From contig JAIOHV010000173.1 in assembly GCA_019912885.1 (NCBI GenBank), forward strand, positions 1-58,815: a DNA stretch of 58,815 bases, written 5' to 3'. Every line of letters begins with the position of its first letter. Within the stretch, counting starts at the first letter, position 1. The notes under the pieces were generated by a model. It was not told where the DNA came from. It made no database searches and worked only from the letters and a program-made list of their open reading frames with translations. The position numbers and the translations under genes were made by a program. This document shows positions 1-58,815 of the stretch, piece by piece. The stretch is from a bacterium. GTDB lineage: Bacteria; Lernaellota; Lernaellaia; JACKCT01.

Positions 1-1
1 T

Positions 2-403
2 GTCTACCTTTCGTCGCTGCGCCTCGTGGCCGCGGCGCCGGTTCTCGGCGTGGGCGCGGGGATGTTCGGCGATGCGTTTGCCGTTGTCCGCGCGCCGTCG
101 ATCCTCGCGCGTTACGAACACGCCCACAGCGACTACCTCGAAATCCTGTGCGAGACCGGCCCCCTTGGCCTTGCCGCGATCGCGGCGATGATCCTGTGGA
201 CCGTCGTTGCGTCGCTGCGGGCTCGCGCGCGGCGCACCAGCCGGTTCGCGCGGTCGATCGCCTTGGGCGCGCTGGTCGGCGTGGTGGCCGTCGGCGCGCA
301 CGGGCTCGTCGATTTCAACTTCGCGATCCCGGCGAACCTCGTCACATTTTTCGCGCTCCTCGCCCTGGCTTACGTCACGGCGACGCGCGTGCTGAAGAAC
401 TGA
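2..403 (+). CDS. O-antigen ligase/polymerase family membrane protein, C-terminal fragment (5' cut by window edge)
   Basis: The frame is open from base 2 and ends at TGA 401-403; the start lies outside the window. The 133 visible residues carry HAHSDYLEILCETGPLG, the histidine-containing periplasmic loop motif typical of Wzy_C/WaaL-type O-antigen ligases and polymerases. Three hydrophobic helices follow (about residues 53-70, 85-105 and 110-128). Family members join or polymerise undecaprenyl-linked glycans at the periplasmic face of the inner membrane. It is the first gene seen of the polysaccharide operon. A second, complete member of this superfamily lies at 11312-12835, so polymerase and ligase roles may be split between the two; the sequence does not say which is which. 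Confidence 0.8.
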   Translation, partial: VYLSSLRLVAAAPVLGVGAGMFGDAFAVVRAPSILARYEHAHSDYLEILCETGPLGLAAIAAMILWTVVASLRARARRTSRFARSIALGALVGVVAVGAHGLVDFNFAIPANLVTFFALLALAYVTATRVLKN

Positions 404-406
404 CCC

Positions 407-1813
407 GTGCGCCGCGTTTTCGCCGTCATCGGCCTTGCCGCCGCCGTTCTCGTTTGCGTCAAGGGCGCGGCGACGCTTGCCGGCGCGTCGGCCCTGGAAT
501 CGGTGCGCGCGCGCGCGCGCCACAGCGTCGATCCCGTCGGCCCCGAAGATGCCCGCAAGCGCTGGCGCCGGCTGTCGAGTGCGATTCGCCTCATTCCGGG
601 CGATCCGGATGCGTGGGAAACGGCAGGGCGATATCTCCACCGCGCCGCCGAAAGCGCGAACGCCCCGGTGGCGGACGCGATCGAGAAAAGCGTCGTTGAG
701 GCGGGCTCCCGTTTTTCGGCGCCGGAGGCCGGCGATGTCGCCGCCTGCGAACCGTCAGGCGGCTTGGGCGGGCATGATCGCGATCGCCGGGCGCGCCTGC
801 TTTGCGCCGCTTTGGTCTGCTACGAGCGCGCGGCGAGCGCGAACGCCCTGGCGGCCGGACCGCGCTTTTGGGGATCGATCGCGCGCGCTCGCCTCCAATC
901 ATTTTCGAAAGCCGACGAAACCGCGATCGACGCCCAATTCGAGACGATGGAAGAGGCCCTTGCGCTTGACCCGGTACGCCCCGATCGCTTGCGCGCGGCG
1001 GGCGATCTTGCGCTTTCGCTTGGCCGCGACGATCGCGCGGGCCGCTGGTATCGAGCCGCGCTCGCGCTTGGCCTCGACGACCTGGAGCGGATCGTCGAAT
1101 CGCTACTGCATTCCGCGGGCGGGATCGAGGCGGCCGTGGCGGTTGTGCCCGACAGGGCGCGCGCGCAGCATCGCCTCGCCGAGTACCTCGCGGATCGATG
1201 GCGATTCGACGAGGCCGAGCGAGCGTACGGACGCTATCGCGAATTGGCCGGCGCGCCATTCGCGCGCGACGACGATCTCGTGCAAAACGGCACTTTTGAC
1301 AGGGAGTTGGACGAGACATTTCCGCGCTGGCGCATCGTTCCGGCCGAGGGGGCGCGCGTCGCGCGAGCCCGCGATGGCGGCGGCCCGGCGCTGCACGTTC
1401 GCCTTGGCTCCGATGTCGCGCACTGGTTTCACGCCTGGCAGGATATTCCGCTAAACCCCGGGGGGCGCTATCGTCTGACTGTGGAAGGCACGGCAAGCGG
1501 CGCCGGAGCGGGTGACGCGCTCGGCGTGGAGGCCGTGCATCCGCTCGACGCGGAACTGTTCGCCGCGGCGGCAACGAAAAGCTACGAACCCGGCGAGCGC
1601 GGCGGGGCGTTTTCGATCGAAACGGAATTTGAGGTTCCCGTCGACATGAGCGCCATGCGTATCCGCCTGCGCGCGGTGCGTGGCGAGCGCCGGCGGGCCG
1701 ACGAGTTGAACATCGCGTGGCGGCGCGTCGCCGTGGAGCGCGTCCCGGAAAACAACGAAACGGAATGGGCGACGGATGCCGAAAGTCACGGTTCTGATAC
1801 GGGCCAAAAATGA
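407..1813 (+). CDS. Membrane-anchored TPR-like protein with C-terminal carbohydrate-binding-like domain
   Basis: A 468-residue protein starting at GTG 407, three bases after the upstream stop. Residues about 4-27 form a hydrophobic anchor or signal sequence. Residues about 45-270 are Ala/Arg-rich helical repeats of TPR character, including an IRLIPGDPDAWETAGRYL-type repeat. From about residue 287 the sequence turns to beta-type with NGTFDRELDETFPRWRI, which resembles the opening of CBM4/9 or galactose-binding-like domains. I recognise no named family. Its place inside the polysaccharide operon suggests a periplasmic scaffold or glycan-binding role; this is inference. The 3' end overlaps the next gene by 38 bases. 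Confidence 0.75.
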   Translation: MRRVFAVIGLAAAVLVCVKGAATLAGASALESVRARARHSVDPVGPEDARKRWRRLSSAIRLIPGDPDAWETAGRYLHRAAESANAPVADAIEKSVVEAGSRFSAPEAGDVAACEPSGGLGGHDRDRRARLLCAALVCYERAASANALAAGPRFWGSIARARLQSFSKADETAIDAQFETMEEALALDPVRPDRLRAAGDLALSLGRDDRAGRWYRAALALGLDDLERIVESLLHSAGGIEAAVAVVPDRARAQHRLAEYLADRWRFDEAERAYGRYRELAGAPFARDDDLVQNGTFDRELDETFPRWRIVPAEGARVARARDGGGPALHVRLGSDVAHWFHAWQDIPLNPGGRYRLTVEGTASGAGAGDALGVEAVHPLDAELFAAAATKSYEPGERGGAFSIETEFEVPVDMSAMRIRLRAVRGERRRADELNIAWRRVAVERVPENNETEWATDAESHGSDTGQK

Positions 1814-3497
1814 AGCGCGCCAAATCGGGGCGACGCTCGACGCCGTCCTTGGGCAGCGCGGAGTCGAATTCGACGTGCTCGTGCTCGATTCCGGAAGCAC
1901 GGACGAGACCGTCGCGCTCGCGCAAAAACGCGGTGTGCGCGTCGAGACGATGCCGGCGGAAGAGTTCACTTACGGGCGCGCGCTCAATCGCGGCATCGCG
2001 GCGACGGACGCGCCTATCGTCGCGCTGCTTTCGGCGCACGCACGTCCGCTCGATCGCGACTGGCTCGCGAACATCCTTGCGCCATTAGACGATCCGGCCG
2101 TCGCGGCGGTGACCGGCAAGCAGCTTCCGCGCCCGGATTGCAATCCGTTCGACCGGCGCGGTCTGCGCCGGCGCTACGGCCTTTCGCGCCGTTATCTCCA
2201 CGCGGGCTCCGCGATCACGCATTCGAACGCGAACGCCGCGATCCGGCGCGCCGACTGGGAACGCGAACGGTTCGACGAAACGCTTCCGTATTCAGAGGAT
2301 CTCGCCTGGTCGCTTTGCATGATGGCCAACGGCCGGCGCATCGTTTACGAGCCGACCGCCGCCGCGTACCACAGCCACAATGAGACGCCCGCCGAGCTTT
2401 TCCGCCGCTTCCACGCGGAGTCCGCGGCGCGCGTCGCGATCGGACAGGCCGGTTCGCGCTACCGCTTGCCGCGCCTTGCGTACGATCTCGTCGCGGGCGC
2501 CGCCTACGACGCGATCACGGCGCTCGCTCGCCCGGCCGACTGGCGCTATATCCCGCACGCTTTCGCGCGGCGCCATGCGATCAACATCGGCCGCTATTGC
2601 GGATCGCGAGGCATTCCGCGCGTTCCGGGCCGCCGACCGACAAGCCAGGCGCTTTCGCGCGTGGGGCTGATCGCGTGGGACAAGCTCAACGCGACGCTGC
2701 AACGCCTGGCTCCTTATGTCGTCCGCGCGACGCGCAAGCACGTCAGCGCGATCCATCCCAAGCACCTGCTGCGCGACAGCCAGGCGCATTACTGGTACGG
2801 CGATTATCTGACCGGCGGGCGGCTTCTGGATATCGGCTGCAATCAGGGGATGCACGCGATCTGGGCCGCCAAGCGGATGGACGAGGTCGTCGCGTTCGAT
2901 CAGGACCGGCGCGTATTGGAAGTCGCGGCGTTCAACTCGAGGTGGGAGGGGCTGCGCAACGTCACGCTGCTGCGTCTTTCCGCCGAGAAATCGCTTCCGT
3001 TTGCCGACGCGAGCTTCGATGTCGTGCTCGCGTTCGATGTGATCGAGCACCTCGAAAATCGCCGGGCGTTCCTTGGCGAGATCCGTCGCTTGTTGAAGCC
3101 GGGCGGCACGTTGCTGCTGTCGGCGCCGAACGCCGATACGCAATACAAGCGCTGGAAGAAGGAAGCGGGGCTGCGTTTTTACTGCGACCCGACGCACGTC
3201 ATCGAATACGGCGACGGCGAGCTCGAGCGCGAGTGCGAGGAGGGTGGCTTCGCCTGCGAGGCGCGCCGGCCCGTCGTGCTCGATACACCCTGGTACGGCG
3301 TCTTCGATTTTCTGGGCGGATTCTCGCTGCCGCTTTATGAGCGTTTCGATCAATACAAGCGCGACGCGATGGAATACCGCCCGGGCGACACGACCGGATA
3401 TCGCGTCGTTCTTCGCCCGCGCCCCGTCGAAAAGGCGCCGGGAAACAGGACGAGCCGCAAACGCCCGAAACGCGGCGAGGCGCGTGCCCGGACCTGA
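1776..3497 (+). CDS. Glycosyltransferase family 2 fused to class I SAM methyltransferase
   Basis: A 573-residue two-domain protein. The N-terminal domain (about 1-240) is GT2: RAKNEARQIGATLDAVLGQ then DSGSTDETV, the nucleotide-sugar binding signature. The usual DxD position reads SAHARPLDRDWL, a variant I associate with rhamnosyltransferase-like GT2 proteins. The C-terminal domain (about 340-510) is a Rossmann methyltransferase with LLDIGCNQG (motif I), FDVVLAFDVIEHLE and LLKPGGTLLLSAPN. The protein probably adds a sugar and methylates the same glycan, or caps a chain. The ATG at 1776 lies inside the end of the preceding gene, and the stop overlaps the next start as TGATG, so translation is coupled. 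Confidence 0.88.
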   Translation: MPKVTVLIRAKNEARQIGATLDAVLGQRGVEFDVLVLDSGSTDETVALAQKRGVRVETMPAEEFTYGRALNRGIAATDAPIVALLSAHARPLDRDWLANILAPLDDPAVAAVTGKQLPRPDCNPFDRRGLRRRYGLSRRYLHAGSAITHSNANAAIRRADWERERFDETLPYSEDLAWSLCMMANGRRIVYEPTAAAYHSHNETPAELFRRFHAESAARVAIGQAGSRYRLPRLAYDLVAGAAYDAITALARPADWRYIPHAFARRHAINIGRYCGSRGIPRVPGRRPTSQALSRVGLIAWDKLNATLQRLAPYVVRATRKHVSAIHPKHLLRDSQAHYWYGDYLTGGRLLDIGCNQGMHAIWAAKRMDEVVAFDQDRRVLEVAAFNSRWEGLRNVTLLRLSAEKSLPFADASFDVVLAFDVIEHLENRRAFLGEIRRLLKPGGTLLLSAPNADTQYKRWKKEAGLRFYCDPTHVIEYGDGELERECEEGGFACEARRPVVLDTPWYGVFDFLGGFSLPLYERFDQYKRDAMEYRPGDTTGYRVVLRPRPVEKAPGNRTSRKRPKRGEARART

Positions 3498-4861
3498 TGC
3501 GCATCTTGATGCTCAGCGAATATTTTCTGCCGCACTCGCCGGGTGGCGCGGAGTGGAGCGTCTTCCATCTGGCCGGCGCGCTCGCACGGGCCGGTCACTC
3601 CGTCCGCGTCGTCACGCCCGACCTCGGGCGGGTCGAGCAATCGCGCGCGGGAGATATCGACAAGCGCCTCGCGGCCTCCGGAGATGCGTATGTGATTCGT
3701 TTTCCCGTCCGCGTCACGATGGGGGATCCGCCGCGCGCGTTCGCATCGTACGTATTCGGCAATCCGTTTTTTCAGGCGCGTTTCGCGCGGGCGGCGCGAT
3801 CGGCCGCGATCGAGCACAAGTCAGAGATCCTGCACGCCCAGGGGTACGACAGTTTCGCCGCCACGCACCGGGCGGCGCGTTCGTTGGGCCTGCCGTGCGT
3901 CGCGACGGTGCGCGATTACCGGGCCTTGTGCCCGATTTCGATCTGCCTGCACGATCAGGATCGGGCCCCCGTGGGATGCGGAGCCGGCGATTTCCGCGGA
4001 TGCCTGCGCGCCTACAACGAAATTTACGGCGTTGAGGTTTCGGGCATGAGCCGCGCGCGCCACGACGTTCGCCGCCGCCTGGAGTGGGCGAACCGCCAAC
4101 GCGCCGTCCGGGCAATCATGAACATGGACGGCGCGATCTTCGTCTCCCGGCGCGTTTTCGACATCTACGGCGCTTCGCGTCTGACGCCGCCGTTCAGCCG
4201 TGTGATACCCAATCTCGTCCCAATGAGCGAATCGACCCTGCCGCCGGAGCGCGACGGCGCGGCGCGCGAACCGGCCTCGCCGGATGCTGCGGCCTTTCGC
4301 GCGCGTCTTGGCCTTGCGGGCAAACGGGTGATCGCGTTTGTCGGCCGCTATTCGATCGGCAAGGGCGCGCGCGTGCTGACAAGCGCGATGGAGATCGTCG
4401 CGGCCGGCCGCGACGATGTGGTGTGCGTCGTCGCGGGAAATCGCGAGGAGACGCGCGCGGCGCCGTCGATGTTGTTTGCCGGGCGGCTTCCGCAAAAGGA
4501 TATGCGCGCCTTGTACGCGACGGCGGAGTTTGTCGTTTTGCCGTCGCGCTGGCAGGAGCCCTTTTCGCGCGTGCTGCTCGAAGCCGCGGCGGCCGCGCGA
4601 CCGATCGTCGCGGCCGACGCGGGCGGAAACGCCGAAGCGGTGATCGACGGCGTCACGGGGCGTCTCGTGCCGCGAAATGATGCGCCCGCGCTGGCCGACG
4701 CGATTCTCGCCATGCTTGAACTCCCGGAAGACGCGAGGCGCGCGATGGGCGAGCGCGCACGAGACCATACCGCCGCGCACTTCGGCGAGGCGGCGGTCGT
4801 GCCGGCCATGGAGGCGTTTTATCGCGACGTGCGGGCGGGCGCTCGCGAGGACCACGGATGA
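3497..4861 (+). CDS. GT4-type glycosyltransferase
   Basis: A 454-residue GT-B fold enzyme. The acceptor-side N-terminus shows GGAEWSVFHLAGALARAGH and the Rossmann strand VRVVTP. The donor-side half has FVGRYSIGKG (about residue 281) and the EX7E region RWQEPFSRVLLEAA (about 350), followed by AADAGGNAEAVIDGVTGRLV, all diagnostic of GT4. A Cys-bearing insertion (RALCPISICLHDQD, then GCGAGDFRGC) near residues 138-175 is also found in some GT4 proteins of capsule clusters. The start ATG overlaps the previous TGA and the stop overlaps the next ATG (ATGA). Sugar specificity cannot be read from sequence. Confidence 0.88.
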   Translation: MRILMLSEYFLPHSPGGAEWSVFHLAGALARAGHSVRVVTPDLGRVEQSRAGDIDKRLAASGDAYVIRFPVRVTMGDPPRAFASYVFGNPFFQARFARAARSAAIEHKSEILHAQGYDSFAATHRAARSLGLPCVATVRDYRALCPISICLHDQDRAPVGCGAGDFRGCLRAYNEIYGVEVSGMSRARHDVRRRLEWANRQRAVRAIMNMDGAIFVSRRVFDIYGASRLTPPFSRVIPNLVPMSESTLPPERDGAAREPASPDAAAFRARLGLAGKRVIAFVGRYSIGKGARVLTSAMEIVAAGRDDVVCVVAGNREETRAAPSMLFAGRLPQKDMRALYATAEFVVLPSRWQEPFSRVLLEAAAAARPIVAADAGGNAEAVIDGVTGRLVPRNDAPALADAILAMLELPEDARRAMGERARDHTAAHFGEAAVVPAMEAFYRDVRAGAREDHG

Positions 4862-7128
4862 CCGATCCGCGCCCGATTCGCGTCTGTTCGCCGCAGATGT
4901 CACTCTCGCCGGAGAACACCTACGGCGGGGGTATATTCCATCTGAAGCTTCTCGAGGCGCTCGCCGAGCGAGGGACGCCGTGCGTCATTCCACTCGCATT
5001 CCGGTCACAGTACGAGCCGCGCCCGAACTGGGACGTTCTGGTCATTCCCGTCGAACGCACCTACAAGCTCGGGCCGATCATCAGCAACGCCGTTTTTTTT
5101 CTTGCGCTCACATGGTTGTGGTTCGGCGCGCGGCGCCGCTTCGACATCGTGCGCGTGACGGATCCGTATTACGTCGGCCCCGCGGCGCTCGCGTTCCGCG
5201 CCCTGACCGGCGTGCCCTTGGCCGCCAATGTTTTCCATCTCGAGGACAACGAGCACATCCGGAATTTCGTGGTGCGTCATGTATGCCGCCGCTGCAACGG
5301 CGTCATTGTGACGAGCGAGTTTTCAAAGGCGCAGGCTTCGTCCCGCCTGGGGCTCGACCCGGAAAAGATCTATGTGACGTACGGCGGCACGACGGAGCTT
5401 CACGCCGCGCCGCGCACGCCGGAGGACGCCCGGCGGGCCGTCGGACTTTCCGGCAAACGCGTTTTCGGATTTGTCGGCGCCCTCTCCGAGCGAAAAAATC
5501 CCGGATATCTCCTTGAGGTGTTCGCGCCGCTCGCGCGGACGAATGCGGATCTGCATCTCGTGATCGTCGGCGACGACGCGCCGGGGGAAGAGGGTTGCCG
5601 CGAACGCTTGATGCGCCGCGCGACGACACTTGGCGTCGAATCGCGCGTGACGTTCACCGGGCGAATCGCCAACGATCGCAAGGCGCTCTACGCACGCGCG
5701 ATGGATCTGTTCGTCTTTCCGAGCCTGCTGGAAGGATTCGGCCTTGCCGTCGTGGAACTGATGGCGCTGGGCGTTCCCGCGGTCGTATCAAATCGCGGAT
5801 CGCTGCCGGAGGTCGTCAAGCACGACGTGACGGGGCTCGTGCTGCCACTCGAGGATCGGGATCGTTTCGGCGCCGAATTGGCGTCGCTGCTTGCGGACGA
5901 CGCGCGCCTTGCGCGCTATGGCGACAATGCGCGGCGCGCGGTGCGTGAACGTTTCACGTGGGAACGTTGCGCCGAGGAAACGGACGCGATTCACGATCGC
6001 CTCACACGCAAGCGGCGGCGGCGGATTCTCGCCGTCGTTCTCAACGCGGGCGACGGAGCGGAGACGATGCGCCGCGAAGGACAGCTCGCGCGTTTCAACG
6101 ATAACTACGTCGCCGCGTGGTCGCGCGCGTTCGATCGCGTGGACGTGTACGAATACGGCGCAAGCGGCGAAACGCCGTTTCCGAACGCGCATTTCGTTGC
6201 GGGCCGGCCGCGTTGGCGCGGCGTGGCGTACGGCCTTGCGCTGCCCTTTTTGCATCGGCGGCGGATTCGCCGTGCATCGCTCGTCCGCGCGATGCATGCC
6301 GGGGCGGCGCTTCCGGCCGTGATCGCGCAAATGCTCTGGCGTCGCCCGCTCGTGGTGACGTACGGATATCGATACGACGCCTTCATGCGCGAAAAAAGGC
6401 GTCCGCTCTATGCGCGCTACGCGGCCTTCGTGGCGAGGCGCGCGATCAAACGCGCGCACGCGGTTATCGTTACGAACGCTTCCCTCGAAGCGCACGTGCG
6501 CGCGTTGATCGGGCCCGAACGCGTGCATCTGATTCCCAACGGGGTGGATACGGAAGCGTTCGCGCCAAACGGCGCCATCAGGCGCGACGGCAAGGCGACG
6601 GTGGTTTTTGTCGGTCGGCTCGAGCCGCAAAAGAATCCGTTGCTGCTCGCGGCGGCGCTTGCGCCGATGCGCGAGCGGGTGCGTCTCGTCGTGGCGGGGG
6701 ACGGAGCGTTGCGTTCGCGCCTGGCCGATGCGTGCGCCGGTGCGGGTATCGAAGCGGACCTGCGCGGAACGGTTCCGCATACGGAACTGCCGGCGTTGTT
6801 GGCGTCGGCCGATGTTTTCGTGCTTCCAAGCCGCATCGAAGGTCACCCGAAATCGTTGCTCGAGGCGATGGCGGCGGGCTTGCCGTGCGTCGGGACGCGC
6901 GTGGCCGGAATCGAGGACGTGTTGCGCGACGGCGAAACGGGACTTCTCGTGCCGCCGGACGACGCGGCGGCGCTTTGCGATGCGATTGAGCGCGTGCTCG
7001 ATGACAAAGAACTCGCGCGAACGCTTGGCGCGGCGGCGCGAAAGGACGTCGAGACGCGCTACGATCTGCGCGCGAACATCGAGCGGGAGATCGCGCTGCT
7101 GAACGCGGTGGCGATGGGCGTCTCATGA
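4858..7128 (+). CDS. Tandem glycosyltransferase: two GT4-type domains in one polypeptide
   Basis: A 756-residue protein, roughly twice the usual GT4 length. Domain 1 (about 1-385) has GGGIFHLKLLEALAERG near the N-terminus, FVGALSERKNPGYLLEVF and FPSLLEGFGLAVVELMALG. A short basic linker (KRRRR) leads to domain 2 (about 386-756) with FVGRLEPQKNPLLLAAAL, LPSRIEGHPKSLLEAMAAG and GVDTEAFAPNG. Both halves keep the full GT-B donor site including the EX7E-like glutamates, so both may be active. They probably add two consecutive residues of the repeat unit. Start and stop both overlap neighbours by 4 nt. I see no frameshift or internal stop, so this is a true fusion in this assembly. Confidence 0.88.
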   Translation: MTDPRPIRVCSPQMSLSPENTYGGGIFHLKLLEALAERGTPCVIPLAFRSQYEPRPNWDVLVIPVERTYKLGPIISNAVFFLALTWLWFGARRRFDIVRVTDPYYVGPAALAFRALTGVPLAANVFHLEDNEHIRNFVVRHVCRRCNGVIVTSEFSKAQASSRLGLDPEKIYVTYGGTTELHAAPRTPEDARRAVGLSGKRVFGFVGALSERKNPGYLLEVFAPLARTNADLHLVIVGDDAPGEEGCRERLMRRATTLGVESRVTFTGRIANDRKALYARAMDLFVFPSLLEGFGLAVVELMALGVPAVVSNRGSLPEVVKHDVTGLVLPLEDRDRFGAELASLLADDARLARYGDNARRAVRERFTWERCAEETDAIHDRLTRKRRRRILAVVLNAGDGAETMRREGQLARFNDNYVAAWSRAFDRVDVYEYGASGETPFPNAHFVAGRPRWRGVAYGLALPFLHRRRIRRASLVRAMHAGAALPAVIAQMLWRRPLVVTYGYRYDAFMREKRRPLYARYAAFVARRAIKRAHAVIVTNASLEAHVRALIGPERVHLIPNGVDTEAFAPNGAIRRDGKATVVFVGRLEPQKNPLLLAAALAPMRERVRLVVAGDGALRSRLADACAGAGIEADLRGTVPHTELPALLASADVFVLPSRIEGHPKSLLEAMAAGLPCVGTRVAGIEDVLRDGETGLLVPPDDAAALCDAIERVLDDKELARTLGAAARKDVETRYDLRANIEREIALLNAVAMGVS

Positions 7129-8213
7129 GCGCTCCCAAGGTCTTGTTCGTCTTCAACCGCGCGCGAGGCGAGTTGCAGGCGGCGTACGAGCGCGGCGAAG
7201 CGCCCGATCACGCGCTTTACGCCATTAACGCCATGCGGCGACGCGGATTCGAGCCGTGGTTTTCGGACGCCGGGCAGCGGATCCGGGGCATCGCTCATTT
7301 ATGGGTGCGTGCCGCGCATGTGCTTTCCGACGGCGGGCGTCGCGTCGGTTTTCACGCGTGGCAGGAGCGATGTCTGCGCGGCGACATGGCGCGCGCGGAT
7401 CTTATCTTCGCGACCGCGGACAGCTCCGCGCTGCCGATCCTGGCGCGCAAGGCGCGCGGACGCGTTCGCGCGCCGGTCGTGTACGCGACGATCGGCCTGA
7501 CGCACGGCTTTCCCGAGCGGCGCGGCGCTCTCTGGCGCTGGTATCGGCGGCTGCTGCGCGAAGCCGCGGCGATCGTTCACTTCGGTCACGCGGAGGGCGA
7601 GGAGCTTGCGCGGATCTTCGAAGTCGAGCCCGCGCGCCGGCATTTCGTGCCGTTTTGCGTCGATGCGGGATTTTTCGTGGACGATCCCTCCGAGGAAGAC
7701 CGACCGTTGTCGTTCGGATTCGACACGCGCCGCGATTGGAAACTGCTTGCGTGCGCGATCGAGGGTTCAGGCGTAAAGCTGGACGTACACGCCTACACGG
7801 ACGTCGCCCAGCGCACGTCGTGGCCCGCCGAGGCTCGCGTACTTGCGCCGATTCCCGTACCGGAAATGAAACGGCGCGTCGCGCGGGCGCGATTTGTCGT
7901 ATTGCCCGTGGAAGAAAATCCGTACACCGGCGCCACCATCGCCCTGCTTTCCGCGATGGCCGCGGGCAAGGCCGTCCTCGTCACGCAAACGGCGGCGATC
8001 CGCGAGGGTTACGGGCTCGTCAATCGCGAGAATGTGCTTCTCGTGCCGCCGGACGACGCGCGGGCGATGCGCCGGGCGATCGAAGAGTTGAACGAGGACG
8101 CGGCGCTGCGCGCGCGGCTTGGCGAACGCGCGCGGGCGCATGTGCGCGAGCATCTGGATATCGAGAGGATGGCGGATCGATTCGCGTCCATTTTTCGCGG
8201 GGCGCTTTCATGA
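7125..8213 (+). CDS. Glycosyltransferase, GT4-like (divergent N-terminal half)
   Basis: A 362-residue protein. The N-terminal half is divergent but has a GT-B-like alternation of strands and helices. The C-terminal half has LPVEENPYTGATIALLSAMAAGKAVLVT, which corresponds to the EX7E donor region of GT4 enzymes, then ENVLLVPPDDARAMRRAIEEL, the usual end of the fold (motifs given as separate short stretches: VEENPYTGATIALLSAMAAG and NVLLVPPDDARAM). It is translationally coupled on both sides by ATGA overlaps. The likely role is a cytoplasmic sugar transfer in repeat-unit assembly; the substrate is unknown. Confidence 0.8.
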   Translation: MSAPKVLFVFNRARGELQAAYERGEAPDHALYAINAMRRRGFEPWFSDAGQRIRGIAHLWVRAAHVLSDGGRRVGFHAWQERCLRGDMARADLIFATADSSALPILARKARGRVRAPVVYATIGLTHGFPERRGALWRWYRRLLREAAAIVHFGHAEGEELARIFEVEPARRHFVPFCVDAGFFVDDPSEEDRPLSFGFDTRRDWKLLACAIEGSGVKLDVHAYTDVAQRTSWPAEARVLAPIPVPEMKRRVARARFVVLPVEENPYTGATIALLSAMAAGKAVLVTQTAAIREGYGLVNRENVLLVPPDDARAMRRAIEELNEDAALRARLGERARAHVREHLDIERMADRFASIFRGALS

Positions 8214-9481
8214 CGCACGCTCCCTGGACGCGGCGCGTCGGCCGGCTTCTGCGCATGGATTTCGACTACGTCGCGCACGGCGGCTCCTGGCTGACGGCCG
8301 ATCACGCCGTCAATGTCGCCACGAGTTTCGTGACGACCTACGTGCTCGCGAATGCCATCGAGCCGGAATCGTACGGCGCCTACCTCTATATCCTCGCCAT
8401 CGCGATGTTCCTGCTTCCGTTGACGTTGACCGGCGTGTCGAATGCGATGATCCGCTCGCTCGCGCGCGGATTCGACGGCGTGTTCGCGCGGGGCGTGCGC
8501 CGCCGCCTGGCATGGTCGCTCGCGGGCGGCGGAATCCTGGTGTTGCTCGGGCCCGTCTTCGCGCTGACGGGGCGCGAAGACCTTGTCGCGCCGGCCATCG
8601 CCGCGGGGATCGGATTCGCGCTGGCGTTCGGCGCGGACGACTACAAAACGTGGTATCACGCGCGGCGCGAATTTCGTTCCTACGCGTTTGTGAACGGCGC
8701 GATCAACATCGCCGTCGCCTCGGCGACGATGGGCGCGGCGCTCGCAGGCGGCGGCCCGGCGTGGATCCTCGCGGCGAATATCGGTACGCGCGGCGCGGCG
8801 AATTCGATCGCGACGCTCGCCGTCTGGCGGCGGCGCGCGAACGACAACGTTGAGGAAGGATTTGACGCGTTCGGGCGGAATCTGTCGTGGATCGCCGCGC
8901 TCAACAACGTGTCGTTCACGATCGACCAGGTTCTCGTCGGGACGTTCTACGATCTTCCAGTCATGGCGGTTTATGGCCTCGCGACGCGGCTTTCCGAGCC
9001 GTTTCGCGTCATCGGCACGGTAATCAACCGCCTCGCCTGGCCCAAGGCGGTGACGCTCGAGGCGCGCGACGCGGCGCGCAAATTCCTGTCGAAGCTCGCC
9101 GTGCTGGTCGCCGTGCTTACCGCGCTTGCGCTCGTGACGGCCGCGGCGTTTCCCTTTGTGCTGCGCTTGTTCTTTCCGGCGTACGCGAATTCGTGGCCGC
9201 TTGTTTTGCTGATGATCGCGTCGGCCTTATTATCGGTGGTCGTCACGTATCTGGAAACCTACTACATCTCGCAGGACCATTTGCAGCGAACGTATTACCT
9301 GGCCTCGACGATTCGCCCGACGTTGACGATCGCGCTCATCGTTCCGTTTCTGGCGATCTGGGGCATTTACGGCGCCGTCATAGCCCGGCTTGTCGTGCGG
9401 TTTGGCGCGTGCGTTGTCCTGACGGCGCGCATGTTGCCCGAGCGCCATCGCGTGCCGATCGCAACGGAGCCGGCGCCGTGA
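8210..9481 (+). CDS. Lipopolysaccharide/oligosaccharide flippase, Wzx-like (MATE/MVF superfamily)
   Basis: A 423-residue polytopic membrane protein with about twelve hydrophobic helices. I chose ATG 8210, which overlaps the upstream TGA as ATGA and leaves a natural N-terminus; an open frame upstream of it is only the shadow of the preceding gene. The opening GGSWLTADHAVNVATSFVTT and the pattern of paired helices fit polysaccharide biosynthesis C-terminal/Wzx proteins, which flip undecaprenyl-PP-linked repeat units across the inner membrane. Together with the ligase/polymerase-like proteins at both ends of the cluster this points to a Wzx/Wzy-dependent pathway rather than an ABC-dependent one. 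Confidence 0.82.
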   Translation: MTHAPWTRRVGRLLRMDFDYVAHGGSWLTADHAVNVATSFVTTYVLANAIEPESYGAYLYILAIAMFLLPLTLTGVSNAMIRSLARGFDGVFARGVRRRLAWSLAGGGILVLLGPVFALTGREDLVAPAIAAGIGFALAFGADDYKTWYHARREFRSYAFVNGAINIAVASATMGAALAGGGPAWILAANIGTRGAANSIATLAVWRRRANDNVEEGFDAFGRNLSWIAALNNVSFTIDQVLVGTFYDLPVMAVYGLATRLSEPFRVIGTVINRLAWPKAVTLEARDAARKFLSKLAVLVAVLTALALVTAAAFPFVLRLFFPAYANSWPLVLLMIASALLSVVVTYLETYYISQDHLQRTYYLASTIRPTLTIALIVPFLAIWGIYGAVIARLVVRFGACVVLTARMLPERHRVPIATEPAP

Positions 9482-10548
9482 GCGCCGCGGCTCGCGAAAT
9501 GCCGCGTGCATTCGCGCTCGTCCCGACGCGATGTGCGCTATGCGGCGATCCGCGCTCTCGCCTCGTCGTGCGCGCGCGCGATCCGCTGGGCTTGTTCCCG
9601 GGCGAGGCAAACGTCGTGTCGTGCATTTCGTGCGGATCGTGGCGCGTCGATCCCGCGCCCGCCGGCGATGACATTGCGCGGCTTTACCCCGACGAATACC
9701 GCGCGCATCACGCGAGCGGGCCCGATCTGCCGGCGACCGCGGTGCCGAGCACGGGCGATCGCCTGCGCCGCGAGTTCGCCGAATGGGCGGCGAGCGGCCG
9801 GCGGAGCATCTGGCTTTCTCCCCTTGGCGCCATCGGGCGTCTGGCGGCGGCGCGCCTGTTTCATCTTACCGGGCGCGGGCGATTCAACATGCTCGCGTTC
9901 AACGGCGCGGGCCGGCGCTTGCTCGATGTCGGTTGCGGCGCGGGCGACCTGCTTGCGCAGTACGCCGCGCGCGGATGGGCGGTGATCGGCGTGGAGCCGT
10001 CGGCCGCGGCGGCCCATCGCGCCATCGCGCGCGGATACCCAATCGTCAACGGCACGTTCCCGGAGTCTTCGGCGGCGCTCGCGCGTTTTGCGCCGTTTTC
10101 CGCGGTGGTGATGTCGAACGTCATCGAGCATCTTCCCGATCCGCTCGCGGCGCTGGGCGCGGCGCGAAACCTGATGGAGCCTGGCGGCTTGCTACTTGTC
10201 ACGACGCCGGTGACCGACGGAATCGTTCAGCGCCTATTGACCGAGCACTGGTACAACCTGGACGCGCCGCGTCATCTGCATCTGTTTTCGCGGAAGAATC
10301 TCGATGCACTCTTGCGCCAGGCGGGATTTTCGCCGATCGCCCACGCACCGGCGACAAGCGCGCGCGCCGTATTGCGAACGCTCGCGGCGGCCGCGCGCCA
10401 CGAGGGGCGTGAGGACCGCGCGGCGTATCTGGAGTCGAGCGGCGCGGTCTTGCGTCTTGCGAACGCGATCGTGTTTTTCGCCGATCGGACCGGGCAAGGC
10501 GATGTCGTCAGCGTGTTGGCGACGCGAAACGCGGAGCGAGCCCCATGA
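9478..10548 (+). CDS. SAM-dependent methyltransferase with N-terminal zinc-ribbon-like motif
   Basis: A 356-residue protein; the preferred start is GTG 9478, forming a GTGA overlap with the flippase stop (ATG 9499 is an alternative). Residues about 19-55 carry paired cysteines, CALCG and CISCG, the zinc-ribbon that often precedes methyltransferases of sugar clusters. The Rossmann domain follows: LLDVGCGAGDLLAQYAARGW (motif I), VVMSNVIEHLPDP and LMEPGGLLLVTTP. It probably O- or C-methylates a nucleotide sugar or glycan. The aromatic NLDAPRHLHLFSRKNLDALL stretch is shared with many methyltransferases of this group. Confidence 0.85.
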   Translation: MSAAAREMPRAFALVPTRCALCGDPRSRLVVRARDPLGLFPGEANVVSCISCGSWRVDPAPAGDDIARLYPDEYRAHHASGPDLPATAVPSTGDRLRREFAEWAASGRRSIWLSPLGAIGRLAAARLFHLTGRGRFNMLAFNGAGRRLLDVGCGAGDLLAQYAARGWAVIGVEPSAAAAHRAIARGYPIVNGTFPESSAALARFAPFSAVVMSNVIEHLPDPLAALGAARNLMEPGGLLLVTTPVTDGIVQRLLTEHWYNLDAPRHLHLFSRKNLDALLRQAGFSPIAHAPATSARAVLRTLAAAARHEGREDRAAYLESSGAVLRLANAIVFFADRTGQGDVVSVLATRNAERAP

Positions 10549-11315
10549 TCGACCCGCGTGAGGAATCCGGGCTTGCGCGCATCGAGCGCGAAGTCAAAAA
10601 GGAATTCGGCAAGGCGTTTGACGCGCGCTCGGCGGCGAGCCGGCGCGAGGAAACACTTCGTTACTGGTCGCGTTTCGATCTTGCGAACAAGACGGTTCTC
10701 GACGTCGGCGCGGGGCATCCCGTCGTGCCGGCTCTTCTGACGTCGATCGAGCCGACGCTGCGCGTGGACGCGGTGGACGTGTCGCCCGATTTTGAGGCGC
10801 ACGCACCCGGCGCCATCCGCGCGCTTGGCGGCGACCCGGCATGCTTTCGCTTTGTGACCGCGGATTTTTACGACATCGCGCGACTCGCGCAGGAGGGCGC
10901 GCTGCGCCGGCGTTACGACTTCGTTCTGCTCATCGAAACGCTGCACCATTCGTTGCGCAAATCGCTGCTGCTCAGGACGCTTACGCAGGTGATGGACGCC
11001 GGCAGCCTGATGGTGTTGCTCGAACCGGCGCTTCCGGTGATCGGGCGGCGGCGCGCGTACGACGAAAGCCGGTGGGCGCGCGATCTCGGCTACATCGAGG
11101 AGCCGGTGACGATGTCGGAATATCGCCGCGCGTTTCGCGAGGCCGGCCTTGATATCGTGTCCTGCGAATACGAGCGCTCGCGCGAGACGGGACCGCGCTC
11201 GTGGAAGCGGCGGCTTTTCCCGGCGCCTATGTACGATGTTTATCGCAACCGCGTCCGGGCGTTGTGGGCGCTGACGAGTTTCACCATCGTTTGCAAAAAG
11301 GCGGGCGGGCGATGA
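10545..11315 (+). CDS. Class I SAM-dependent methyltransferase
   Basis: A 256-residue protein with LANKTVLDVGAGHPVVPALL (motif I, about residue 43), VDAVDVSPDF (acidic residue that binds the ribose of SAM), and YDFVLLIETLHHSLRKSLLL. It is the second stand-alone methyltransferase in the cluster and is unrelated in detail to the one just upstream. The start ATG overlaps the previous TGA by 4 nt and the stop overlaps the next ATG in the same way. The methyl acceptor is not identifiable. Confidence 0.82.
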   Translation: MIDPREESGLARIEREVKKEFGKAFDARSAASRREETLRYWSRFDLANKTVLDVGAGHPVVPALLTSIEPTLRVDAVDVSPDFEAHAPGAIRALGGDPACFRFVTADFYDIARLAQEGALRRRYDFVLLIETLHHSLRKSLLLRTLTQVMDAGSLMVLLEPALPVIGRRRAYDESRWARDLGYIEEPVTMSEYRRAFREAGLDIVSCEYERSRETGPRSWKRRLFPAPMYDVYRNRVRALWALTSFTIVCKKAGGR

Positions 11316-12835
11316 TCGAGGAGAGTCGCCTGCGCCTGACGAGATTCGAGCGGCTTGTCCGGCGCGCGGCGCGCGATGTCGAAGAAGCCGCCGCGTCGAT
11401 TCCGCGGCGTTACTGGGAACTCGCGACGATGTTCATTTTCGCGATCGTCCTTGCGGCGCTCGCGCTCAAGAGCTTCATCCTGGCTTTCGCGCTCATCGTC
11501 GCGATGCTGGCGGCGCTGATCCTGGTCCGCCGGCCGACGCTGCTCGTCTATGTGCTTATCGCGATCATCCCGATTTCGTGGGTCAACCTGTTGGGTCGGC
11601 GCCTTCGCGTTATCACATTCATGACGGCGATCGGATTCGCGTTCTTCATGTCGCGCGAAATCATCCGGCGCAAGCCGGCGCGCGTGGAGCCGCTGTACGT
11701 CGCGATCGCGGCGTACGTCGCGATTTGCCTGCTTTCGCTCGTCAATTCCGTCGACGTTCGCTTTTCGCTGACGGGAATGAAGTACTACATCATTTCGCTC
11801 GTTTTCGGATTGACGCTCATCATCGCCGTTCGCGACCGGCGGCAACTGGCGATGTGCGTCGCGATTCTGATCGGGTGGGGCGTCGTGCAGTCGCTCCTGG
11901 CCGTGGCGCAGTCGGTGATTTCGCCGGCCTTTTTCCCCGCTTACCACTTCGACGTGTTCGGCATGGACATTGTGACATCGTACGCCGTCGCCGGCATCCG
12001 GCGCGCTTCGGGCACCTTCGAATCGGGGCCGCGCCTTGCGATGTTTCTCCTGTTGCCGCTCGCATTTTCGATCACGTTCTTTTTTCGCGATACGCTTGGA
12101 CGACGCGCGTTATGGGCGCTCGTGCTCATCGCCGTCGCCCTTGGGCTTTTCGTCAGCTTCACGCGCATCGCCGTCGTGCTTGGCGTGGGCTACATCGGGC
12201 TTTATTACTTCTTCGAACGCAACAAGGCGCTCGTGTGGCGAATGGCGCTGACCGTCGGCCTCGTCGCGGCGATCATCGGCATCATTCTTCAGTTCATCCT
12301 TCCGGAGACCATATCGGAAGCGATGGGAGCGCGCTTCACGCAGGAGGGCGATCAGGTTTATCTCGACCGTTTCTACTTTCTGTACAACGCGCTGATGGCT
12401 TTTCTGGAAAAGCCGATTCTCGGCTGGGGCATCAAGACCTACACGCTGCACTCGTGGGATTTCATGCAGCGATTCCCGGTGCCGTGGCGCGAATATTCGT
12501 GGGACGCCGCGTCGCTTGCGATGCCCGACAACGTGCCGGTGCACAACGATTACGGCCGCATGCTCGCGGAGACGGGCATTTTGTCGCTGGCGGCTTTCAT
12601 CGCCGTTTACGTCATCACATTTCGCAACTACCGATTCGTCATCCGCCATACGCGCAACGAATTCGACGCCGCGATCGCGGTCGGTCTGACTCTCTTTCTG
12701 GCGGCCATGTGCGCGTACTGGTTTTTTCACGAATACATCATGGAGGAGCCGTTTGTTTCGGTCTTGCCGTTTGCGTTCTCCATCGTGCTCAAGCGCCTGA
12801 CGGAACAAGACATGGCGGCGGCTGACACGACATGA
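11312..12835 (+). CDS. O-antigen ligase/polymerase family protein (Wzy/WaaL superfamily)
   Basis: A 507-residue integral membrane protein; the start ATG 11312 overlaps the preceding stop (ATGA). A cytoplasmic N-terminal segment of about 40 residues is followed by about ten helices. The large periplasmic loop near residues 365-420 carries GWGIKTYTLHSWDF and then VPVHNDYGRMLAETGILS, the conserved H(N/S)DYxxxLxETG motif of O-antigen ligases. It would ligate or polymerise the repeat unit after flipping. It lies ten genes after the truncated homologue at the window start, so the cluster has two members. Confidence 0.85.
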   Translation: MIEESRLRLTRFERLVRRAARDVEEAAASIPRRYWELATMFIFAIVLAALALKSFILAFALIVAMLAALILVRRPTLLVYVLIAIIPISWVNLLGRRLRVITFMTAIGFAFFMSREIIRRKPARVEPLYVAIAAYVAICLLSLVNSVDVRFSLTGMKYYIISLVFGLTLIIAVRDRRQLAMCVAILIGWGVVQSLLAVAQSVISPAFFPAYHFDVFGMDIVTSYAVAGIRRASGTFESGPRLAMFLLLPLAFSITFFFRDTLGRRALWALVLIAVALGLFVSFTRIAVVLGVGYIGLYYFFERNKALVWRMALTVGLVAAIIGIILQFILPETISEAMGARFTQEGDQVYLDRFYFLYNALMAFLEKPILGWGIKTYTLHSWDFMQRFPVPWREYSWDAASLAMPDNVPVHNDYGRMLAETGILSLAAFIAVYVITFRNYRFVIRHTRNEFDAAIAVGLTLFLAAMCAYWFFHEYIMEEPFVSVLPFAFSIVLKRLTEQDMAAADTT

Positions 12836-13971
12836 CGCCCTCGTTGCGGGTTCTGTTTCTCGGCAACTGGCCGCTTGCGTCGGCGGGCGACGATTCGGGT
12901 TTCGCGTTCTTCGCGCATTTTCAAAGGCCGCCGCGCGTCACGTTGATGGGCACCTACCGGCTTGGTCCCATCACGCGGCTTGAAAAGACGTGGCTTCGTT
13001 TTTATCTGGTCGCGCCCCTTGTCGCTTTTATTCGATCGTTTCGGCACGACCTTGTCGTCGCGTATTCGTCGCAAGTCGGCCTGCCGCTTTCGCTGTTGTT
13101 TCACCTTTTTCGCCGTCGCACGAAGCTTGTTGTTTTCGATGTCGAGTCGTTTGGCCGCGTCGAGGGCGGCTCGCGGCTTCGTTTGGTCCGATACGCGGCG
13201 GCGCGCATCGACCGTATCGTGCACGCGAGCGCGCGGCAGCGCGAATATTACGAACGCGTGTTTCCGGAGATCGGGGAACGCTTGCGATTCATTCCGATCG
13301 GTATCGGACCGTATCGGACAACACGGCCGGCGGGCGCGCCCGCGAGCGGGCCGATTCTCGCGCCGGGGCACCACGGGCGGGCGTTTCGCGACTGGGCGAT
13401 GCTGTTGCGCGCGTTCGCACCGATTTCCGGCCGCGCGCGATTGCTCATCGTCGGCCGGGAACGTCTGCGGGAAATCGATCGCGACGGCGTACCCATTCCG
13501 GAAAACGTCGAGTTTCGCCCTTTCGTCCCGGCGGACGATCTCGGGCGCCTGGTCGAGGACGCGCCGTTTGTCGTGTTGCCGCTTCCGGAGCGCCGGCAGT
13601 CGCTCGGGCAGCTCTCGGCGCTCTTTTGCATGTCGATGGGGCGGGCCGTGATCGCCACGCGCGTCATGGGCGTGGAGGATTATATCGAAGACGGCGTAAG
13701 CGGCCTTCTCGTGCCGCCCGGGGACGACGCCGCGCTTGCGCGCGCGATGCGGCGGCTGCTCGACGATCCGGACGAGGCGTCGCGTTTCGGGGTGGAGGCG
13801 CGGCGACGCATCGATACGCGTTTCAACGATCGAGCGATGGGGCGGGCGTGGGAAGTGATGATTGATGAGTTAATGGGCGCCGTGCCCGCGTCCGGCGGTC
13901 AGCCGACGGGAATACCACAGGCATCGGTGACACACGCCTCGAGGCCGCCGCAATCGCCGGAAAGCTCGTAG
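12832..13971 (+). CDS. GT4/GT1-like glycosyltransferase
   Basis: A 379-residue GT-B enzyme, last gene of the polysaccharide operon, ATGA-coupled to the ligase-like gene. The N-terminal half has LRVLFLGNWPLAS and VVFDVESFGRVEGG. The donor half has LIVGRERLREIDRDG and a weakly conserved EX7E zone (PERRQSLGQLSALFCMSMG), ending with GVEDYIEDGVSGLLVPPGDD. The last roughly 24 residues (from about nt 13899) run over the end of the convergent minus-strand gene at 13899-14252 and look unlike glycosyltransferase sequence, so the tail may be read-through past the ancestral end. Confidence 0.82.
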   Translation: MTPSLRVLFLGNWPLASAGDDSGFAFFAHFQRPPRVTLMGTYRLGPITRLEKTWLRFYLVAPLVAFIRSFRHDLVVAYSSQVGLPLSLLFHLFRRRTKLVVFDVESFGRVEGGSRLRLVRYAAARIDRIVHASARQREYYERVFPEIGERLRFIPIGIGPYRTTRPAGAPASGPILAPGHHGRAFRDWAMLLRAFAPISGRARLLIVGRERLREIDRDGVPIPENVEFRPFVPADDLGRLVEDAPFVVLPLPERRQSLGQLSALFCMSMGRAVIATRVMGVEDYIEDGVSGLLVPPGDDAALARAMRRLLDDPDEASRFGVEARRRIDTRFNDRAMGRAWEVMIDELMGAVPASGGQPTGIPQASVTHASRPPQSPESS

Positions 13972-14252
13972 TCGTCGACGCAATCTCCGACGCAGGCGAC
14001 ATTACCGGGCTCGTCGTCGCATCCGGCCTTGCATTGCGCCGTGGACAGCGGCACGCCGGTTACATCATCCGGGACCGCCAGACCGCACGCGGACAGCGCG
14101 TCGCACGCGTTTTTGCAGCGTATCTCGGGTGTCGCGCCGTCGTCCGTTTCGCCGTCGAAGGCGTCGTCGTCACCGCAGGTATAAGTCGGGGCGAGCGCGC
14201 CCAGCGCCGCGAGGCAAACAAGCGCAATAACCAATCGGGATGCGAGCGTCAT
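13899..14252 (-). CDS. Small secreted Cys-rich, Asp-rich protein
   Basis: A 117-residue protein starting at ATG 14252. Residues about 1-22 form a signal peptide (MTLASRLVIALVCLAALGAL), followed by a short acidic linker (CGDDDAFDGETDDG). About eleven cysteines then follow in pairs such as CKNACDALSACG, CKAGCDD and CVGDCVDD. No lipobox is present (the first Cys is preceded by TYT). The acidic linker plus Cys pairs recur in the lipoprotein at 25656-26114, suggesting a lineage-specific family of disulfide-rich exported proteins. A TATGAT hexamer sits exactly 6 nt upstream of the start. Function unknown. It overlaps the convergent glycosyltransferase gene by 73 bp. Confidence 0.65.
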   Translation of the reverse strand: MTLASRLVIALVCLAALGALAPTYTCGDDDAFDGETDDGATPEIRCKNACDALSACGLAVPDDVTGVPLSTAQCKAGCDDEPGNVACVGDCVDDYELSGDCGGLEACVTDACGIPVG

Positions 14253-14258
14253 GCGCCC

Positions 14259-14264
14259 ATCATA
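14259..14264 (-). promoter_or_regulatory. -10 element (TATGAT) six bases before the start codon of the Cys-rich protein
   Basis: Read on the minus strand, TATGAT (5 of 6 matches to TATAAT) ends 6 nt before ATG 14252, which would put +1 at or next to the start codon. The -35 position is poor (TTCCGG). It is one of several -10-like motifs in this window with this spacing. Confidence 0.45.
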
Positions 14265-14301
14265 GGCGGCGCCGCGCGATGCCGGAAGCATGCCGGGGGA
14301 C

Positions 14302-14329
14302 TTGGCGCAATGCGCGCATCTGTTAGGAT
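14302..14329 (+). promoter_or_regulatory. Candidate sigma70 promoter for the phosphodiesterase-TPR lipoprotein
   Basis: TTGGCG at 14302-14307, a 16-nt spacer and TAGGAT at 14324-14329, each four of six matches to consensus. Predicted +1 is about 14336, ten bases before ATG 14346, with a weak GGAAG just before the start. Confidence 0.35.
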
Positions 14330-14345
14330 GCCGCGCTCGGAAGCC

Positions 14346-16661
14346 ATGAAGACGCAACGCCCACGATCCATCCGTTTGCCCGTTCTTGCCGTCGTCATTG
14401 CCGTTTCGATTCTCGCGGGCGGATGCTCGAAATTCGAAACCGACGCGCGGCCCAAGGTCGCGCTGATCGGACTCGACGGCGCGGATTGGGACGTCATCGA
14501 CGAGCTTATCGCGGCGGGCCGCCTTCCGACCATCAAGCGCCTCATGGACGGCGGCGTACGGGCGAATCTGGAGACGATCGAGCCGATCCTTTCGCCGATC
14601 GTCTGGACGTCGATCGTCACGGGTGTGACGCCCGAGCGTCACGGCATCACGTGGTTCATGGTGCGCGATCCGAAGACGGGTAACCCGATGCCGATCACGA
14701 GCGCCAAGCGCGACGTGCCCGCGCTGTGGAATATCGCCTCGCGCCTGGGACGGAGCGTCGGCTTCGTGGGCTGGTGGGCGAGTTGGCCCGCGGAGACGGT
14801 GAACGGCTTTGTCGTAACCGATCAGGTCGCGTGGCACGGATTCGGCCTCGGGTTGAACAAGGACGCCGCGTCCACCTCGCGCACCTACCCGGAGTCCATC
14901 GCCTTCGAGATCGAAAGCGACATCGTCAATCCGCTGCTTCAGCCGAAGTCGATGCTTGATCCGTTCATGAAGATTTCGGATCTGGAATACGCGGCGAGCG
15001 CGAACCGCGCCTTCGATTTTCAGAATCCGCTGCATCACTTCATGCACATGCTGGCGACGCTGCGTTCGTATGAGGCGATCGGCGAAAAATTGTACGAGAA
15101 ATACCAGCCGGATCTTTTCGGCATCTATTTCGAATCGATCGACACCACCGGGCATCTGTACATGAAGTACCGCGCCCCGCGAATGGAGGGCATTTCCGGC
15201 GAGCTGTTCGATAAATACAACGACACGCTGAACGCGGTTTACGAGCGCAACGACAAGGCGCTCGCGCGCCTTCTCGACAAGCTCGATCCGAACACGATCG
15301 TCATCGTCTGTTCGGACCACGGATTCAAGAGCCGCGAGGACCGCCTGGCCGAGGCCGAAAACACGAAGGTATCGACCGCGCACAAGTGGCACGAAATCGA
15401 GGGTGTCGTTCTCATGAGTGGGCCGGGGGTCAGGCAGGGCGTGCGTTTATCGGAGACGCCGTCGATTCTGGATATCACGCCGACCGTTCTTTACGCGCTC
15501 GATCTTCCGGTCGCCGAGGATTTCGACGGCAAACCGATTCTCGCGGCGTTCGAGGAGAAATTCGTCGCCAAACGCCCCGTCACAAAACTTCCGACGTACG
15601 ACACCGGCGAGATCCGCGCGGATGCTCCGGCGATCGCTCCGGAGCTATCCCGCGAGATGGAGGAAAAGCTCAAGAGCCTCGGCTACATCGGCGGCGAGGA
15701 AACCGCGGCGGAACGCGCGACGGAATTCGATTCCATCGAGACGCACATGAACCGCCTGGACATGTTCCGCAAGAAGGGCGACCGCGACGGCATGATGCGC
15801 GAGGCGCGCGCGATGGTCGGCATGGATCCGGGCGATCCCCGCGCGCACGCCGCGCTCGGCGACGCGTACGCGACCGGGGGCGACACAAAAAAGGCGCTCG
15901 AGTCGATCTCGACGGCGGAAACGCTCGTGGAGAAGTACATGAAAGATCCGCCGGTCGACGCGCACGGCCGGCCGAAGTACCCGGTGGCCGACGATCATCT
16001 GAAAAGTGTCCTCGCCAGCACGCGCGGGGTGCTGCATCTGAACGAGAAACAATATGACGCCGCGCTCGCGGAGCTGACGCGCTCGCGCGAGCTTGACGAC
16101 GACAACGTCATGGCCTGGTACAACATGGCGCTCGCTTACGACAGGATGGGAAAGATCGACAAGGCGTTCGAGTTCTATCACGAAAGTGCCAAACGATTTC
16201 CTGATCACGCGTACACGCTGAACAATCTCGGCAACATGCACTTCAAGCGCGGCGAAACCGAAAAGGCGATTGAGTACTACGAACGCACGGCAAAGGCGGA
16301 TCCCAAACATCACGAATGCCATCACAACCGGGGCGTGGCGCTGGAGAAGCTCGGCCGCGTGGAAGAGGCGGAAGCGAGCTTTCGGGCGTCGCTCGAACGC
16401 AATCCGGATTTCGTGCCGGCGCTGGCGCGTCTTGGGGTGGCTCTGATCCGGCGCGAACGCAACGACGAAGCGCTCGAGATCTTTGAAAAACTCGCGGTGC
16501 TTTCGCCGGACGACCCGCGCGTTTTGTTGCAGCTTACGGAACTTCATTACGCGGTCGGCCACGCGGACCGGGCGCATGAGCTCTACGCGCGGCTGAACAC
16601 GAAATCGCCGAAGGCCGCGGAGGCTTTTCGCGGCAAACACCCGGAATTCGACCCGAAATAA
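14346..16661 (+). CDS. Alkaline-phosphatase-superfamily (type I phosphodiesterase/sulfatase-like) lipoprotein with C-terminal TPR domain
   Basis: A 771-residue protein from ATG 14346. The N-terminus is basic, then hydrophobic, ending in the lipobox LAGGC (about residue 27), so it is predicted to be a lipoprotein. The catalytic domain (about 35-430) has the metal ligands and nucleophile region of PF01663-type enzymes: GLDGADWDVIDELI, ILSPIVWTSIVTGVTPERHG, FESIDTTGHLYM, CSDHGFKSRED and TAHKWHEIEG. Residues about 485-771 are TPR repeats (for example WYNMALAYDRMGKIDKAFEF and TLNNLGNMHFKRGETEKAIE). Such enzymes hydrolyse phospho- or sulfo-diesters. TPR-coupled members are known in diverse bacteria, but the substrate is unknown. 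The upstream in-frame extension was rejected because it lacks a signal peptide start. Confidence 0.85.
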   Translation: MKTQRPRSIRLPVLAVVIAVSILAGGCSKFETDARPKVALIGLDGADWDVIDELIAAGRLPTIKRLMDGGVRANLETIEPILSPIVWTSIVTGVTPERHGITWFMVRDPKTGNPMPITSAKRDVPALWNIASRLGRSVGFVGWWASWPAETVNGFVVTDQVAWHGFGLGLNKDAASTSRTYPESIAFEIESDIVNPLLQPKSMLDPFMKISDLEYAASANRAFDFQNPLHHFMHMLATLRSYEAIGEKLYEKYQPDLFGIYFESIDTTGHLYMKYRAPRMEGISGELFDKYNDTLNAVYERNDKALARLLDKLDPNTIVIVCSDHGFKSREDRLAEAENTKVSTAHKWHEIEGVVLMSGPGVRQGVRLSETPSILDITPTVLYALDLPVAEDFDGKPILAAFEEKFVAKRPVTKLPTYDTGEIRADAPAIAPELSREMEEKLKSLGYIGGEETAAERATEFDSIETHMNRLDMFRKKGDRDGMMREARAMVGMDPGDPRAHAALGDAYATGGDTKKALESISTAETLVEKYMKDPPVDAHGRPKYPVADDHLKSVLASTRGVLHLNEKQYDAALAELTRSRELDDDNVMAWYNMALAYDRMGKIDKAFEFYHESAKRFPDHAYTLNNLGNMHFKRGETEKAIEYYERTAKADPKHHECHHNRGVALEKLGRVEEAEASFRASLERNPDFVPALARLGVALIRRERNDEALEIFEKLAVLSPDDPRVLLQLTELHYAVGHADRAHELYARLNTKSPKAAEAFRGKHPEFDPK

Positions 16662-16706
16662 CGGCGAATACGCGTGCGTCCGCGCCGGTTTGGCCCCCCG
16701 GTGACA

Positions 16707-16735
16707 TTGACAAAACCCCGCCGAATCCGAATCAT
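16707..16735 (+). promoter_or_regulatory. Sigma70-type promoter for ppdK
   Basis: A perfect TTGACA at 16707-16712, a 17-nt spacer and AATCAT at 16730-16735 (four of six). Predicted +1 is about 16742, giving a leader of about 55 nt to GTG 16798. The -10 is covered by the palindrome at 16726-16740. Confidence 0.6.
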
Positions 16736-16740
16736 TCGGA
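16726..16740. promoter_or_regulatory. 15-bp perfect palindrome over the ppdK -10, possible operator
   Basis: The sequence TCCGAAT-C-ATTCGGA is a perfect 7-1-7 inverted repeat that overlaps the -10 hexamer and reaches almost to +1. This position suits a repressor site. The binding protein is unknown. Confidence 0.4.
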
Positions 16741-16797
16741 GCGCTTCCGAACCGTTCATCCGATCCCGCAAACCGCTTGACCCGCGCGAGGAAAGAC

Positions 16798-21004
<4,207 letters not shown>

Positions 21005-21074
21005 CGCGCGCCATCCCGGCCTCCGTCACGCCCGGCGGCGCGAATGCGGGGCGGTCCCCGGGATCGATATCGTC

Positions 21075-21848
21075 ATGACCGTCGCGCGCCGCGGCCTTGT
21101 CGTGTGCCTTCCCAGCTATAACGAGGAGGGCAATCTCGCCGATCTCATCCGCGATACGCACGACGCCGTGCCGTACGCGTTGATTCTTGTCGTCGACGAC
21201 GGCTCCACCGATCGCACGCGCGCGATCGCCGCGGCCGCGGCCGGGACGTACCCGGTCGTCGTCGAGCCGCACGCGCGAAATCGCGGCCTGGCCGAGGCCA
21301 TGCGAACGGCGCTAATACGCGCGCTTGATCTTGTCGATCCGGATGGGTTTGTCGTTTCGATGGATGCGGACGGATCGCATCGCCCCGACCAGATTCCGCA
21401 ATTGGTCGAAGCCGCCCGGCGGGGCGCCGAGCTTGTTGTGGCGGGCCGCTATCTCGAGGGCTCGACGGTCGCCGGCGTGCCGTGGTTTCGCAAGATCCTG
21501 TCCGTCGGCGCGCGCGTGTTCACGCGCGTTGCCCTTGGCAATCTGCACGTGCGCGACGTGAGCTGTGGCTATCGCCTCTATCGCGCCTCGCTTGTCCGGC
21601 GCGCCTTCGAGGCCTGGGGCGAGGGGCTGATTGTGTCGCCCGGCTTTTCCGTGAACCTCGAACTGCTCGTGAAGATGTCGCGGATCGGCGCGCGCGTCGA
21701 TCAAATACCGCTTCGTCTGCGCTATGACCTCAAGCAAGGCGAAAGCAAGATCCGCATCGTGCGGACGGTGATTCAGTATCTCCGGGTATACGCGCATCTC
21801 GCCCTCGCGCGGCCTCCCCGTCTGCCGGCCCCGACGCCGCCGGCATGA
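21075..21848 (+). CDS. GT2 glycosyltransferase, polyprenol-phosphate mannose synthase (DPM1)-like
   Basis: A 257-residue protein with VCLPSYNEEGNLADLI, LVVDDGSTDRTRAI and SMDADGSHRPDQIPQLV (the DxD region), then AGRYLEGSTVAGVPWFRKIL, all matching dolichol/polyprenol-phosphate mannosyltransferases. No C-terminal membrane domain is present, like the short DPM1 type. It likely makes a polyprenyl-phosphate sugar donor in the inner membrane. The stop overlaps the start of the next gene, a GT-C-type membrane protein that would use such a donor. Confidence 0.85.
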   Translation: MTVARRGLVVCLPSYNEEGNLADLIRDTHDAVPYALILVVDDGSTDRTRAIAAAAAGTYPVVVEPHARNRGLAEAMRTALIRALDLVDPDGFVVSMDADGSHRPDQIPQLVEAARRGAELVVAGRYLEGSTVAGVPWFRKILSVGARVFTRVALGNLHVRDVSCGYRLYRASLVRRAFEAWGEGLIVSPGFSVNLELLVKMSRIGARVDQIPLRLRYDLKQGESKIRIVRTVIQYLRVYAHLALARPPRLPAPTPPA

Positions 21849-23326
21849 CATCGCCGCGCCCGTATCGGCGGCCGTTACGCGTGTTGCCGGGCGCGATTGT
21901 TTTTGCCCTGGCCCTTGTTCCGCTTGCTCGCTTCGTTCACGCCTTCGCGACGCGCGTCGACTTTCCGTTTGATCTGGAATGGATCGAGGGGCACATGCTC
22001 GCCATGGCCACGCGCGTCGCGCAGGGCGGGGCGCTCTATCCCGAACCCTCGCTCGACTACATCCCGGCGCCGTATTTTCCGCTGTATTTTCTTGTCACCG
22101 GCGCGCTCGTGAAAATCTTTGGCGCCGAATTCTGGACCGGGCGCGCCGTTTCGTTCGCCTCGACGATCACGCTTGCGGGCGTCATCATATACAGCGTCCG
22201 CGCGCGCGCGGGCTGGTATGTCGGCGCGGCGGCGGCGGCGTGTTATTTGAGCGCGTACACGCTGTTGCGAACGTTTCCCGACCTCTTTCGCGTCGACGCG
22301 TTTGCGATGTTATTTCTCGTGGCGGCTTTTGCGGTCGCCGATCCGCGCGGATCGACGCGGCGCGCGGCCGCTGCCGCCCTGATCCTGGCGATTGCGACCT
22401 TCGCCAAGCAAAATGGTTTGCTGTTTTTTCCTCCGCTCCTTTTCGTCTTTTTCGTCGCGAATCGAAAAAACGCACTCGTATTCGCGGCCGTCTTCGCGGC
22501 GCTTGTCGGCGCGTTCGTTCTTGCCTGGCAGGCCACAAGCGACGGGTGGTTTTGGCGCTACACCTTTCAGCTCGTCAAGGGCAACGTCCTTGATGAGCGC
22601 GTGCTCGGCGCGCACCGCGAAATCCTCGGCGAGTGGCCGATTCCCATCGCGCTTGTCGTCGCCTCGGTTCTTTGGCGTTTCTGGAGGCGCGAGTGGCGGT
22701 GCGTGTTCGAGGATCGCTGGCTCGCGTTTTTCGCCGCCGCGTACGCGGTTTCGTATCTGTTCCGGATTCAGGCGGGCGGAGCGGGAAATTCGCTGATGCC
22801 GGTCGGCGCCGCGGCGGCGATCGCCGGCGGCGTCGGCGTCGCGGATCTTTTCCGCGAGCGCGCGGGCGCAACGGCGCGCGAGAGGTTATCGACGCCGCCT
22901 GCGGCGTGCGTCATCGCGATCTTGCTCGCGGCGCAGATTGCGCTGCAATGGTCGTCGTATGAGCGCGCGACCATCTCGCCAAACGAACAAAAGCGTGCGG
23001 AACGATTGATGGAGCGCATCGATGCGCTCGACGACGCTTACTACATGCCGGGGCACGTCTTGCCGCGCGGCGACACCTTCTGGATCCATGAGATGTCGTG
23101 GCGCGATTTCGCGAATTCCGCGTGGGGACGCCCGATCGCCCTGCGTCTTGCCGCCGAGCTTCGCGAGCGGCGGGTTCCGTATTTCATCGAGGAACGAAAC
23201 CGCGCCGCGCCCGCGCTCCTTCGGCCGATGCTCGACGCCGATTATGACCGCGTCGAACGCCTGCCGTTCGTGCGCATGTCGGCCGCCACGCGTTCGTCTC
23301 CCGGTTATCTTTACCGGCGCCGTTAA
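21845..23326 (+). CDS. Polytopic membrane glycosyltransferase, GT39/ArnT-like (GT-C fold)
   Basis: A 493-residue protein with about nine to eleven hydrophobic helices. The first periplasmic loop has FDLEWIEGHMLAMATRVAQG, an acidic D/E pair where GT-C enzymes keep their catalytic acid, followed by ALYPEPSLDYIPAPYFPLY. The C-terminal 100 residues are soluble. GT-C enzymes transfer sugars from polyprenyl-phosphate donors on the periplasmic side; the DPM1-like gene directly upstream (4-nt ATGA overlap) would make that donor. The acceptor is unknown. Confidence 0.75.
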   Translation: MTSPRPYRRPLRVLPGAIVFALALVPLARFVHAFATRVDFPFDLEWIEGHMLAMATRVAQGGALYPEPSLDYIPAPYFPLYFLVTGALVKIFGAEFWTGRAVSFASTITLAGVIIYSVRARAGWYVGAAAAACYLSAYTLLRTFPDLFRVDAFAMLFLVAAFAVADPRGSTRRAAAAALILAIATFAKQNGLLFFPPLLFVFFVANRKNALVFAAVFAALVGAFVLAWQATSDGWFWRYTFQLVKGNVLDERVLGAHREILGEWPIPIALVVASVLWRFWRREWRCVFEDRWLAFFAAAYAVSYLFRIQAGGAGNSLMPVGAAAAIAGGVGVADLFRERAGATARERLSTPPAACVIAILLAAQIALQWSSYERATISPNEQKRAERLMERIDALDDAYYMPGHVLPRGDTFWIHEMSWRDFANSAWGRPIALRLAAELRERRVPYFIEERNRAAPALLRPMLDADYDRVERLPFVRMSAATRSSPGYLYRRR

Positions 23327-23332
23327 CGCGCA

Positions 23333-23361
23333 TTTCCACACGCCGGTGGCGCCCCTATAAT
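23333..23361 (+). promoter_or_regulatory. Sigma70 promoter with perfect TATAAT, predicted leaderless start
   Basis: TTTCCA at 23333-23338, a 17-nt spacer and a perfect TATAAT at 23356-23361. The GTG start codon at 23368 begins exactly 6 nt after the -10, so +1 would fall on the start codon. There is no Shine-Dalgarno sequence between them. Confidence 0.65.
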
Positions 23362-23367
23362 CGCGGC

Positions 23368-24630
23368 GTGCGTCGCCGACTTTCCATCGCCATCATTCTT
23401 GTCGCCCTTGCCACGGGCGGATGCTTCGATCTCGAAACCGAGATTCGCATCTTGCCGGACGGTTCGGGATTCCTGACCGGCTGGGTGCGGATGGACCGGC
23501 GCGACGCGATCCTCGCTACCGCCGTCGGCGGGCGCGGACTCGCGGCGGAAACCGCGAGCGCGGCAAGCGCGCTTGCCGAGGCGGCGGGCGCGGCCGACGG
23601 CGTCGATCTCATCGACCATTCCTTTTACGAAGAGGCCGATCGCGCGGTGTTTCGATACCGCCTGGTTTTCGACAATCCCAAGGCGCTCAACGATTTTCTG
23701 AACGGCGACGCGGCCCGGGAAATGCCCTTATTGCCGGCGGCTGCCAAACTGGAGATGACGGGCGCGCGCTGCGGCGATTTCTCCGTGCATCTCAATCTGG
23801 CGCAGCGCGATCCGCGCAAGATGGTCGAGCCGGACCCGACGGCGCTTTCGAATCTCGATGCCGCGACGTTCGATCTGCTCGTCGAGAAGATGTTCTCCGG
23901 CTCCATGCGGCTTCGCGTCGCGCCGCCGGGGAAGGTGCGTTCCTCGAATGCGCCGATGACGGACGCGCAGGGGTTGCCAGTCTATGAAAAGCGCCTGCAC
24001 GGCGTGCTGACAAGCGGGCTGTACGCCCAGGTTGAAAGCGCGCTCGATTGCGAGACGATGACGCCCGGCGTCGAGCCCGCCGAAGGCGTGACCGTCGGGC
24101 CGGCTGCGACCGCCGACGAGGTCGTGCGCGTCATGCGTTCGCTTCCGCATTTCGCGCAAGCGCATCTGGTCCTGACGCAAACCGACGCGAAACACGCGCG
24201 CTGGGGCGTGCGCGTCGACGCCAAGTCGGCGACCAAGGAGGCGGTGGAGTTCTATTTGCCGTTAATCTTCGCGCTGTTTCCCGGCGCGGCGACGCAAATG
24301 GAATGGACGGCGGCCAAGGCCGCGGGGGACACGTATCGATACGAATTTTTCGCGAAGGAGCCGCTCGATTTTTCGAAATTCGCGAATCCGTTCGTGTACG
24401 TCGGAAAGGACGGCGGCAAGAACGTGTTCCGCATGCGCCTGCCGAAGTTTCCGCACATCTCGACGCTGCCGCCGGACGCGCCGTCGCACCGCGTGCTTTC
24501 GGTCGAAGTGACGCTCGTCGATCCGATCCTTCAGACCAACGCCGACACGCACGAGGAGAACAAGGCGGCGTGGCGCATCACCGATCAGATGCTTCGCGAG
24601 CCGATCGTCCTGGAGGCGATCACGGAATGA
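23368..24630 (+). CDS. Lipoprotein of unknown function
   Basis: A 420-residue protein from GTG 23368. The N-terminus MRRRLSIAIILVALATGGC is a textbook lipoprotein signal with lipobox ATGGC at about residue 19. The first mature segment, FDLETEIRILPDGSGFLTGW, resembles the beta-strand start of LppM-like lipoproteins; the rest has no motif I recognise. Two internal cysteines are present. It is transcribed from its own TATAAT promoter and is ATGA-coupled to the TPR membrane protein downstream. A role in the cell envelope is inferred only from the lipobox and the neighbours. Confidence 0.75.
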   Translation: MRRRLSIAIILVALATGGCFDLETEIRILPDGSGFLTGWVRMDRRDAILATAVGGRGLAAETASAASALAEAAGAADGVDLIDHSFYEEADRAVFRYRLVFDNPKALNDFLNGDAAREMPLLPAAAKLEMTGARCGDFSVHLNLAQRDPRKMVEPDPTALSNLDAATFDLLVEKMFSGSMRLRVAPPGKVRSSNAPMTDAQGLPVYEKRLHGVLTSGLYAQVESALDCETMTPGVEPAEGVTVGPAATADEVVRVMRSLPHFAQAHLVLTQTDAKHARWGVRVDAKSATKEAVEFYLPLIFALFPGAATQMEWTAAKAAGDTYRYEFFAKEPLDFSKFANPFVYVGKDGGKNVFRMRLPKFPHISTLPPDAPSHRVLSVEVTLVDPILQTNADTHEENKAAWRITDQMLREPIVLEAITE

Positions 24631-25628
24631 AGGTTCATTGGGGGGAACTCTGGAAGCGAATCGCGCGAGCGGATGATGACCTTCCGGGCTGGATCGCGTA
24701 TTTCGTCGTGCTCAATCTTCTCGTATTCCCGATTTTCGTTGCCGGGGCTTACTTCGGTGCGGGCTTTGGTCTTGGATCCGCGATCATTCTCGCCATCGTC
24801 GTGCAAACGATCGTGACCGTTACCTTTTGGAAGGGCGTTGGGAAGGCTGGTGGTATAGGCGCCTGGCTCTACGGGACCAACGTACCCGCGGACACGGAAA
24901 ATATTGATTTCGAGCACCAGCGCCAGCTCGCCGCGGCAATGGAACGGCGCGGCGACTGGGAAAGTGCCATTCGCCACTACAAGTTTACATTTCAAAGCGA
25001 GAAGAATCCGGCTCCGGAGTTCGCCGCCTATCGACTGGGAGTCATCTACGGCCAGCATGTCGGCCGGCACGAAGACGCGATTTTCTGGCTGCGCAAGGCG
25101 GCGGGGATCATCAAGTCGCGCGAAGGCGAGGATGCGGATCATGTTCTGTGGGACGATGTGCAACGCGAGCTGGCCGCCGCGATGCAGTTCGCCGGCATGG
25201 ACGACATGAATTTCGCGCGGGAGACCGAGACGATTCGAGCGCACCTCGAGGCCGGGCGCGCGGACGAGGCGCTCGCCGCTTCGCGCGAGTTGTGCCGGCG
25301 CGTGCCGGATCGAGCCGACTCCTGGTTTCTCGCCGGATTGGCCGAGGCGCGCGCCGGGCGGATCGGCATGGCCGTCGAGCATTACAAGCGCGCGTCCGCT
25401 TGCGATCCGACGCACCTGCGCGCGCTATTCAATACCGCCGCCGGCTTTGACCGCATGGAGCGCCCTTACGAGGCGCGCGAGGCGTGGCGGGCGTATCTAG
25501 ACGCGGCGAAGGACAACTCCGACGAGACGGAGTTCGTCGCGCAAGGCACGGCGGCGCTTTCGCATATCGAAGCGGAGATCATGAAGCCGTCGTTGATCCC
25601 GACCTCGCAAGACGAGACGGAACTGTAG
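24627..25628 (+). CDS. TPR-repeat membrane protein
   Basis: A 333-residue protein. I chose ATG 24627, which overlaps the preceding stop as ATGA. Residues about 22-72 hold two transmembrane helices (WIAYFVVLNLLVFPIFVAGA, then a Gly/Ala/Ile-rich second helix). Residues about 95-310 are TPR-type repeats such as AAAMERRGDWESAIRHYKF, SWFLAGLAEARAGRIGMAVE and FNTAAGFDRMERPYEAREAW. It likely works as a membrane-tethered protein scaffold with the co-transcribed lipoprotein. No catalytic motif is visible. Confidence 0.75.
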   Translation: MKVHWGELWKRIARADDDLPGWIAYFVVLNLLVFPIFVAGAYFGAGFGLGSAIILAIVVQTIVTVTFWKGVGKAGGIGAWLYGTNVPADTENIDFEHQRQLAAAMERRGDWESAIRHYKFTFQSEKNPAPEFAAYRLGVIYGQHVGRHEDAIFWLRKAAGIIKSREGEDADHVLWDDVQRELAAAMQFAGMDDMNFARETETIRAHLEAGRADEALAASRELCRRVPDRADSWFLAGLAEARAGRIGMAVEHYKRASACDPTHLRALFNTAAGFDRMERPYEAREAWRAYLDAAKDNSDETEFVAQGTAALSHIEAEIMKPSLIPTSQDETEL

Positions 25629-25655
25629 GCGGCGCGGCGGGCCGGACGGTCGTGG

Positions 25656-26114
25656 CTACCCGTTTTCCGCCTGGATGCAGATATCCATTTCCTTGGCGAA
25701 CTGAACGCGGCAGCGCTCGTATTCGTGCGTGAACGACGGTTTGGCGTCCTCTTCAAATACGTCGCACGAAATTTCCTCGAGGCAGCGAAAAAAGTCGGAC
25801 AGCACGCCGGAGGCGCATACGCCGTTCGCCCAGGCATCGTACGTCGCGCAAGCCGCGTCGATGCGGCTTTCGTTGTAAGCGCCCGGCACGCAGCCCTCCT
25901 CGCCATACAGGGCGCGAAACGCGGCGACGCAGTCCGGCCGTGGCGAGGACCCGCCGGCGTCATCATCGCCTTCCTCCTGCGCGCGGACGAGGGCCCCAGG
26001 CGCATCGTCGCCACCGGTGGACGATTGGCGCTCGCAGGCGCCCGCCGCGACAAGGACGGCGAGGGCCGACAACATCAACAGGAAGCGCGGGAATCTGGTG
26101 CGTCGGATCAACAA
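25656..26114 (-). CDS. Small Cys-rich lipoprotein
   Basis: I place the start at TTG 26114 (or the adjacent TTG 26111), giving about 152 residues; an open frame to an ATG at 26162 exists but that codon lies upstream of a good promoter. The resulting N-terminus has a basic n-region (LLIRRTRFPRFLL) and a hydrophobic core ending in the lipobox VAAGAC. An acidic stretch (EEGDDDAGGSS) and about eight spaced cysteines follow (for example CATYDAWANGVC, RCLEEISCDVF). It has the same plan as the secreted protein at 13899-14252. Function unknown; it is convergent with the TPR gene, 27 nt away. Confidence 0.65.
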   Translation of the reverse strand: MLIRRTRFPRFLLMLSALAVLVAAGACERQSSTGGDDAPGALVRAQEEGDDDAGGSSPRPDCVAAFRALYGEEGCVPGAYNESRIDAACATYDAWANGVCASGVLSDFFRCLEEISCDVFEEDAKPSFTHEYERCRVQFAKEMDICIQAENG

Positions 26115-26123
26115 GGCGCGCGC

Positions 26124-26152
26124 ATGATAGGGGCGGGGGCGCGGCTTGCCAA
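26124..26152 (-). promoter_or_regulatory. Sigma70 promoter of the Cys-rich lipoprotein
   Basis: On the minus strand: TTGGCA (5 of 6), a 17-nt spacer and TATCAT (5 of 6). The -10 ends 9 nt before TTG 26114, so the leader would be only a few bases. The promoter argues against the longer ORF that begins at 26162. Confidence 0.6.
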
Positions 26153-26216
26153 GGGCAGGCACGCGCGAAAAAACCGGCGGCCGAAACCGCCGATTTTGCG
26201 TTCGTTCATGGAGGAT

Positions 26217-27152
26217 CTAGACGAAGGACCGGAAAAAGAAATCGAGCGCCTCGGGCAGGCGGCTTTCGAGTTCCTGGACTTTTTCCGGCGTGATGCCCAT
26301 CTCCTTCACCCACGCGTTTTCCGCCAGCAAACCTTCGCGGGGGTTGTCGCCGAATCCCATGCGATGCGCAATAAGGTCCGCGACGCCGGTCAGCAGGGCA
26401 CATTCGTCAACCTTGCCTTCGCGGATCGGTTCATGGTGATGGGCGATCGCATGCACAAGGCTGTCGGGGAATTTCCAGCGCCGGGCGATCAGGCCGCCGA
26501 CCTGCGCGTGGAACTCGTCCAGCAGATCCGAAACGAGCGACTCGTCGCCCACGACGAGGAAGTAGCGATCGCGGTCCTTGGCCAGAAGGCGTGTGATCGT
26601 GTCGATCATGAGCGGTTTGCCGATATCGTGGAGCAGGCCGCAAAGGAACGCGGAATCGCTGTCGCGGCGAGAGACGCGCGCGACTTCCTGCGCCGTGAAT
26701 GCACAGCCGAGCGAATGGCGCCAGAGGCGCTGCATGAGCGGCATGAAATCCTTGCTGCGAAAGATCTTCGATTGCAACGAAATCGACAGGATGAGGTCGG
26801 TCGTTGTCTTCAAGCCCATCATGATGACCGCGCGCTTGACGTTCGTGACCTCGTGCAGGCCGCGAAAGACGGGGCTGTTGGCCATGTAGATGAGGCGGCC
26901 GGAGATGAACTGATCCTGCTCGATGATGTGCGTGATTTTCGCGGCGGAAGCATCCGGCTGCGACGCCAGTTGCAAGACCTGCGCGGCGACGTGGGGCAGC
27001 ATGGGAACGTCGAACTCGCCCTCGCGAACGCGGCGCGAGATCTCCATGCGCAACTGCTGCCGGATGCCCTCGCGGGAAAGCGCCGCGCTGCCGGCGTCTT
27101 TTTCGTCTTGTTCCTCGTAAACGCGCACGGTCGATAGTCGGCTCGGTATCAT
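26217..27152 (-). CDS. HDOD domain protein (signalling output domain)
   Basis: A 311-residue protein. GGGAGG lies about 11 nt before ATG 27152; TTG 27161 is an in-frame alternative but is too close to it. The HDOD core (about residues 50-250) shows VPMLPHVAAQVLQLASQPDA, the typical HDOD opening, then ANSPVFRGLHEVTNVKRAV and SAFLCGLLHDIGKPLMIDTI. The last has an HD pair as in HD-type phosphohydrolases, but HDOD proteins are generally thought not to be catalytic. Such proteins act in bacterial signal transduction, often c-di-GMP-linked. No partner domain is fused. It is followed by intergenic DNA before the convergent lipoprotein. Confidence 0.88.
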   Translation of the reverse strand: MIPSRLSTVRVYEEQDEKDAGSAALSREGIRQQLRMEISRRVREGEFDVPMLPHVAAQVLQLASQPDASAAKITHIIEQDQFISGRLIYMANSPVFRGLHEVTNVKRAVIMMGLKTTTDLILSISLQSKIFRSKDFMPLMQRLWRHSLGCAFTAQEVARVSRRDSDSAFLCGLLHDIGKPLMIDTITRLLAKDRDRYFLVVGDESLVSDLLDEFHAQVGGLIARRWKFPDSLVHAIAHHHEPIREGKVDECALLTGVADLIAHRMGFGDNPREGLLAENAWVKEMGITPEKVQELESRLPEALDFFFRSFV

Positions 27153-27184
27153 CGGATGCAAAACCTCCCGTCGGGCCTAAAGGA

Positions 27185-27213
27185 CGTATCGACGGGATGA
27201 GCGTTCTTGTTAA
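27185..27213 (-). promoter_or_regulatory. Candidate sigma70 promoter of the HDOD gene
   Basis: Minus strand TTAACA (5 of 6), 17-nt spacer, GATACG (3 of 6). Predicted +1 is about 27178, giving a short leader that contains the GGGAGG ribosome site. A T6 run preceded by an imperfect hairpin (about 27220-27255, minus strand) may terminate the upstream GH92 gene. Confidence 0.4.
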
Positions 27214-27248
27214 GCGAAATACGAAAAAACGACCCGAATCGCCGCGCG

Positions 27249-29630
27249 TCAGCGGATCGGGGGCAGGTTGGCGCCGGCGCCCCAATCGGAAGGCGCCGGC
27301 CCCATGACGAACTCGATGGTCCCGCCGTTCGCGATGCGTTCGTGCGTGAACCAGGGCGTGTCGATCGGTTCGCCGTCGATCGCGAGAGATTGCACGTAGA
27401 TGTTTTCGGGCGAGGCGTCTTGCGCCGTGACGACAAGCGTGCGGTCGCCCATGCGAACCGTCGCCGTCGTGAAGAGGGGGCTTCCGACGAGATACAGGTC
27501 GGTACAGGGCAGGGGATAAAAGCCGAGCGCGGAGAAGATGTACCACGCGGAAAGCGTGCCTCCGTCGTCGTTGCCGTCCAGGCCGTGCGGGCCGCCGTCG
27601 TATTTTTCGCGCATTGCCCATCGGACCCATTTCGCGGTCAGGTCGGGGCGCCCGGCGACGTTGAACAGGTAGGACGCGTGGATGTTCGGCTCGTTGCCGT
27701 GCCAGTAGTACTTGTCGTGCAGCGGCGTGTCGGCGCGCGGGACGGCGAGTTCGAAATAATCGGTCAGCGCGGCGAGGAATGGTTCCTGCCCTCCGAACAG
27801 CTCCACGAGGCCGGCGAGATCGTGCGGAACGAACCAGCGCCAGTGGTAGGCGTTGCCCTCGGTGTATCCGTGCAAGAAGAACGTCATCTCCGGAAACGAG
27901 ATATCCACGAAATCGCCGTTTTCGCGGCGGGCGCGGAAAAAATTCGTCTCCGAATCCCACAGATTGCGATAGTTTTGCGCGCGATCCAGGAACATCGCGG
28001 CGTCCTCGTCTTCGCCGATCGCTTCGGCCAGGCGGCCGAGGCAGTAGTCGTTCAGCGCGTATTCGAGCGTCATCGAGACGGACTCGTCCAGGAGAGAAAA
28101 TCGGTACGGCACGTAGCCCTTGTCGATGTACTCCTCGATGCCGGGGCGACCGGCGTAGGGCACGGGACCCATCGCGTGCGCGCGCAAGCCCTCCCACGCG
28201 GTCTGGATATCGAAATTCGTCAGCCCCTTCAGGTACGCGTCGGCAACGACGGTGTCCGCGTGCGAACCGATCATGATCTCCGTTTCGCCGAGTCCCTGCG
28301 CCCACATCGGAAACGCGCCGCCCTGCTCGTACATGCGGATCATCGAGACGATGATGTCGCGGTTCATGTCCGGGCGAAGGAGCGTCAGGAGCGGGTGAAA
28401 GGTGCGGAAGGTGTCCCACAACGAAAGGTCGGTGTAGTAGGTGAATCCGTCGGCGACGTGCACCTGGCGGTCGAAGCCGACGTAGAGGCCGCCGGCTTCG
28501 GTGATCGACGTCGGCAGCACGTAGAGATGGTCCATCGCGGTGTAGAAGATCTCGCGTTCAAGCGGAGTTCCGCCCGAAACAAGGATGTCCGAAAGCAAAT
28601 CGCGCCAAATTGCGGCGGTGTCGCTTGCGATCTCGTCGAACGTACGCCCGGCGGTCTGATGATCCAGATTGCGCCGCGCCTGTTCGACGCTGACAAGCGA
28701 GATGCCGACACGCGCCTCGACGTTTTTCGTGCCGGGCGCAAACCCGACGTAGGCGGCGATGTCGTCGCCGCCGGCGTGCGTGGCGCCGGCAAAGCGTATG
28801 TCGTCGTTCGACGTTCCCCAGTTGACGAAATCGGCGTCGAATCGCGCGGCGAAATAAATCTTCATTCCGCCGGAATATTTGCTGAACGTGCCGTGCTGGT
28901 CGGTGTATCCGTACACTTCGCGGCGCGCGGGGTCGATCGTCACCTGGGCGCCCCGGCATGCGTCCGAGACAATCGAATAGCTCACGTCAACGACGACGTG
29001 CGGCGCCGCGCCCGTGTTCGGAAAGGTGTAGCGGGAAAGACCCGTCAGGGGCGTCGCCGTGCTCTCGACCGTGATGTCGTAACGGTCCAGATGCACGCGG
29101 TAGTATCCCGGCCGCGCCTCCTCACTCGCGTGGCGAAAACCCGAGCGATAGCCCTCGTTCGTGACGCGCGCATCGTCCATGTCCATCACCGGCATGAGGT
29201 TGATGTTGCCGAGGTCCGCAATGCCGGTGCCCGGCAGGTGCAGGTGCGACATTCCGCGGATGGTGTTGTCCGGCCACCAGTAGCCGCCCGCGTGCAGGAG
29301 CGGAATCATCAGGCCGCCGACGGAGGTGTCGGGGCTCATCTTGACGAGGCCAAAGGGCGCGAAAGCGCCGGGCGTCATCGCTCCCATGCCCCAGCCAAGT
29401 CCGCCGGTGCCGATGAACGGATCGACCCAGGGGAGAGGATCGGTGACGGGATCGCCGTCGCCGTCGCCGTCGCCGGGTGCGTCGTCATCGGCGACGTCGT
29501 CGTCTGCGTCATCGTTCACGGATCGGGATTCCGGCACCGACGTGTCTTCGTCGTCGCCGAAAACGCACCCGCCCGCGAACACGAGCCCGGCGACGATGGC
29601 GAATATCGCGGTGTCGATGAGGATACGCAT
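27249..29630 (-). CDS. GH92 family glycosyl hydrolase (alpha-mannosidase) lipoprotein
   Basis: A 793-residue protein from ATG 29630. The signal peptide ends in lipobox FAGGC (about residue 22), then an Asp-rich linker (DDADDDVADDD, GDGDGDGDP) leads to the enzyme. GH92 landmarks are WVDPFIGTGG and FGLVKMSPDTS at the N-terminus, GMSHLHLPGTG, GSHADTVVADAYLKG, GNEPNIHASYLFN (about residue 647) and GLDGNDDGGTLSAWYIFS (about 690), the catalytic acid region. GH92 enzymes are calcium-dependent exo-alpha-mannosidases. The length fits the family plus the linker. Surface display of a mannosidase suggests uptake or trimming of mannose glycans. It is transcribed divergently from the deiminase gene. Confidence 0.93.
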   Translation of the reverse strand: MRILIDTAIFAIVAGLVFAGGCVFGDDEDTSVPESRSVNDDADDDVADDDAPGDGDGDGDPVTDPLPWVDPFIGTGGLGWGMGAMTPGAFAPFGLVKMSPDTSVGGLMIPLLHAGGYWWPDNTIRGMSHLHLPGTGIADLGNINLMPVMDMDDARVTNEGYRSGFRHASEEARPGYYRVHLDRYDITVESTATPLTGLSRYTFPNTGAAPHVVVDVSYSIVSDACRGAQVTIDPARREVYGYTDQHGTFSKYSGGMKIYFAARFDADFVNWGTSNDDIRFAGATHAGGDDIAAYVGFAPGTKNVEARVGISLVSVEQARRNLDHQTAGRTFDEIASDTAAIWRDLLSDILVSGGTPLEREIFYTAMDHLYVLPTSITEAGGLYVGFDRQVHVADGFTYYTDLSLWDTFRTFHPLLTLLRPDMNRDIIVSMIRMYEQGGAFPMWAQGLGETEIMIGSHADTVVADAYLKGLTNFDIQTAWEGLRAHAMGPVPYAGRPGIEEYIDKGYVPYRFSLLDESVSMTLEYALNDYCLGRLAEAIGEDEDAAMFLDRAQNYRNLWDSETNFFRARRENGDFVDISFPEMTFFLHGYTEGNAYHWRWFVPHDLAGLVELFGGQEPFLAALTDYFELAVPRADTPLHDKYYWHGNEPNIHASYLFNVAGRPDLTAKWVRWAMREKYDGGPHGLDGNDDGGTLSAWYIFSALGFYPLPCTDLYLVGSPLFTTATVRMGDRTLVVTAQDASPENIYVQSLAIDGEPIDTPWFTHERIANGGTIEFVMGPAPSDWGAGANLPPIR

Positions 29631-29636
29631 GGCGCC

Positions 29637-29642
29637 ATTATC
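29637..29642 (-). promoter_or_regulatory. -10 element (GATAAT) six bases before the GH92 start codon
   Basis: Minus strand GATAAT (5 of 6) is followed by GGCGCC and then ATG 29630, the same 6-nt spacing seen at 14259 and 23356. The -35 region is poor. It predicts a leaderless transcript. Confidence 0.45.
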
Positions 29643-29759
29643 CGGGGAAAGGCAAAAGAGGGAAGAGCGCGAAAAACGGGAGCCCGTCAGCAAATTCACC
29701 GAACGGCGCCCGGCGTGCGCCTAAACTTTGATCCAGCGGCCCGCGCGCCAGGAGGCATC

Positions 29760-29837
29760 ATGCGAACGGGGCGCAATTGTGATAAAAATCGTTCGAACGG
29801 CGGCGCGAATTTCGCCGCATTCGAGAGGGCCGTTTGA
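29760..29837 (+). CDS. Upstream ORF of 25 codons before the deiminase, possible leader peptide
   Basis: A short ORF starting at ATG 29760 with a full AGGAGG at 29750-29755. The peptide begins MRTGRNCDKNRSNGG and ends FERAV; four of 25 residues are Arg and four are Asn. Its TGA (29835-29837) overlaps the deiminase ATG (29837) as TGATG. The deiminase itself has only a weak GAGAGG-like site, which lies inside this ORF. The layout is that of translational coupling or a regulatory leader peptide. It contains a perfect palindrome CGTTCGAACG at 29790-29799. It could also be chance, as no homologue is recognisable. Confidence 0.45.
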   Translation: MRTGRNCDKNRSNGGANFAAFERAV

Positions 29838-31354
29838 TGCATCGGTGGTTGTCCCTGCCGGTCGCGGCGTTTGTCGCGGCCATGCTTTCCATCCCGGGCG
29901 CCGCGCGCGCGGATTTCGCCGCGCTGCGCGAGCAGGTCCGCGCCATGCCCATGCCGGGATTCTTGCGGATTCCTCTCGACAGGGAGCGCCACCTCGACAG
30001 CCTGGAGCGCACCGGGCGCCTTGCCGAACTCGGTGTCACGCGCGACGAGGCGTCCGTTCTGTTCGATGACGTGGTTCGAGAGGCGTGGTGGCACGAGGAA
30101 CCGGACCTGACGCGTTTTTCGCGGCGGGAGAAGGGGCAGACGGCGCCGCCCCCGGCACCGGTGCGCTACGCGGCGGAGTTCGAGGCGCAAACGCGCGTGC
30201 TGGCGCGCTGGCCGAGCGAGTTTCCCGGCTACGAGCCGACCTTTTACGGCATCGTCGAGAATCTCGCGGGCGAAGAGCCGCTGACGATCGTCGTCAAGAA
30301 CGAGACGCAGAAGAACAACGTGCTCTCCGAGCTGGCCGGCGAGGGCATTCCGACAAGCGGCGTCGATTTTCAGATCGTGAACACAAATACCGTGTGGATG
30401 CGCGATTGGGGCCCGGTGTTCATCGGGGTCGGCGCGGAGGAGACGCCCTCGATCCTGGACGTGACGTATTCGCGCTACTGGCGCGAAGCGGACGACGCGA
30501 TACCGCCGTTCTGGTCGTCGACGTACACGATGCCGCTTTACCAATCCGAGATCCTGCAAGACGGCGGGAATCTTTTGACCGACGGGCGCGGGACGTGCTT
30601 CGCGAGCACGGTGGTATTCGACAACAACCCCGGCATCACGCAGCAGCAGGTCGATCAGTTTTTCGCGGACTATCTTGGCTGCGATCAGGTGATCATGCCG
30701 GTGCCGCTGGCGAACGAAGGCACGGGGCACATCGACATGTTCCTCAAGGTCATCGACCAGACGACGGTGATGGTCGGGCAGTACGAGGACACCGGCGACG
30801 CGAATTACGCGGTGCTCGATAACGTGGCGGCGCTAGTGGCGGGCTCGCAGTCGCTCGACGGCGTGTTTTACGACGTGGTGCGCGTCCCGCAACGATCGGG
30901 CGGATGGGCCAAGGCGCTGTTTTCCGTGTTCCACACGTACACGAACGGCCTTGTGGCGGGCGATGTCGTGATGGTGCCGCAATATAACCGCTCCGAGGAC
31001 GCCACGGCGAAGGCGATCTACGAGTCGCTTTATCCGGACCGCACCGTCGTGCTCGTGGATTCGGAGAACATCATTCAGTCCGGCGGTGCGGTGCACTGCG
31101 TCACGATGGAGATGCAGGATTACGCTACGGATCCGCCGCCGCCGCCGGATGACGACGATGCGACCGACGATGATGACGCCGATGACGACGCCGGCGATGA
31201 CGATGACGCATCGGGCGACGATGACGATGTTGGAGTCGACGATGACGCCGCGGGTGACGATGACGACGGCGCGGCGGGCGATGACGATGACGTTTCCGGC
31301 GATGACGACATGGCTGATGATGACGACGACGATGAAGGCGGATGCGGGTGTTGA
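29837..31354 (+). CDS. Exported agmatine deiminase/peptidylarginine deiminase family protein with Asp-rich tail
   Basis: A 505-residue protein from ATG 29837. Residues 1-22 are a signal peptide (LSLPVAAFVAAMLSIPGAARA). The guanidino-modifying fold of PF04371 follows with all three active-site regions: NTVWMRDWGPVF (Asp, about 187), EGTGHIDMFLKV (His, about 298) and SGGAVHCVTMEMQ (Cys, about 420). Relatives hydrolyse agmatine or peptidyl-arginine to the citrulline-type product and ammonia. After residue 430 there is a PPPPP hinge and about 65 residues of DDDD/A/G blocks ending in EGGCGC. Export argues for a porphyromonad-type peptidylarginine deiminase role or use of external agmatine, not cytoplasmic polyamine synthesis. 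The tail could bind calcium or act as a surface-attachment signal; that is inference. Confidence 0.85.
   Translation: MHRWLSLPVAAFVAAMLSIPGAARADFAALREQVRAMPMPGFLRIPLDRERHLDSLERTGRLAELGVTRDEASVLFDDVVREAWWHEEPDLTRFSRREKGQTAPPPAPVRYAAEFEAQTRVLARWPSEFPGYEPTFYGIVENLAGEEPLTIVVKNETQKNNVLSELAGEGIPTSGVDFQIVNTNTVWMRDWGPVFIGVGAEETPSILDVTYSRYWREADDAIPPFWSSTYTMPLYQSEILQDGGNLLTDGRGTCFASTVVFDNNPGITQQQVDQFFADYLGCDQVIMPVPLANEGTGHIDMFLKVIDQTTVMVGQYEDTGDANYAVLDNVAALVAGSQSLDGVFYDVVRVPQRSGGWAKALFSVFHTYTNGLVAGDVVMVPQYNRSEDATAKAIYESLYPDRTVVLVDSENIIQSGGAVHCVTMEMQDYATDPPPPPDDDDATDDDDADDDAGDDDDASGDDDDVGVDDDAAGDDDDGAAGDDDDVSGDDDMADDDDDDEGGCGC
31148..31333 (+). repeat. Asp-coding low-complexity repeat (GATGAC runs) at the 3' end of the deiminase gene
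   Basis: A stretch of mainly GAT/GAC codons interrupted by short Gly/Ala/Val/Ser spacers, encoding repeated DDDDASG-type and DDDDGAAG-type blocks. It is in frame with the deiminase and prone to length change by slippage. The same acidic style occurs as a linker in the GH92 lipoprotein. Confidence 0.85.
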
Positions 31355-31365
31355 TGAGACGATGA

Positions 31366-31412
31366 GAAGTCCGAAAGTCTGAAAGCCTGGAAGTCTGGAA
31401 GTCTGGAAGGCC
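31366..31412 (+). repeat. Degenerate 8-9 bp purine-rich tandem repeat (GAAAGTCTG/GAAGTCTG)
   Basis: Five consecutive variants: GAAGTCC, GAAAGTCTG, GAAAGCCTG, GAAGTCTG twice, then GAAGG. It lies just after the deiminase stop. An inverted copy, CAGACTTTC, lies at 31544-31552, close to the nuoN end. Related GGAAGGCTGGAACG-type strings occur at 50915-50956 and, inverted, at 51262-51300. Confidence 0.6.
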
Positions 31413-31457
31413 ATCGCAAAAAGCAACGACAAATTTCAACACGAATACACAAAACGC

Positions 31458-31493
31458 ACAAAGGGCACAAAGTTTGATCTTTGTGCCCTTTGT
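31458..31493. terminator. Perfect 15-bp hairpin between convergent genes, likely bidirectional terminator
   Basis: ACAAAGGGCACAAAG (31458-31472) and its exact reverse complement (31479-31493) flank a 6-nt TTTGAT loop. The hairpin lies midway between the converging ends of the deiminase gene and the nuo operon. It lacks a long T run on either side. The surrounding stretch (about 31410-31500) is unusually AT-rich for this window and starts CAACACGAATACACAAAA, reminiscent of dispersed intergenic elements in environmental genomes. Confidence 0.6.
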
Positions 31494-31584
31494 CGTATCT
31501 CAGCCGGGAATTCGGTTGCCGCGTTTCGGTTTCAATGACCCGTCAGACTTTCAAACGTTCGGTCTATCAGCGTTCCAGTCTATT

Positions 31585-33018
31585 TCATCCCAAAGGCGAG
31601 AGCGTCGATGTGATTGCGCGGATGAGCGGAGCGGGGAAGATGCCGAACCACAAGATGACAAACGCGAGGATAGCGACGATGCCGGCGCCGAGCGCGAAAC
31701 GCGGCGCGGGGACCACTTCCTCGCCGTCGGGTGCGGCGGAGAACATCGCAACGACGACGCGCAGGTAGTAGTAGATGCCGAGCGCGCTGTTGAACGCGAG
31801 GAAGAAAACGAGCGCCCATTGCGCCGCGCCGACGCCCGCGGCCAGCACGAAATATTTGCCGAGGAAGCCGGCCGTCAGCGGAATACCCGCGAGCGAGAGC
31901 ATCGCCGCGGTCAGCGCGGTCGCGTAAAGGGGCCGCTGCCAGAATAGGCCGCGGTAATCGGAAATCGCGTCGCGATCGCGATCCGGCCCGGACGCAAGGC
32001 CGATGACGCCGAAGGCCGCGAGGTTCGTGACCACGTACGCGACGAGATAGTAGCCGCCTGCGAGCATGGCGCCTTCGCCGCCGGCGACAAACGCGACGAG
32101 CAGATAGCCCAGGTGCGCGATGGACGAATAGGCGAGAAGCCGTTTCAGGTTTTTCTGCATCAAGGCGAGCAGGTTGCCGACGAACATCGACAGCACGGCG
32201 ATGACGCCGATGCCGGCCCACAAGGTCGAGAACGCTTCCGGCCGAGCGAGCGAAAACAGGCGAAGCAGCACGGCGAACATTGCCGCCTTGGATACCGTGG
32301 CGACGTACGCGCCGACCGGCGCGGGGGCGCCTTCGTAAACGTCGGGCGCCCACATGTGGAAGGGCGCGACGGCGAGCTTGTAGCCCGCGCCCGCAAAAAT
32401 CATCGCGCCGCCGATCGTGACGGCGAGCGTCGCGCCGCCGGACAGGAATCCGCGCACGCCGGCGAATCCCATCTCGCCGGTGTCGGCGTAAATGAGCGCC
32501 ATGCCGAACAGTACGAACGCGCCGGACGCGCCCGCGACGATGAGGTATTTCACGCCCGCTTCCATCGAGAGCGGACGCTCGCGCATGTAAGCGATCATCG
32601 CGTAGAGCGCGATGGTGAGAATTTCCAGACCGAGGAATAGCGTGGCGAAGTGCGTCGCGCCGGCGAGCGTCACCGCGCCGATCGTGGCGATCGTGAGCAG
32701 GATGTGAAGCTCGTCGGGACGTTGCGTCGTTTGGGCGAGATATCCGTGAGCGAGCAGCGCGACAACGGCGCTCGCGGCGATGACAAGCGCGGCGAAGAAG
32801 ACGTAATACGCGTCGCCCGCGAAGACGCCCATCACATTTTGCGGGCTCGCCGCGGCGGCGGGGACAAGTGCGACCAGCGCCGCGAGGTGCCCGGCGATGG
32901 TGAGCCCCGCGGTCAGGCCGCCACCTTTTTTTACGAAAGCGGCGGTCATGAGGGAGCCGAGGACAGTCGCGGAAAGGATGATGATCGGCAGAAGAGTGGC
33001 GATCTGCGCGCTTGTCAC
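31585..33018 (-). CDS. nuoN: NADH-quinone oxidoreductase subunit N
   Basis: A 477-residue antiporter-like membrane subunit of complex I, last gene of the nuo operon. It has about 14 hydrophobic helices. Family signatures include FLGLEILTIALYAMIAY, EAGVKYLIVAGASGAFVLFG, APFHMWAPDVYEGAPAPVGA (proton channel helix) and KNLKRLLAYSSIAHLGYLL. It carries proton translocation in the membrane arm. Its start overlaps the nuoM stop by 4 nt. Confidence 0.96.
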   Translation of the reverse strand: MTSAQIATLLPIIILSATVLGSLMTAAFVKKGGGLTAGLTIAGHLAALVALVPAAAASPQNVMGVFAGDAYYVFFAALVIAASAVVALLAHGYLAQTTQRPDELHILLTIATIGAVTLAGATHFATLFLGLEILTIALYAMIAYMRERPLSMEAGVKYLIVAGASGAFVLFGMALIYADTGEMGFAGVRGFLSGGATLAVTIGGAMIFAGAGYKLAVAPFHMWAPDVYEGAPAPVGAYVATVSKAAMFAVLLRLFSLARPEAFSTLWAGIGVIAVLSMFVGNLLALMQKNLKRLLAYSSIAHLGYLLVAFVAGGEGAMLAGGYYLVAYVVTNLAAFGVIGLASGPDRDRDAISDYRGLFWQRPLYATALTAAMLSLAGIPLTAGFLGKYFVLAAGVGAAQWALVFFLAFNSALGIYYYLRVVVAMFSAAPDGEEVVPAPRFALGAGIVAILAFVILWFGIFPAPLIRAITSTLSPLG

Positions 33019-34511
33019 GAGAGACCTCCGGGGAGCTGGGCCGCGGCGGTGACAACGCGCGTCAGTCCTTCGAGCACGGGGTTCACCATGTCGAGCACCG
33101 GTTGCGGGTAGATGCCAAGTCCGATCAGCGGGACGATGAACGATCCGTAGATGACGGCCTCGCGAAGGCTTAGGTCCGCGAGCGCGTGCTTGTGGACGTT
33201 TGATCCGTGGAAGGCGCGTTGCACGATGAACAGGGAGTAAACGGTCGCGAAGACGATGCCGATCGCGGCGATGACCGTCCAGAACACGTTGGCCTCAAAC
33301 GCGCCGACGAGCGTGAGGAACTCGGCGACGAAATTGCCAAGCCCGGGCAGGCCAAGGGAGGCCATCGCGAAGAACATGCCGACGGCCGCGAATTTCGGGA
33401 TCGTTTCCCAGAGGCCGCCCATTTCCGAGAGACTGCGCGTGTGCAGGCGGTGCTTGAGATCGCCGACGAGAATGAACAGCGCGCCCGTCGAGAGGCCGTG
33501 GCAGATCATCTGCATCACCGCGCCTTGCAGCGCGATCTGGTTCCACGCATAGACGCCCAACAGCACGAAGCCCAGGTGGCTGACGGACGTATAGGCGACG
33601 AGGCGCTTCAGGTCGTCCTGGCAAAACGCCATGACGGCGCCGTAGATGATGCCGATGCCGCCGATGGCAAGCGCGATCGGTGCGAATTCGAGCGACGCCT
33701 CCGGGAACAGCGGCACCGCAAAGCGGATCAGGCCGTACGCGCCGGTCTTCAGCAAAAGGCCCGCGAGGATGACCGAGCCCGCGGTCGGCGCCTGCGTATG
33801 CGCGTCGGGCAGCCAGGGATGAAGCGGGAAGGCGGGGAGCTTGACGGCAAAGCCGACGAACAGCCCCAGCATCAGAAGCATCCCGGTGCGCGGCGCGAGG
33901 CTCGTGCCGAGAAGATCGAAGTAATCAAACGAGAGCGTGCCGGTCTGTGCGCGGGCCGCGAACGCGAGGCCGAGGATCGACAGCAGCATCAGAAGGCCGC
34001 CGGCCTGCGTGAAGATGAAAAACTTCACGGCCGCGTAGATGCGCTTTTCGTGCCCCCAGATTCCGATGAGGAAATACATCGGAATGAGCATCATTTCCCA
34101 GAAGAAGTAGAACAGGAACAGGTCGAGCGCAAGAAACACGCCGACGATGCCGGCGAGGATCCACATGAGGTTGAAGTGGAAAAACCCGACGCGCTCGGTG
34201 ATTTCGTTCCAGCTCGTCAGCACCGAGAGGACGCCGAGGAAGAAGGTCAGGACGATCATCGCGAGCGAAAGGCCGTCCATCGCCAGGTGAAAACTGATGC
34301 CGAACTCGGGCACCCACGCGAAACGCACATCGGACATGAACGCGCCCGGCTCGCCCGCGGGGTTGCCGAGCCAATAGCCGACCGCGACGACGAAGTTGAC
34401 AAGGAGCACCGCGAGCGAGATGTAGCGCGGCGCCTTGTCGTTCGACTTGCCGAGCGCCCACGCGGCGGCGCCGCCAAGGAATGTGCTCGCGAGGAAGTAG
34501 ACGAGAATCAT
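33015..34511 (-). CDS. nuoM: NADH-quinone oxidoreductase subunit M
   Basis: A 498-residue antiporter-like membrane subunit of complex I. Markers: LFLFYFFWEMMLIPMYFLIG, KLPAFPLHPWLPDAHTQAP (with the conserved HPWLPDAHT motif), TGAYGLIRFAVPLFPEAS and QDDLKRLVAYTSVSHLGFVL. The conserved glutamate of helix 5 is visible in FFWEMMLIP. It forms one of three proton-pumping units. It overlaps nuoL (4 nt) and nuoN (4 nt). Confidence 0.97.
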   Translation of the reverse strand: MILVYFLASTFLGGAAAWALGKSNDKAPRYISLAVLLVNFVVAVGYWLGNPAGEPGAFMSDVRFAWVPEFGISFHLAMDGLSLAMIVLTFFLGVLSVLTSWNEITERVGFFHFNLMWILAGIVGVFLALDLFLFYFFWEMMLIPMYFLIGIWGHEKRIYAAVKFFIFTQAGGLLMLLSILGLAFAARAQTGTLSFDYFDLLGTSLAPRTGMLLMLGLFVGFAVKLPAFPLHPWLPDAHTQAPTAGSVILAGLLLKTGAYGLIRFAVPLFPEASLEFAPIALAIGGIGIIYGAVMAFCQDDLKRLVAYTSVSHLGFVLLGVYAWNQIALQGAVMQMICHGLSTGALFILVGDLKHRLHTRSLSEMGGLWETIPKFAAVGMFFAMASLGLPGLGNFVAEFLTLVGAFEANVFWTVIAAIGIVFATVYSLFIVQRAFHGSNVHKHALADLSLREAVIYGSFIVPLIGLGIYPQPVLDMVNPVLEGLTRVVTAAAQLPGGLS

Positions 34512-36391
34512 AGAACCACCACGATGGCGACGAGGAGAACGGCGCCGAAGACGACACCGGAGGCGTACCAGCGCACGCGCCCGGTCTGCGTATGCCGGAT
34601 GAGGCCGTGCGCCGCGCGGGCGACGACCGCCATGCCGGAGTAGGCCGCGTCCACGAAGTCGTTGCGGTTGAATTTCGCAAAGCCCATGACCGGGCGAACG
34701 ATGAGCGCGTTGTAAACCGCGTCAAACCCCCAGCCGGAAAACCAGAAGCGGCGCAGCGTCTCACCCCAGGGTTTGGCGGCGAGTGCGGCGGGAATATCCG
34801 GGCGCTTCACCCAGAGGAAATAGGCCAGCGCGATGCCGGACAGCGAGATGACCGCGGCGACGATCTGCAGGACGAGTTCCGTGCCGACGTGATGCTCGCC
34901 GTGATGCACCGGCAGCGTCGGCTCAAGGAAGTGCGAGAAGGCGGGCACGTTGCCGAGTGTGGCGGGCAGCTCCACGAATCCGCCGACGATCGACAGCACC
35001 GCGAGGATGATGAGCGGATACGTGATGCGTTTTCCGGGCGGGTGATGCACGTGCGTCTTCTCTTCGCCGAAGAAGGCGAGGAACACGAGGCGGAAGGTGT
35101 ACACCGCCGTCATAAAGGCGCCGAACGCGCCGAGCGCATACATGACGACGTGGCCGGAGGTGAAGGCTTTATAGAGAATGAGGTCCTTGCTGTAGAAGCC
35201 CGACGACACGAGCGGGAAGCCCGCAAGCGCGGCCGAGCCGGCCAGGAACGTGAGGTAGGTCGTCTTGAGCGAGTTTTTCAGGCCACCCATCTTGCGCAGG
35301 TCCTGCTCCTCGTGAAGCGCGTGGATCACCGCGCCGGCGCCGAGGAACAGGAGCGCCTTGAAGAAGGCGTGCGTCATGAAGTGGAAGATCGAGGCCGAAA
35401 ACGCGCCGACGCCAAGCCCCAGGAACATGTAGCCGATCTGGCTGACGGTCGAATACGCAAGCACGCGCTTGATGTCCGTCTGCACGAGCGCGGTGAAGCC
35501 GGAGATCAGAAGCGTCACAAGGCCGACGATGGCGACCGCGGTCATCGCGGGCGGGGCGAGCTCGAAGATGACGTGCGTGCGGGCGATGAGATATACGCCC
35601 GCGGTGACCATCGTCGCGGCGTGGATCAGCGCGGAGACGGGCGTCGGTCCGGCCATCGCGTCGGGCAGCCACGTTTGCAGCGGCACCTGCGCGGACTTAC
35701 CGCACGCGCCCCCAAGCAGCAGCAAGGCGGCGGCGATCGCCATCGGATGGCCGACCGACCAGGTGTCGGTTGCGCGGCCCATCAATTCCTGGATGTTGAC
35801 GGTGCCAAGCGACCAGAAAAGCAGGAACAGGCCGATCGCCATCGGCGTGTCGCCGATGCGCGTGACGACAAACGCCTTGCGCGCGCAATAGCCGTTTTGC
35901 TTGTCCTTGTACCAGAACCCGATGAGCAGATAGCTGCAAAGGCCGACGCCTTCCCACCCGAGGTAGAGAAGCAGCAGATTGTCGCCGAGCACGAGGCAGA
36001 GCATCGCGAACACGAAAAGGTTCAGGTAGGACATGAAACGCGGGAAATCCGCGTCTTTTTCCATGTACTCCGTCGAGTAGATATGGATGAGCGTTCCGAC
36101 GAACGTCACCACCAGCATGAAAACGACGGAAAGCGGATCCAGATAAAACGCGAAGTCGGGCGCGAAGTTCCCGACGCTCATCCACGTCCACAACGTCTGC
36201 GTGAAGTGGTGGTCGGGCGGCGGCGAGGTCATGAACGCGATCGCGATGAGCAATGCGATGACGGCGCTCGCCGCGGCCGCGCCCACGCTGACGGCTCCGG
36301 CGGCGGCGCGCGACAGGCGTTTGCCCGCGAACGTCAGAATCAGGAAACCGACAAGGGGAAGAACCGGGACAAGCCAGAGGAGATTGAACAC
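34508..36391 (-). CDS. nuoL: NADH-quinone oxidoreductase subunit L
   Basis: A 627-residue distal antiporter-like subunit with the long C-terminal lateral helix. Markers: LLLLYLGWEGVGLCSYLLIG, KSAQVPLQTWLPDAMAGPTP, SALIHAATMVTAGVYLIAR, QTDIKRVLAYSTVSQIGYMF and FHFMTHAFFKALLFLGAGAV. All are classic ND5/NuoL motifs with the conserved Glu and Lys of the proton channel. It sits 2 nt downstream of nuoK and overlaps nuoM by 4 nt. Confidence 0.97.
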   Translation of the reverse strand: MFNLLWLVPVLPLVGFLILTFAGKRLSRAAAGAVSVGAAAASAVIALLIAIAFMTSPPPDHHFTQTLWTWMSVGNFAPDFAFYLDPLSVVFMLVVTFVGTLIHIYSTEYMEKDADFPRFMSYLNLFVFAMLCLVLGDNLLLLYLGWEGVGLCSYLLIGFWYKDKQNGYCARKAFVVTRIGDTPMAIGLFLLFWSLGTVNIQELMGRATDTWSVGHPMAIAAALLLLGGACGKSAQVPLQTWLPDAMAGPTPVSALIHAATMVTAGVYLIARTHVIFELAPPAMTAVAIVGLVTLLISGFTALVQTDIKRVLAYSTVSQIGYMFLGLGVGAFSASIFHFMTHAFFKALLFLGAGAVIHALHEEQDLRKMGGLKNSLKTTYLTFLAGSAALAGFPLVSSGFYSKDLILYKAFTSGHVVMYALGAFGAFMTAVYTFRLVFLAFFGEEKTHVHHPPGKRITYPLIILAVLSIVGGFVELPATLGNVPAFSHFLEPTLPVHHGEHHVGTELVLQIVAAVISLSGIALAYFLWVKRPDIPAALAAKPWGETLRRFWFSGWGFDAVYNALIVRPVMGFAKFNRNDFVDAAYSGMAVVARAAHGLIRHTQTGRVRWYASGVVFGAVLLVAIVVVL

Positions 36392-36393
36392 GG

Positions 36394-36702
36394 CTATTCC
36401 CTCATCTCGCTGGCCAGATCGGCGTCAAGCGACTTGTACCGGCGGTGAATCTGCAGAATGAGCGCCAGGCCGATGGAGACCTCCGCCGCGGCCATCGCCA
36501 GAATGAAGATGAACATCACCTGACCGTCGGGCTGCCCCCAGCGCGCTCCCGCGCCGACGAACGCGAGCCCCGCCGCGTTCAGCATGATCTCGACAGACAT
36601 GAGCATGAACAGGATGTTGCGCCGCGCGAGCAGGCCGATCGCGCCGAGCGCGAAGAGCATCGCGGCCAGAAGTGTGACGTGTTCGAGAGGGACGTTCGCC
36701 AT
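36394..36702 (-). CDS. nuoK: NADH-quinone oxidoreductase subunit K
   Basis: A 102-residue three-helix membrane subunit. The start ATG 36702 was chosen to match family length; a longer open frame upstream is the shadow of nuoJ. The sequence [40 protein letters not shown] (conserved membrane Glu) and [19 protein letters not shown] (second conserved Glu) is typical. It links the quinone site to the antiporter subunits. One base separates it from the nuoJ stop. Confidence 0.95.
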
Positions 36703-36703
36703 G

Positions 36704-37210
36704 TCAGCTCCCCCCCTGGGTCGGCGCGCGGCGGCCGAGGTGATACGCCCCCACCAGGCCGGCGAGAAGCAGCATCGAGGCGAGTTCGACGCCGAGCAGG
36801 TAGGTGCCGAACAGGCGGCGGCCGACATCCGCGGGTGAAATCGCGACGCCCGCGAGCGTCGAGGCGTCCTGCGTCGAAAGCAGATAGACAAGCTCGCCGA
36901 CCAGAACGACCGCGAGGATCGAGGGGCCGATCCAGGATTTCGGCGAAAGCCACTCGCGTTCCTTGCTCTCGGTGGCCTCGCCGAGGTTCAGCATCATCAC
37001 GACGAAGACGAACAGCACCATGATCGCGCCGGCGTAGACAATGACCTCGAGCGCGGCGACGAAGGGCGCGCCGAGCACGAAGAAGATCACCGCGACGGCC
37101 ATCAGCGACATGATGAGGTTCAACAACGCGTGGACCGCGCGCGTCGACGTGATGACGAAGACCGTGGCGACGAGCGCGGCGACGGCGGCGATGTAGAAGG
37201 CAAGCGTCAT
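36704..37210 (-). CDS. nuoJ: NADH-quinone oxidoreductase subunit J
   Basis: A 168-residue membrane subunit; start at ATG 37210. Markers: [20 protein letters not shown] and [20 protein letters not shown], the conserved pi-bulge helix region of ND6/NuoJ. Five helices are predicted. It is 7 nt after nuoI and 1 nt before nuoK. Confidence 0.95.
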
Positions 37211-37217
37211 GCGGATC

Positions 37218-37733
37218 TCATGGCAAAAGGTCGCGAACGTCGATCGGCGGCTTTTCGTTTTCGGACTCGCCCTTGTCCTTGCCGCCGATCGAAAGGCCCG
37301 CGACGCGATAGAAATTGTAATCGGGGTATTTGCCGGACCCGCTGATGAGCAGGTCCTTTTTTTCGTAGACGAGGTTCGTGCGGTTGTATTCGCCAAGCTC
37401 GAAATCCGGCGTGAGCTGGATCGCGTACGTCGGGCAGGCTTCCTCGCAGTAGCCGCAGAAAATGCAGCGCGAGAAGTTGATACGGAAAAAGTCCGGGTAG
37501 CGGCGGCCGTTTTCGTCCTCGGTGGCCTGAAGCGAGATGCAATCGACGGGACAGGCGACCGCGCACAGATAACACGCGACGCACCGCTCCTCGCCGTCAG
37601 GATCGCGCGAGAGGATGATGCGCCCGCGCCAGCGCGGCGCGAGGTACGGCATCTCGTCGGGGTATTGCACGGTTTCGCGCCTGGCGAAGGCGTGCAGGAA
37701 GACGAGCCACAGCGATCTGAGGGAACTCAGCAT
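37218..37733 (-). CDS. nuoI: NADH-quinone oxidoreductase subunit I (two 4Fe-4S ferredoxin)
   Basis: A 171-residue peripheral-arm subunit carrying clusters N6a and N6b. Both ferredoxin motifs are complete: [16 protein letters not shown] and [16 protein letters not shown]. The [16 protein letters not shown] stretch before the first motif is typical. The C-terminus is charged and slightly longer than the shortest homologues. It lies 18 nt after nuoH. Confidence 0.97.
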
Positions 37734-37751
37734 CGCTTCGCTCCGGCGTGT

Positions 37752-38708
37752 TTACGACGTGGCGACAAGGATGCCTCCCGTGACGACAAGATTCAGCAAG
37801 GAGAGCGGCAGGAAGATCTTCCACGCCCAGCTCATGAGCTGGTCGTACCGCGGGCGCGGCAGCGAGCCGCGCATGAGCACGAACAGGGTGATGAAAAACA
37901 TCATCTTGAGAAAAAACCACGCGGGGCCGGGCAGGAATGCGGGCCCAAGCCACCCGCCGAAATACAGCGCGGTGACGAGCGCCGAGATCATGATGACGCC
38001 GATGTATTCGCCGACGAAAAACATGCCGAACTTCATGCCGGAGTATTCGGCGTGGAAACCGGCGACGATTTCGGACTCGGCTTCCGGCAGGTCAAAGGGC
38101 AGGCGATGCGTTTCCGCGATGCCGGCGACGAAGAAGGCCACGAAGGAAAGAACTTGTGGAATGAAGAACCAGACCTTCTTTTGCGCCTCGACGATATCGC
38201 CCAATTCGAACGAACCGGCCATCATCACCGGGCCCATGAGCGCAAGGCCCATGAACGCCTCGTAGCTCACCATTTGCGCGGCGGCGCGCATGCCTCCGAT
38301 GAGCGAATATTTGCTGTTCGATGCCCAACCGCCGAGAACGACGCTGTAAACCGCCATCGCGCTCATGGCGAGAAAAAAGAGCAGGCCTATATTCATATCG
38401 ACGATCTGCAGATTCTGGCCGAAGGGAACGATCGCCATGGACATCAACGAGCAGATGACCACAATCGCCGGCGCGACGACGAAGATTTTTTTATCGGCGA
38501 ACGGCGGGATCCAGTCTTCCTTGAAGAAAATCTTGATCATGTCCGCGACGACCTGCAAGAGGCCGAAGTAGCCGACGCGGTTCGGGCCGTAGCGATCCTG
38601 CCACAGCGCGAGAAGGCGGCGCTCCACCCAGATCAGCATGGCCGAAAGCACCATGACGACGGAGAAGATGCCGATCATGCCGGCGATACGGACGATGATG
38701 TCATTCAT
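37752..38708 (-). CDS. nuoH: NADH-quinone oxidoreductase subunit H
   Basis: A 318-residue membrane subunit forming the quinone chamber entrance. Markers: WVERRLLALWQDRYGPNRVG near the N-terminus, GGWASNSKYSLIGGMRAAAQ, SYEAFMGLALM, and AETHRLPFDLPEAESE with EYSGMKFGMFFVGEY. These are all diagnostic of ND1/NuoH. It overlaps the nuoG stop by 4 nt. Confidence 0.97.
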   Translation of the reverse strand: MNDIIVRIAGMIGIFSVVMVLSAMLIWVERRLLALWQDRYGPNRVGYFGLLQVVADMIKIFFKEDWIPPFADKKIFVVAPAIVVICSLMSMAIVPFGQNLQIVDMNIGLLFFLAMSAMAVYSVVLGGWASNSKYSLIGGMRAAAQMVSYEAFMGLALMGPVMMAGSFELGDIVEAQKKVWFFIPQVLSFVAFFVAGIAETHRLPFDLPEAESEIVAGFHAEYSGMKFGMFFVGEYIGVIMISALVTALYFGGWLGPAFLPGPAWFFLKMMFFITLFVLMRGSLPRPRYDQLMSWAWKIFLPLSLLNLVVTGGILVATS

Positions 38709-41395
38709 GACGTCACCTTTTTCAGCGTCGCGGACGCGGGCTCGACATATCCGAAATGGGCGAATCCGGCCGGCACACCCAGAACGCCCGGAGCCACGCC
38801 GGGAGCGACCGTAAGCGTCGCGGGGACGGCGTGGCCGTTTACCGCGAACTCGACCGCGTCGCCGTCGGCGAATCCGCCCGCCTTCGCGGTGTCTTCGGAA
38901 AGGAGCACGGATGCCGCCGGGGTCTGCGCGCGGACCGCCGGCGCGAGATTGCTGAGTTCCTCCGATCCGTAGATGAAGTGGCGCGGCAGAATGCCGAGCG
39001 CGCCGTTGGCCGTCGCCGGGGCGGGCGCCGATCCGAAGTCGCCGCCGGGCTCGACCGACAACAGGTCAATGCCCGGATCGCCGCCCGTAAGGGGTCCGCC
39101 GACCTCGGCCATGTATTTGTGCGTTGACTGGATGGAGTTCCAGCCTGGCGCCCAGAAAAACGGCTTGATCGCGCCGGGAACCTGCCCCTGATGGCCTTCC
39201 ATTGAAAAGACCAGCGGCGCGTCGGGATCGTCGAGCGGTTTTTGCTCGTGAATATTGATATGCGCGTTTTGCGCGGTGCGGCCGCTTACGCGATGCGTCA
39301 TGCGCGCGACCTTCAGGCCAGACACGCGGAAGTCCGCGTTCGGCGCGACATCGCCGATTTTTTCGAAACCCGCCGCCTTCGCGAGATCGCGGGTGATATC
39401 GTCGAGGTCGTTCCACGCTTCGAATTCCGCGCGCTTCGCCTTGACGGCGAGATCGCGGATCCATCGCCAGCTTTCGGAGACGTCGCCGGCCGGCGGATAG
39501 ACCTGGAAATACCGCTGCGCGCGGCCCTCGTGGTTGACGATCGTGCCGTCGCCCTCGCCGAAGGTCGCGGCGGGAAGGATGCTGCCCGCGCGGGCGGCGG
39601 TGGGCGTCATGGTGTGATCGACAAGGACGACACGCGCTTTATCGAGCGCCTTGTCCACGAGTTCGGCGGGCGCGCGGCGGTACAGATCGTTTTCCAGGAC
39701 GACGAGCGTGTCCGCCTCGCCGGCCGCCACGCGCCCAAGGGCCGCCGTCGCGTCCATGCCGCCGAGCATCGAAACGCCGACGGTATTGCACTCGGCGAAC
39801 GCAATCGCGATGCGCGCGGGTTTGCCCGCGGCCACGAGCGCCGCGGCCAGGGCGCCCGCCGCCTTGATGAGCGATTCGTTGAGAAGGCCGGTGCTGGCGA
39901 CGACGAGCGGCGCGTCGGCGTCCTTGAGGTCGCGCGCGATCTTCGTGATGCGGTCGCGCGTTGCTTCGTCAAATCCCGCCGTGTCCGTTCCGCTGGCCAC
40001 GCGTGTCGCGACGGCATGAGCAAAGCGTGCGATGTCCGCCGGCGCGCCGATGAATCGGCCGCTCGCCACGTCGTCCAGGCGCGTGGGCCAGGGCGAGGCG
40101 ACGAAGAGCGGCCCGCGGTCCTGCTGGATGGCCTCGCGCAGCGCGAGGTCGTGCCATTTGGGCAGATCGAGTTCGCGCGCGGCGGCCAGAGGTTGAACGC
40201 GAACCGACTGACGCAGAGCCAGCGCGAAACGCGGCGCGAACTGCGTCGGATCGTCGCCAAGCACGATGGCGGCGTCGCATTTCTCGATCTCGCCGAGCGA
40301 CGCCAGCGCCGCGCCCGAACGGCGCAGCACGTCGATCGCGCTCGCGGCGGCGCGCGATTCCGCGGCGGAGATGCCGGTCGAGAAGCGCTCGTCGCCGACC
40401 AGGCGCTTGAGCGCGAAGTTCGCCTCGAGCGACGCGCGCGGGCTGCCGATGCCGACGACGCGCGAAGGGTCGCCGAGCGTTTCGGCGACCGCGGCGAGCA
40501 CGTCGTCGCGCGAGGAAAGGGCCACGCCGTCGGCGGCCGCGCGCAGCACCGGTTTGCGGATGCGCGCCTCGCTGTTGACGAACTCGTAGCCGAAGCGTCC
40601 CCGGTCGCACAGGAAATATTTATTGACGTGGCTGTTGTAACGGTTCACGACGCGGCGCAGCGTTCCGTAGCGTTCGCCCGCGGAGATGTTGCATCCGACG
40701 GAGCAATGCTGGCACACCGATGGCGCCATTTGCAGGTCCCACTTGCGGGTGTAGTGCTGCTTGAGCGTCTTGTCGGTGAAGACGCCCGTTGGGCAGACCT
40801 CGACGAGATTGCCGGCGAACTCGCTTTCGAGCGTGCCATCCTCGTGGCGACCGAAATAGGTATGGTTTTTCGACGCGAAGGCGCCGAGATCCTTGCCGCC
40901 CGCGTAGTCCTTGTAATACCGCACGCACCGGTAGCACTGGATGCAGCGGTTCATCTCGTGGTTGATGAACGGCCCGAGCTTCTGATTGCGGTAGGTGCGT
41001 TTGGGGAATCGCGTCTTGCGGTAGTTGTGACCGGTCATCACGGTCATGTCCTGAAGGTGGCATTCGCCGCCCTCGTCGCAGACCGGGCAATCGTGCGGGT
41101 GGCTTTGCATCAGCCACTCGATGACCTCGGCACGGAATTTCGTCGCGTCGGCATCCTTGATCGACAGGCGCATGCCGTCGCGCACCGGCGTCATGCACGA
41201 CATGACGATCATGCCGCGCGTGTCGTTTTCGTCGCGGTAGGTCTTGACGGCGCACTGCCGGCACGCGCCGACCGAGCCCAACGCCGGATGCCAGCAGAAG
41301 TAGGGCAGGTTCAGTCCGTGAGACAGGCAGGCGGAAAGGACGTTGTCCTCGCCGTCCACCTCGACCTCAACGTTATCGACAATGATCTTCGCCAT
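38705..41395 (-). CDS. nuoG: NADH-quinone oxidoreductase subunit G
   Basis: An 896-residue iron-sulfur subunit. The 2Fe-2S site is CLSHGLNLPYFC with ACRQC. The His-ligated 4Fe-4S site (N5) is HPHDCPVCDEGGEC. N4 is CIQCYRC with VCPTGVF. A fourth 4Fe-4S motif, CQHCSVGC followed by FLCDRGRF, corresponds to cluster N7 of some bacterial complexes and looks complete. The C-terminal 600 residues are the degenerate molybdopterin-oxidoreductase fold, ending in a formate-dehydrogenase-like beta domain. It is three bases after nuoF. Confidence 0.96.
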   Translation of the reverse strand: MAKIIVDNVEVEVDGEDNVLSACLSHGLNLPYFCWHPALGSVGACRQCAVKTYRDENDTRGMIVMSCMTPVRDGMRLSIKDADATKFRAEVIEWLMQSHPHDCPVCDEGGECHLQDMTVMTGHNYRKTRFPKRTYRNQKLGPFINHEMNRCIQCYRCVRYYKDYAGGKDLGAFASKNHTYFGRHEDGTLESEFAGNLVEVCPTGVFTDKTLKQHYTRKWDLQMAPSVCQHCSVGCNISAGERYGTLRRVVNRYNSHVNKYFLCDRGRFGYEFVNSEARIRKPVLRAAADGVALSSRDDVLAAVAETLGDPSRVVGIGSPRASLEANFALKRLVGDERFSTGISAAESRAAASAIDVLRRSGAALASLGEIEKCDAAIVLGDDPTQFAPRFALALRQSVRVQPLAAARELDLPKWHDLALREAIQQDRGPLFVASPWPTRLDDVASGRFIGAPADIARFAHAVATRVASGTDTAGFDEATRDRITKIARDLKDADAPLVVASTGLLNESLIKAAGALAAALVAAGKPARIAIAFAECNTVGVSMLGGMDATAALGRVAAGEADTLVVLENDLYRRAPAELVDKALDKARVVLVDHTMTPTAARAGSILPAATFGEGDGTIVNHEGRAQRYFQVYPPAGDVSESWRWIRDLAVKAKRAEFEAWNDLDDITRDLAKAAGFEKIGDVAPNADFRVSGLKVARMTHRVSGRTAQNAHINIHEQKPLDDPDAPLVFSMEGHQGQVPGAIKPFFWAPGWNSIQSTHKYMAEVGGPLTGGDPGIDLLSVEPGGDFGSAPAPATANGALGILPRHFIYGSEELSNLAPAVRAQTPAASVLLSEDTAKAGGFADGDAVEFAVNGHAVPATLTVAPGVAPGVLGVPAGFAHFGYVEPASATLKKVTS

Positions 41396-41398
41396 TCC

Positions 41399-42676
41399 CT
41401 AGCTCCAGGGGCACCGTTTTTCGTCAATGTGTCGTTTGAAATCGTCGCCGAAATATTTGATCGCGCTTTGCAGCGGTTCGACCGCTCCGGGCGCGAGCGC
41501 GCAGAAGGTCATGCCCGGGCCGAGCCAGCGCGAATGCGCCTGCAAGGTCTCGATATCGTCGGGCAGGCCCTCGCCGTTTTCCATCGCGTTCAGGATGTCG
41601 CGCACGCGCGGGAGGCCGTCGCGGCAGGGGGTGCACCAGCCGCACGATTCCTGCGCGAAGAAAAGCTCCAGGTTGTGCACCATGCCGACGGGGCACGTCT
41701 TGTCGTCGAGGACGATCATGGTGCCGGTGCCCATGCGGCTTCCGGCGTCCTGGATGTTTTTGTAGTCCATCGGCAGGTCGAGGTGCTCCTCGACAAGGAA
41801 GTCGGTCGACGCGCCGCCGGGCAGGAGGCCGCGAAACTTGTATCCATCCTTCATGCCGCCGGCGTAGCCTTCGAGGATCTCACGGACGGGCGTGCCCATC
41901 GGCAGCTCCCAGCAGCCGGGCGTCTTGACGTTGCCCGAGACGCCGTAAAGTTTCGTGCCGCCGTCCTCCGTCTTCGAGAGGCCCTTGAACCAGTCGGCGC
42001 CCTTCAGAATGATGTGCGGCACGTTGTAGAGCGTTTCGACGTTCTGGACGATGGTCGGCTTGCCGAAAAGGCCCACGAACTGCGGGAAGGGCGGTTTGGC
42101 GCGCGGGTTGGCGCGGCGGCCTTCAAGCGAATTGAGCAGCGCCGTTTCCTCGCCGCAGATGTAGCGCCCGGCGCTCGCGTGCAGGTAGATGTCGAGACTG
42201 TAGCCGGTGCCCTTGATGTTCTTGCCGATCATGCCGGCGTTGGCGGCCTCGGCGATGGCCTTGTGCAAAAGCCGCGCGGCGTGGCGGTACTCCCACCGAA
42301 GGAAGATGTAGGCGATTTCCGCCTCGATGGCGTACGCGGCGCAGATGATCGATTCGATCATGCCGTGCGGATCGCCCTCGAGCAGCACGCGGTCCTTGAA
42401 GGTGCCCGGTTCCATCTCGTCGCCGTTGACGACCAGGTACTTGGGGCGGCGCGCCTTTTCGCCCATCGGCACGAAGCTCCACTTCATGCCCGTGGGGAAG
42501 CCCGCGCCGCCGCGGCCGCGCAGATTGGATTCCTTGATGGCCTTCACGACGTCGCCGGGCGCCATCGCAAGGACCTTGTCCGCGGCCTCGTAGCCGCCGG
42601 CCTTGCGGAAACCGTCGTAGTCGTAAGGCGCTTCGCCTTCGCGGATTCGGCTCGTCAGCGGACGTTCCATCGTCAC
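41399..42676 (-). CDS. nuoF: NADH-quinone oxidoreductase subunit F (NADH/FMN-binding)
   Basis: A 425-residue flavoprotein that oxidises NADH. Markers: GRGGAGFPTGMKWSF (NADH/FMN site, about residue 54), VVNGDEMEPGTFKDR, AYIFLRWEYRHAARLL and SCGWCTPCRDG (cluster N3, about residue 344). The family usually ends soon after this cluster, as here. It overlaps the nuoE stop by 4 nt. Confidence 0.97.
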   Translation of the reverse strand: MTMERPLTSRIREGEAPYDYDGFRKAGGYEAADKVLAMAPGDVVKAIKESNLRGRGGAGFPTGMKWSFVPMGEKARRPKYLVVNGDEMEPGTFKDRVLLEGDPHGMIESIICAAYAIEAEIAYIFLRWEYRHAARLLHKAIAEAANAGMIGKNIKGTGYSLDIYLHASAGRYICGEETALLNSLEGRRANPRAKPPFPQFVGLFGKPTIVQNVETLYNVPHIILKGADWFKGLSKTEDGGTKLYGVSGNVKTPGCWELPMGTPVREILEGYAGGMKDGYKFRGLLPGGASTDFLVEEHLDLPMDYKNIQDAGSRMGTGTMIVLDDKTCPVGMVHNLELFFAQESCGWCTPCRDGLPRVRDILNAMENGEGLPDDIETLQAHSRWLGPGMTFCALAPGAVEPLQSAIKYFGDDFKRHIDEKRCPWS

Positions 42677-43149
42677 GCGCCTTTCTTCCGGTACGATTCG
42701 AGAATCTCGTCCACGCGATCCGGGGTGAGGTTCGTGTGCAGATCCTCATTCACCATGAACGCGGGCGCGCGGTCGCAGCAACCCAGGCACGGCACGGTGA
42801 GCAGCGTGAACATGTTGTCCGCGGTGGTCTGTCCGAGGTCGATGCCGAGCCGTTCGCGCAGATGCTTGCGGATGCCGCGATAGCCGACGATCCAGCAACT
42901 CACGCTGTCGCAAAGCAGGATGACGTATTTGCCGACGGCCTTGCGGTACACCAGGCTATAGAACGTCGCCACCGAGTCGAGTTCGGTCGGCGACATGCCG
43001 AGGATGCCCGCAACCTCCTTCAGGTGATCGTCGGACACCCAACCGTAGCGATCCTGCACGAGCTTCAGCGATTCGATGCCCGCCGCGCGCGGATCGGCGT
43101 AGTGTCCGGCGTGTTCAAGAATGTCGTCGCGGTCCTTGGCGGAAAGCAT
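42673..43149 (-). CDS. nuoE: NADH-quinone oxidoreductase subunit E
   Basis: A 158-residue thioredoxin-like 2Fe-2S subunit (cluster N1a). I chose ATG 43149; an in-frame extension to 43221 runs into nuoCD sequence. The four ligands are in CDSVSCWIVGY and CLGCCDRAP. QDRYGWVSDDHLKEVAGILG at the N-terminus is typical. It is 7 nt after nuoCD. Confidence 0.96.
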   Translation of the reverse strand: MLSAKDRDDILEHAGHYADPRAAGIESLKLVQDRYGWVSDDHLKEVAGILGMSPTELDSVATFYSLVYRKAVGKYVILLCDSVSCWIVGYRGIRKHLRERLGIDLGQTTADNMFTLLTVPCLGCCDRAPAFMVNEDLHTNLTPDRVDEILESYRKKGA

Positions 43150-43156
43150 GGGTCCT

Positions 43157-44914
43157 CTATCGGTCCAGGTCGGCGAGCACGAAATCGAGCGCGCCGAGAA
43201 TCGCCAAAACATCGGGAACAAGTGCGCCCTTGCAAAGCAGCGGCATCATCTGGATATGCGCGAACGACGGGGTGCGGATGCGCGTGCGGTACGACATCGT
43301 GTTCCCGTCGCTGACGCAGTAATACGCGTTGTGCCCCTTGCTCGCCTCGTAAATGAACGTCGCCTCGCCCGGCGGAACGACCGGCCCCCAGCTCACGGAA
43401 AGGAAGTGCGTGATGAGGGTTTCGATGTCGTGCATCGTGCGGTCCTTGAGGGGCGGCGTCGTCAGCGGATGGCGCGATTTGTAATCGCCCGCCGGCATGT
43501 TCTCAAGACACTGCTTCACGATCCGCAGGCTCTGGTTGATCTCCTCAAGACGCACCTCGGCGCGCGCGAAGCAGTCGCCGCCCTCGGCCGTGGGGATGTC
43601 GAACTCGAAATTTTCGTATCCGCCATAGGGGCGCTTTTTGCGCATGTCCCACGCGAAGCCGGTGGCGCGCAGGCCGGGACCGGACTGGCCCCAGTCGATC
43701 GCCTCTTCGGTCGTGAACGCGCCGACGCCCTTGGTGCGCGCCTGGAACATTTTGTTTTTCATGACGATCTTGTTGTATTCGACAAGGCGCTTGGGCATGC
43801 GTTCGACGAATGCGCGCACCATCTTGTCCCATCCCAGGGGAAGGTCGTGCGCGACGCCGCCGATGCGAAACCAGCTCGGGTGCATGCGTCCGCCGCAGAT
43901 CGCCTCGACCATCTCGAAGATGCGCTCACGGTCGTTGAACGTGTAGAACACCGGGCTCATCACGCCGAGATCCTGCGCGAAGGTTCCGTACCACACGAGG
44001 TGGCTCGCGATGCGGAACAGCTCCGACATCATGATGCGGATTGTCTTGGCGCGATCGGGCAATTCGATGCCCGCGAGCTGCTCGACCGTGAGGCAATAAG
44101 CGTGGTTGTTCAGCACGCCGCCCAGGTAGTCGATGCGGTCGGTGTAGGGGATGTAGGTGTGCCAGCTCTGGCGTTCGCCCATCTTTTCGGCGCCGCGATG
44201 GTGGTAGCCGATATCCGGCACCATGTTCACGACCTCTTCGCCGGAGAGCTGAAGGATCAGGCGGATGATGCCGTGCGTCCCGGGGTGCTGCGGCCCGAGG
44301 TTCAGGAACATGAAGTCGTGGTCGTCTTCCCACGTCGTCAGGCCCCAATCCTCGGGCTTGAAGAGCATGGACTCCTGGCGGCGGATCGCCTCGTCCTCGG
44401 GAAGCTGGAAGGGGCCCATCTCGGTCGCGCGCGCGGGGTGCTCCTTGCGCAACGGATGGCCTTCCCAATATTCCGGCATGAGGATACGGCGCAGGTGCGG
44501 GTGGCCGTTGAACTTGAGGCCGAACATGTCGAAGACCTCGCGTTCGTACCAGTTCGCGTTCGGCCAGATCTTTGTCGCGGAGTCGAGCGAGGGGTGGTCG
44601 CCTTTCAGCGGCACCTTCACGCGGACGTCAGAGTTTCGGTCGTACGAAACCAGATGATAGACGACGGTGAAATCGGAGTCGGGCTGGCCTTCGCGATGCA
44701 CGCGCACGCGCTCGTCGATGGCGGTGAGATCGAACAGGTATTTGTAGCCGCCGGCGACGCCGTCCTTCAGGAAGCGCAGCGCTTCGGCGATTTTGTCCGC
44801 GGCAAGCCACACGGTCGGAATGTGATCGGCCGTCGGTTGCAGGGTCAGTGCGTCCTCGCCGAATTTCCCGGCGAGTTCGGCGATGACGTTGTTGGTTTGC
44901 TCGGCGGCCGCCAT
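43157..44914 (-). CDS. nuoCD: NADH-quinone oxidoreductase fused subunit C/D
   Basis: A 585-residue fusion. NuoC part (about 1-170): [20 protein letters not shown] and [20 protein letters not shown], the 30-kDa subunit signature. After a linker (about 170-205) the NuoD part has [29 protein letters not shown] and [15 protein letters not shown], the 49-kDa quinone-site subunit, ending in PVLADLDR-like VLADLDR. C-D fusion is known in Enterobacteria and others and saves one gene here. The start overlaps the nuoB stop by one base. Confidence 0.97.
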
Positions 44915-45591
44915 CAGACTTCCTTCGGCGAACGCAGGTCGGTGACCTTGACGCGCCAGTCGTGCTTGAGATCGCGCATCGAGGGCGTCGTTGGCTTGAT
45001 GATGCCTTGCTCGCCGACGACCCAGGACAGCGGCCGGCGCTCGCGCCCGACCTGCTCGCGCAGCATGACGAGTCCTTCGAGAAACGCCTCGGGGCGCGGC
45101 GGGCAGCCGGGAACGTAAAGATCGACCGGCATGATTTTGTCGACGCCCTGAACGACGCTATAGATGTCGTACATGCCGCCGGAGTTCGCGCACGAGCCCA
45201 TCGAGATCACCCAGCGGGGCTCCATCATCTGCTCCCAGAGGCGGCGGATGATCGGCGCCATCTTGATGAACGGCGTGCCGGCGATGACCATCAGGTCCGC
45301 CTCGCGCGGCGTGCCGCGAATGACCTCGGCGCCGAAGCGCGCAACGTCGAATTTGGAGGTGATGGACGTCGCCATCTCAACAAAACAGCAGGACAGGCCG
45401 AACGCGAACGGCCACATGGAGTTTTTGCGTCCCCAGGCGATGAGATCTTGCAGGCGCGAGAACACGACGTTCTGTTTCGCGGCTTCGATGACGAACGGAT
45501 CGTTCGCCGCGAACGCGGCCTTGGTCGAGCTGTGCGCGGGCACAAGGGTGTAGGGCGTCGCGCCGGGCGCCAACGCGTTTTTCTTCGTCAT
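44914..45591 (-). CDS. nuoB: NADH-quinone oxidoreductase subunit B
   Basis: A 225-residue subunit holding cluster N2, the terminal electron donor to quinone. The start ATG 45591 has GGAGG five bases upstream. Cluster ligands: [11 protein letters not shown] (adjacent cysteines), [12 protein letters not shown] and [14 protein letters not shown]. An N-terminal stretch of about 45 residues precedes the core, a little longer than in many homologues. It overlaps nuoA by 4 nt. Confidence 0.97.
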
Positions 45592-45980
45592 GTTTCCTCC
45601 CGGCGCGCGAGCCGCGATTTCGGGCCCCAGTCGAGCGCGCCGATCCTCCAGAGGTACACCAGGCCGGCAAAAAGCATGACGATGAAGATCAGCGCCTCGA
45701 CGAAGCCGAGCCACCCCAGGTCGCGGACGGCCACGGCCCACGAGAAGAGAAAGACGGCCTCGAGGTCGAAGATCACGAAGAACATGGCGACAAGGTAGTA
45801 CTGCTGGCTAAGACGTACCCGCGCGGAGCCGGTGGAAACGATGCCGGATTCGTACGGCTCGCCGGTCTGTTCCTCGCGATGGCGTCCGCCGAGAAAAAAC
45901 GACAGGCCGATCATGAAGGCGGCCTGGCCGATCACAATGCCGGCATACAACAGAAGCGGCCAAAGGGGTCCGTCAGCCAC
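45588..45980 (-). CDS. nuoA: NADH-quinone oxidoreductase subunit A
   Basis: A 130-residue three-helix membrane subunit, first gene of the nuo operon. I prefer GTG 45980 ([16 protein letters not shown]) because it matches family length. Markers: [20 protein letters not shown] and [19 protein letters not shown], with the conserved membrane Asp/Glu pair. An in-frame ATG at 46127 would add 49 basic residues without family resemblance. That ATG is only 11 nt after the operon -10, so an extended NuoA cannot be excluded. Confidence 0.9.
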
Positions 45981-46138
45981 GGCGGCCTCGCGGGTTCGGA
46001 TAGGGGGATGCGTCAGGCACGGGTACAGCTCCCGTAGCGGCGCGCGGCCGGTTTTCCGGCGGCGGCGAAACGCCTTGTCAGTGAAATCGTTTCTGGAAAG
46101 GGACTTGGGGCGAGTCCGGCTCCCCATCGGCGGGGCGA

Positions 46139-46167
46139 ATCATAGGGAGCTAGACGCGGCGCGTCAA
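46139..46167 (-). promoter_or_regulatory. Near-consensus sigma70 promoter of the nuo operon
   Basis: Minus strand TTGACG (46162-46167), 17-nt spacer and TATGAT (46139-46144), each five of six matches. Predicted +1 is about 46132, leaving about 150 nt of leader before GTG 45980. It is the only strong promoter seen between nuoA and the toroid gene and is suited to drive the whole 13-gene operon. Confidence 0.75.
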
Positions 46168-46228
46168 GGAACAAACGACGATTTTGTCTTGATCCAGGAC
46201 AAGTCGGGGGGCGGCGAACAGGGTGGGA

Positions 46229-48037
46229 TTATTTCACGATTTCCGCCGCCACCAAGAGGCCCGAAATGTTGTGCTGGTTGTAGTCGATGCGCGTGGTGTT
46301 GCGGACGGGCGAGTGGCGGAACGCGCCAAGCGCGCGTTTGGGGTTCGGGTAGAGGCCGGCGAACTGGGGGCGGATCATGCCGCCGATCTGGAATTTCGCG
46401 GCGCGCATGATGATCGTTTCCAGCTCCTTCATTTTCTTTTCGTCGCCGATGCGCTGCGCGATGCGCCACGTCGCCGTCAGGCCCTCCGAGCGCGAGCCCG
46501 CGGGCGTGACCGCCGGCGGCACGGGATAGTAGCCGCCCGCGTAGTCGCGCGGCGGCAGGAAGCGGATCCACTGATCCGCGCCAATGCCGTCCGCGATCGC
46601 GAACGCGTATTCGGCGTACTCCGGCCTGGGATCGACCGAATGCAGTTCATCGAGCGCCAGCATCAGCCACGCGTCCGGCGGAACGTTGAAACGCAGCCCC
46701 AGCATGTTCCAGCGCTCGTTGATGAGGTAATCCGCCGCGCACCGAACGGCTTCGAGGATCTCCGGCCGGCGCGCGTCGCCGCCCTCGCGCTCGAGCATCT
46801 TGTAATAGCGGATCAGGCCGAGCATCGCCTCGCCGGGGTAATAGATCGAACGCCGGTTCTTCTCCTTCACGCCCGGGACGCCGCCGTAATAGCTCGCAAG
46901 GCTGCCGTCGCGGTTTTGCGAAAGAAGGATGTGCCGGGCGAGGCCCGCCATGTAGCGATCATTCTCGCCGTTTGATTTCGCGACGCCGTGTTTTTCCACG
47001 AACGCCATCAGCGCAAGGCCCGCGCCGCCGAGCTTGATCGCCCGCGGCTCGCGGACATACAGGCGATCCTTGTCCTTGGGGTCCGCCTCGATGACCGACT
47101 TCAGCCACGCGAGCCCCTTGTCCGCGCTCGCGAGATAGCGCGGCTCGCCCGTCGCGCCGAAGAGCTGGTACATCGCGTAGGTCGTACCCGCGTGACGCAG
47201 GAGGTTGTAGTCCTTCTTGTCGTATTTATCGCGGCCGGCGTTGTATTCGTAGTACCACTTGCCGTTTTCCTTTTGCATGCCGATGAGGAAATCGCCGCCG
47301 ATTTTGCACGCCTCGATGATGTCCGCGGACGATAGGTTTTCGACGAGCGTCGATGCGCGATAAAGCGGCAGCGGCTTTTCGTTGAACGCGCGCGTGACGA
47401 GACCTTCGTCGAGGAACGTGTACAACCCGTCGCCGCGGTCGAAGTCGCGGATGAGCGGCGCGCTCGAGCCCGATACGTTCTTGATTGCGCGTTCAAAACG
47501 CAGCTCATTTGCGTGAATCACCGGGCCGGGCAGGGCGCGGCAATGTTCGGCGTCGCAGCGAAGCAGGCCGTGGATGCCCGTCTGGTAGGTCAGCCCCGCG
47601 CTCGCGAGCGAATCGATCCACACGCGCGAGACGCCGCGCGCCAGGTGCACGGAGATCGCCTCGGGTGTCACGTCGATCTTGCGTTTCCAGAGCGCGGTCA
47701 GCTCTTGCGAGAGGCGCGCGACAAGCGGCGCGAGATCGGCTTCGGCCCTCACGGCGCCCATGAACGGCCGATCCGCGCGCGTACCCGCGTGGAAGGCGAC
47801 GATGATGAATTCGGTATCGGACGTGGAGGGCACGGAGCGCTCCGGCGGGGCGGTCGTGAATCCGGACCAGGCCGCCGCCGCGAGAACCTCGCGGTCTTCG
47901 TCGGAGAGCACGCGGCGAAAATCCGCGTCGCCTTGCAGCACGAAGATCCCGCCGACAAAAAAGACGGGCACGACCGCGATGACCGCAATGGCCGAAAACG
48001 CGCGCTTCACGAACAGGACGGCCTCGCGCGTTGCCAT
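46229..48037 (-). CDS. Membrane-anchored protein with predicted alpha/alpha-toroid domain, function unknown
   Basis: A 602-residue protein. A single transmembrane helix lies at about residues 13-33 (AFSAIAVIAVVPVFFVGGIF), so the rest is probably periplasmic. Residues about 35-215 form a mixed domain of unknown type. From about 215 there are regularly spaced helical hairpins (KIGGDFLIGMQKENGKWYY, NLLRHAGTTYAMYQLFGATG, KLGGAGLALMAFVEKHG, YYPGEAMLGLIRYYKML), the pattern of alpha/alpha-barrel folds such as six-hairpin glycosidases, epimerases and LanC-like proteins. I do not recognise the family. The start overlaps the stop of the upstream peptidase-barrel gene as TGATG, so the two are translated together and probably act together. 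Confidence 0.75.
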   Translation of the reverse strand: MATREAVLFVKRAFSAIAVIAVVPVFFVGGIFVLQGDADFRRVLSDEDREVLAAAAWSGFTTAPPERSVPSTSDTEFIIVAFHAGTRADRPFMGAVRAEADLAPLVARLSQELTALWKRKIDVTPEAISVHLARGVSRVWIDSLASAGLTYQTGIHGLLRCDAEHCRALPGPVIHANELRFERAIKNVSGSSAPLIRDFDRGDGLYTFLDEGLVTRAFNEKPLPLYRASTLVENLSSADIIEACKIGGDFLIGMQKENGKWYYEYNAGRDKYDKKDYNLLRHAGTTYAMYQLFGATGEPRYLASADKGLAWLKSVIEADPKDKDRLYVREPRAIKLGGAGLALMAFVEKHGVAKSNGENDRYMAGLARHILLSQNRDGSLASYYGGVPGVKEKNRRSIYYPGEAMLGLIRYYKMLEREGGDARRPEILEAVRCAADYLINERWNMLGLRFNVPPDAWLMLALDELHSVDPRPEYAEYAFAIADGIGADQWIRFLPPRDYAGGYYPVPPAVTPAGSRSEGLTATWRIAQRIGDEKKMKELETIIMRAAKFQIGGMIRPQFAGLYPNPKRALGAFRHSPVRNTTRIDYNQHNISGLLVAAEIVK

Positions 48038-51000
48038 CAGAAAAGGCCTCCGACGCCGAAAAAGAATACGTCCGGATTCTTGCGATCAGGCGCGTGCGCG
48101 TAAACGAAACGCAGCGCGACGTTGTAGTAATACGCGAGGCCGAGCGACTGGATCAGCTCGAACCCGTATGCCTCGTAAATTTCGCCGGGATCGTTCACGT
48201 CAAGTTCGCCCATCCAGGCCTTGCCCGCGTTCGCGTAAACGCTCGCGGACAGGGTGTCGAAGTAAATCGGCTGCGTGCTGAAGCCGGTCTGCTGATACCA
48301 AAGCGGCGCTCGGTAGTCGATGCTGCCGACCGCGGCCCGCTCGCCGCGCAAATCGCCGGGTGCGAATCCGCGCAGGAAAAAGGTGTTCGTCGCCGTCTGC
48401 GCGGTGAGGTCTTCCTGGGTGTATCCGCCGATGCGAAAGGGCGTGCGGTAGAGTTCGTCTCCCTGCGCGGCGCCGGCGAACAATCGCAGGTCAAGGACAT
48501 TGTTGCGCCACGGAATCGACACGAACTGGCGAAGCGCGAGGATCGCGGACGCCACGTCGTATTCGGATCCGAAAACGCGGTTGTCGGCCGCGACGGAGGC
48601 GATGTACACACCGCCGTTTTCCGGCGCGACGGAGAGCTGATAGCCTTCGGCATTCGAAAATACGACACCGGCGCGCGGACCGGACATGATGCCTTCTTCC
48701 GGCAGGCGATTTCGCGGCTCATCGATCTGCGTGTCGCGCTCGAAATATTGCACGAGAAAGTTGCCGAAGACGGAGAACTCGTCCGTGAATAGATACGACG
48801 CGCCGGCGGCCGCCGCGTTGCGAAGCAGAAAGAAATTGTGCGTGTCGCCGGTTTCGTCTTCCGCGATGTTGCCGTAGTCGAGGCCGATGCGCGAGGCGCT
48901 TGCGCGGAGCGTCGGGCGGAACCGGTCGTAGGCGTACGCGACGGCGCCCGACAGGAACCCGCGCTCGAATCGGTAGTTCAGATCGACCGCGTACGAGTGC
49001 CGGCCGATGGAATCGATGCCGGAGGTTTGCAATCCGAGCGAGCTGATGGTCCGCTCGCCGAACCACGCCAACGAGTAGTTCGGCATCCAGTACGACGGGC
49101 GCAGCGTGCTCCACGGCGAATAAAGCTCGATGGCCGGGTCCGACTCGCGCGCACGATCCTCGAGCCCGGCCGTGACGCCGCCCGGTCGGATGGCGTTGGA
49201 CCGCGGGCGGACGACGCCCTCTCCGCGGCCGTCGGCGTCGGCGAGATTCATCACGTGCAGATCGAATCCCCGCGCGGAGTACTGGATCATCGCGAGGCGT
49301 TTTCCGTCAGGCGAAGGCGTCGGGTAAAACGCGCCGTTGACGACGTTCGTCACGCGCGCGAGCCGGCGCGACGCAAGATCGAGCGCGTACACATTATGGA
49401 TGCCGCTCGCATCGGAGACGAAATACAGCGTCTTGCCGTCGGGCGAAAATACCGGATCGACATCACGCGAGGACGCGTCCGTGACGCGCTCGAACGCACC
49501 GCTTCGCCAATCGAACAGAAAGATGTCGCGGTTGCCGTCTTCGTGCCAGACCGATAGCGCGATCGTCTCCCCGTCGGGCGAAAACGCCGGCTCGGACAGA
49601 TGCACCGGATGCGTGAAGCGGTCAAATGACGTGAGGTCAGCGAGTTCGCCGGTTTCAAGATCGACGCGCACAATCTTGGACGCCGCGTCCTTTTGCGCGA
49701 TCGCCACGACCCACGTCCCGTCCGGGTGGACGTCCGGGTCACGTACGCGCTCGCCGCGCGTGAGCCGCCGGTCGATCAGCTTGTCGGGGTCGTGGATGTA
49801 GAGATCGTGGTGCGTCGTCCAGGGGTTGTCCGGGCCGGCGGAGGCGTACACGATCTTGCGCGTTCCGGGGACGACGGCCATGCCGCGCAAGATGCCGGCG
49901 CCTTCGACCGTTCGGCTTTGCCCCGACGGAAGATCGATCGCCTCGATCCGCCCCTTTCGTCGCCCGTCGTTCGTTTCGACGAGCACCGTGTCGTTATCGA
50001 GAAAACGCGGCCGTCCATGCTGGAATCCCGAGTCGGTCAGCGCGCGCGTTGCGGTGAGACCCTCCTCGACAAGCACGCGGTACTGCGCCTGATACGCGAA
50101 CGTCGCTTCGTATCGCCAGTCGCTCCACAACTCGTCGAGCGTGTGGTGCGCGAACGTGCTTTTGGCGTTCGTGTCGAACAGGAACGGCCAGATCTGGCCC
50201 GCGTGCTTCCACGCATAATCGCCAAGCGTGTCGTCGCCAAAGCGGTTCGCGAGGTATTCGTGAAATTCGCCGCCGAAGATGTACGGGACCGCGCCGCCCG
50301 GCCAGGTGCGCGGGAAAAACGACGCGCGGTCGAGCCCCGGAAAACGTCCTTCGAGAGCGGCGGCGCGGATGATCATGTCGGAGGTAGTCGAACGATTGCG
50401 CCCCTTGGTCGTGAGGTCCGTTTCCTCGTGAACGGCGAGGCCCTCGATCATGAACACCGGCTGGATGTGCTGCAAAAAGAACGCGCGGCCGAATACGAAA
50501 CGCAATCCGGCGGGGATCGCGCGCACGCTGTCGATGTGGATGGCGTGCGTCATCTCGTGCGTGATGATGGTGCGCATCCAGTCGTCGTAGTAGTCGAGGC
50601 GGTCTTCCGAATGGGGCAGCGCGGCGAAGATGCGAATGGTGTTCCAGGGCTGCTGCGTGGAATAGCCGTTCGTGTCGTCGAGCGAGTCGGCAAGGACGAT
50701 GCGGATTTTCTCTCGCGGGACCCAGCGCAGTTTTTGCGTCAGAGCGGGGAAAACATCCTCGGCGACGATCGCGGCCTTCTTCGCCAGAAATTCCTCGCCC
50801 TCGTAATAGATGATCTCGAAATTCTCCGTCGCGATCGTCTTCCAATCGTACCCGGCTTCGTAAATCGACGCGGCGAAGGCGCCGGCAGGGAAAAGCGCCG
50901 TGGCGATTACAAGAATAAAGACCGAAAGGAGGAAAGACCGGAAGGCTGGAACGCCGGCGCGCGCCGCCCCGCACCATTCGCCGCATCGGCGCGTCCCGCG

Positions 51001-51081
51001 CACCGTCCCGCGCCATTCGCCAAATCGGTGCGTCCCTCGCAACGTCCGGCACCATTCGCCAAATCGGTGCGTCCCTCGCAT
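48037..51081 (-). CDS. Large secreted fusion: HExxH metallopeptidase, TolB-like beta-propeller and BamA/TamA-type outer-membrane barrel
   Basis: About 1014 residues if read from ATG 51081. A hydrophobic signal (SVFILVIATALFPAGAFA) precedes a zinc-peptidase domain with HEMTHAIH and a downstream MIEGLAVHEE (peptidase-MA/gluzincin style). About residues 350-620 hold PD40/WD40-like blades: PAFSPDGETIALS, PVFSPDGKTLYFVS and PTPSPDGKRLAMI. The last roughly 350 residues are beta-rich with SIDYRAPLWYQQTG and end in FFFGVGGLF, the terminal Phe of outer-membrane barrels (surface antigen D15 type). No ATG/GTG/TTG lies between GTG 51003 and the signal core, so the start is 51003, 51081 or 51102 and at least one 39-bp repeat is translated. 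Coupled to the toroid gene downstream. Confidence 0.82.
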   Translation of the reverse strand: MRGTHRFGEWCRTLRGTHRFGEWRGTVRGTRRCGEWCGAARAGVPAFRSFLLSVFILVIATALFPAGAFAASIYEAGYDWKTIATENFEIIYYEGEEFLAKKAAIVAEDVFPALTQKLRWVPREKIRIVLADSLDDTNGYSTQQPWNTIRIFAALPHSEDRLDYYDDWMRTIITHEMTHAIHIDSVRAIPAGLRFVFGRAFFLQHIQPVFMIEGLAVHEETDLTTKGRNRSTTSDMIIRAAALEGRFPGLDRASFFPRTWPGGAVPYIFGGEFHEYLANRFGDDTLGDYAWKHAGQIWPFLFDTNAKSTFAHHTLDELWSDWRYEATFAYQAQYRVLVEEGLTATRALTDSGFQHGRPRFLDNDTVLVETNDGRRKGRIEAIDLPSGQSRTVEGAGILRGMAVVPGTRKIVYASAGPDNPWTTHHDLYIHDPDKLIDRRLTRGERVRDPDVHPDGTWVVAIAQKDAASKIVRVDLETGELADLTSFDRFTHPVHLSEPAFSPDGETIALSVWHEDGNRDIFLFDWRSGAFERVTDASSRDVDPVFSPDGKTLYFVSDASGIHNVYALDLASRRLARVTNVVNGAFYPTPSPDGKRLAMIQYSARGFDLHVMNLADADGRGEGVVRPRSNAIRPGGVTAGLEDRARESDPAIELYSPWSTLRPSYWMPNYSLAWFGERTISSLGLQTSGIDSIGRHSYAVDLNYRFERGFLSGAVAYAYDRFRPTLRASASRIGLDYGNIAEDETGDTHNFFLLRNAAAAGASYLFTDEFSVFGNFLVQYFERDTQIDEPRNRLPEEGIMSGPRAGVVFSNAEGYQLSVAPENGGVYIASVAADNRVFGSEYDVASAILALRQFVSIPWRNNVLDLRLFAGAAQGDELYRTPFRIGGYTQEDLTAQTATNTFFLRGFAPGDLRGERAAVGSIDYRAPLWYQQTGFSTQPIYFDTLSASVYANAGKAWMGELDVNDPGEIYEAYGFELIQSLGLAYYYNVALRFVYAHAPDRKNPDVFFFGVGGLF

Positions 51082-51088
51082 CGTCGCG
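50972..51088. repeat. Three tandem copies of a 39-bp repeat
   Basis: Units at 50972-51010, 51011-51049 and 51050-51088, each with CCATTCGCC and CGTCCC at the same phase. Units 2 and 3 match at about 35 of 39 positions and unit 1 matches unit 3 at about 33. Each unit can form a small stem (CACC with GGTG around an AT-rich core). The period is 13 codons and stays in frame with the minus-strand peptidase-barrel gene, where it reads RGTHRFGEWCRTL-type repeats before the signal peptide. The remaining intergenic DNA to 51341 holds the element at 51127 and no gene. Confidence 0.8.
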
Positions 51089-51126
51089 TCGTGCACGGAC
51101 ATGCGACGCGCCGTCAAGGCGCGTCT

Positions 51127-51152
51127 TGTCATCCTGAGCGAAGCGAAGGATC
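51127..51152. repeat. Dispersed intergenic element of the TGTCATCCTGAGCGAAGCGAAGGATC type
   Basis: The core CCTGAGCGAAGCGAAGG is near-palindromic. I recognise it from many unrelated environmental bacterial genomes, where its translations (ILRFAQDD, SFASLRMT) litter databases as false proteins. It lies between the 39-bp repeats and the metallophosphoesterase gene. Only one copy is present in this window. Confidence 0.6.
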
Positions 51153-51341
51153 CCGCCTCGCCTGATGTCAAACCCTTCCCCAACCGCATACCCGTTCGCG
51201 ACCCCAAAAAATGCTGGCGAAAATGCACGACATTCGTGTCTAACAGCTTTGCGGCGGACCTTCCAGCCTTCGCGCCGTCCCACCGTTCCACCATCCCGCG
51301 CTGTTACGCGTTCGTGCTACAACATGCGGCGGAGGTGTCGC

Positions 51342-52031
51342 GTGGCGATCTGGGCTCTTGCCGATTTGCATCTGGGATTCGCGGTGGACAAGCCGATGGA
51401 CATATTCGGCGAGGTCTGGCGCGACCACCCCGCGAAGATCGAGGCGGCCTGGCGCGAAACGGTCGCCCCGGAGGATACCGTCCTTGTCGCGGGCGATATT
51501 TCCTGGGGCATGACGCTCGACGAGGCCATGCCCGATCTCGAATTCATCGATCGCCTGCCGGGCAGGAAGGTGATGATCCGCGGCAACCACGATTCCTGGT
51601 GGGTGAAAATCGGGCAGCTCCGAAAACGCGTGCCCGCGTCAATTCACGTACTGCAGCACGACGCAACGATCGTGGAGGGCTTCGCGGTGTGCGGCACGCG
51701 CGGATGGGATCTGCCGATCCCCGGTTATTCGATGAACGTGCTCGCGGATGAAAAGGTTTTCGAACGCGAGCGGCAGCGGCTTCGCCTTTCGTTCGAGAAG
51801 GTCGCGCCCGGATGGCCAATCATCGTCATGCTGCATTATCCGCCGGTGGTGAAGGGCCGCGACGCCGTGGGCTTTTCGGACATCATCGAGGAATTCGGAG
51901 CGCACACGGTCGTTTATGGCCACTATCACGGGCCGGACAAGGATCTGGCGTTCGAGGGTGAACGCAACGGCGTGCGCTACATCTTCTGCGCGGCGGACGC
52001 GGTGGGGTTTCGCCCGGTGCGCGTGGCGTGA
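51342..52031 (+). CDS. Metallophosphoesterase (calcineurin-like)
   Basis: A 229-residue enzyme. The start GTG 51342 has a full GGAGGTG at 51331-51337; ATG 51324 in frame is a weaker choice. All five metal-binding motifs are present in order: LADLHLG (DxH), VAGDISWGM (GD), IRGNHDSWW (GNHD), MLHYPP and VYGHYHG (GHxH). The length suits stand-alone phosphoesterases of the YkuE/UDP-diacylglucosamine-hydrolase superfamily, but the substrate cannot be named. It stands between the repeat region and a DUF547 gene 74 nt downstream. Confidence 0.92.
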   Translation: MAIWALADLHLGFAVDKPMDIFGEVWRDHPAKIEAAWRETVAPEDTVLVAGDISWGMTLDEAMPDLEFIDRLPGRKVMIRGNHDSWWVKIGQLRKRVPASIHVLQHDATIVEGFAVCGTRGWDLPIPGYSMNVLADEKVFERERQRLRLSFEKVAPGWPIIVMLHYPPVVKGRDAVGFSDIIEEFGAHTVVYGHYHGPDKDLAFEGERNGVRYIFCAADAVGFRPVRVA

Positions 52032-52105
52032 CGCCGCTTGATTTTCCGCGCGTTTGCCACGAAAAACGAATCGCTCATCTGCCACGCAACGACAATCGGG
52101 AGTCG

Positions 52106-52969
52106 ATGATGATATTGCGCCGGACTTCGACCGCGCGGATTCTTACCGCGCTCATCCTTCTGACCTTCGCGGCCCCGCCCGCGATCGCCGATCCGGATTG
52201 GGATCACACCTACGCGGACTACGGCGCGGTGCTGCAGAAATTCGTCACGGACAACGGGCGCGTGAACTACGCGGGGCTCAAGCTTGGCCGCGAAGGGCTC
52301 GACGATTTCGTGAAGGCCGTCGACAAGCTCGACGACGACGACTACGAGGTCTTCACGAAGGACCAGAAGCGGGCGTTCTGGATCAACGTCCACAACGCGC
52401 TCGTGCTTCGCGTCGTGATCGACAACTACCCGATCCCACCGAAAGAGGGCTATTCACGCTATCCGGAGTCCTCTCCGATGAATATCGAAGGGGCGTGGCG
52501 GGAGGAGTTCGACTCGCCGGTCGGCGACGTGACGCTCTCGCGCATCGAGGGCGATATCCTTCCGGACCTGGCCGAGCCGTATTTCGTATTCGCGATCTCC
52601 AAGGGCACGATCGGCGGGCCACGGCTTGCGCGCGAGCCCTATACGCCGGAAAACCTGACCGCCCAGCTCGAGACAGCCGCCGAGCGCTATTTCCGCGACG
52701 AAAATCACGTGAACGTCCAGGACGAGCAGCTCATCCGGCTTTCGAATTTCCTGCGCATCCACGCCAAGCGATTCGTGGGGAGGCACTACCGCGTCGATCA
52801 GTTTCCGCGCCGCGACAAGACCGACATCGCGCTCATGAACATGATCCTCAAATACGGCGACCCGAACCTCGCGGCGCCGATCCGCAAGAATCTTTTTCGC
52901 ATCGAGTGGGTGGAGCCGGACAAGACGCTGAACGACGTGCTCGCCAAGCCTTCGGCCAACGCCGAGTAG
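52106..52969 (+). CDS. DUF547 domain exported protein
   Basis: A 287-residue protein from ATG 52106 (ATG 52109 is next). A signal peptide (TARILTALILLTFAAPPAIA) ends near residue 28. The DUF547 domain follows with YADYGAVLQKFVTDNGRVNY, KRAFWINVHNALVLRVVIDN and the conserved ISKGTIGGPRL region. Function is unknown for the family; the WINxHNAL motif resembles a catalytic core of a cysteine-less hydrolase-like fold. It ends 13 nt before the acyl-CoA dehydrogenase start, so the two are probably co-transcribed. Confidence 0.85.
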   Translation: MMILRRTSTARILTALILLTFAAPPAIADPDWDHTYADYGAVLQKFVTDNGRVNYAGLKLGREGLDDFVKAVDKLDDDDYEVFTKDQKRAFWINVHNALVLRVVIDNYPIPPKEGYSRYPESSPMNIEGAWREEFDSPVGDVTLSRIEGDILPDLAEPYFVFAISKGTIGGPRLAREPYTPENLTAQLETAAERYFRDENHVNVQDEQLIRLSNFLRIHAKRFVGRHYRVDQFPRRDKTDIALMNMILKYGDPNLAAPIRKNLFRIEWVEPDKTLNDVLAKPSANAE

Positions 52970-52982
52970 AAAGGGTCCTCCC

Positions 52983-54146
52983 GTGCTGAACATGGAGCTT
53001 TCCGAAGACCAGCGCATCCTGCGCGACCAGATCCGCTTGTTCGCCGAGACGGAGATCCGCCCGGTCGCGCGCGACCTCGACATCGAAGAACGTTTTTCGG
53101 TGGAGACGGCCAAAAAAATGGCCGCGATGGGGCTCTTCGGCATGACGATCCCCGAGGAATACGGCGGAAGCGGATTTCCGTACCTCAGCTACGTCATCGC
53201 CGTCGAGGAACTCGCCCGCGTGGACGGGTCGCACGCCGCGACGGTCGCGGCGGCGAATTCGCTCGGCATCGGCCTCATCTACTATTATGGCACCGAGGAG
53301 CAGCGCCAGGCGTGGCTGCCGCGCCTTTGCACCGGCGAGATCATCGCGAGCTTTGGACTGACCGAGCCGGACGCCGGCTCCGACGCCGCGCACAGCCGCA
53401 CGCGCGCTAAGCTCGAAGGCGATCATTGGGTGATCAACGGCAGCAAGATATTCATCACCAACTCCTCCTCGCCGCTGGCGGGAGTGTGCGTCGTGCAGGC
53501 GGTCACCGGAACGCAGTCGAGCGGCAAGCCGGAAATTTCCTGTATCCTCGTGCCGCACGGCACGCCGGGTTTCCGCGCCGAGCCGATGAAAAACAAGCTG
53601 ATGTGGCGCGCGTCCGACACGGGGCAGCTTTATTTCGACGATTGCCGCGTACCGAAGGAAAACCTGCTCGGCGGCCGCGGCGAGGGCTTCAAGCAGATGA
53701 TGGCGACGCTCGATCAGGGGCGTTTGTCCATCGCGGCGATGGGTCTTGGCGGCGCACAGGGCGCGTTTGAGATGGCCCTGAATTACTCGCAGCAGCGTAT
53801 TCAGTTCGGCAAGCCGATCAGCAGCTTTCAGGCGATTGCGTTCAAGGTTGCGGACATGGCCGTGGAGATCGAGGCGGCGCGCTGGCTGCTCTACAAGGCG
53901 GCCTGGCTGCGAGACGCCGAACAGCCGTTCGCCAAGGAAGCGGCGATGGCGAAGCTCTATTGCTCGGAGGTCTTCAAGCGCGTCGCGCACGCGGCGGTGC
54001 AGATCCACGGCGGATACGGGCTGATGAAGGAGTTCGACGTCGAGCGCTTCTACCGCGACCAGCGCATCCTGGAGATCGGCGAGGGCACAAGCGAGATCCA
54101 GCGCATCGTCATCGCGCGGCACCTGGGGCTCAAGCCGATGTTCTAA
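52983..54146 (+). CDS. Acyl-CoA dehydrogenase
   Basis: A 387-residue FAD enzyme (GTG 52983; ATG 52992 is nearly as good). Markers: MTIPEEYGGSGFPYLSYVIA, SFGLTEPDAGSDA (FAD/substrate loop), WVINGSKIFITNSS, RIQFGKPISSFQAIAFKVAD, QIHGGYGLMKEF and FYRDQRILEIGEGTSEIQRI, which contains the catalytic glutamate region of short/medium-chain enzymes. It catalyses alpha,beta-dehydrogenation of acyl-CoA and passes electrons to ETF. No other fatty-acid gene is adjacent. It is followed by hairpins and a terminator. Confidence 0.95.
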   Translation: MLNMELSEDQRILRDQIRLFAETEIRPVARDLDIEERFSVETAKKMAAMGLFGMTIPEEYGGSGFPYLSYVIAVEELARVDGSHAATVAAANSLGIGLIYYYGTEEQRQAWLPRLCTGEIIASFGLTEPDAGSDAAHSRTRAKLEGDHWVINGSKIFITNSSSPLAGVCVVQAVTGTQSSGKPEISCILVPHGTPGFRAEPMKNKLMWRASDTGQLYFDDCRVPKENLLGGRGEGFKQMMATLDQGRLSIAAMGLGGAQGAFEMALNYSQQRIQFGKPISSFQAIAFKVADMAVEIEAARWLLYKAAWLRDAEQPFAKEAAMAKLYCSEVFKRVAHAAVQIHGGYGLMKEFDVERFYRDQRILEIGEGTSEIQRIVIARHLGLKPMF

Positions 54147-54150
54147 GAAA

Positions 54151-54176
54151 GCGGCCCTCGGCGATGTCAGGGCCGC
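54151..54176. other. 8-bp hairpin just after the acyl-CoA dehydrogenase stop
   Basis: GCGGCCCT (54151-54158) and AGGGCCGC (54169-54176) form a perfect stem with a 10-nt loop, five bases after the stop codon. The string GCGGCCCTG recurs at 54262 and in the terminator at 54303. No T run follows. Confidence 0.5.
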
Positions 54177-54294
54177 AAACGAAGTCGCGCCAGGGGCGCG
54201 ACGAAGTGCGCGGTTGATACCGCCCCGGCATCGCGGCTACCGCCACCCTGATTGCTGATGCGCGGCCCTGACGAGCCCCCCGATGCGAGGCGGC

Positions 54295-54336
54295 AAAAAA
54301 AAGCGCGGCCCTGCCTGGAGCAGGGCCGCGCCTTTT
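54295..54336. terminator. Bidirectional rho-independent terminator
   Basis: A perfect 12-bp GC stem (54303-54314 with 54320-54331, loop CTGGA) has an A8 tract on its left and CTTTT on its right, so it ends transcripts arriving from both sides. It separates the convergent acyl-CoA dehydrogenase and choice-of-anchor L genes. Confidence 0.9.
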
Positions 54337-54351
54337 GACCTGGCGTTTTTT

Positions 54352-55794
54352 CTAGTTGAAGCAGATCCAGTCAACGAGGCCGACGGAATCCCAGTAGGCG
54401 TCGGCGACGTCGCTGACGGTCATGATGAGCGTAACCGTGGACTGGCCGGCGGGAAGCTCGGCGCTCGCCGTCTTGCCGACGTTGTCGTCTTCGGGCTCAC
54501 CGCGCGGATTGTCGTCGGCGCTGTCGTCCCAGCGCAGGGAGCCGTCAAACACCTTGCCGGTATCGTTCCACTGCGCGTCGTCGGAGGTCGCGATGCTCGC
54601 GATCTCTTCCGCCGCGGCGGGAATGTCGATCCAGTCTTCGTTGGTCGCGATTTCGTTGACCGTGCGGTTGACGACGTACTCCGGCGCGCCCTGCACGATG
54701 AACGTGAAGACGTCGTTGTACGCGCTGCCGACCCACTCCGCGTATTCCTGGCTCGCGAAGTTGTAGCTCACCTCGACGGAGGTCGCGCCTTCGGGCACGG
54801 CGACCGAAAGGGTCAGCGTGCAGCTCTGGACGCTGCTGCCGCCGCTTGAGGCGAACAGGTAGTTGCCGCTGTCGCCGTCGGGGAACAGGGCGTCGTAGCC
54901 TTCGTCGGACACGCCGAAGAAGCCTTGGTCGCAGCCGGAGCTGAAGTCCCAGTTGAACGACGCTTCGCCGCCGGCGAAGTCGATGCAGTCGCCGTCCGGC
55001 GCCGCGTCGTCGTCGCCCGGCTCTTCCATCTCGCTCTCGCCGCCTTCGACGTCGCTTGTGCCGTCCGGGAAATCCTCGCTCGGAGGCGTCGAATCTTCAC
55101 CCGTCGTCTCGTCCTTCGGGTTCGGGTTCTCCTCGGGATCCGTGCAGGGCATCGAATCGTCGCCCTGGCAGTCGTCGCCGTCGGAGAAATTGACGTTGAC
55201 GGGCGTGTCGCCAAGCGCGGGAAGCGCGTAGCTGCCGTCATCCGCGGTATAGGTGAAGAAGGGGCCTTCGTTGGCGACAACGAGAATATCGGCTTTCTTG
55301 TTGCCGTCGCAGTCCTTCACCGAGCCGCTCACAAAACCGTTCTGCTCTTCCGCGAAATACGCGACGTACAGGCCGGAACCGGACGATCCGATCGAATCCC
55401 CAAGAATCTCGCGGGACTCGGAATCGAGCTTCAGCTTGCCGTCGTCGATAACGACCTTGTTCGCGTAGCGAAGACGGTTGCCGTATCCGGCGACGTCCTC
55501 GACCTTGGCGAACGCGATCATCTGCGTGATCGAGTCCAGATCCAGCAGATCCTCGAGCAGGCTCAGGTCCACCTCGAAGTCCTGGTCCAGGGCCTCGGCC
55601 TCATCGCCCTCGAAGTTGATACCGAACATGAACACCCAGCCGTCCGGCGTGTCCGCGCCCGCCTCGCCTTCGTCGAGCACGAAATCGTAACCCGTGGCCG
55701 CTTCCAGCGCGTCCTCCGTCGCTTCGTCGCAGCCCGCCGCGAAGATCAGGGCGGCCGCCATCGTCAGGAGCACCAGCGATTTAACCTTAAACAT
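54352..55794 (-). CDS. Choice-of-anchor L domain lipoprotein
   Basis: A 480-residue protein with lipobox FAAGC at about residue 21 and GGAGG five bases before ATG 55794. Residues about 25-150 form a first domain of unknown type. A carboxypeptidase-regulatory-like strand set follows (SGSVKDCDGNKKADILVVAN, DDGSYALPALGDTPVNV). An acidic Glu/Asp/Pro linker (about 205-265) leads to a domain with NFASQEYAEWVGSAYNDVF, the choice-of-anchor L signature. It is an envelope or surface protein, probably adhesive or structural; no catalytic motif. It has a strong promoter of its own, so it may be abundant. Confidence 0.85.
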   Translation of the reverse strand: MFKVKSLVLLTMAAALIFAAGCDEATEDALEAATGYDFVLDEGEAGADTPDGWVFMFGINFEGDEAEALDQDFEVDLSLLEDLLDLDSITQMIAFAKVEDVAGYGNRLRYANKVVIDDGKLKLDSESREILGDSIGSSGSGLYVAYFAEEQNGFVSGSVKDCDGNKKADILVVANEGPFFTYTADDGSYALPALGDTPVNVNFSDGDDCQGDDSMPCTDPEENPNPKDETTGEDSTPPSEDFPDGTSDVEGGESEMEEPGDDDAAPDGDCIDFAGGEASFNWDFSSGCDQGFFGVSDEGYDALFPDGDSGNYLFASSGGSSVQSCTLTLSVAVPEGATSVEVSYNFASQEYAEWVGSAYNDVFTFIVQGAPEYVVNRTVNEIATNEDWIDIPAAAEEIASIATSDDAQWNDTGKVFDGSLRWDDSADDNPRGEPEDDNVGKTASAELPAGQSTVTLIMTVSDVADAYWDSVGLVDWICFN

Positions 55795-55873
55795 GCGTTC
55801 CTCCCAGATTACGGAAATGAGGGTAAACGTCAGCCGCTCCGGGGCGACGCCTCCTCAACCGTCTTTGGCGCGG

Positions 55874-55903
55874 TTCATACCAGATATTTGTGAGCTTTGT
55901 CAA
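55874..55903 (-). promoter_or_regulatory. Sigma70 promoter with extended -10 for the choice-of-anchor L lipoprotein
   Basis: Minus strand: perfect TTGACA (55898-55903), an 18-nt spacer and TATGAA (55874-55879) preceded by TGG, an extended -10. Predicted +1 is about 55867, leaving a leader of about 70 nt before ATG 55794. Confidence 0.7.
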
Positions 55904-55967
55904 AGGATGTTTTTCGGTGATCGAACGGGGATGGTCGGCAATAAATTAAACAAAATCAATATGTTAA

Positions 55968-57869
<1,902 letters not shown>

Positions 57870-57878
57870 GGCGTCTCC

Positions 57879-58076
57879 ATGCTGCTGCGCGTGAACGGCG
57901 AGAATCTTTCCATCGCGGACGAAGCGACGCTCGAGGACGTCCTCGCGCAGCTATCCATCCCCGCGACGCACATCGCCGTCGAGCGCAACGGCGAGTTGGT
58001 CGAGGACGAACCGCGAGCGTGCCGCCTCGAAAACGGCGACCGCCTCGAGATCGTCCGCTTCGTGGGCGGAGGTTGA
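57879..58076 (+). CDS. thiS: Sulfur carrier protein ThiS
   Basis: A 65-residue ubiquitin-like carrier from ATG 57879, nine bases after the thiC stop. It has [19 protein letters not shown] at the N-terminus and ends in FVGGG, giving the C-terminal Gly-Gly that is adenylated and thiocarboxylated. Most homologues end in GG; here three glycines close the chain. It donates sulfur to ThiG for the thiazole ring. Confidence 0.93.
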
Positions 58077-58077
58077 G

Positions 58078-58815
58078 ATGACTGACGCCGGCGACGACAC
58101 GCTCGTCATCGCGGGCGAAAAATTCGGCTCGCGCCTTTTGCTCGGCACCGGCAAGTTCTCAAGCCCCCAGGCGATGGCCGAGGCGGTCGCGGCGTCGGAG
58201 TCGGAGCTTGTCACGGTGGCATTGCGTCGCGTCGATCTGACGCAGCCGGACGACTTGATGATGAGCGCGCTGGATACGAGCCGCTATCGCATCCTGCCGA
58301 ATACGTCCGGCGCGCGCGACGCGGCGGAGGCGGTTCGCCTTGCCAAACTGGCTCGGGCGGCCGGCGGGTACACCTGGATCAAGCTCGAAGTGACTCCCGA
58401 ACCGAATTACCTGTTGCCCGATCCGGTGGAGACGCTGAAGGCCGCGGTGGAACTGGTAAAGCTTGGTTTCACGGTGTTGCCCTACATGAACGCCGATCCG
58501 ATCCTCGCCCGGCATCTGGAAGACGCGGGATGCGCCACGGTGATGCCGCTGGCCGCGCCGATCGGCAGCAATCGCGGCCTGAAGACGCGCGAGCAGATCG
58601 CGATCATCATCGAGCAGGCGGGCGTGCCCGTTGTCGTGGACGCGGGGCTGGGCGCGCCGTCGCACGCGGCCGAGGCGATGGAGATGGGCGCCGGCGCGGT
58701 GCTCGTCAACACGGCGATCGCGATCGCCGACGATCCGACGGGCATGGCGCGGGCGTTCGCGCTCGGCGTTCGCGCCGGGCGCGCGGCGTACCTCGCGGGG
58801 GCCGGGGGCGAGAGC
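58078..58815 (+). CDS. thiG: Thiazole synthase, 3' cut by window edge
   Basis: The ATG at 58078 follows the thiS stop by one base. The frame stays open to the last base, giving 246 residues, so only about ten are missing. Markers: [43 protein letters not shown] (catalytic Lys), [20 protein letters not shown] and [14 protein letters not shown], with [20 protein letters not shown] in the phosphate-binding end of the TIM barrel. It forms the thiamine thiazole phosphate from DXP, dehydroglycine and ThiS-thiocarboxylate. Confidence 0.96.

Follow-up and report, generated by a model that had tools for sequence, protein, structure and literature searches.

We describe a pair of overlapping genes in the candidate phylum Lernaellota, of which the first encodes a fusion of a predicted zinc metalloprotease, a TolB-like propeller and a predicted Omp85-type barrel, and the second a membrane-anchored protein joining a divergent AMMECR1-like domain to an (alpha/alpha)6 toroid. 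The AMMECR1-like domain of the toroid protein is new here; we found no description of such a fusion, or of its pairing with gene 1, in the open-access full-text literature. In the reading that we favour, to which we give an even chance of being right, the pair encodes an outer membrane-tethered periplasmic protease and an inner membrane-anchored, probably glycan-directed partner that would be coupled in envelope processing or quality control.

Genomes and sequence sample

The window, that is the whole stretch of DNA analysed, is a contig of 58,815 nt with 64.5% GC and belongs to a 4.8-Mb assembly of 230 contigs (from here: G000). The class of G000 is represented in our collection by only seven genomes (G000 to G006). 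GTDB phylum FEN-1099, Ca. Lernaellota, with which this small class and its GC content agree, was described with 7 genomes of 61.5–64.3% GC (PMC11382960). A wider sample consisted of 386 genomes, G000–G006 included. Distributions were taken from whole-genome searches; a contig scan for close relatives returned one locus only.

Layout of the two genes

Both reading frames reported in the earlier note are present on the minus strand. Gene 1 (48037..51081, minus strand) encodes a signal peptide, a predicted gluzincin peptidase, a TolB-like propeller and an Omp85-type barrel, in total 1014 aa if translation starts at 51081. Gene 2 (P0002; 46229..48037, minus strand) encodes 602 aa with an N-terminal membrane anchor, the AMMECR1-like domain and the toroid. 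The coupling proposed in the earlier note can be read directly from the sequence: at 48037..48041 (minus strand) the stop codon of gene 1 overlaps the start of gene 2 by one base in a TGATG, the junction being ...GGCCTTTTCTGATGGCAACG, with one A common to TGA and ATG. On the same strand, a complex I (nuo-like) operon is located at 31585–46127 of the window, including an apparent fused NuoC-NuoD frame at 43157–44914 (assigned by eye).

Whether gene 1 starts at 51081 is uncertain. A hydrophobic signal-peptide core (LLSVFILVIATALFPAGAFA; 50868..50931, minus strand), recognized from the sequence, begins at about residue 50 of the 1014-aa product, placing the real start upstream of it at an uncertain codon, and three 39-bp direct repeats occur at 50960–51088, in and before the proposed N-terminus. 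For these reasons, and given the repeat-like element described below, a start further down is just as likely as 51081, and in-frame TTG or GTG codons exist there, e.g. a GTG near 51003. The orthologue in locus L064 begins with VIRIAVWAALLALIALFPASAFAAS. Upstream of gene 1, a 27-bp exact GGATCCTTCGCTTCGCTCAGGATGACA element at 51127–51153 looks like a dispersed repeat; similar peptides (ILRFAQDDK) in another contig of G000 (L076) point the same way.

Domain composition of gene 1

The N-terminal domain (approximately 50080..50865, minus strand) is, as judged from motif conservation and matches of its homologues to PF13485, a predicted zinc metalloprotease of the Peptidase MA (gluzincin) type. HEMTH occupies residues 174–178 of the 1014-aa product, and the Glu of IEGLA, 38 residues past the first His of HExxH, is the candidate third zinc ligand. 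In alignment A3, which comprises 20 homologues from this and many other phyla, positions H125, E126, H129 and E163 are invariant; hence the gluzincin signature, HExxH plus a downstream Glu in an EG motif, was found in gene 1 and in all 20 homologues. PF13485 (Peptidase_MA_2) matched 9 of the 20 (best 2.5e-11) and not gene 1 itself in the Pfam search, and flagellinolysin-type HExxH matches were obtained for six of them in NCBIfam. The HExxH peptidase (HEMTHAIH) named in the earlier note is thus borne out; GLAVHEE, also pointed to there, does adjoin the zinc site, but the likely ligand is the IEGLA Glu just before it.

A PD40/TolB-like beta-propeller follows (approximately 49170..49910, minus strand), as had been noticed before. 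PD40 matched gene 1 at 4.6e-16 (Pfam) and 19 of the 20 homologues, TIGR02800 (TolB; NCBIfam) matched residues 422–615 at 6.4e-35, and the family profile A3 found the TolB structure 7mx5 at 2.3e-47 in the PDB. Profile searches gave no POTRA match in gene 1; the propeller takes the place of POTRA.

The C-terminal part (approximately 48040..49000, minus strand) is predicted to form an Omp85-type barrel, on the basis of the family profile and of a conserved motif. Profile A3 matched BamA (8xnb) at 1.4e-6 over positions 693–958, the whole barrel, as well as TamA (8us4, 4.2e-6) and 9ccg (7e-9). The barrel family carries the (L/V/M)RG(F/Y) motif, LRGF in gene 1, and the protein ends in GGLF, in keeping with the D15/BamA-like barrel with terminal Phe proposed initially. 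PF01103 matched four of the 20 homologues, gene 1's own barrel scoring below its Pfam threshold, and Omp85/BamA/TamL matches appeared for a few homologues in NCBIfam. The barrel and the zinc site are read from sequence profiles; the motifs of the homologues, the Pfam and NCBIfam matches and the PDB profile matches together support the order peptidase-propeller-barrel. The earlier note allowed for parts of this architecture in other deltaproteobacterial-type genomes; the complete combination is common in other phyla.

In G002 the gene 1 orthologue (L065, 7742–10761) is interrupted by a frameshift or a stop; the gene may be broken, or the assembly wrong at this point. A second peptidase-propeller-barrel paralogue of G000 (contig C38; L078, 195–7537) sits between genes for a lipoprotein-like protein of 905 aa and a protein of 394 aa, both without Pfam match, and related paralogues are present in the other genomes of the phylum.

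Domain composition of gene 2

AMMECR1 proteins are conserved from bacteria to humans and are linked to disease; to our knowledge, no function has been assigned to them. The evidence supports a divergent AMMECR1-like domain at residues ~40–228 of the gene 2 protein (47354..47920, minus strand), predicted from comparisons with PF01871, TIGR04335 and 1zq7, a reverse search and hhalign. A family profile was built from 29 members, all AMMECR1-like-toroid fusions. PF01871 matched seven of the 29, at best with 2.8e-7 and in paralogues, TIGR04335 (AmmeMemoSam_A; NCBIfam) gave a family match at 5.5e-8, and the 29-member profile matched the solved AMMECR1 structure 1zq7 at 1.8e-7 in the PDB. In the reverse direction, the same profile recovered stand-alone and Memo-fused AMMECR1 proteins from the 386 genomes through exactly the ~40–228 region, and the five of these proteins that were tested matched PF01871 at 1e-50 to 1e-61. 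In profile-profile comparison by hhalign the paralogues aligned with AMMECR1 at E 1.5e-19; the P0002 orthogroup alone reached E 5e-4 at a probability of 31% against AMMECR1, which is weak, and E 1.5e-16 against the paralogues, and the link of P0002 to AMMECR1 is therefore transitive. All 29 toroid fusions lack AMMECR1's LRGCIG motif (PMC5502304), whereas 17 of 18 AMMECR1 domains have RGC(I/V/L)G. No stand-alone AMMECR1 was found in G000. The earlier note had proposed a profile query with residues 35–215 of the toroid protein and had missed the AMMECR1-like domain that such searches detect.

The C-terminal half (46232..47400, minus strand) was assigned as an (alpha/alpha)6 toroid from AlphaFold2, Foldseek and a GH127 Pfam match within the family (4e-9). 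AlphaFold2, run with a two-sequence alignment, placed 12 long helices in six pairs (pTM 0.74), and the best Foldseek matches were GH76 (1.2e-5), GH88, cellobiose/glucose 2-epimerases (AGE-type) and squalene-hopene cyclase, with E values from 1.2e-5 to 1e-3 and 11–14% identity in most matches. This agrees with the anchored toroid of glycan-acting likeness described in the earlier note. Model confidence is moderate (pLDDT 65) and the Foldseek TM-scores are 0.5–0.6, values that bear out the fold but not an enzyme class. P0002 itself stays below every Pfam gathering score, the best being GH127 with 12.8 bits versus a cut-off of 24.9, and its catalytic residues could be matched to no known family. 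Assignments as a GH127 or a LanC enzyme were rejected, their scores being under the cut-offs, and a single-sequence AlphaFold2 model of the whole protein was poor (pLDDT 39.7) and was not used.

Conservation of the gene pair

Gene 2 lies directly downstream of the gene 1 orthologue in six of the seven phylum genomes (G000, G001, G002, G004, G005 and G006), so the neighbourhood flagged in the earlier note is not peculiar to this genome, but it was not seen to reach across phyla: no gene 1 relative was found beside any of the out-of-phylum toroids among the 386 genomes. The P0002 orthogroup has one member per phylum genome. Candidate stop-to-start spacings are −1 in G000, −4 in G001, +3 in G002 and −4 in G005, and the other two, G004 and G006, have overlapping frames or an unclear start at the junction. 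The trees of gene 1 and gene 2 have the same topology. In one family the pair is flanked by phosphoesterase and DUF547 genes, or by phosphatase- and sugar-nucleotide-type genes (the latter recognized by eye), and in the other family by flagellar-motor-like genes (by eye) with HDOD and LpoB-like genes. Since the adjacency is kept and the flanks differ between the families, the pair has stayed together while its surroundings changed. We do not regard the features of the unit as due to chance: all 20 homologues have the peptidase motif unchanged, and six of seven phylum genomes have the two genes side by side. These data show co-inheritance of the two genes, and vertical inheritance of the unit forms part of our favoured explanation.

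In G003 the two genes are on different contigs, and the coupling is therefore not obligatory; moreover, peptidase-barrel proteins occur outside the phylum without a toroid, so they work without one there. Both observations, like the unrelated contexts of the toroid paralogues reported below, suit the view that a generic outer-membrane barrel protease and an independent member of the toroid family merely share expression from a convenient operon, with no common complex or pathway. We consider this somewhat unlikely, in view of the pair's retention in six genomes, where several spacings are very short or overlap although the flanks vary, and of the congruent gene trees.

The toroid family elsewhere

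The AMMECR1-toroid fusions constitute a paralogous envelope family that is abundant in this phylum and rare elsewhere. Each of the seven phylum genomes contains about 4–9 P0002 matches, some of them fragments, and 12 of the 29 family members are lipoproteins by a strict lipobox pattern. Outside the phylum, among the 386 genomes, full fusions were detected in G209 and in G098/G236/G365, and toroid-only relatives in G073 and G252. Among 24 genomes from its own phylum, G209 alone has the fusion; there (L113, 11891–15592) the fusion gene shares 4 bp with a frame for a 1233-aa protein that joins, by eye, a spermidine-synthase-type membrane part to a metallo-beta-lactamase-like domain.

The contexts of the paralogues differ. 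Downstream of TamB and a TamA-like Omp85 protein with seven POTRA domains, a toroid paralogue occurs in three genomes of the window's family (L073, 8471–19395, on G000:C43; L122 on G001:C9; and G002:C22), in G000 with an integral-membrane frame (DUF2079-like by eye) before it. A third toroid orthogroup follows ScpA-, ScpB- and pseudouridine-synthase-like genes, named by eye, in other genomes (L077, 2980–7342; L128; L131). The pairing with gene 1 is therefore specific to one orthogroup and not a rule of the family; no universal toroid partner emerged.

The TamB-TamA context, together with the likening of propeller-Omp85 fusions to a BamA-BamB fusion by Heinz and Lithgow (PMC4104836), could be taken to mean that protein 1 is a BAM/TAM-like insertase with the propeller as built-in BamB and a protease that trims clients, and that the toroid stands to it as TamB to TamA, being a scaffold without enzyme activity or a partner that spans the periplasm. 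This appears quite improbable to us: only one family shows the TamA link, protein 1 has no detectable POTRA, and strongly conserved polar residues of the toroid suggest ligand binding.

Proposed function

The domains, the invariant zinc-site motif, the coupled arrangement, the retained pairing and the congruent trees are shown by the data; we infer the periplasmic topology, the activity, the substrates and the contact between proteins 1 and 2. In our favoured reading, the Omp85-type barrel would tether the propeller and the N-terminal metalloprotease on the periplasmic side of the outer membrane. Protein 2, made by coupled translation, would be held in the inner membrane via its N-terminal hydrophobic segment, with the AMMECR1-like domain and then the toroid both in the periplasm. 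The propeller might present envelope proteins to the protease, the toroid might bind or modify a glycan, be it peptidoglycan, an exported polysaccharide or a glycoprotein, and at the outer membrane both proteins would act together in processing or quality control within the periplasm.

For a long time, PlpD-type Omp85 fusions were taken to act by type-V-like surface display (PMC4104836), and by this older view the barrel of protein 1 would export a peptidase-propeller passenger to the cell surface. We judge this very improbable, since the enzyme domain of PlpD was shown to be exclusively periplasmic (PMC11116518) and those Omp85 proteins that have been studied have their N-terminal domains in the periplasm; by the precedent of PlpD, the N-terminal domains of gene 1 should be periplasmic as well. 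From the same result, of the "processing or secretion machine" of the earlier note, processing is favoured and secretion finds no support.

A bolder and rather unlikely extension of the favoured reading sees in the AMMECR1-like-toroid proteins a new class of glycan-handling enzymes of the periplasm. This class, expanded in this phylum, would have brought to the envelope a domain that human AMMECR1 also has, and one member would act in complex with an outer membrane-tethered metalloprotease to process glycosylated or peptidoglycan-attached proteins. An AMMECR1-like domain fused to a sugar-enzyme toroid and coupled to an outer-membrane protease offers a testable lead on the ligands of such domains.

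Comparison with known systems

With the (alpha/alpha)6 sugar enzymes GH76, GH88/GH105, AGE-type 2-epimerases and GH127, gene 2 shares the toroid fold and weak sequence similarity, but differs from them in its mostly 11–14% identity, in passing no gathering score and in its unmatched catalytic residues. With the AMMECR1 family (PF01871; TIGR04335; 1zq7) it shares similarity over the whole domain profile, including a GxHGL-like segment; unlike AMMECR1, the gene 2 family is devoid of LRGCIG, is membrane-anchored or lipoprotein, and has a toroid, not Memo, as fusion partner. PlpD (patatin-Omp85), the nearest enzyme-Omp85 fusion that has been studied, resembles gene 1 in carrying an enzyme domain ahead of an Omp85 barrel, whereas it combines a patatin-like domain with POTRA where gene 1 has a peptidase and a propeller; we know of no toroid partner of PlpD.

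Gene 1 is also close to the WD40-Omp85 proteins, propeller-Omp85 fusions recognized as an uncharacterised class (Heinz & Lithgow 2014, PMC4104836) and in 2024 still described as poorly characterised. Like gene 1, they have an Omp85-type barrel preceded by a TolB-like propeller, with no POTRA found. The propeller-barrel part of gene 1 is thus already described, and peptidase-propeller-barrel is a known but unstudied architecture. Gene 1 differs from WD40-Omp85 in the peptidase domain with invariant gluzincin motif ahead of the propeller, the word "peptidase" having 0 occurrences in the main text of Heinz & Lithgow 2014 (PMC4104836). For one member of this uncharacterised class, the gene pair suggests a concrete partner.
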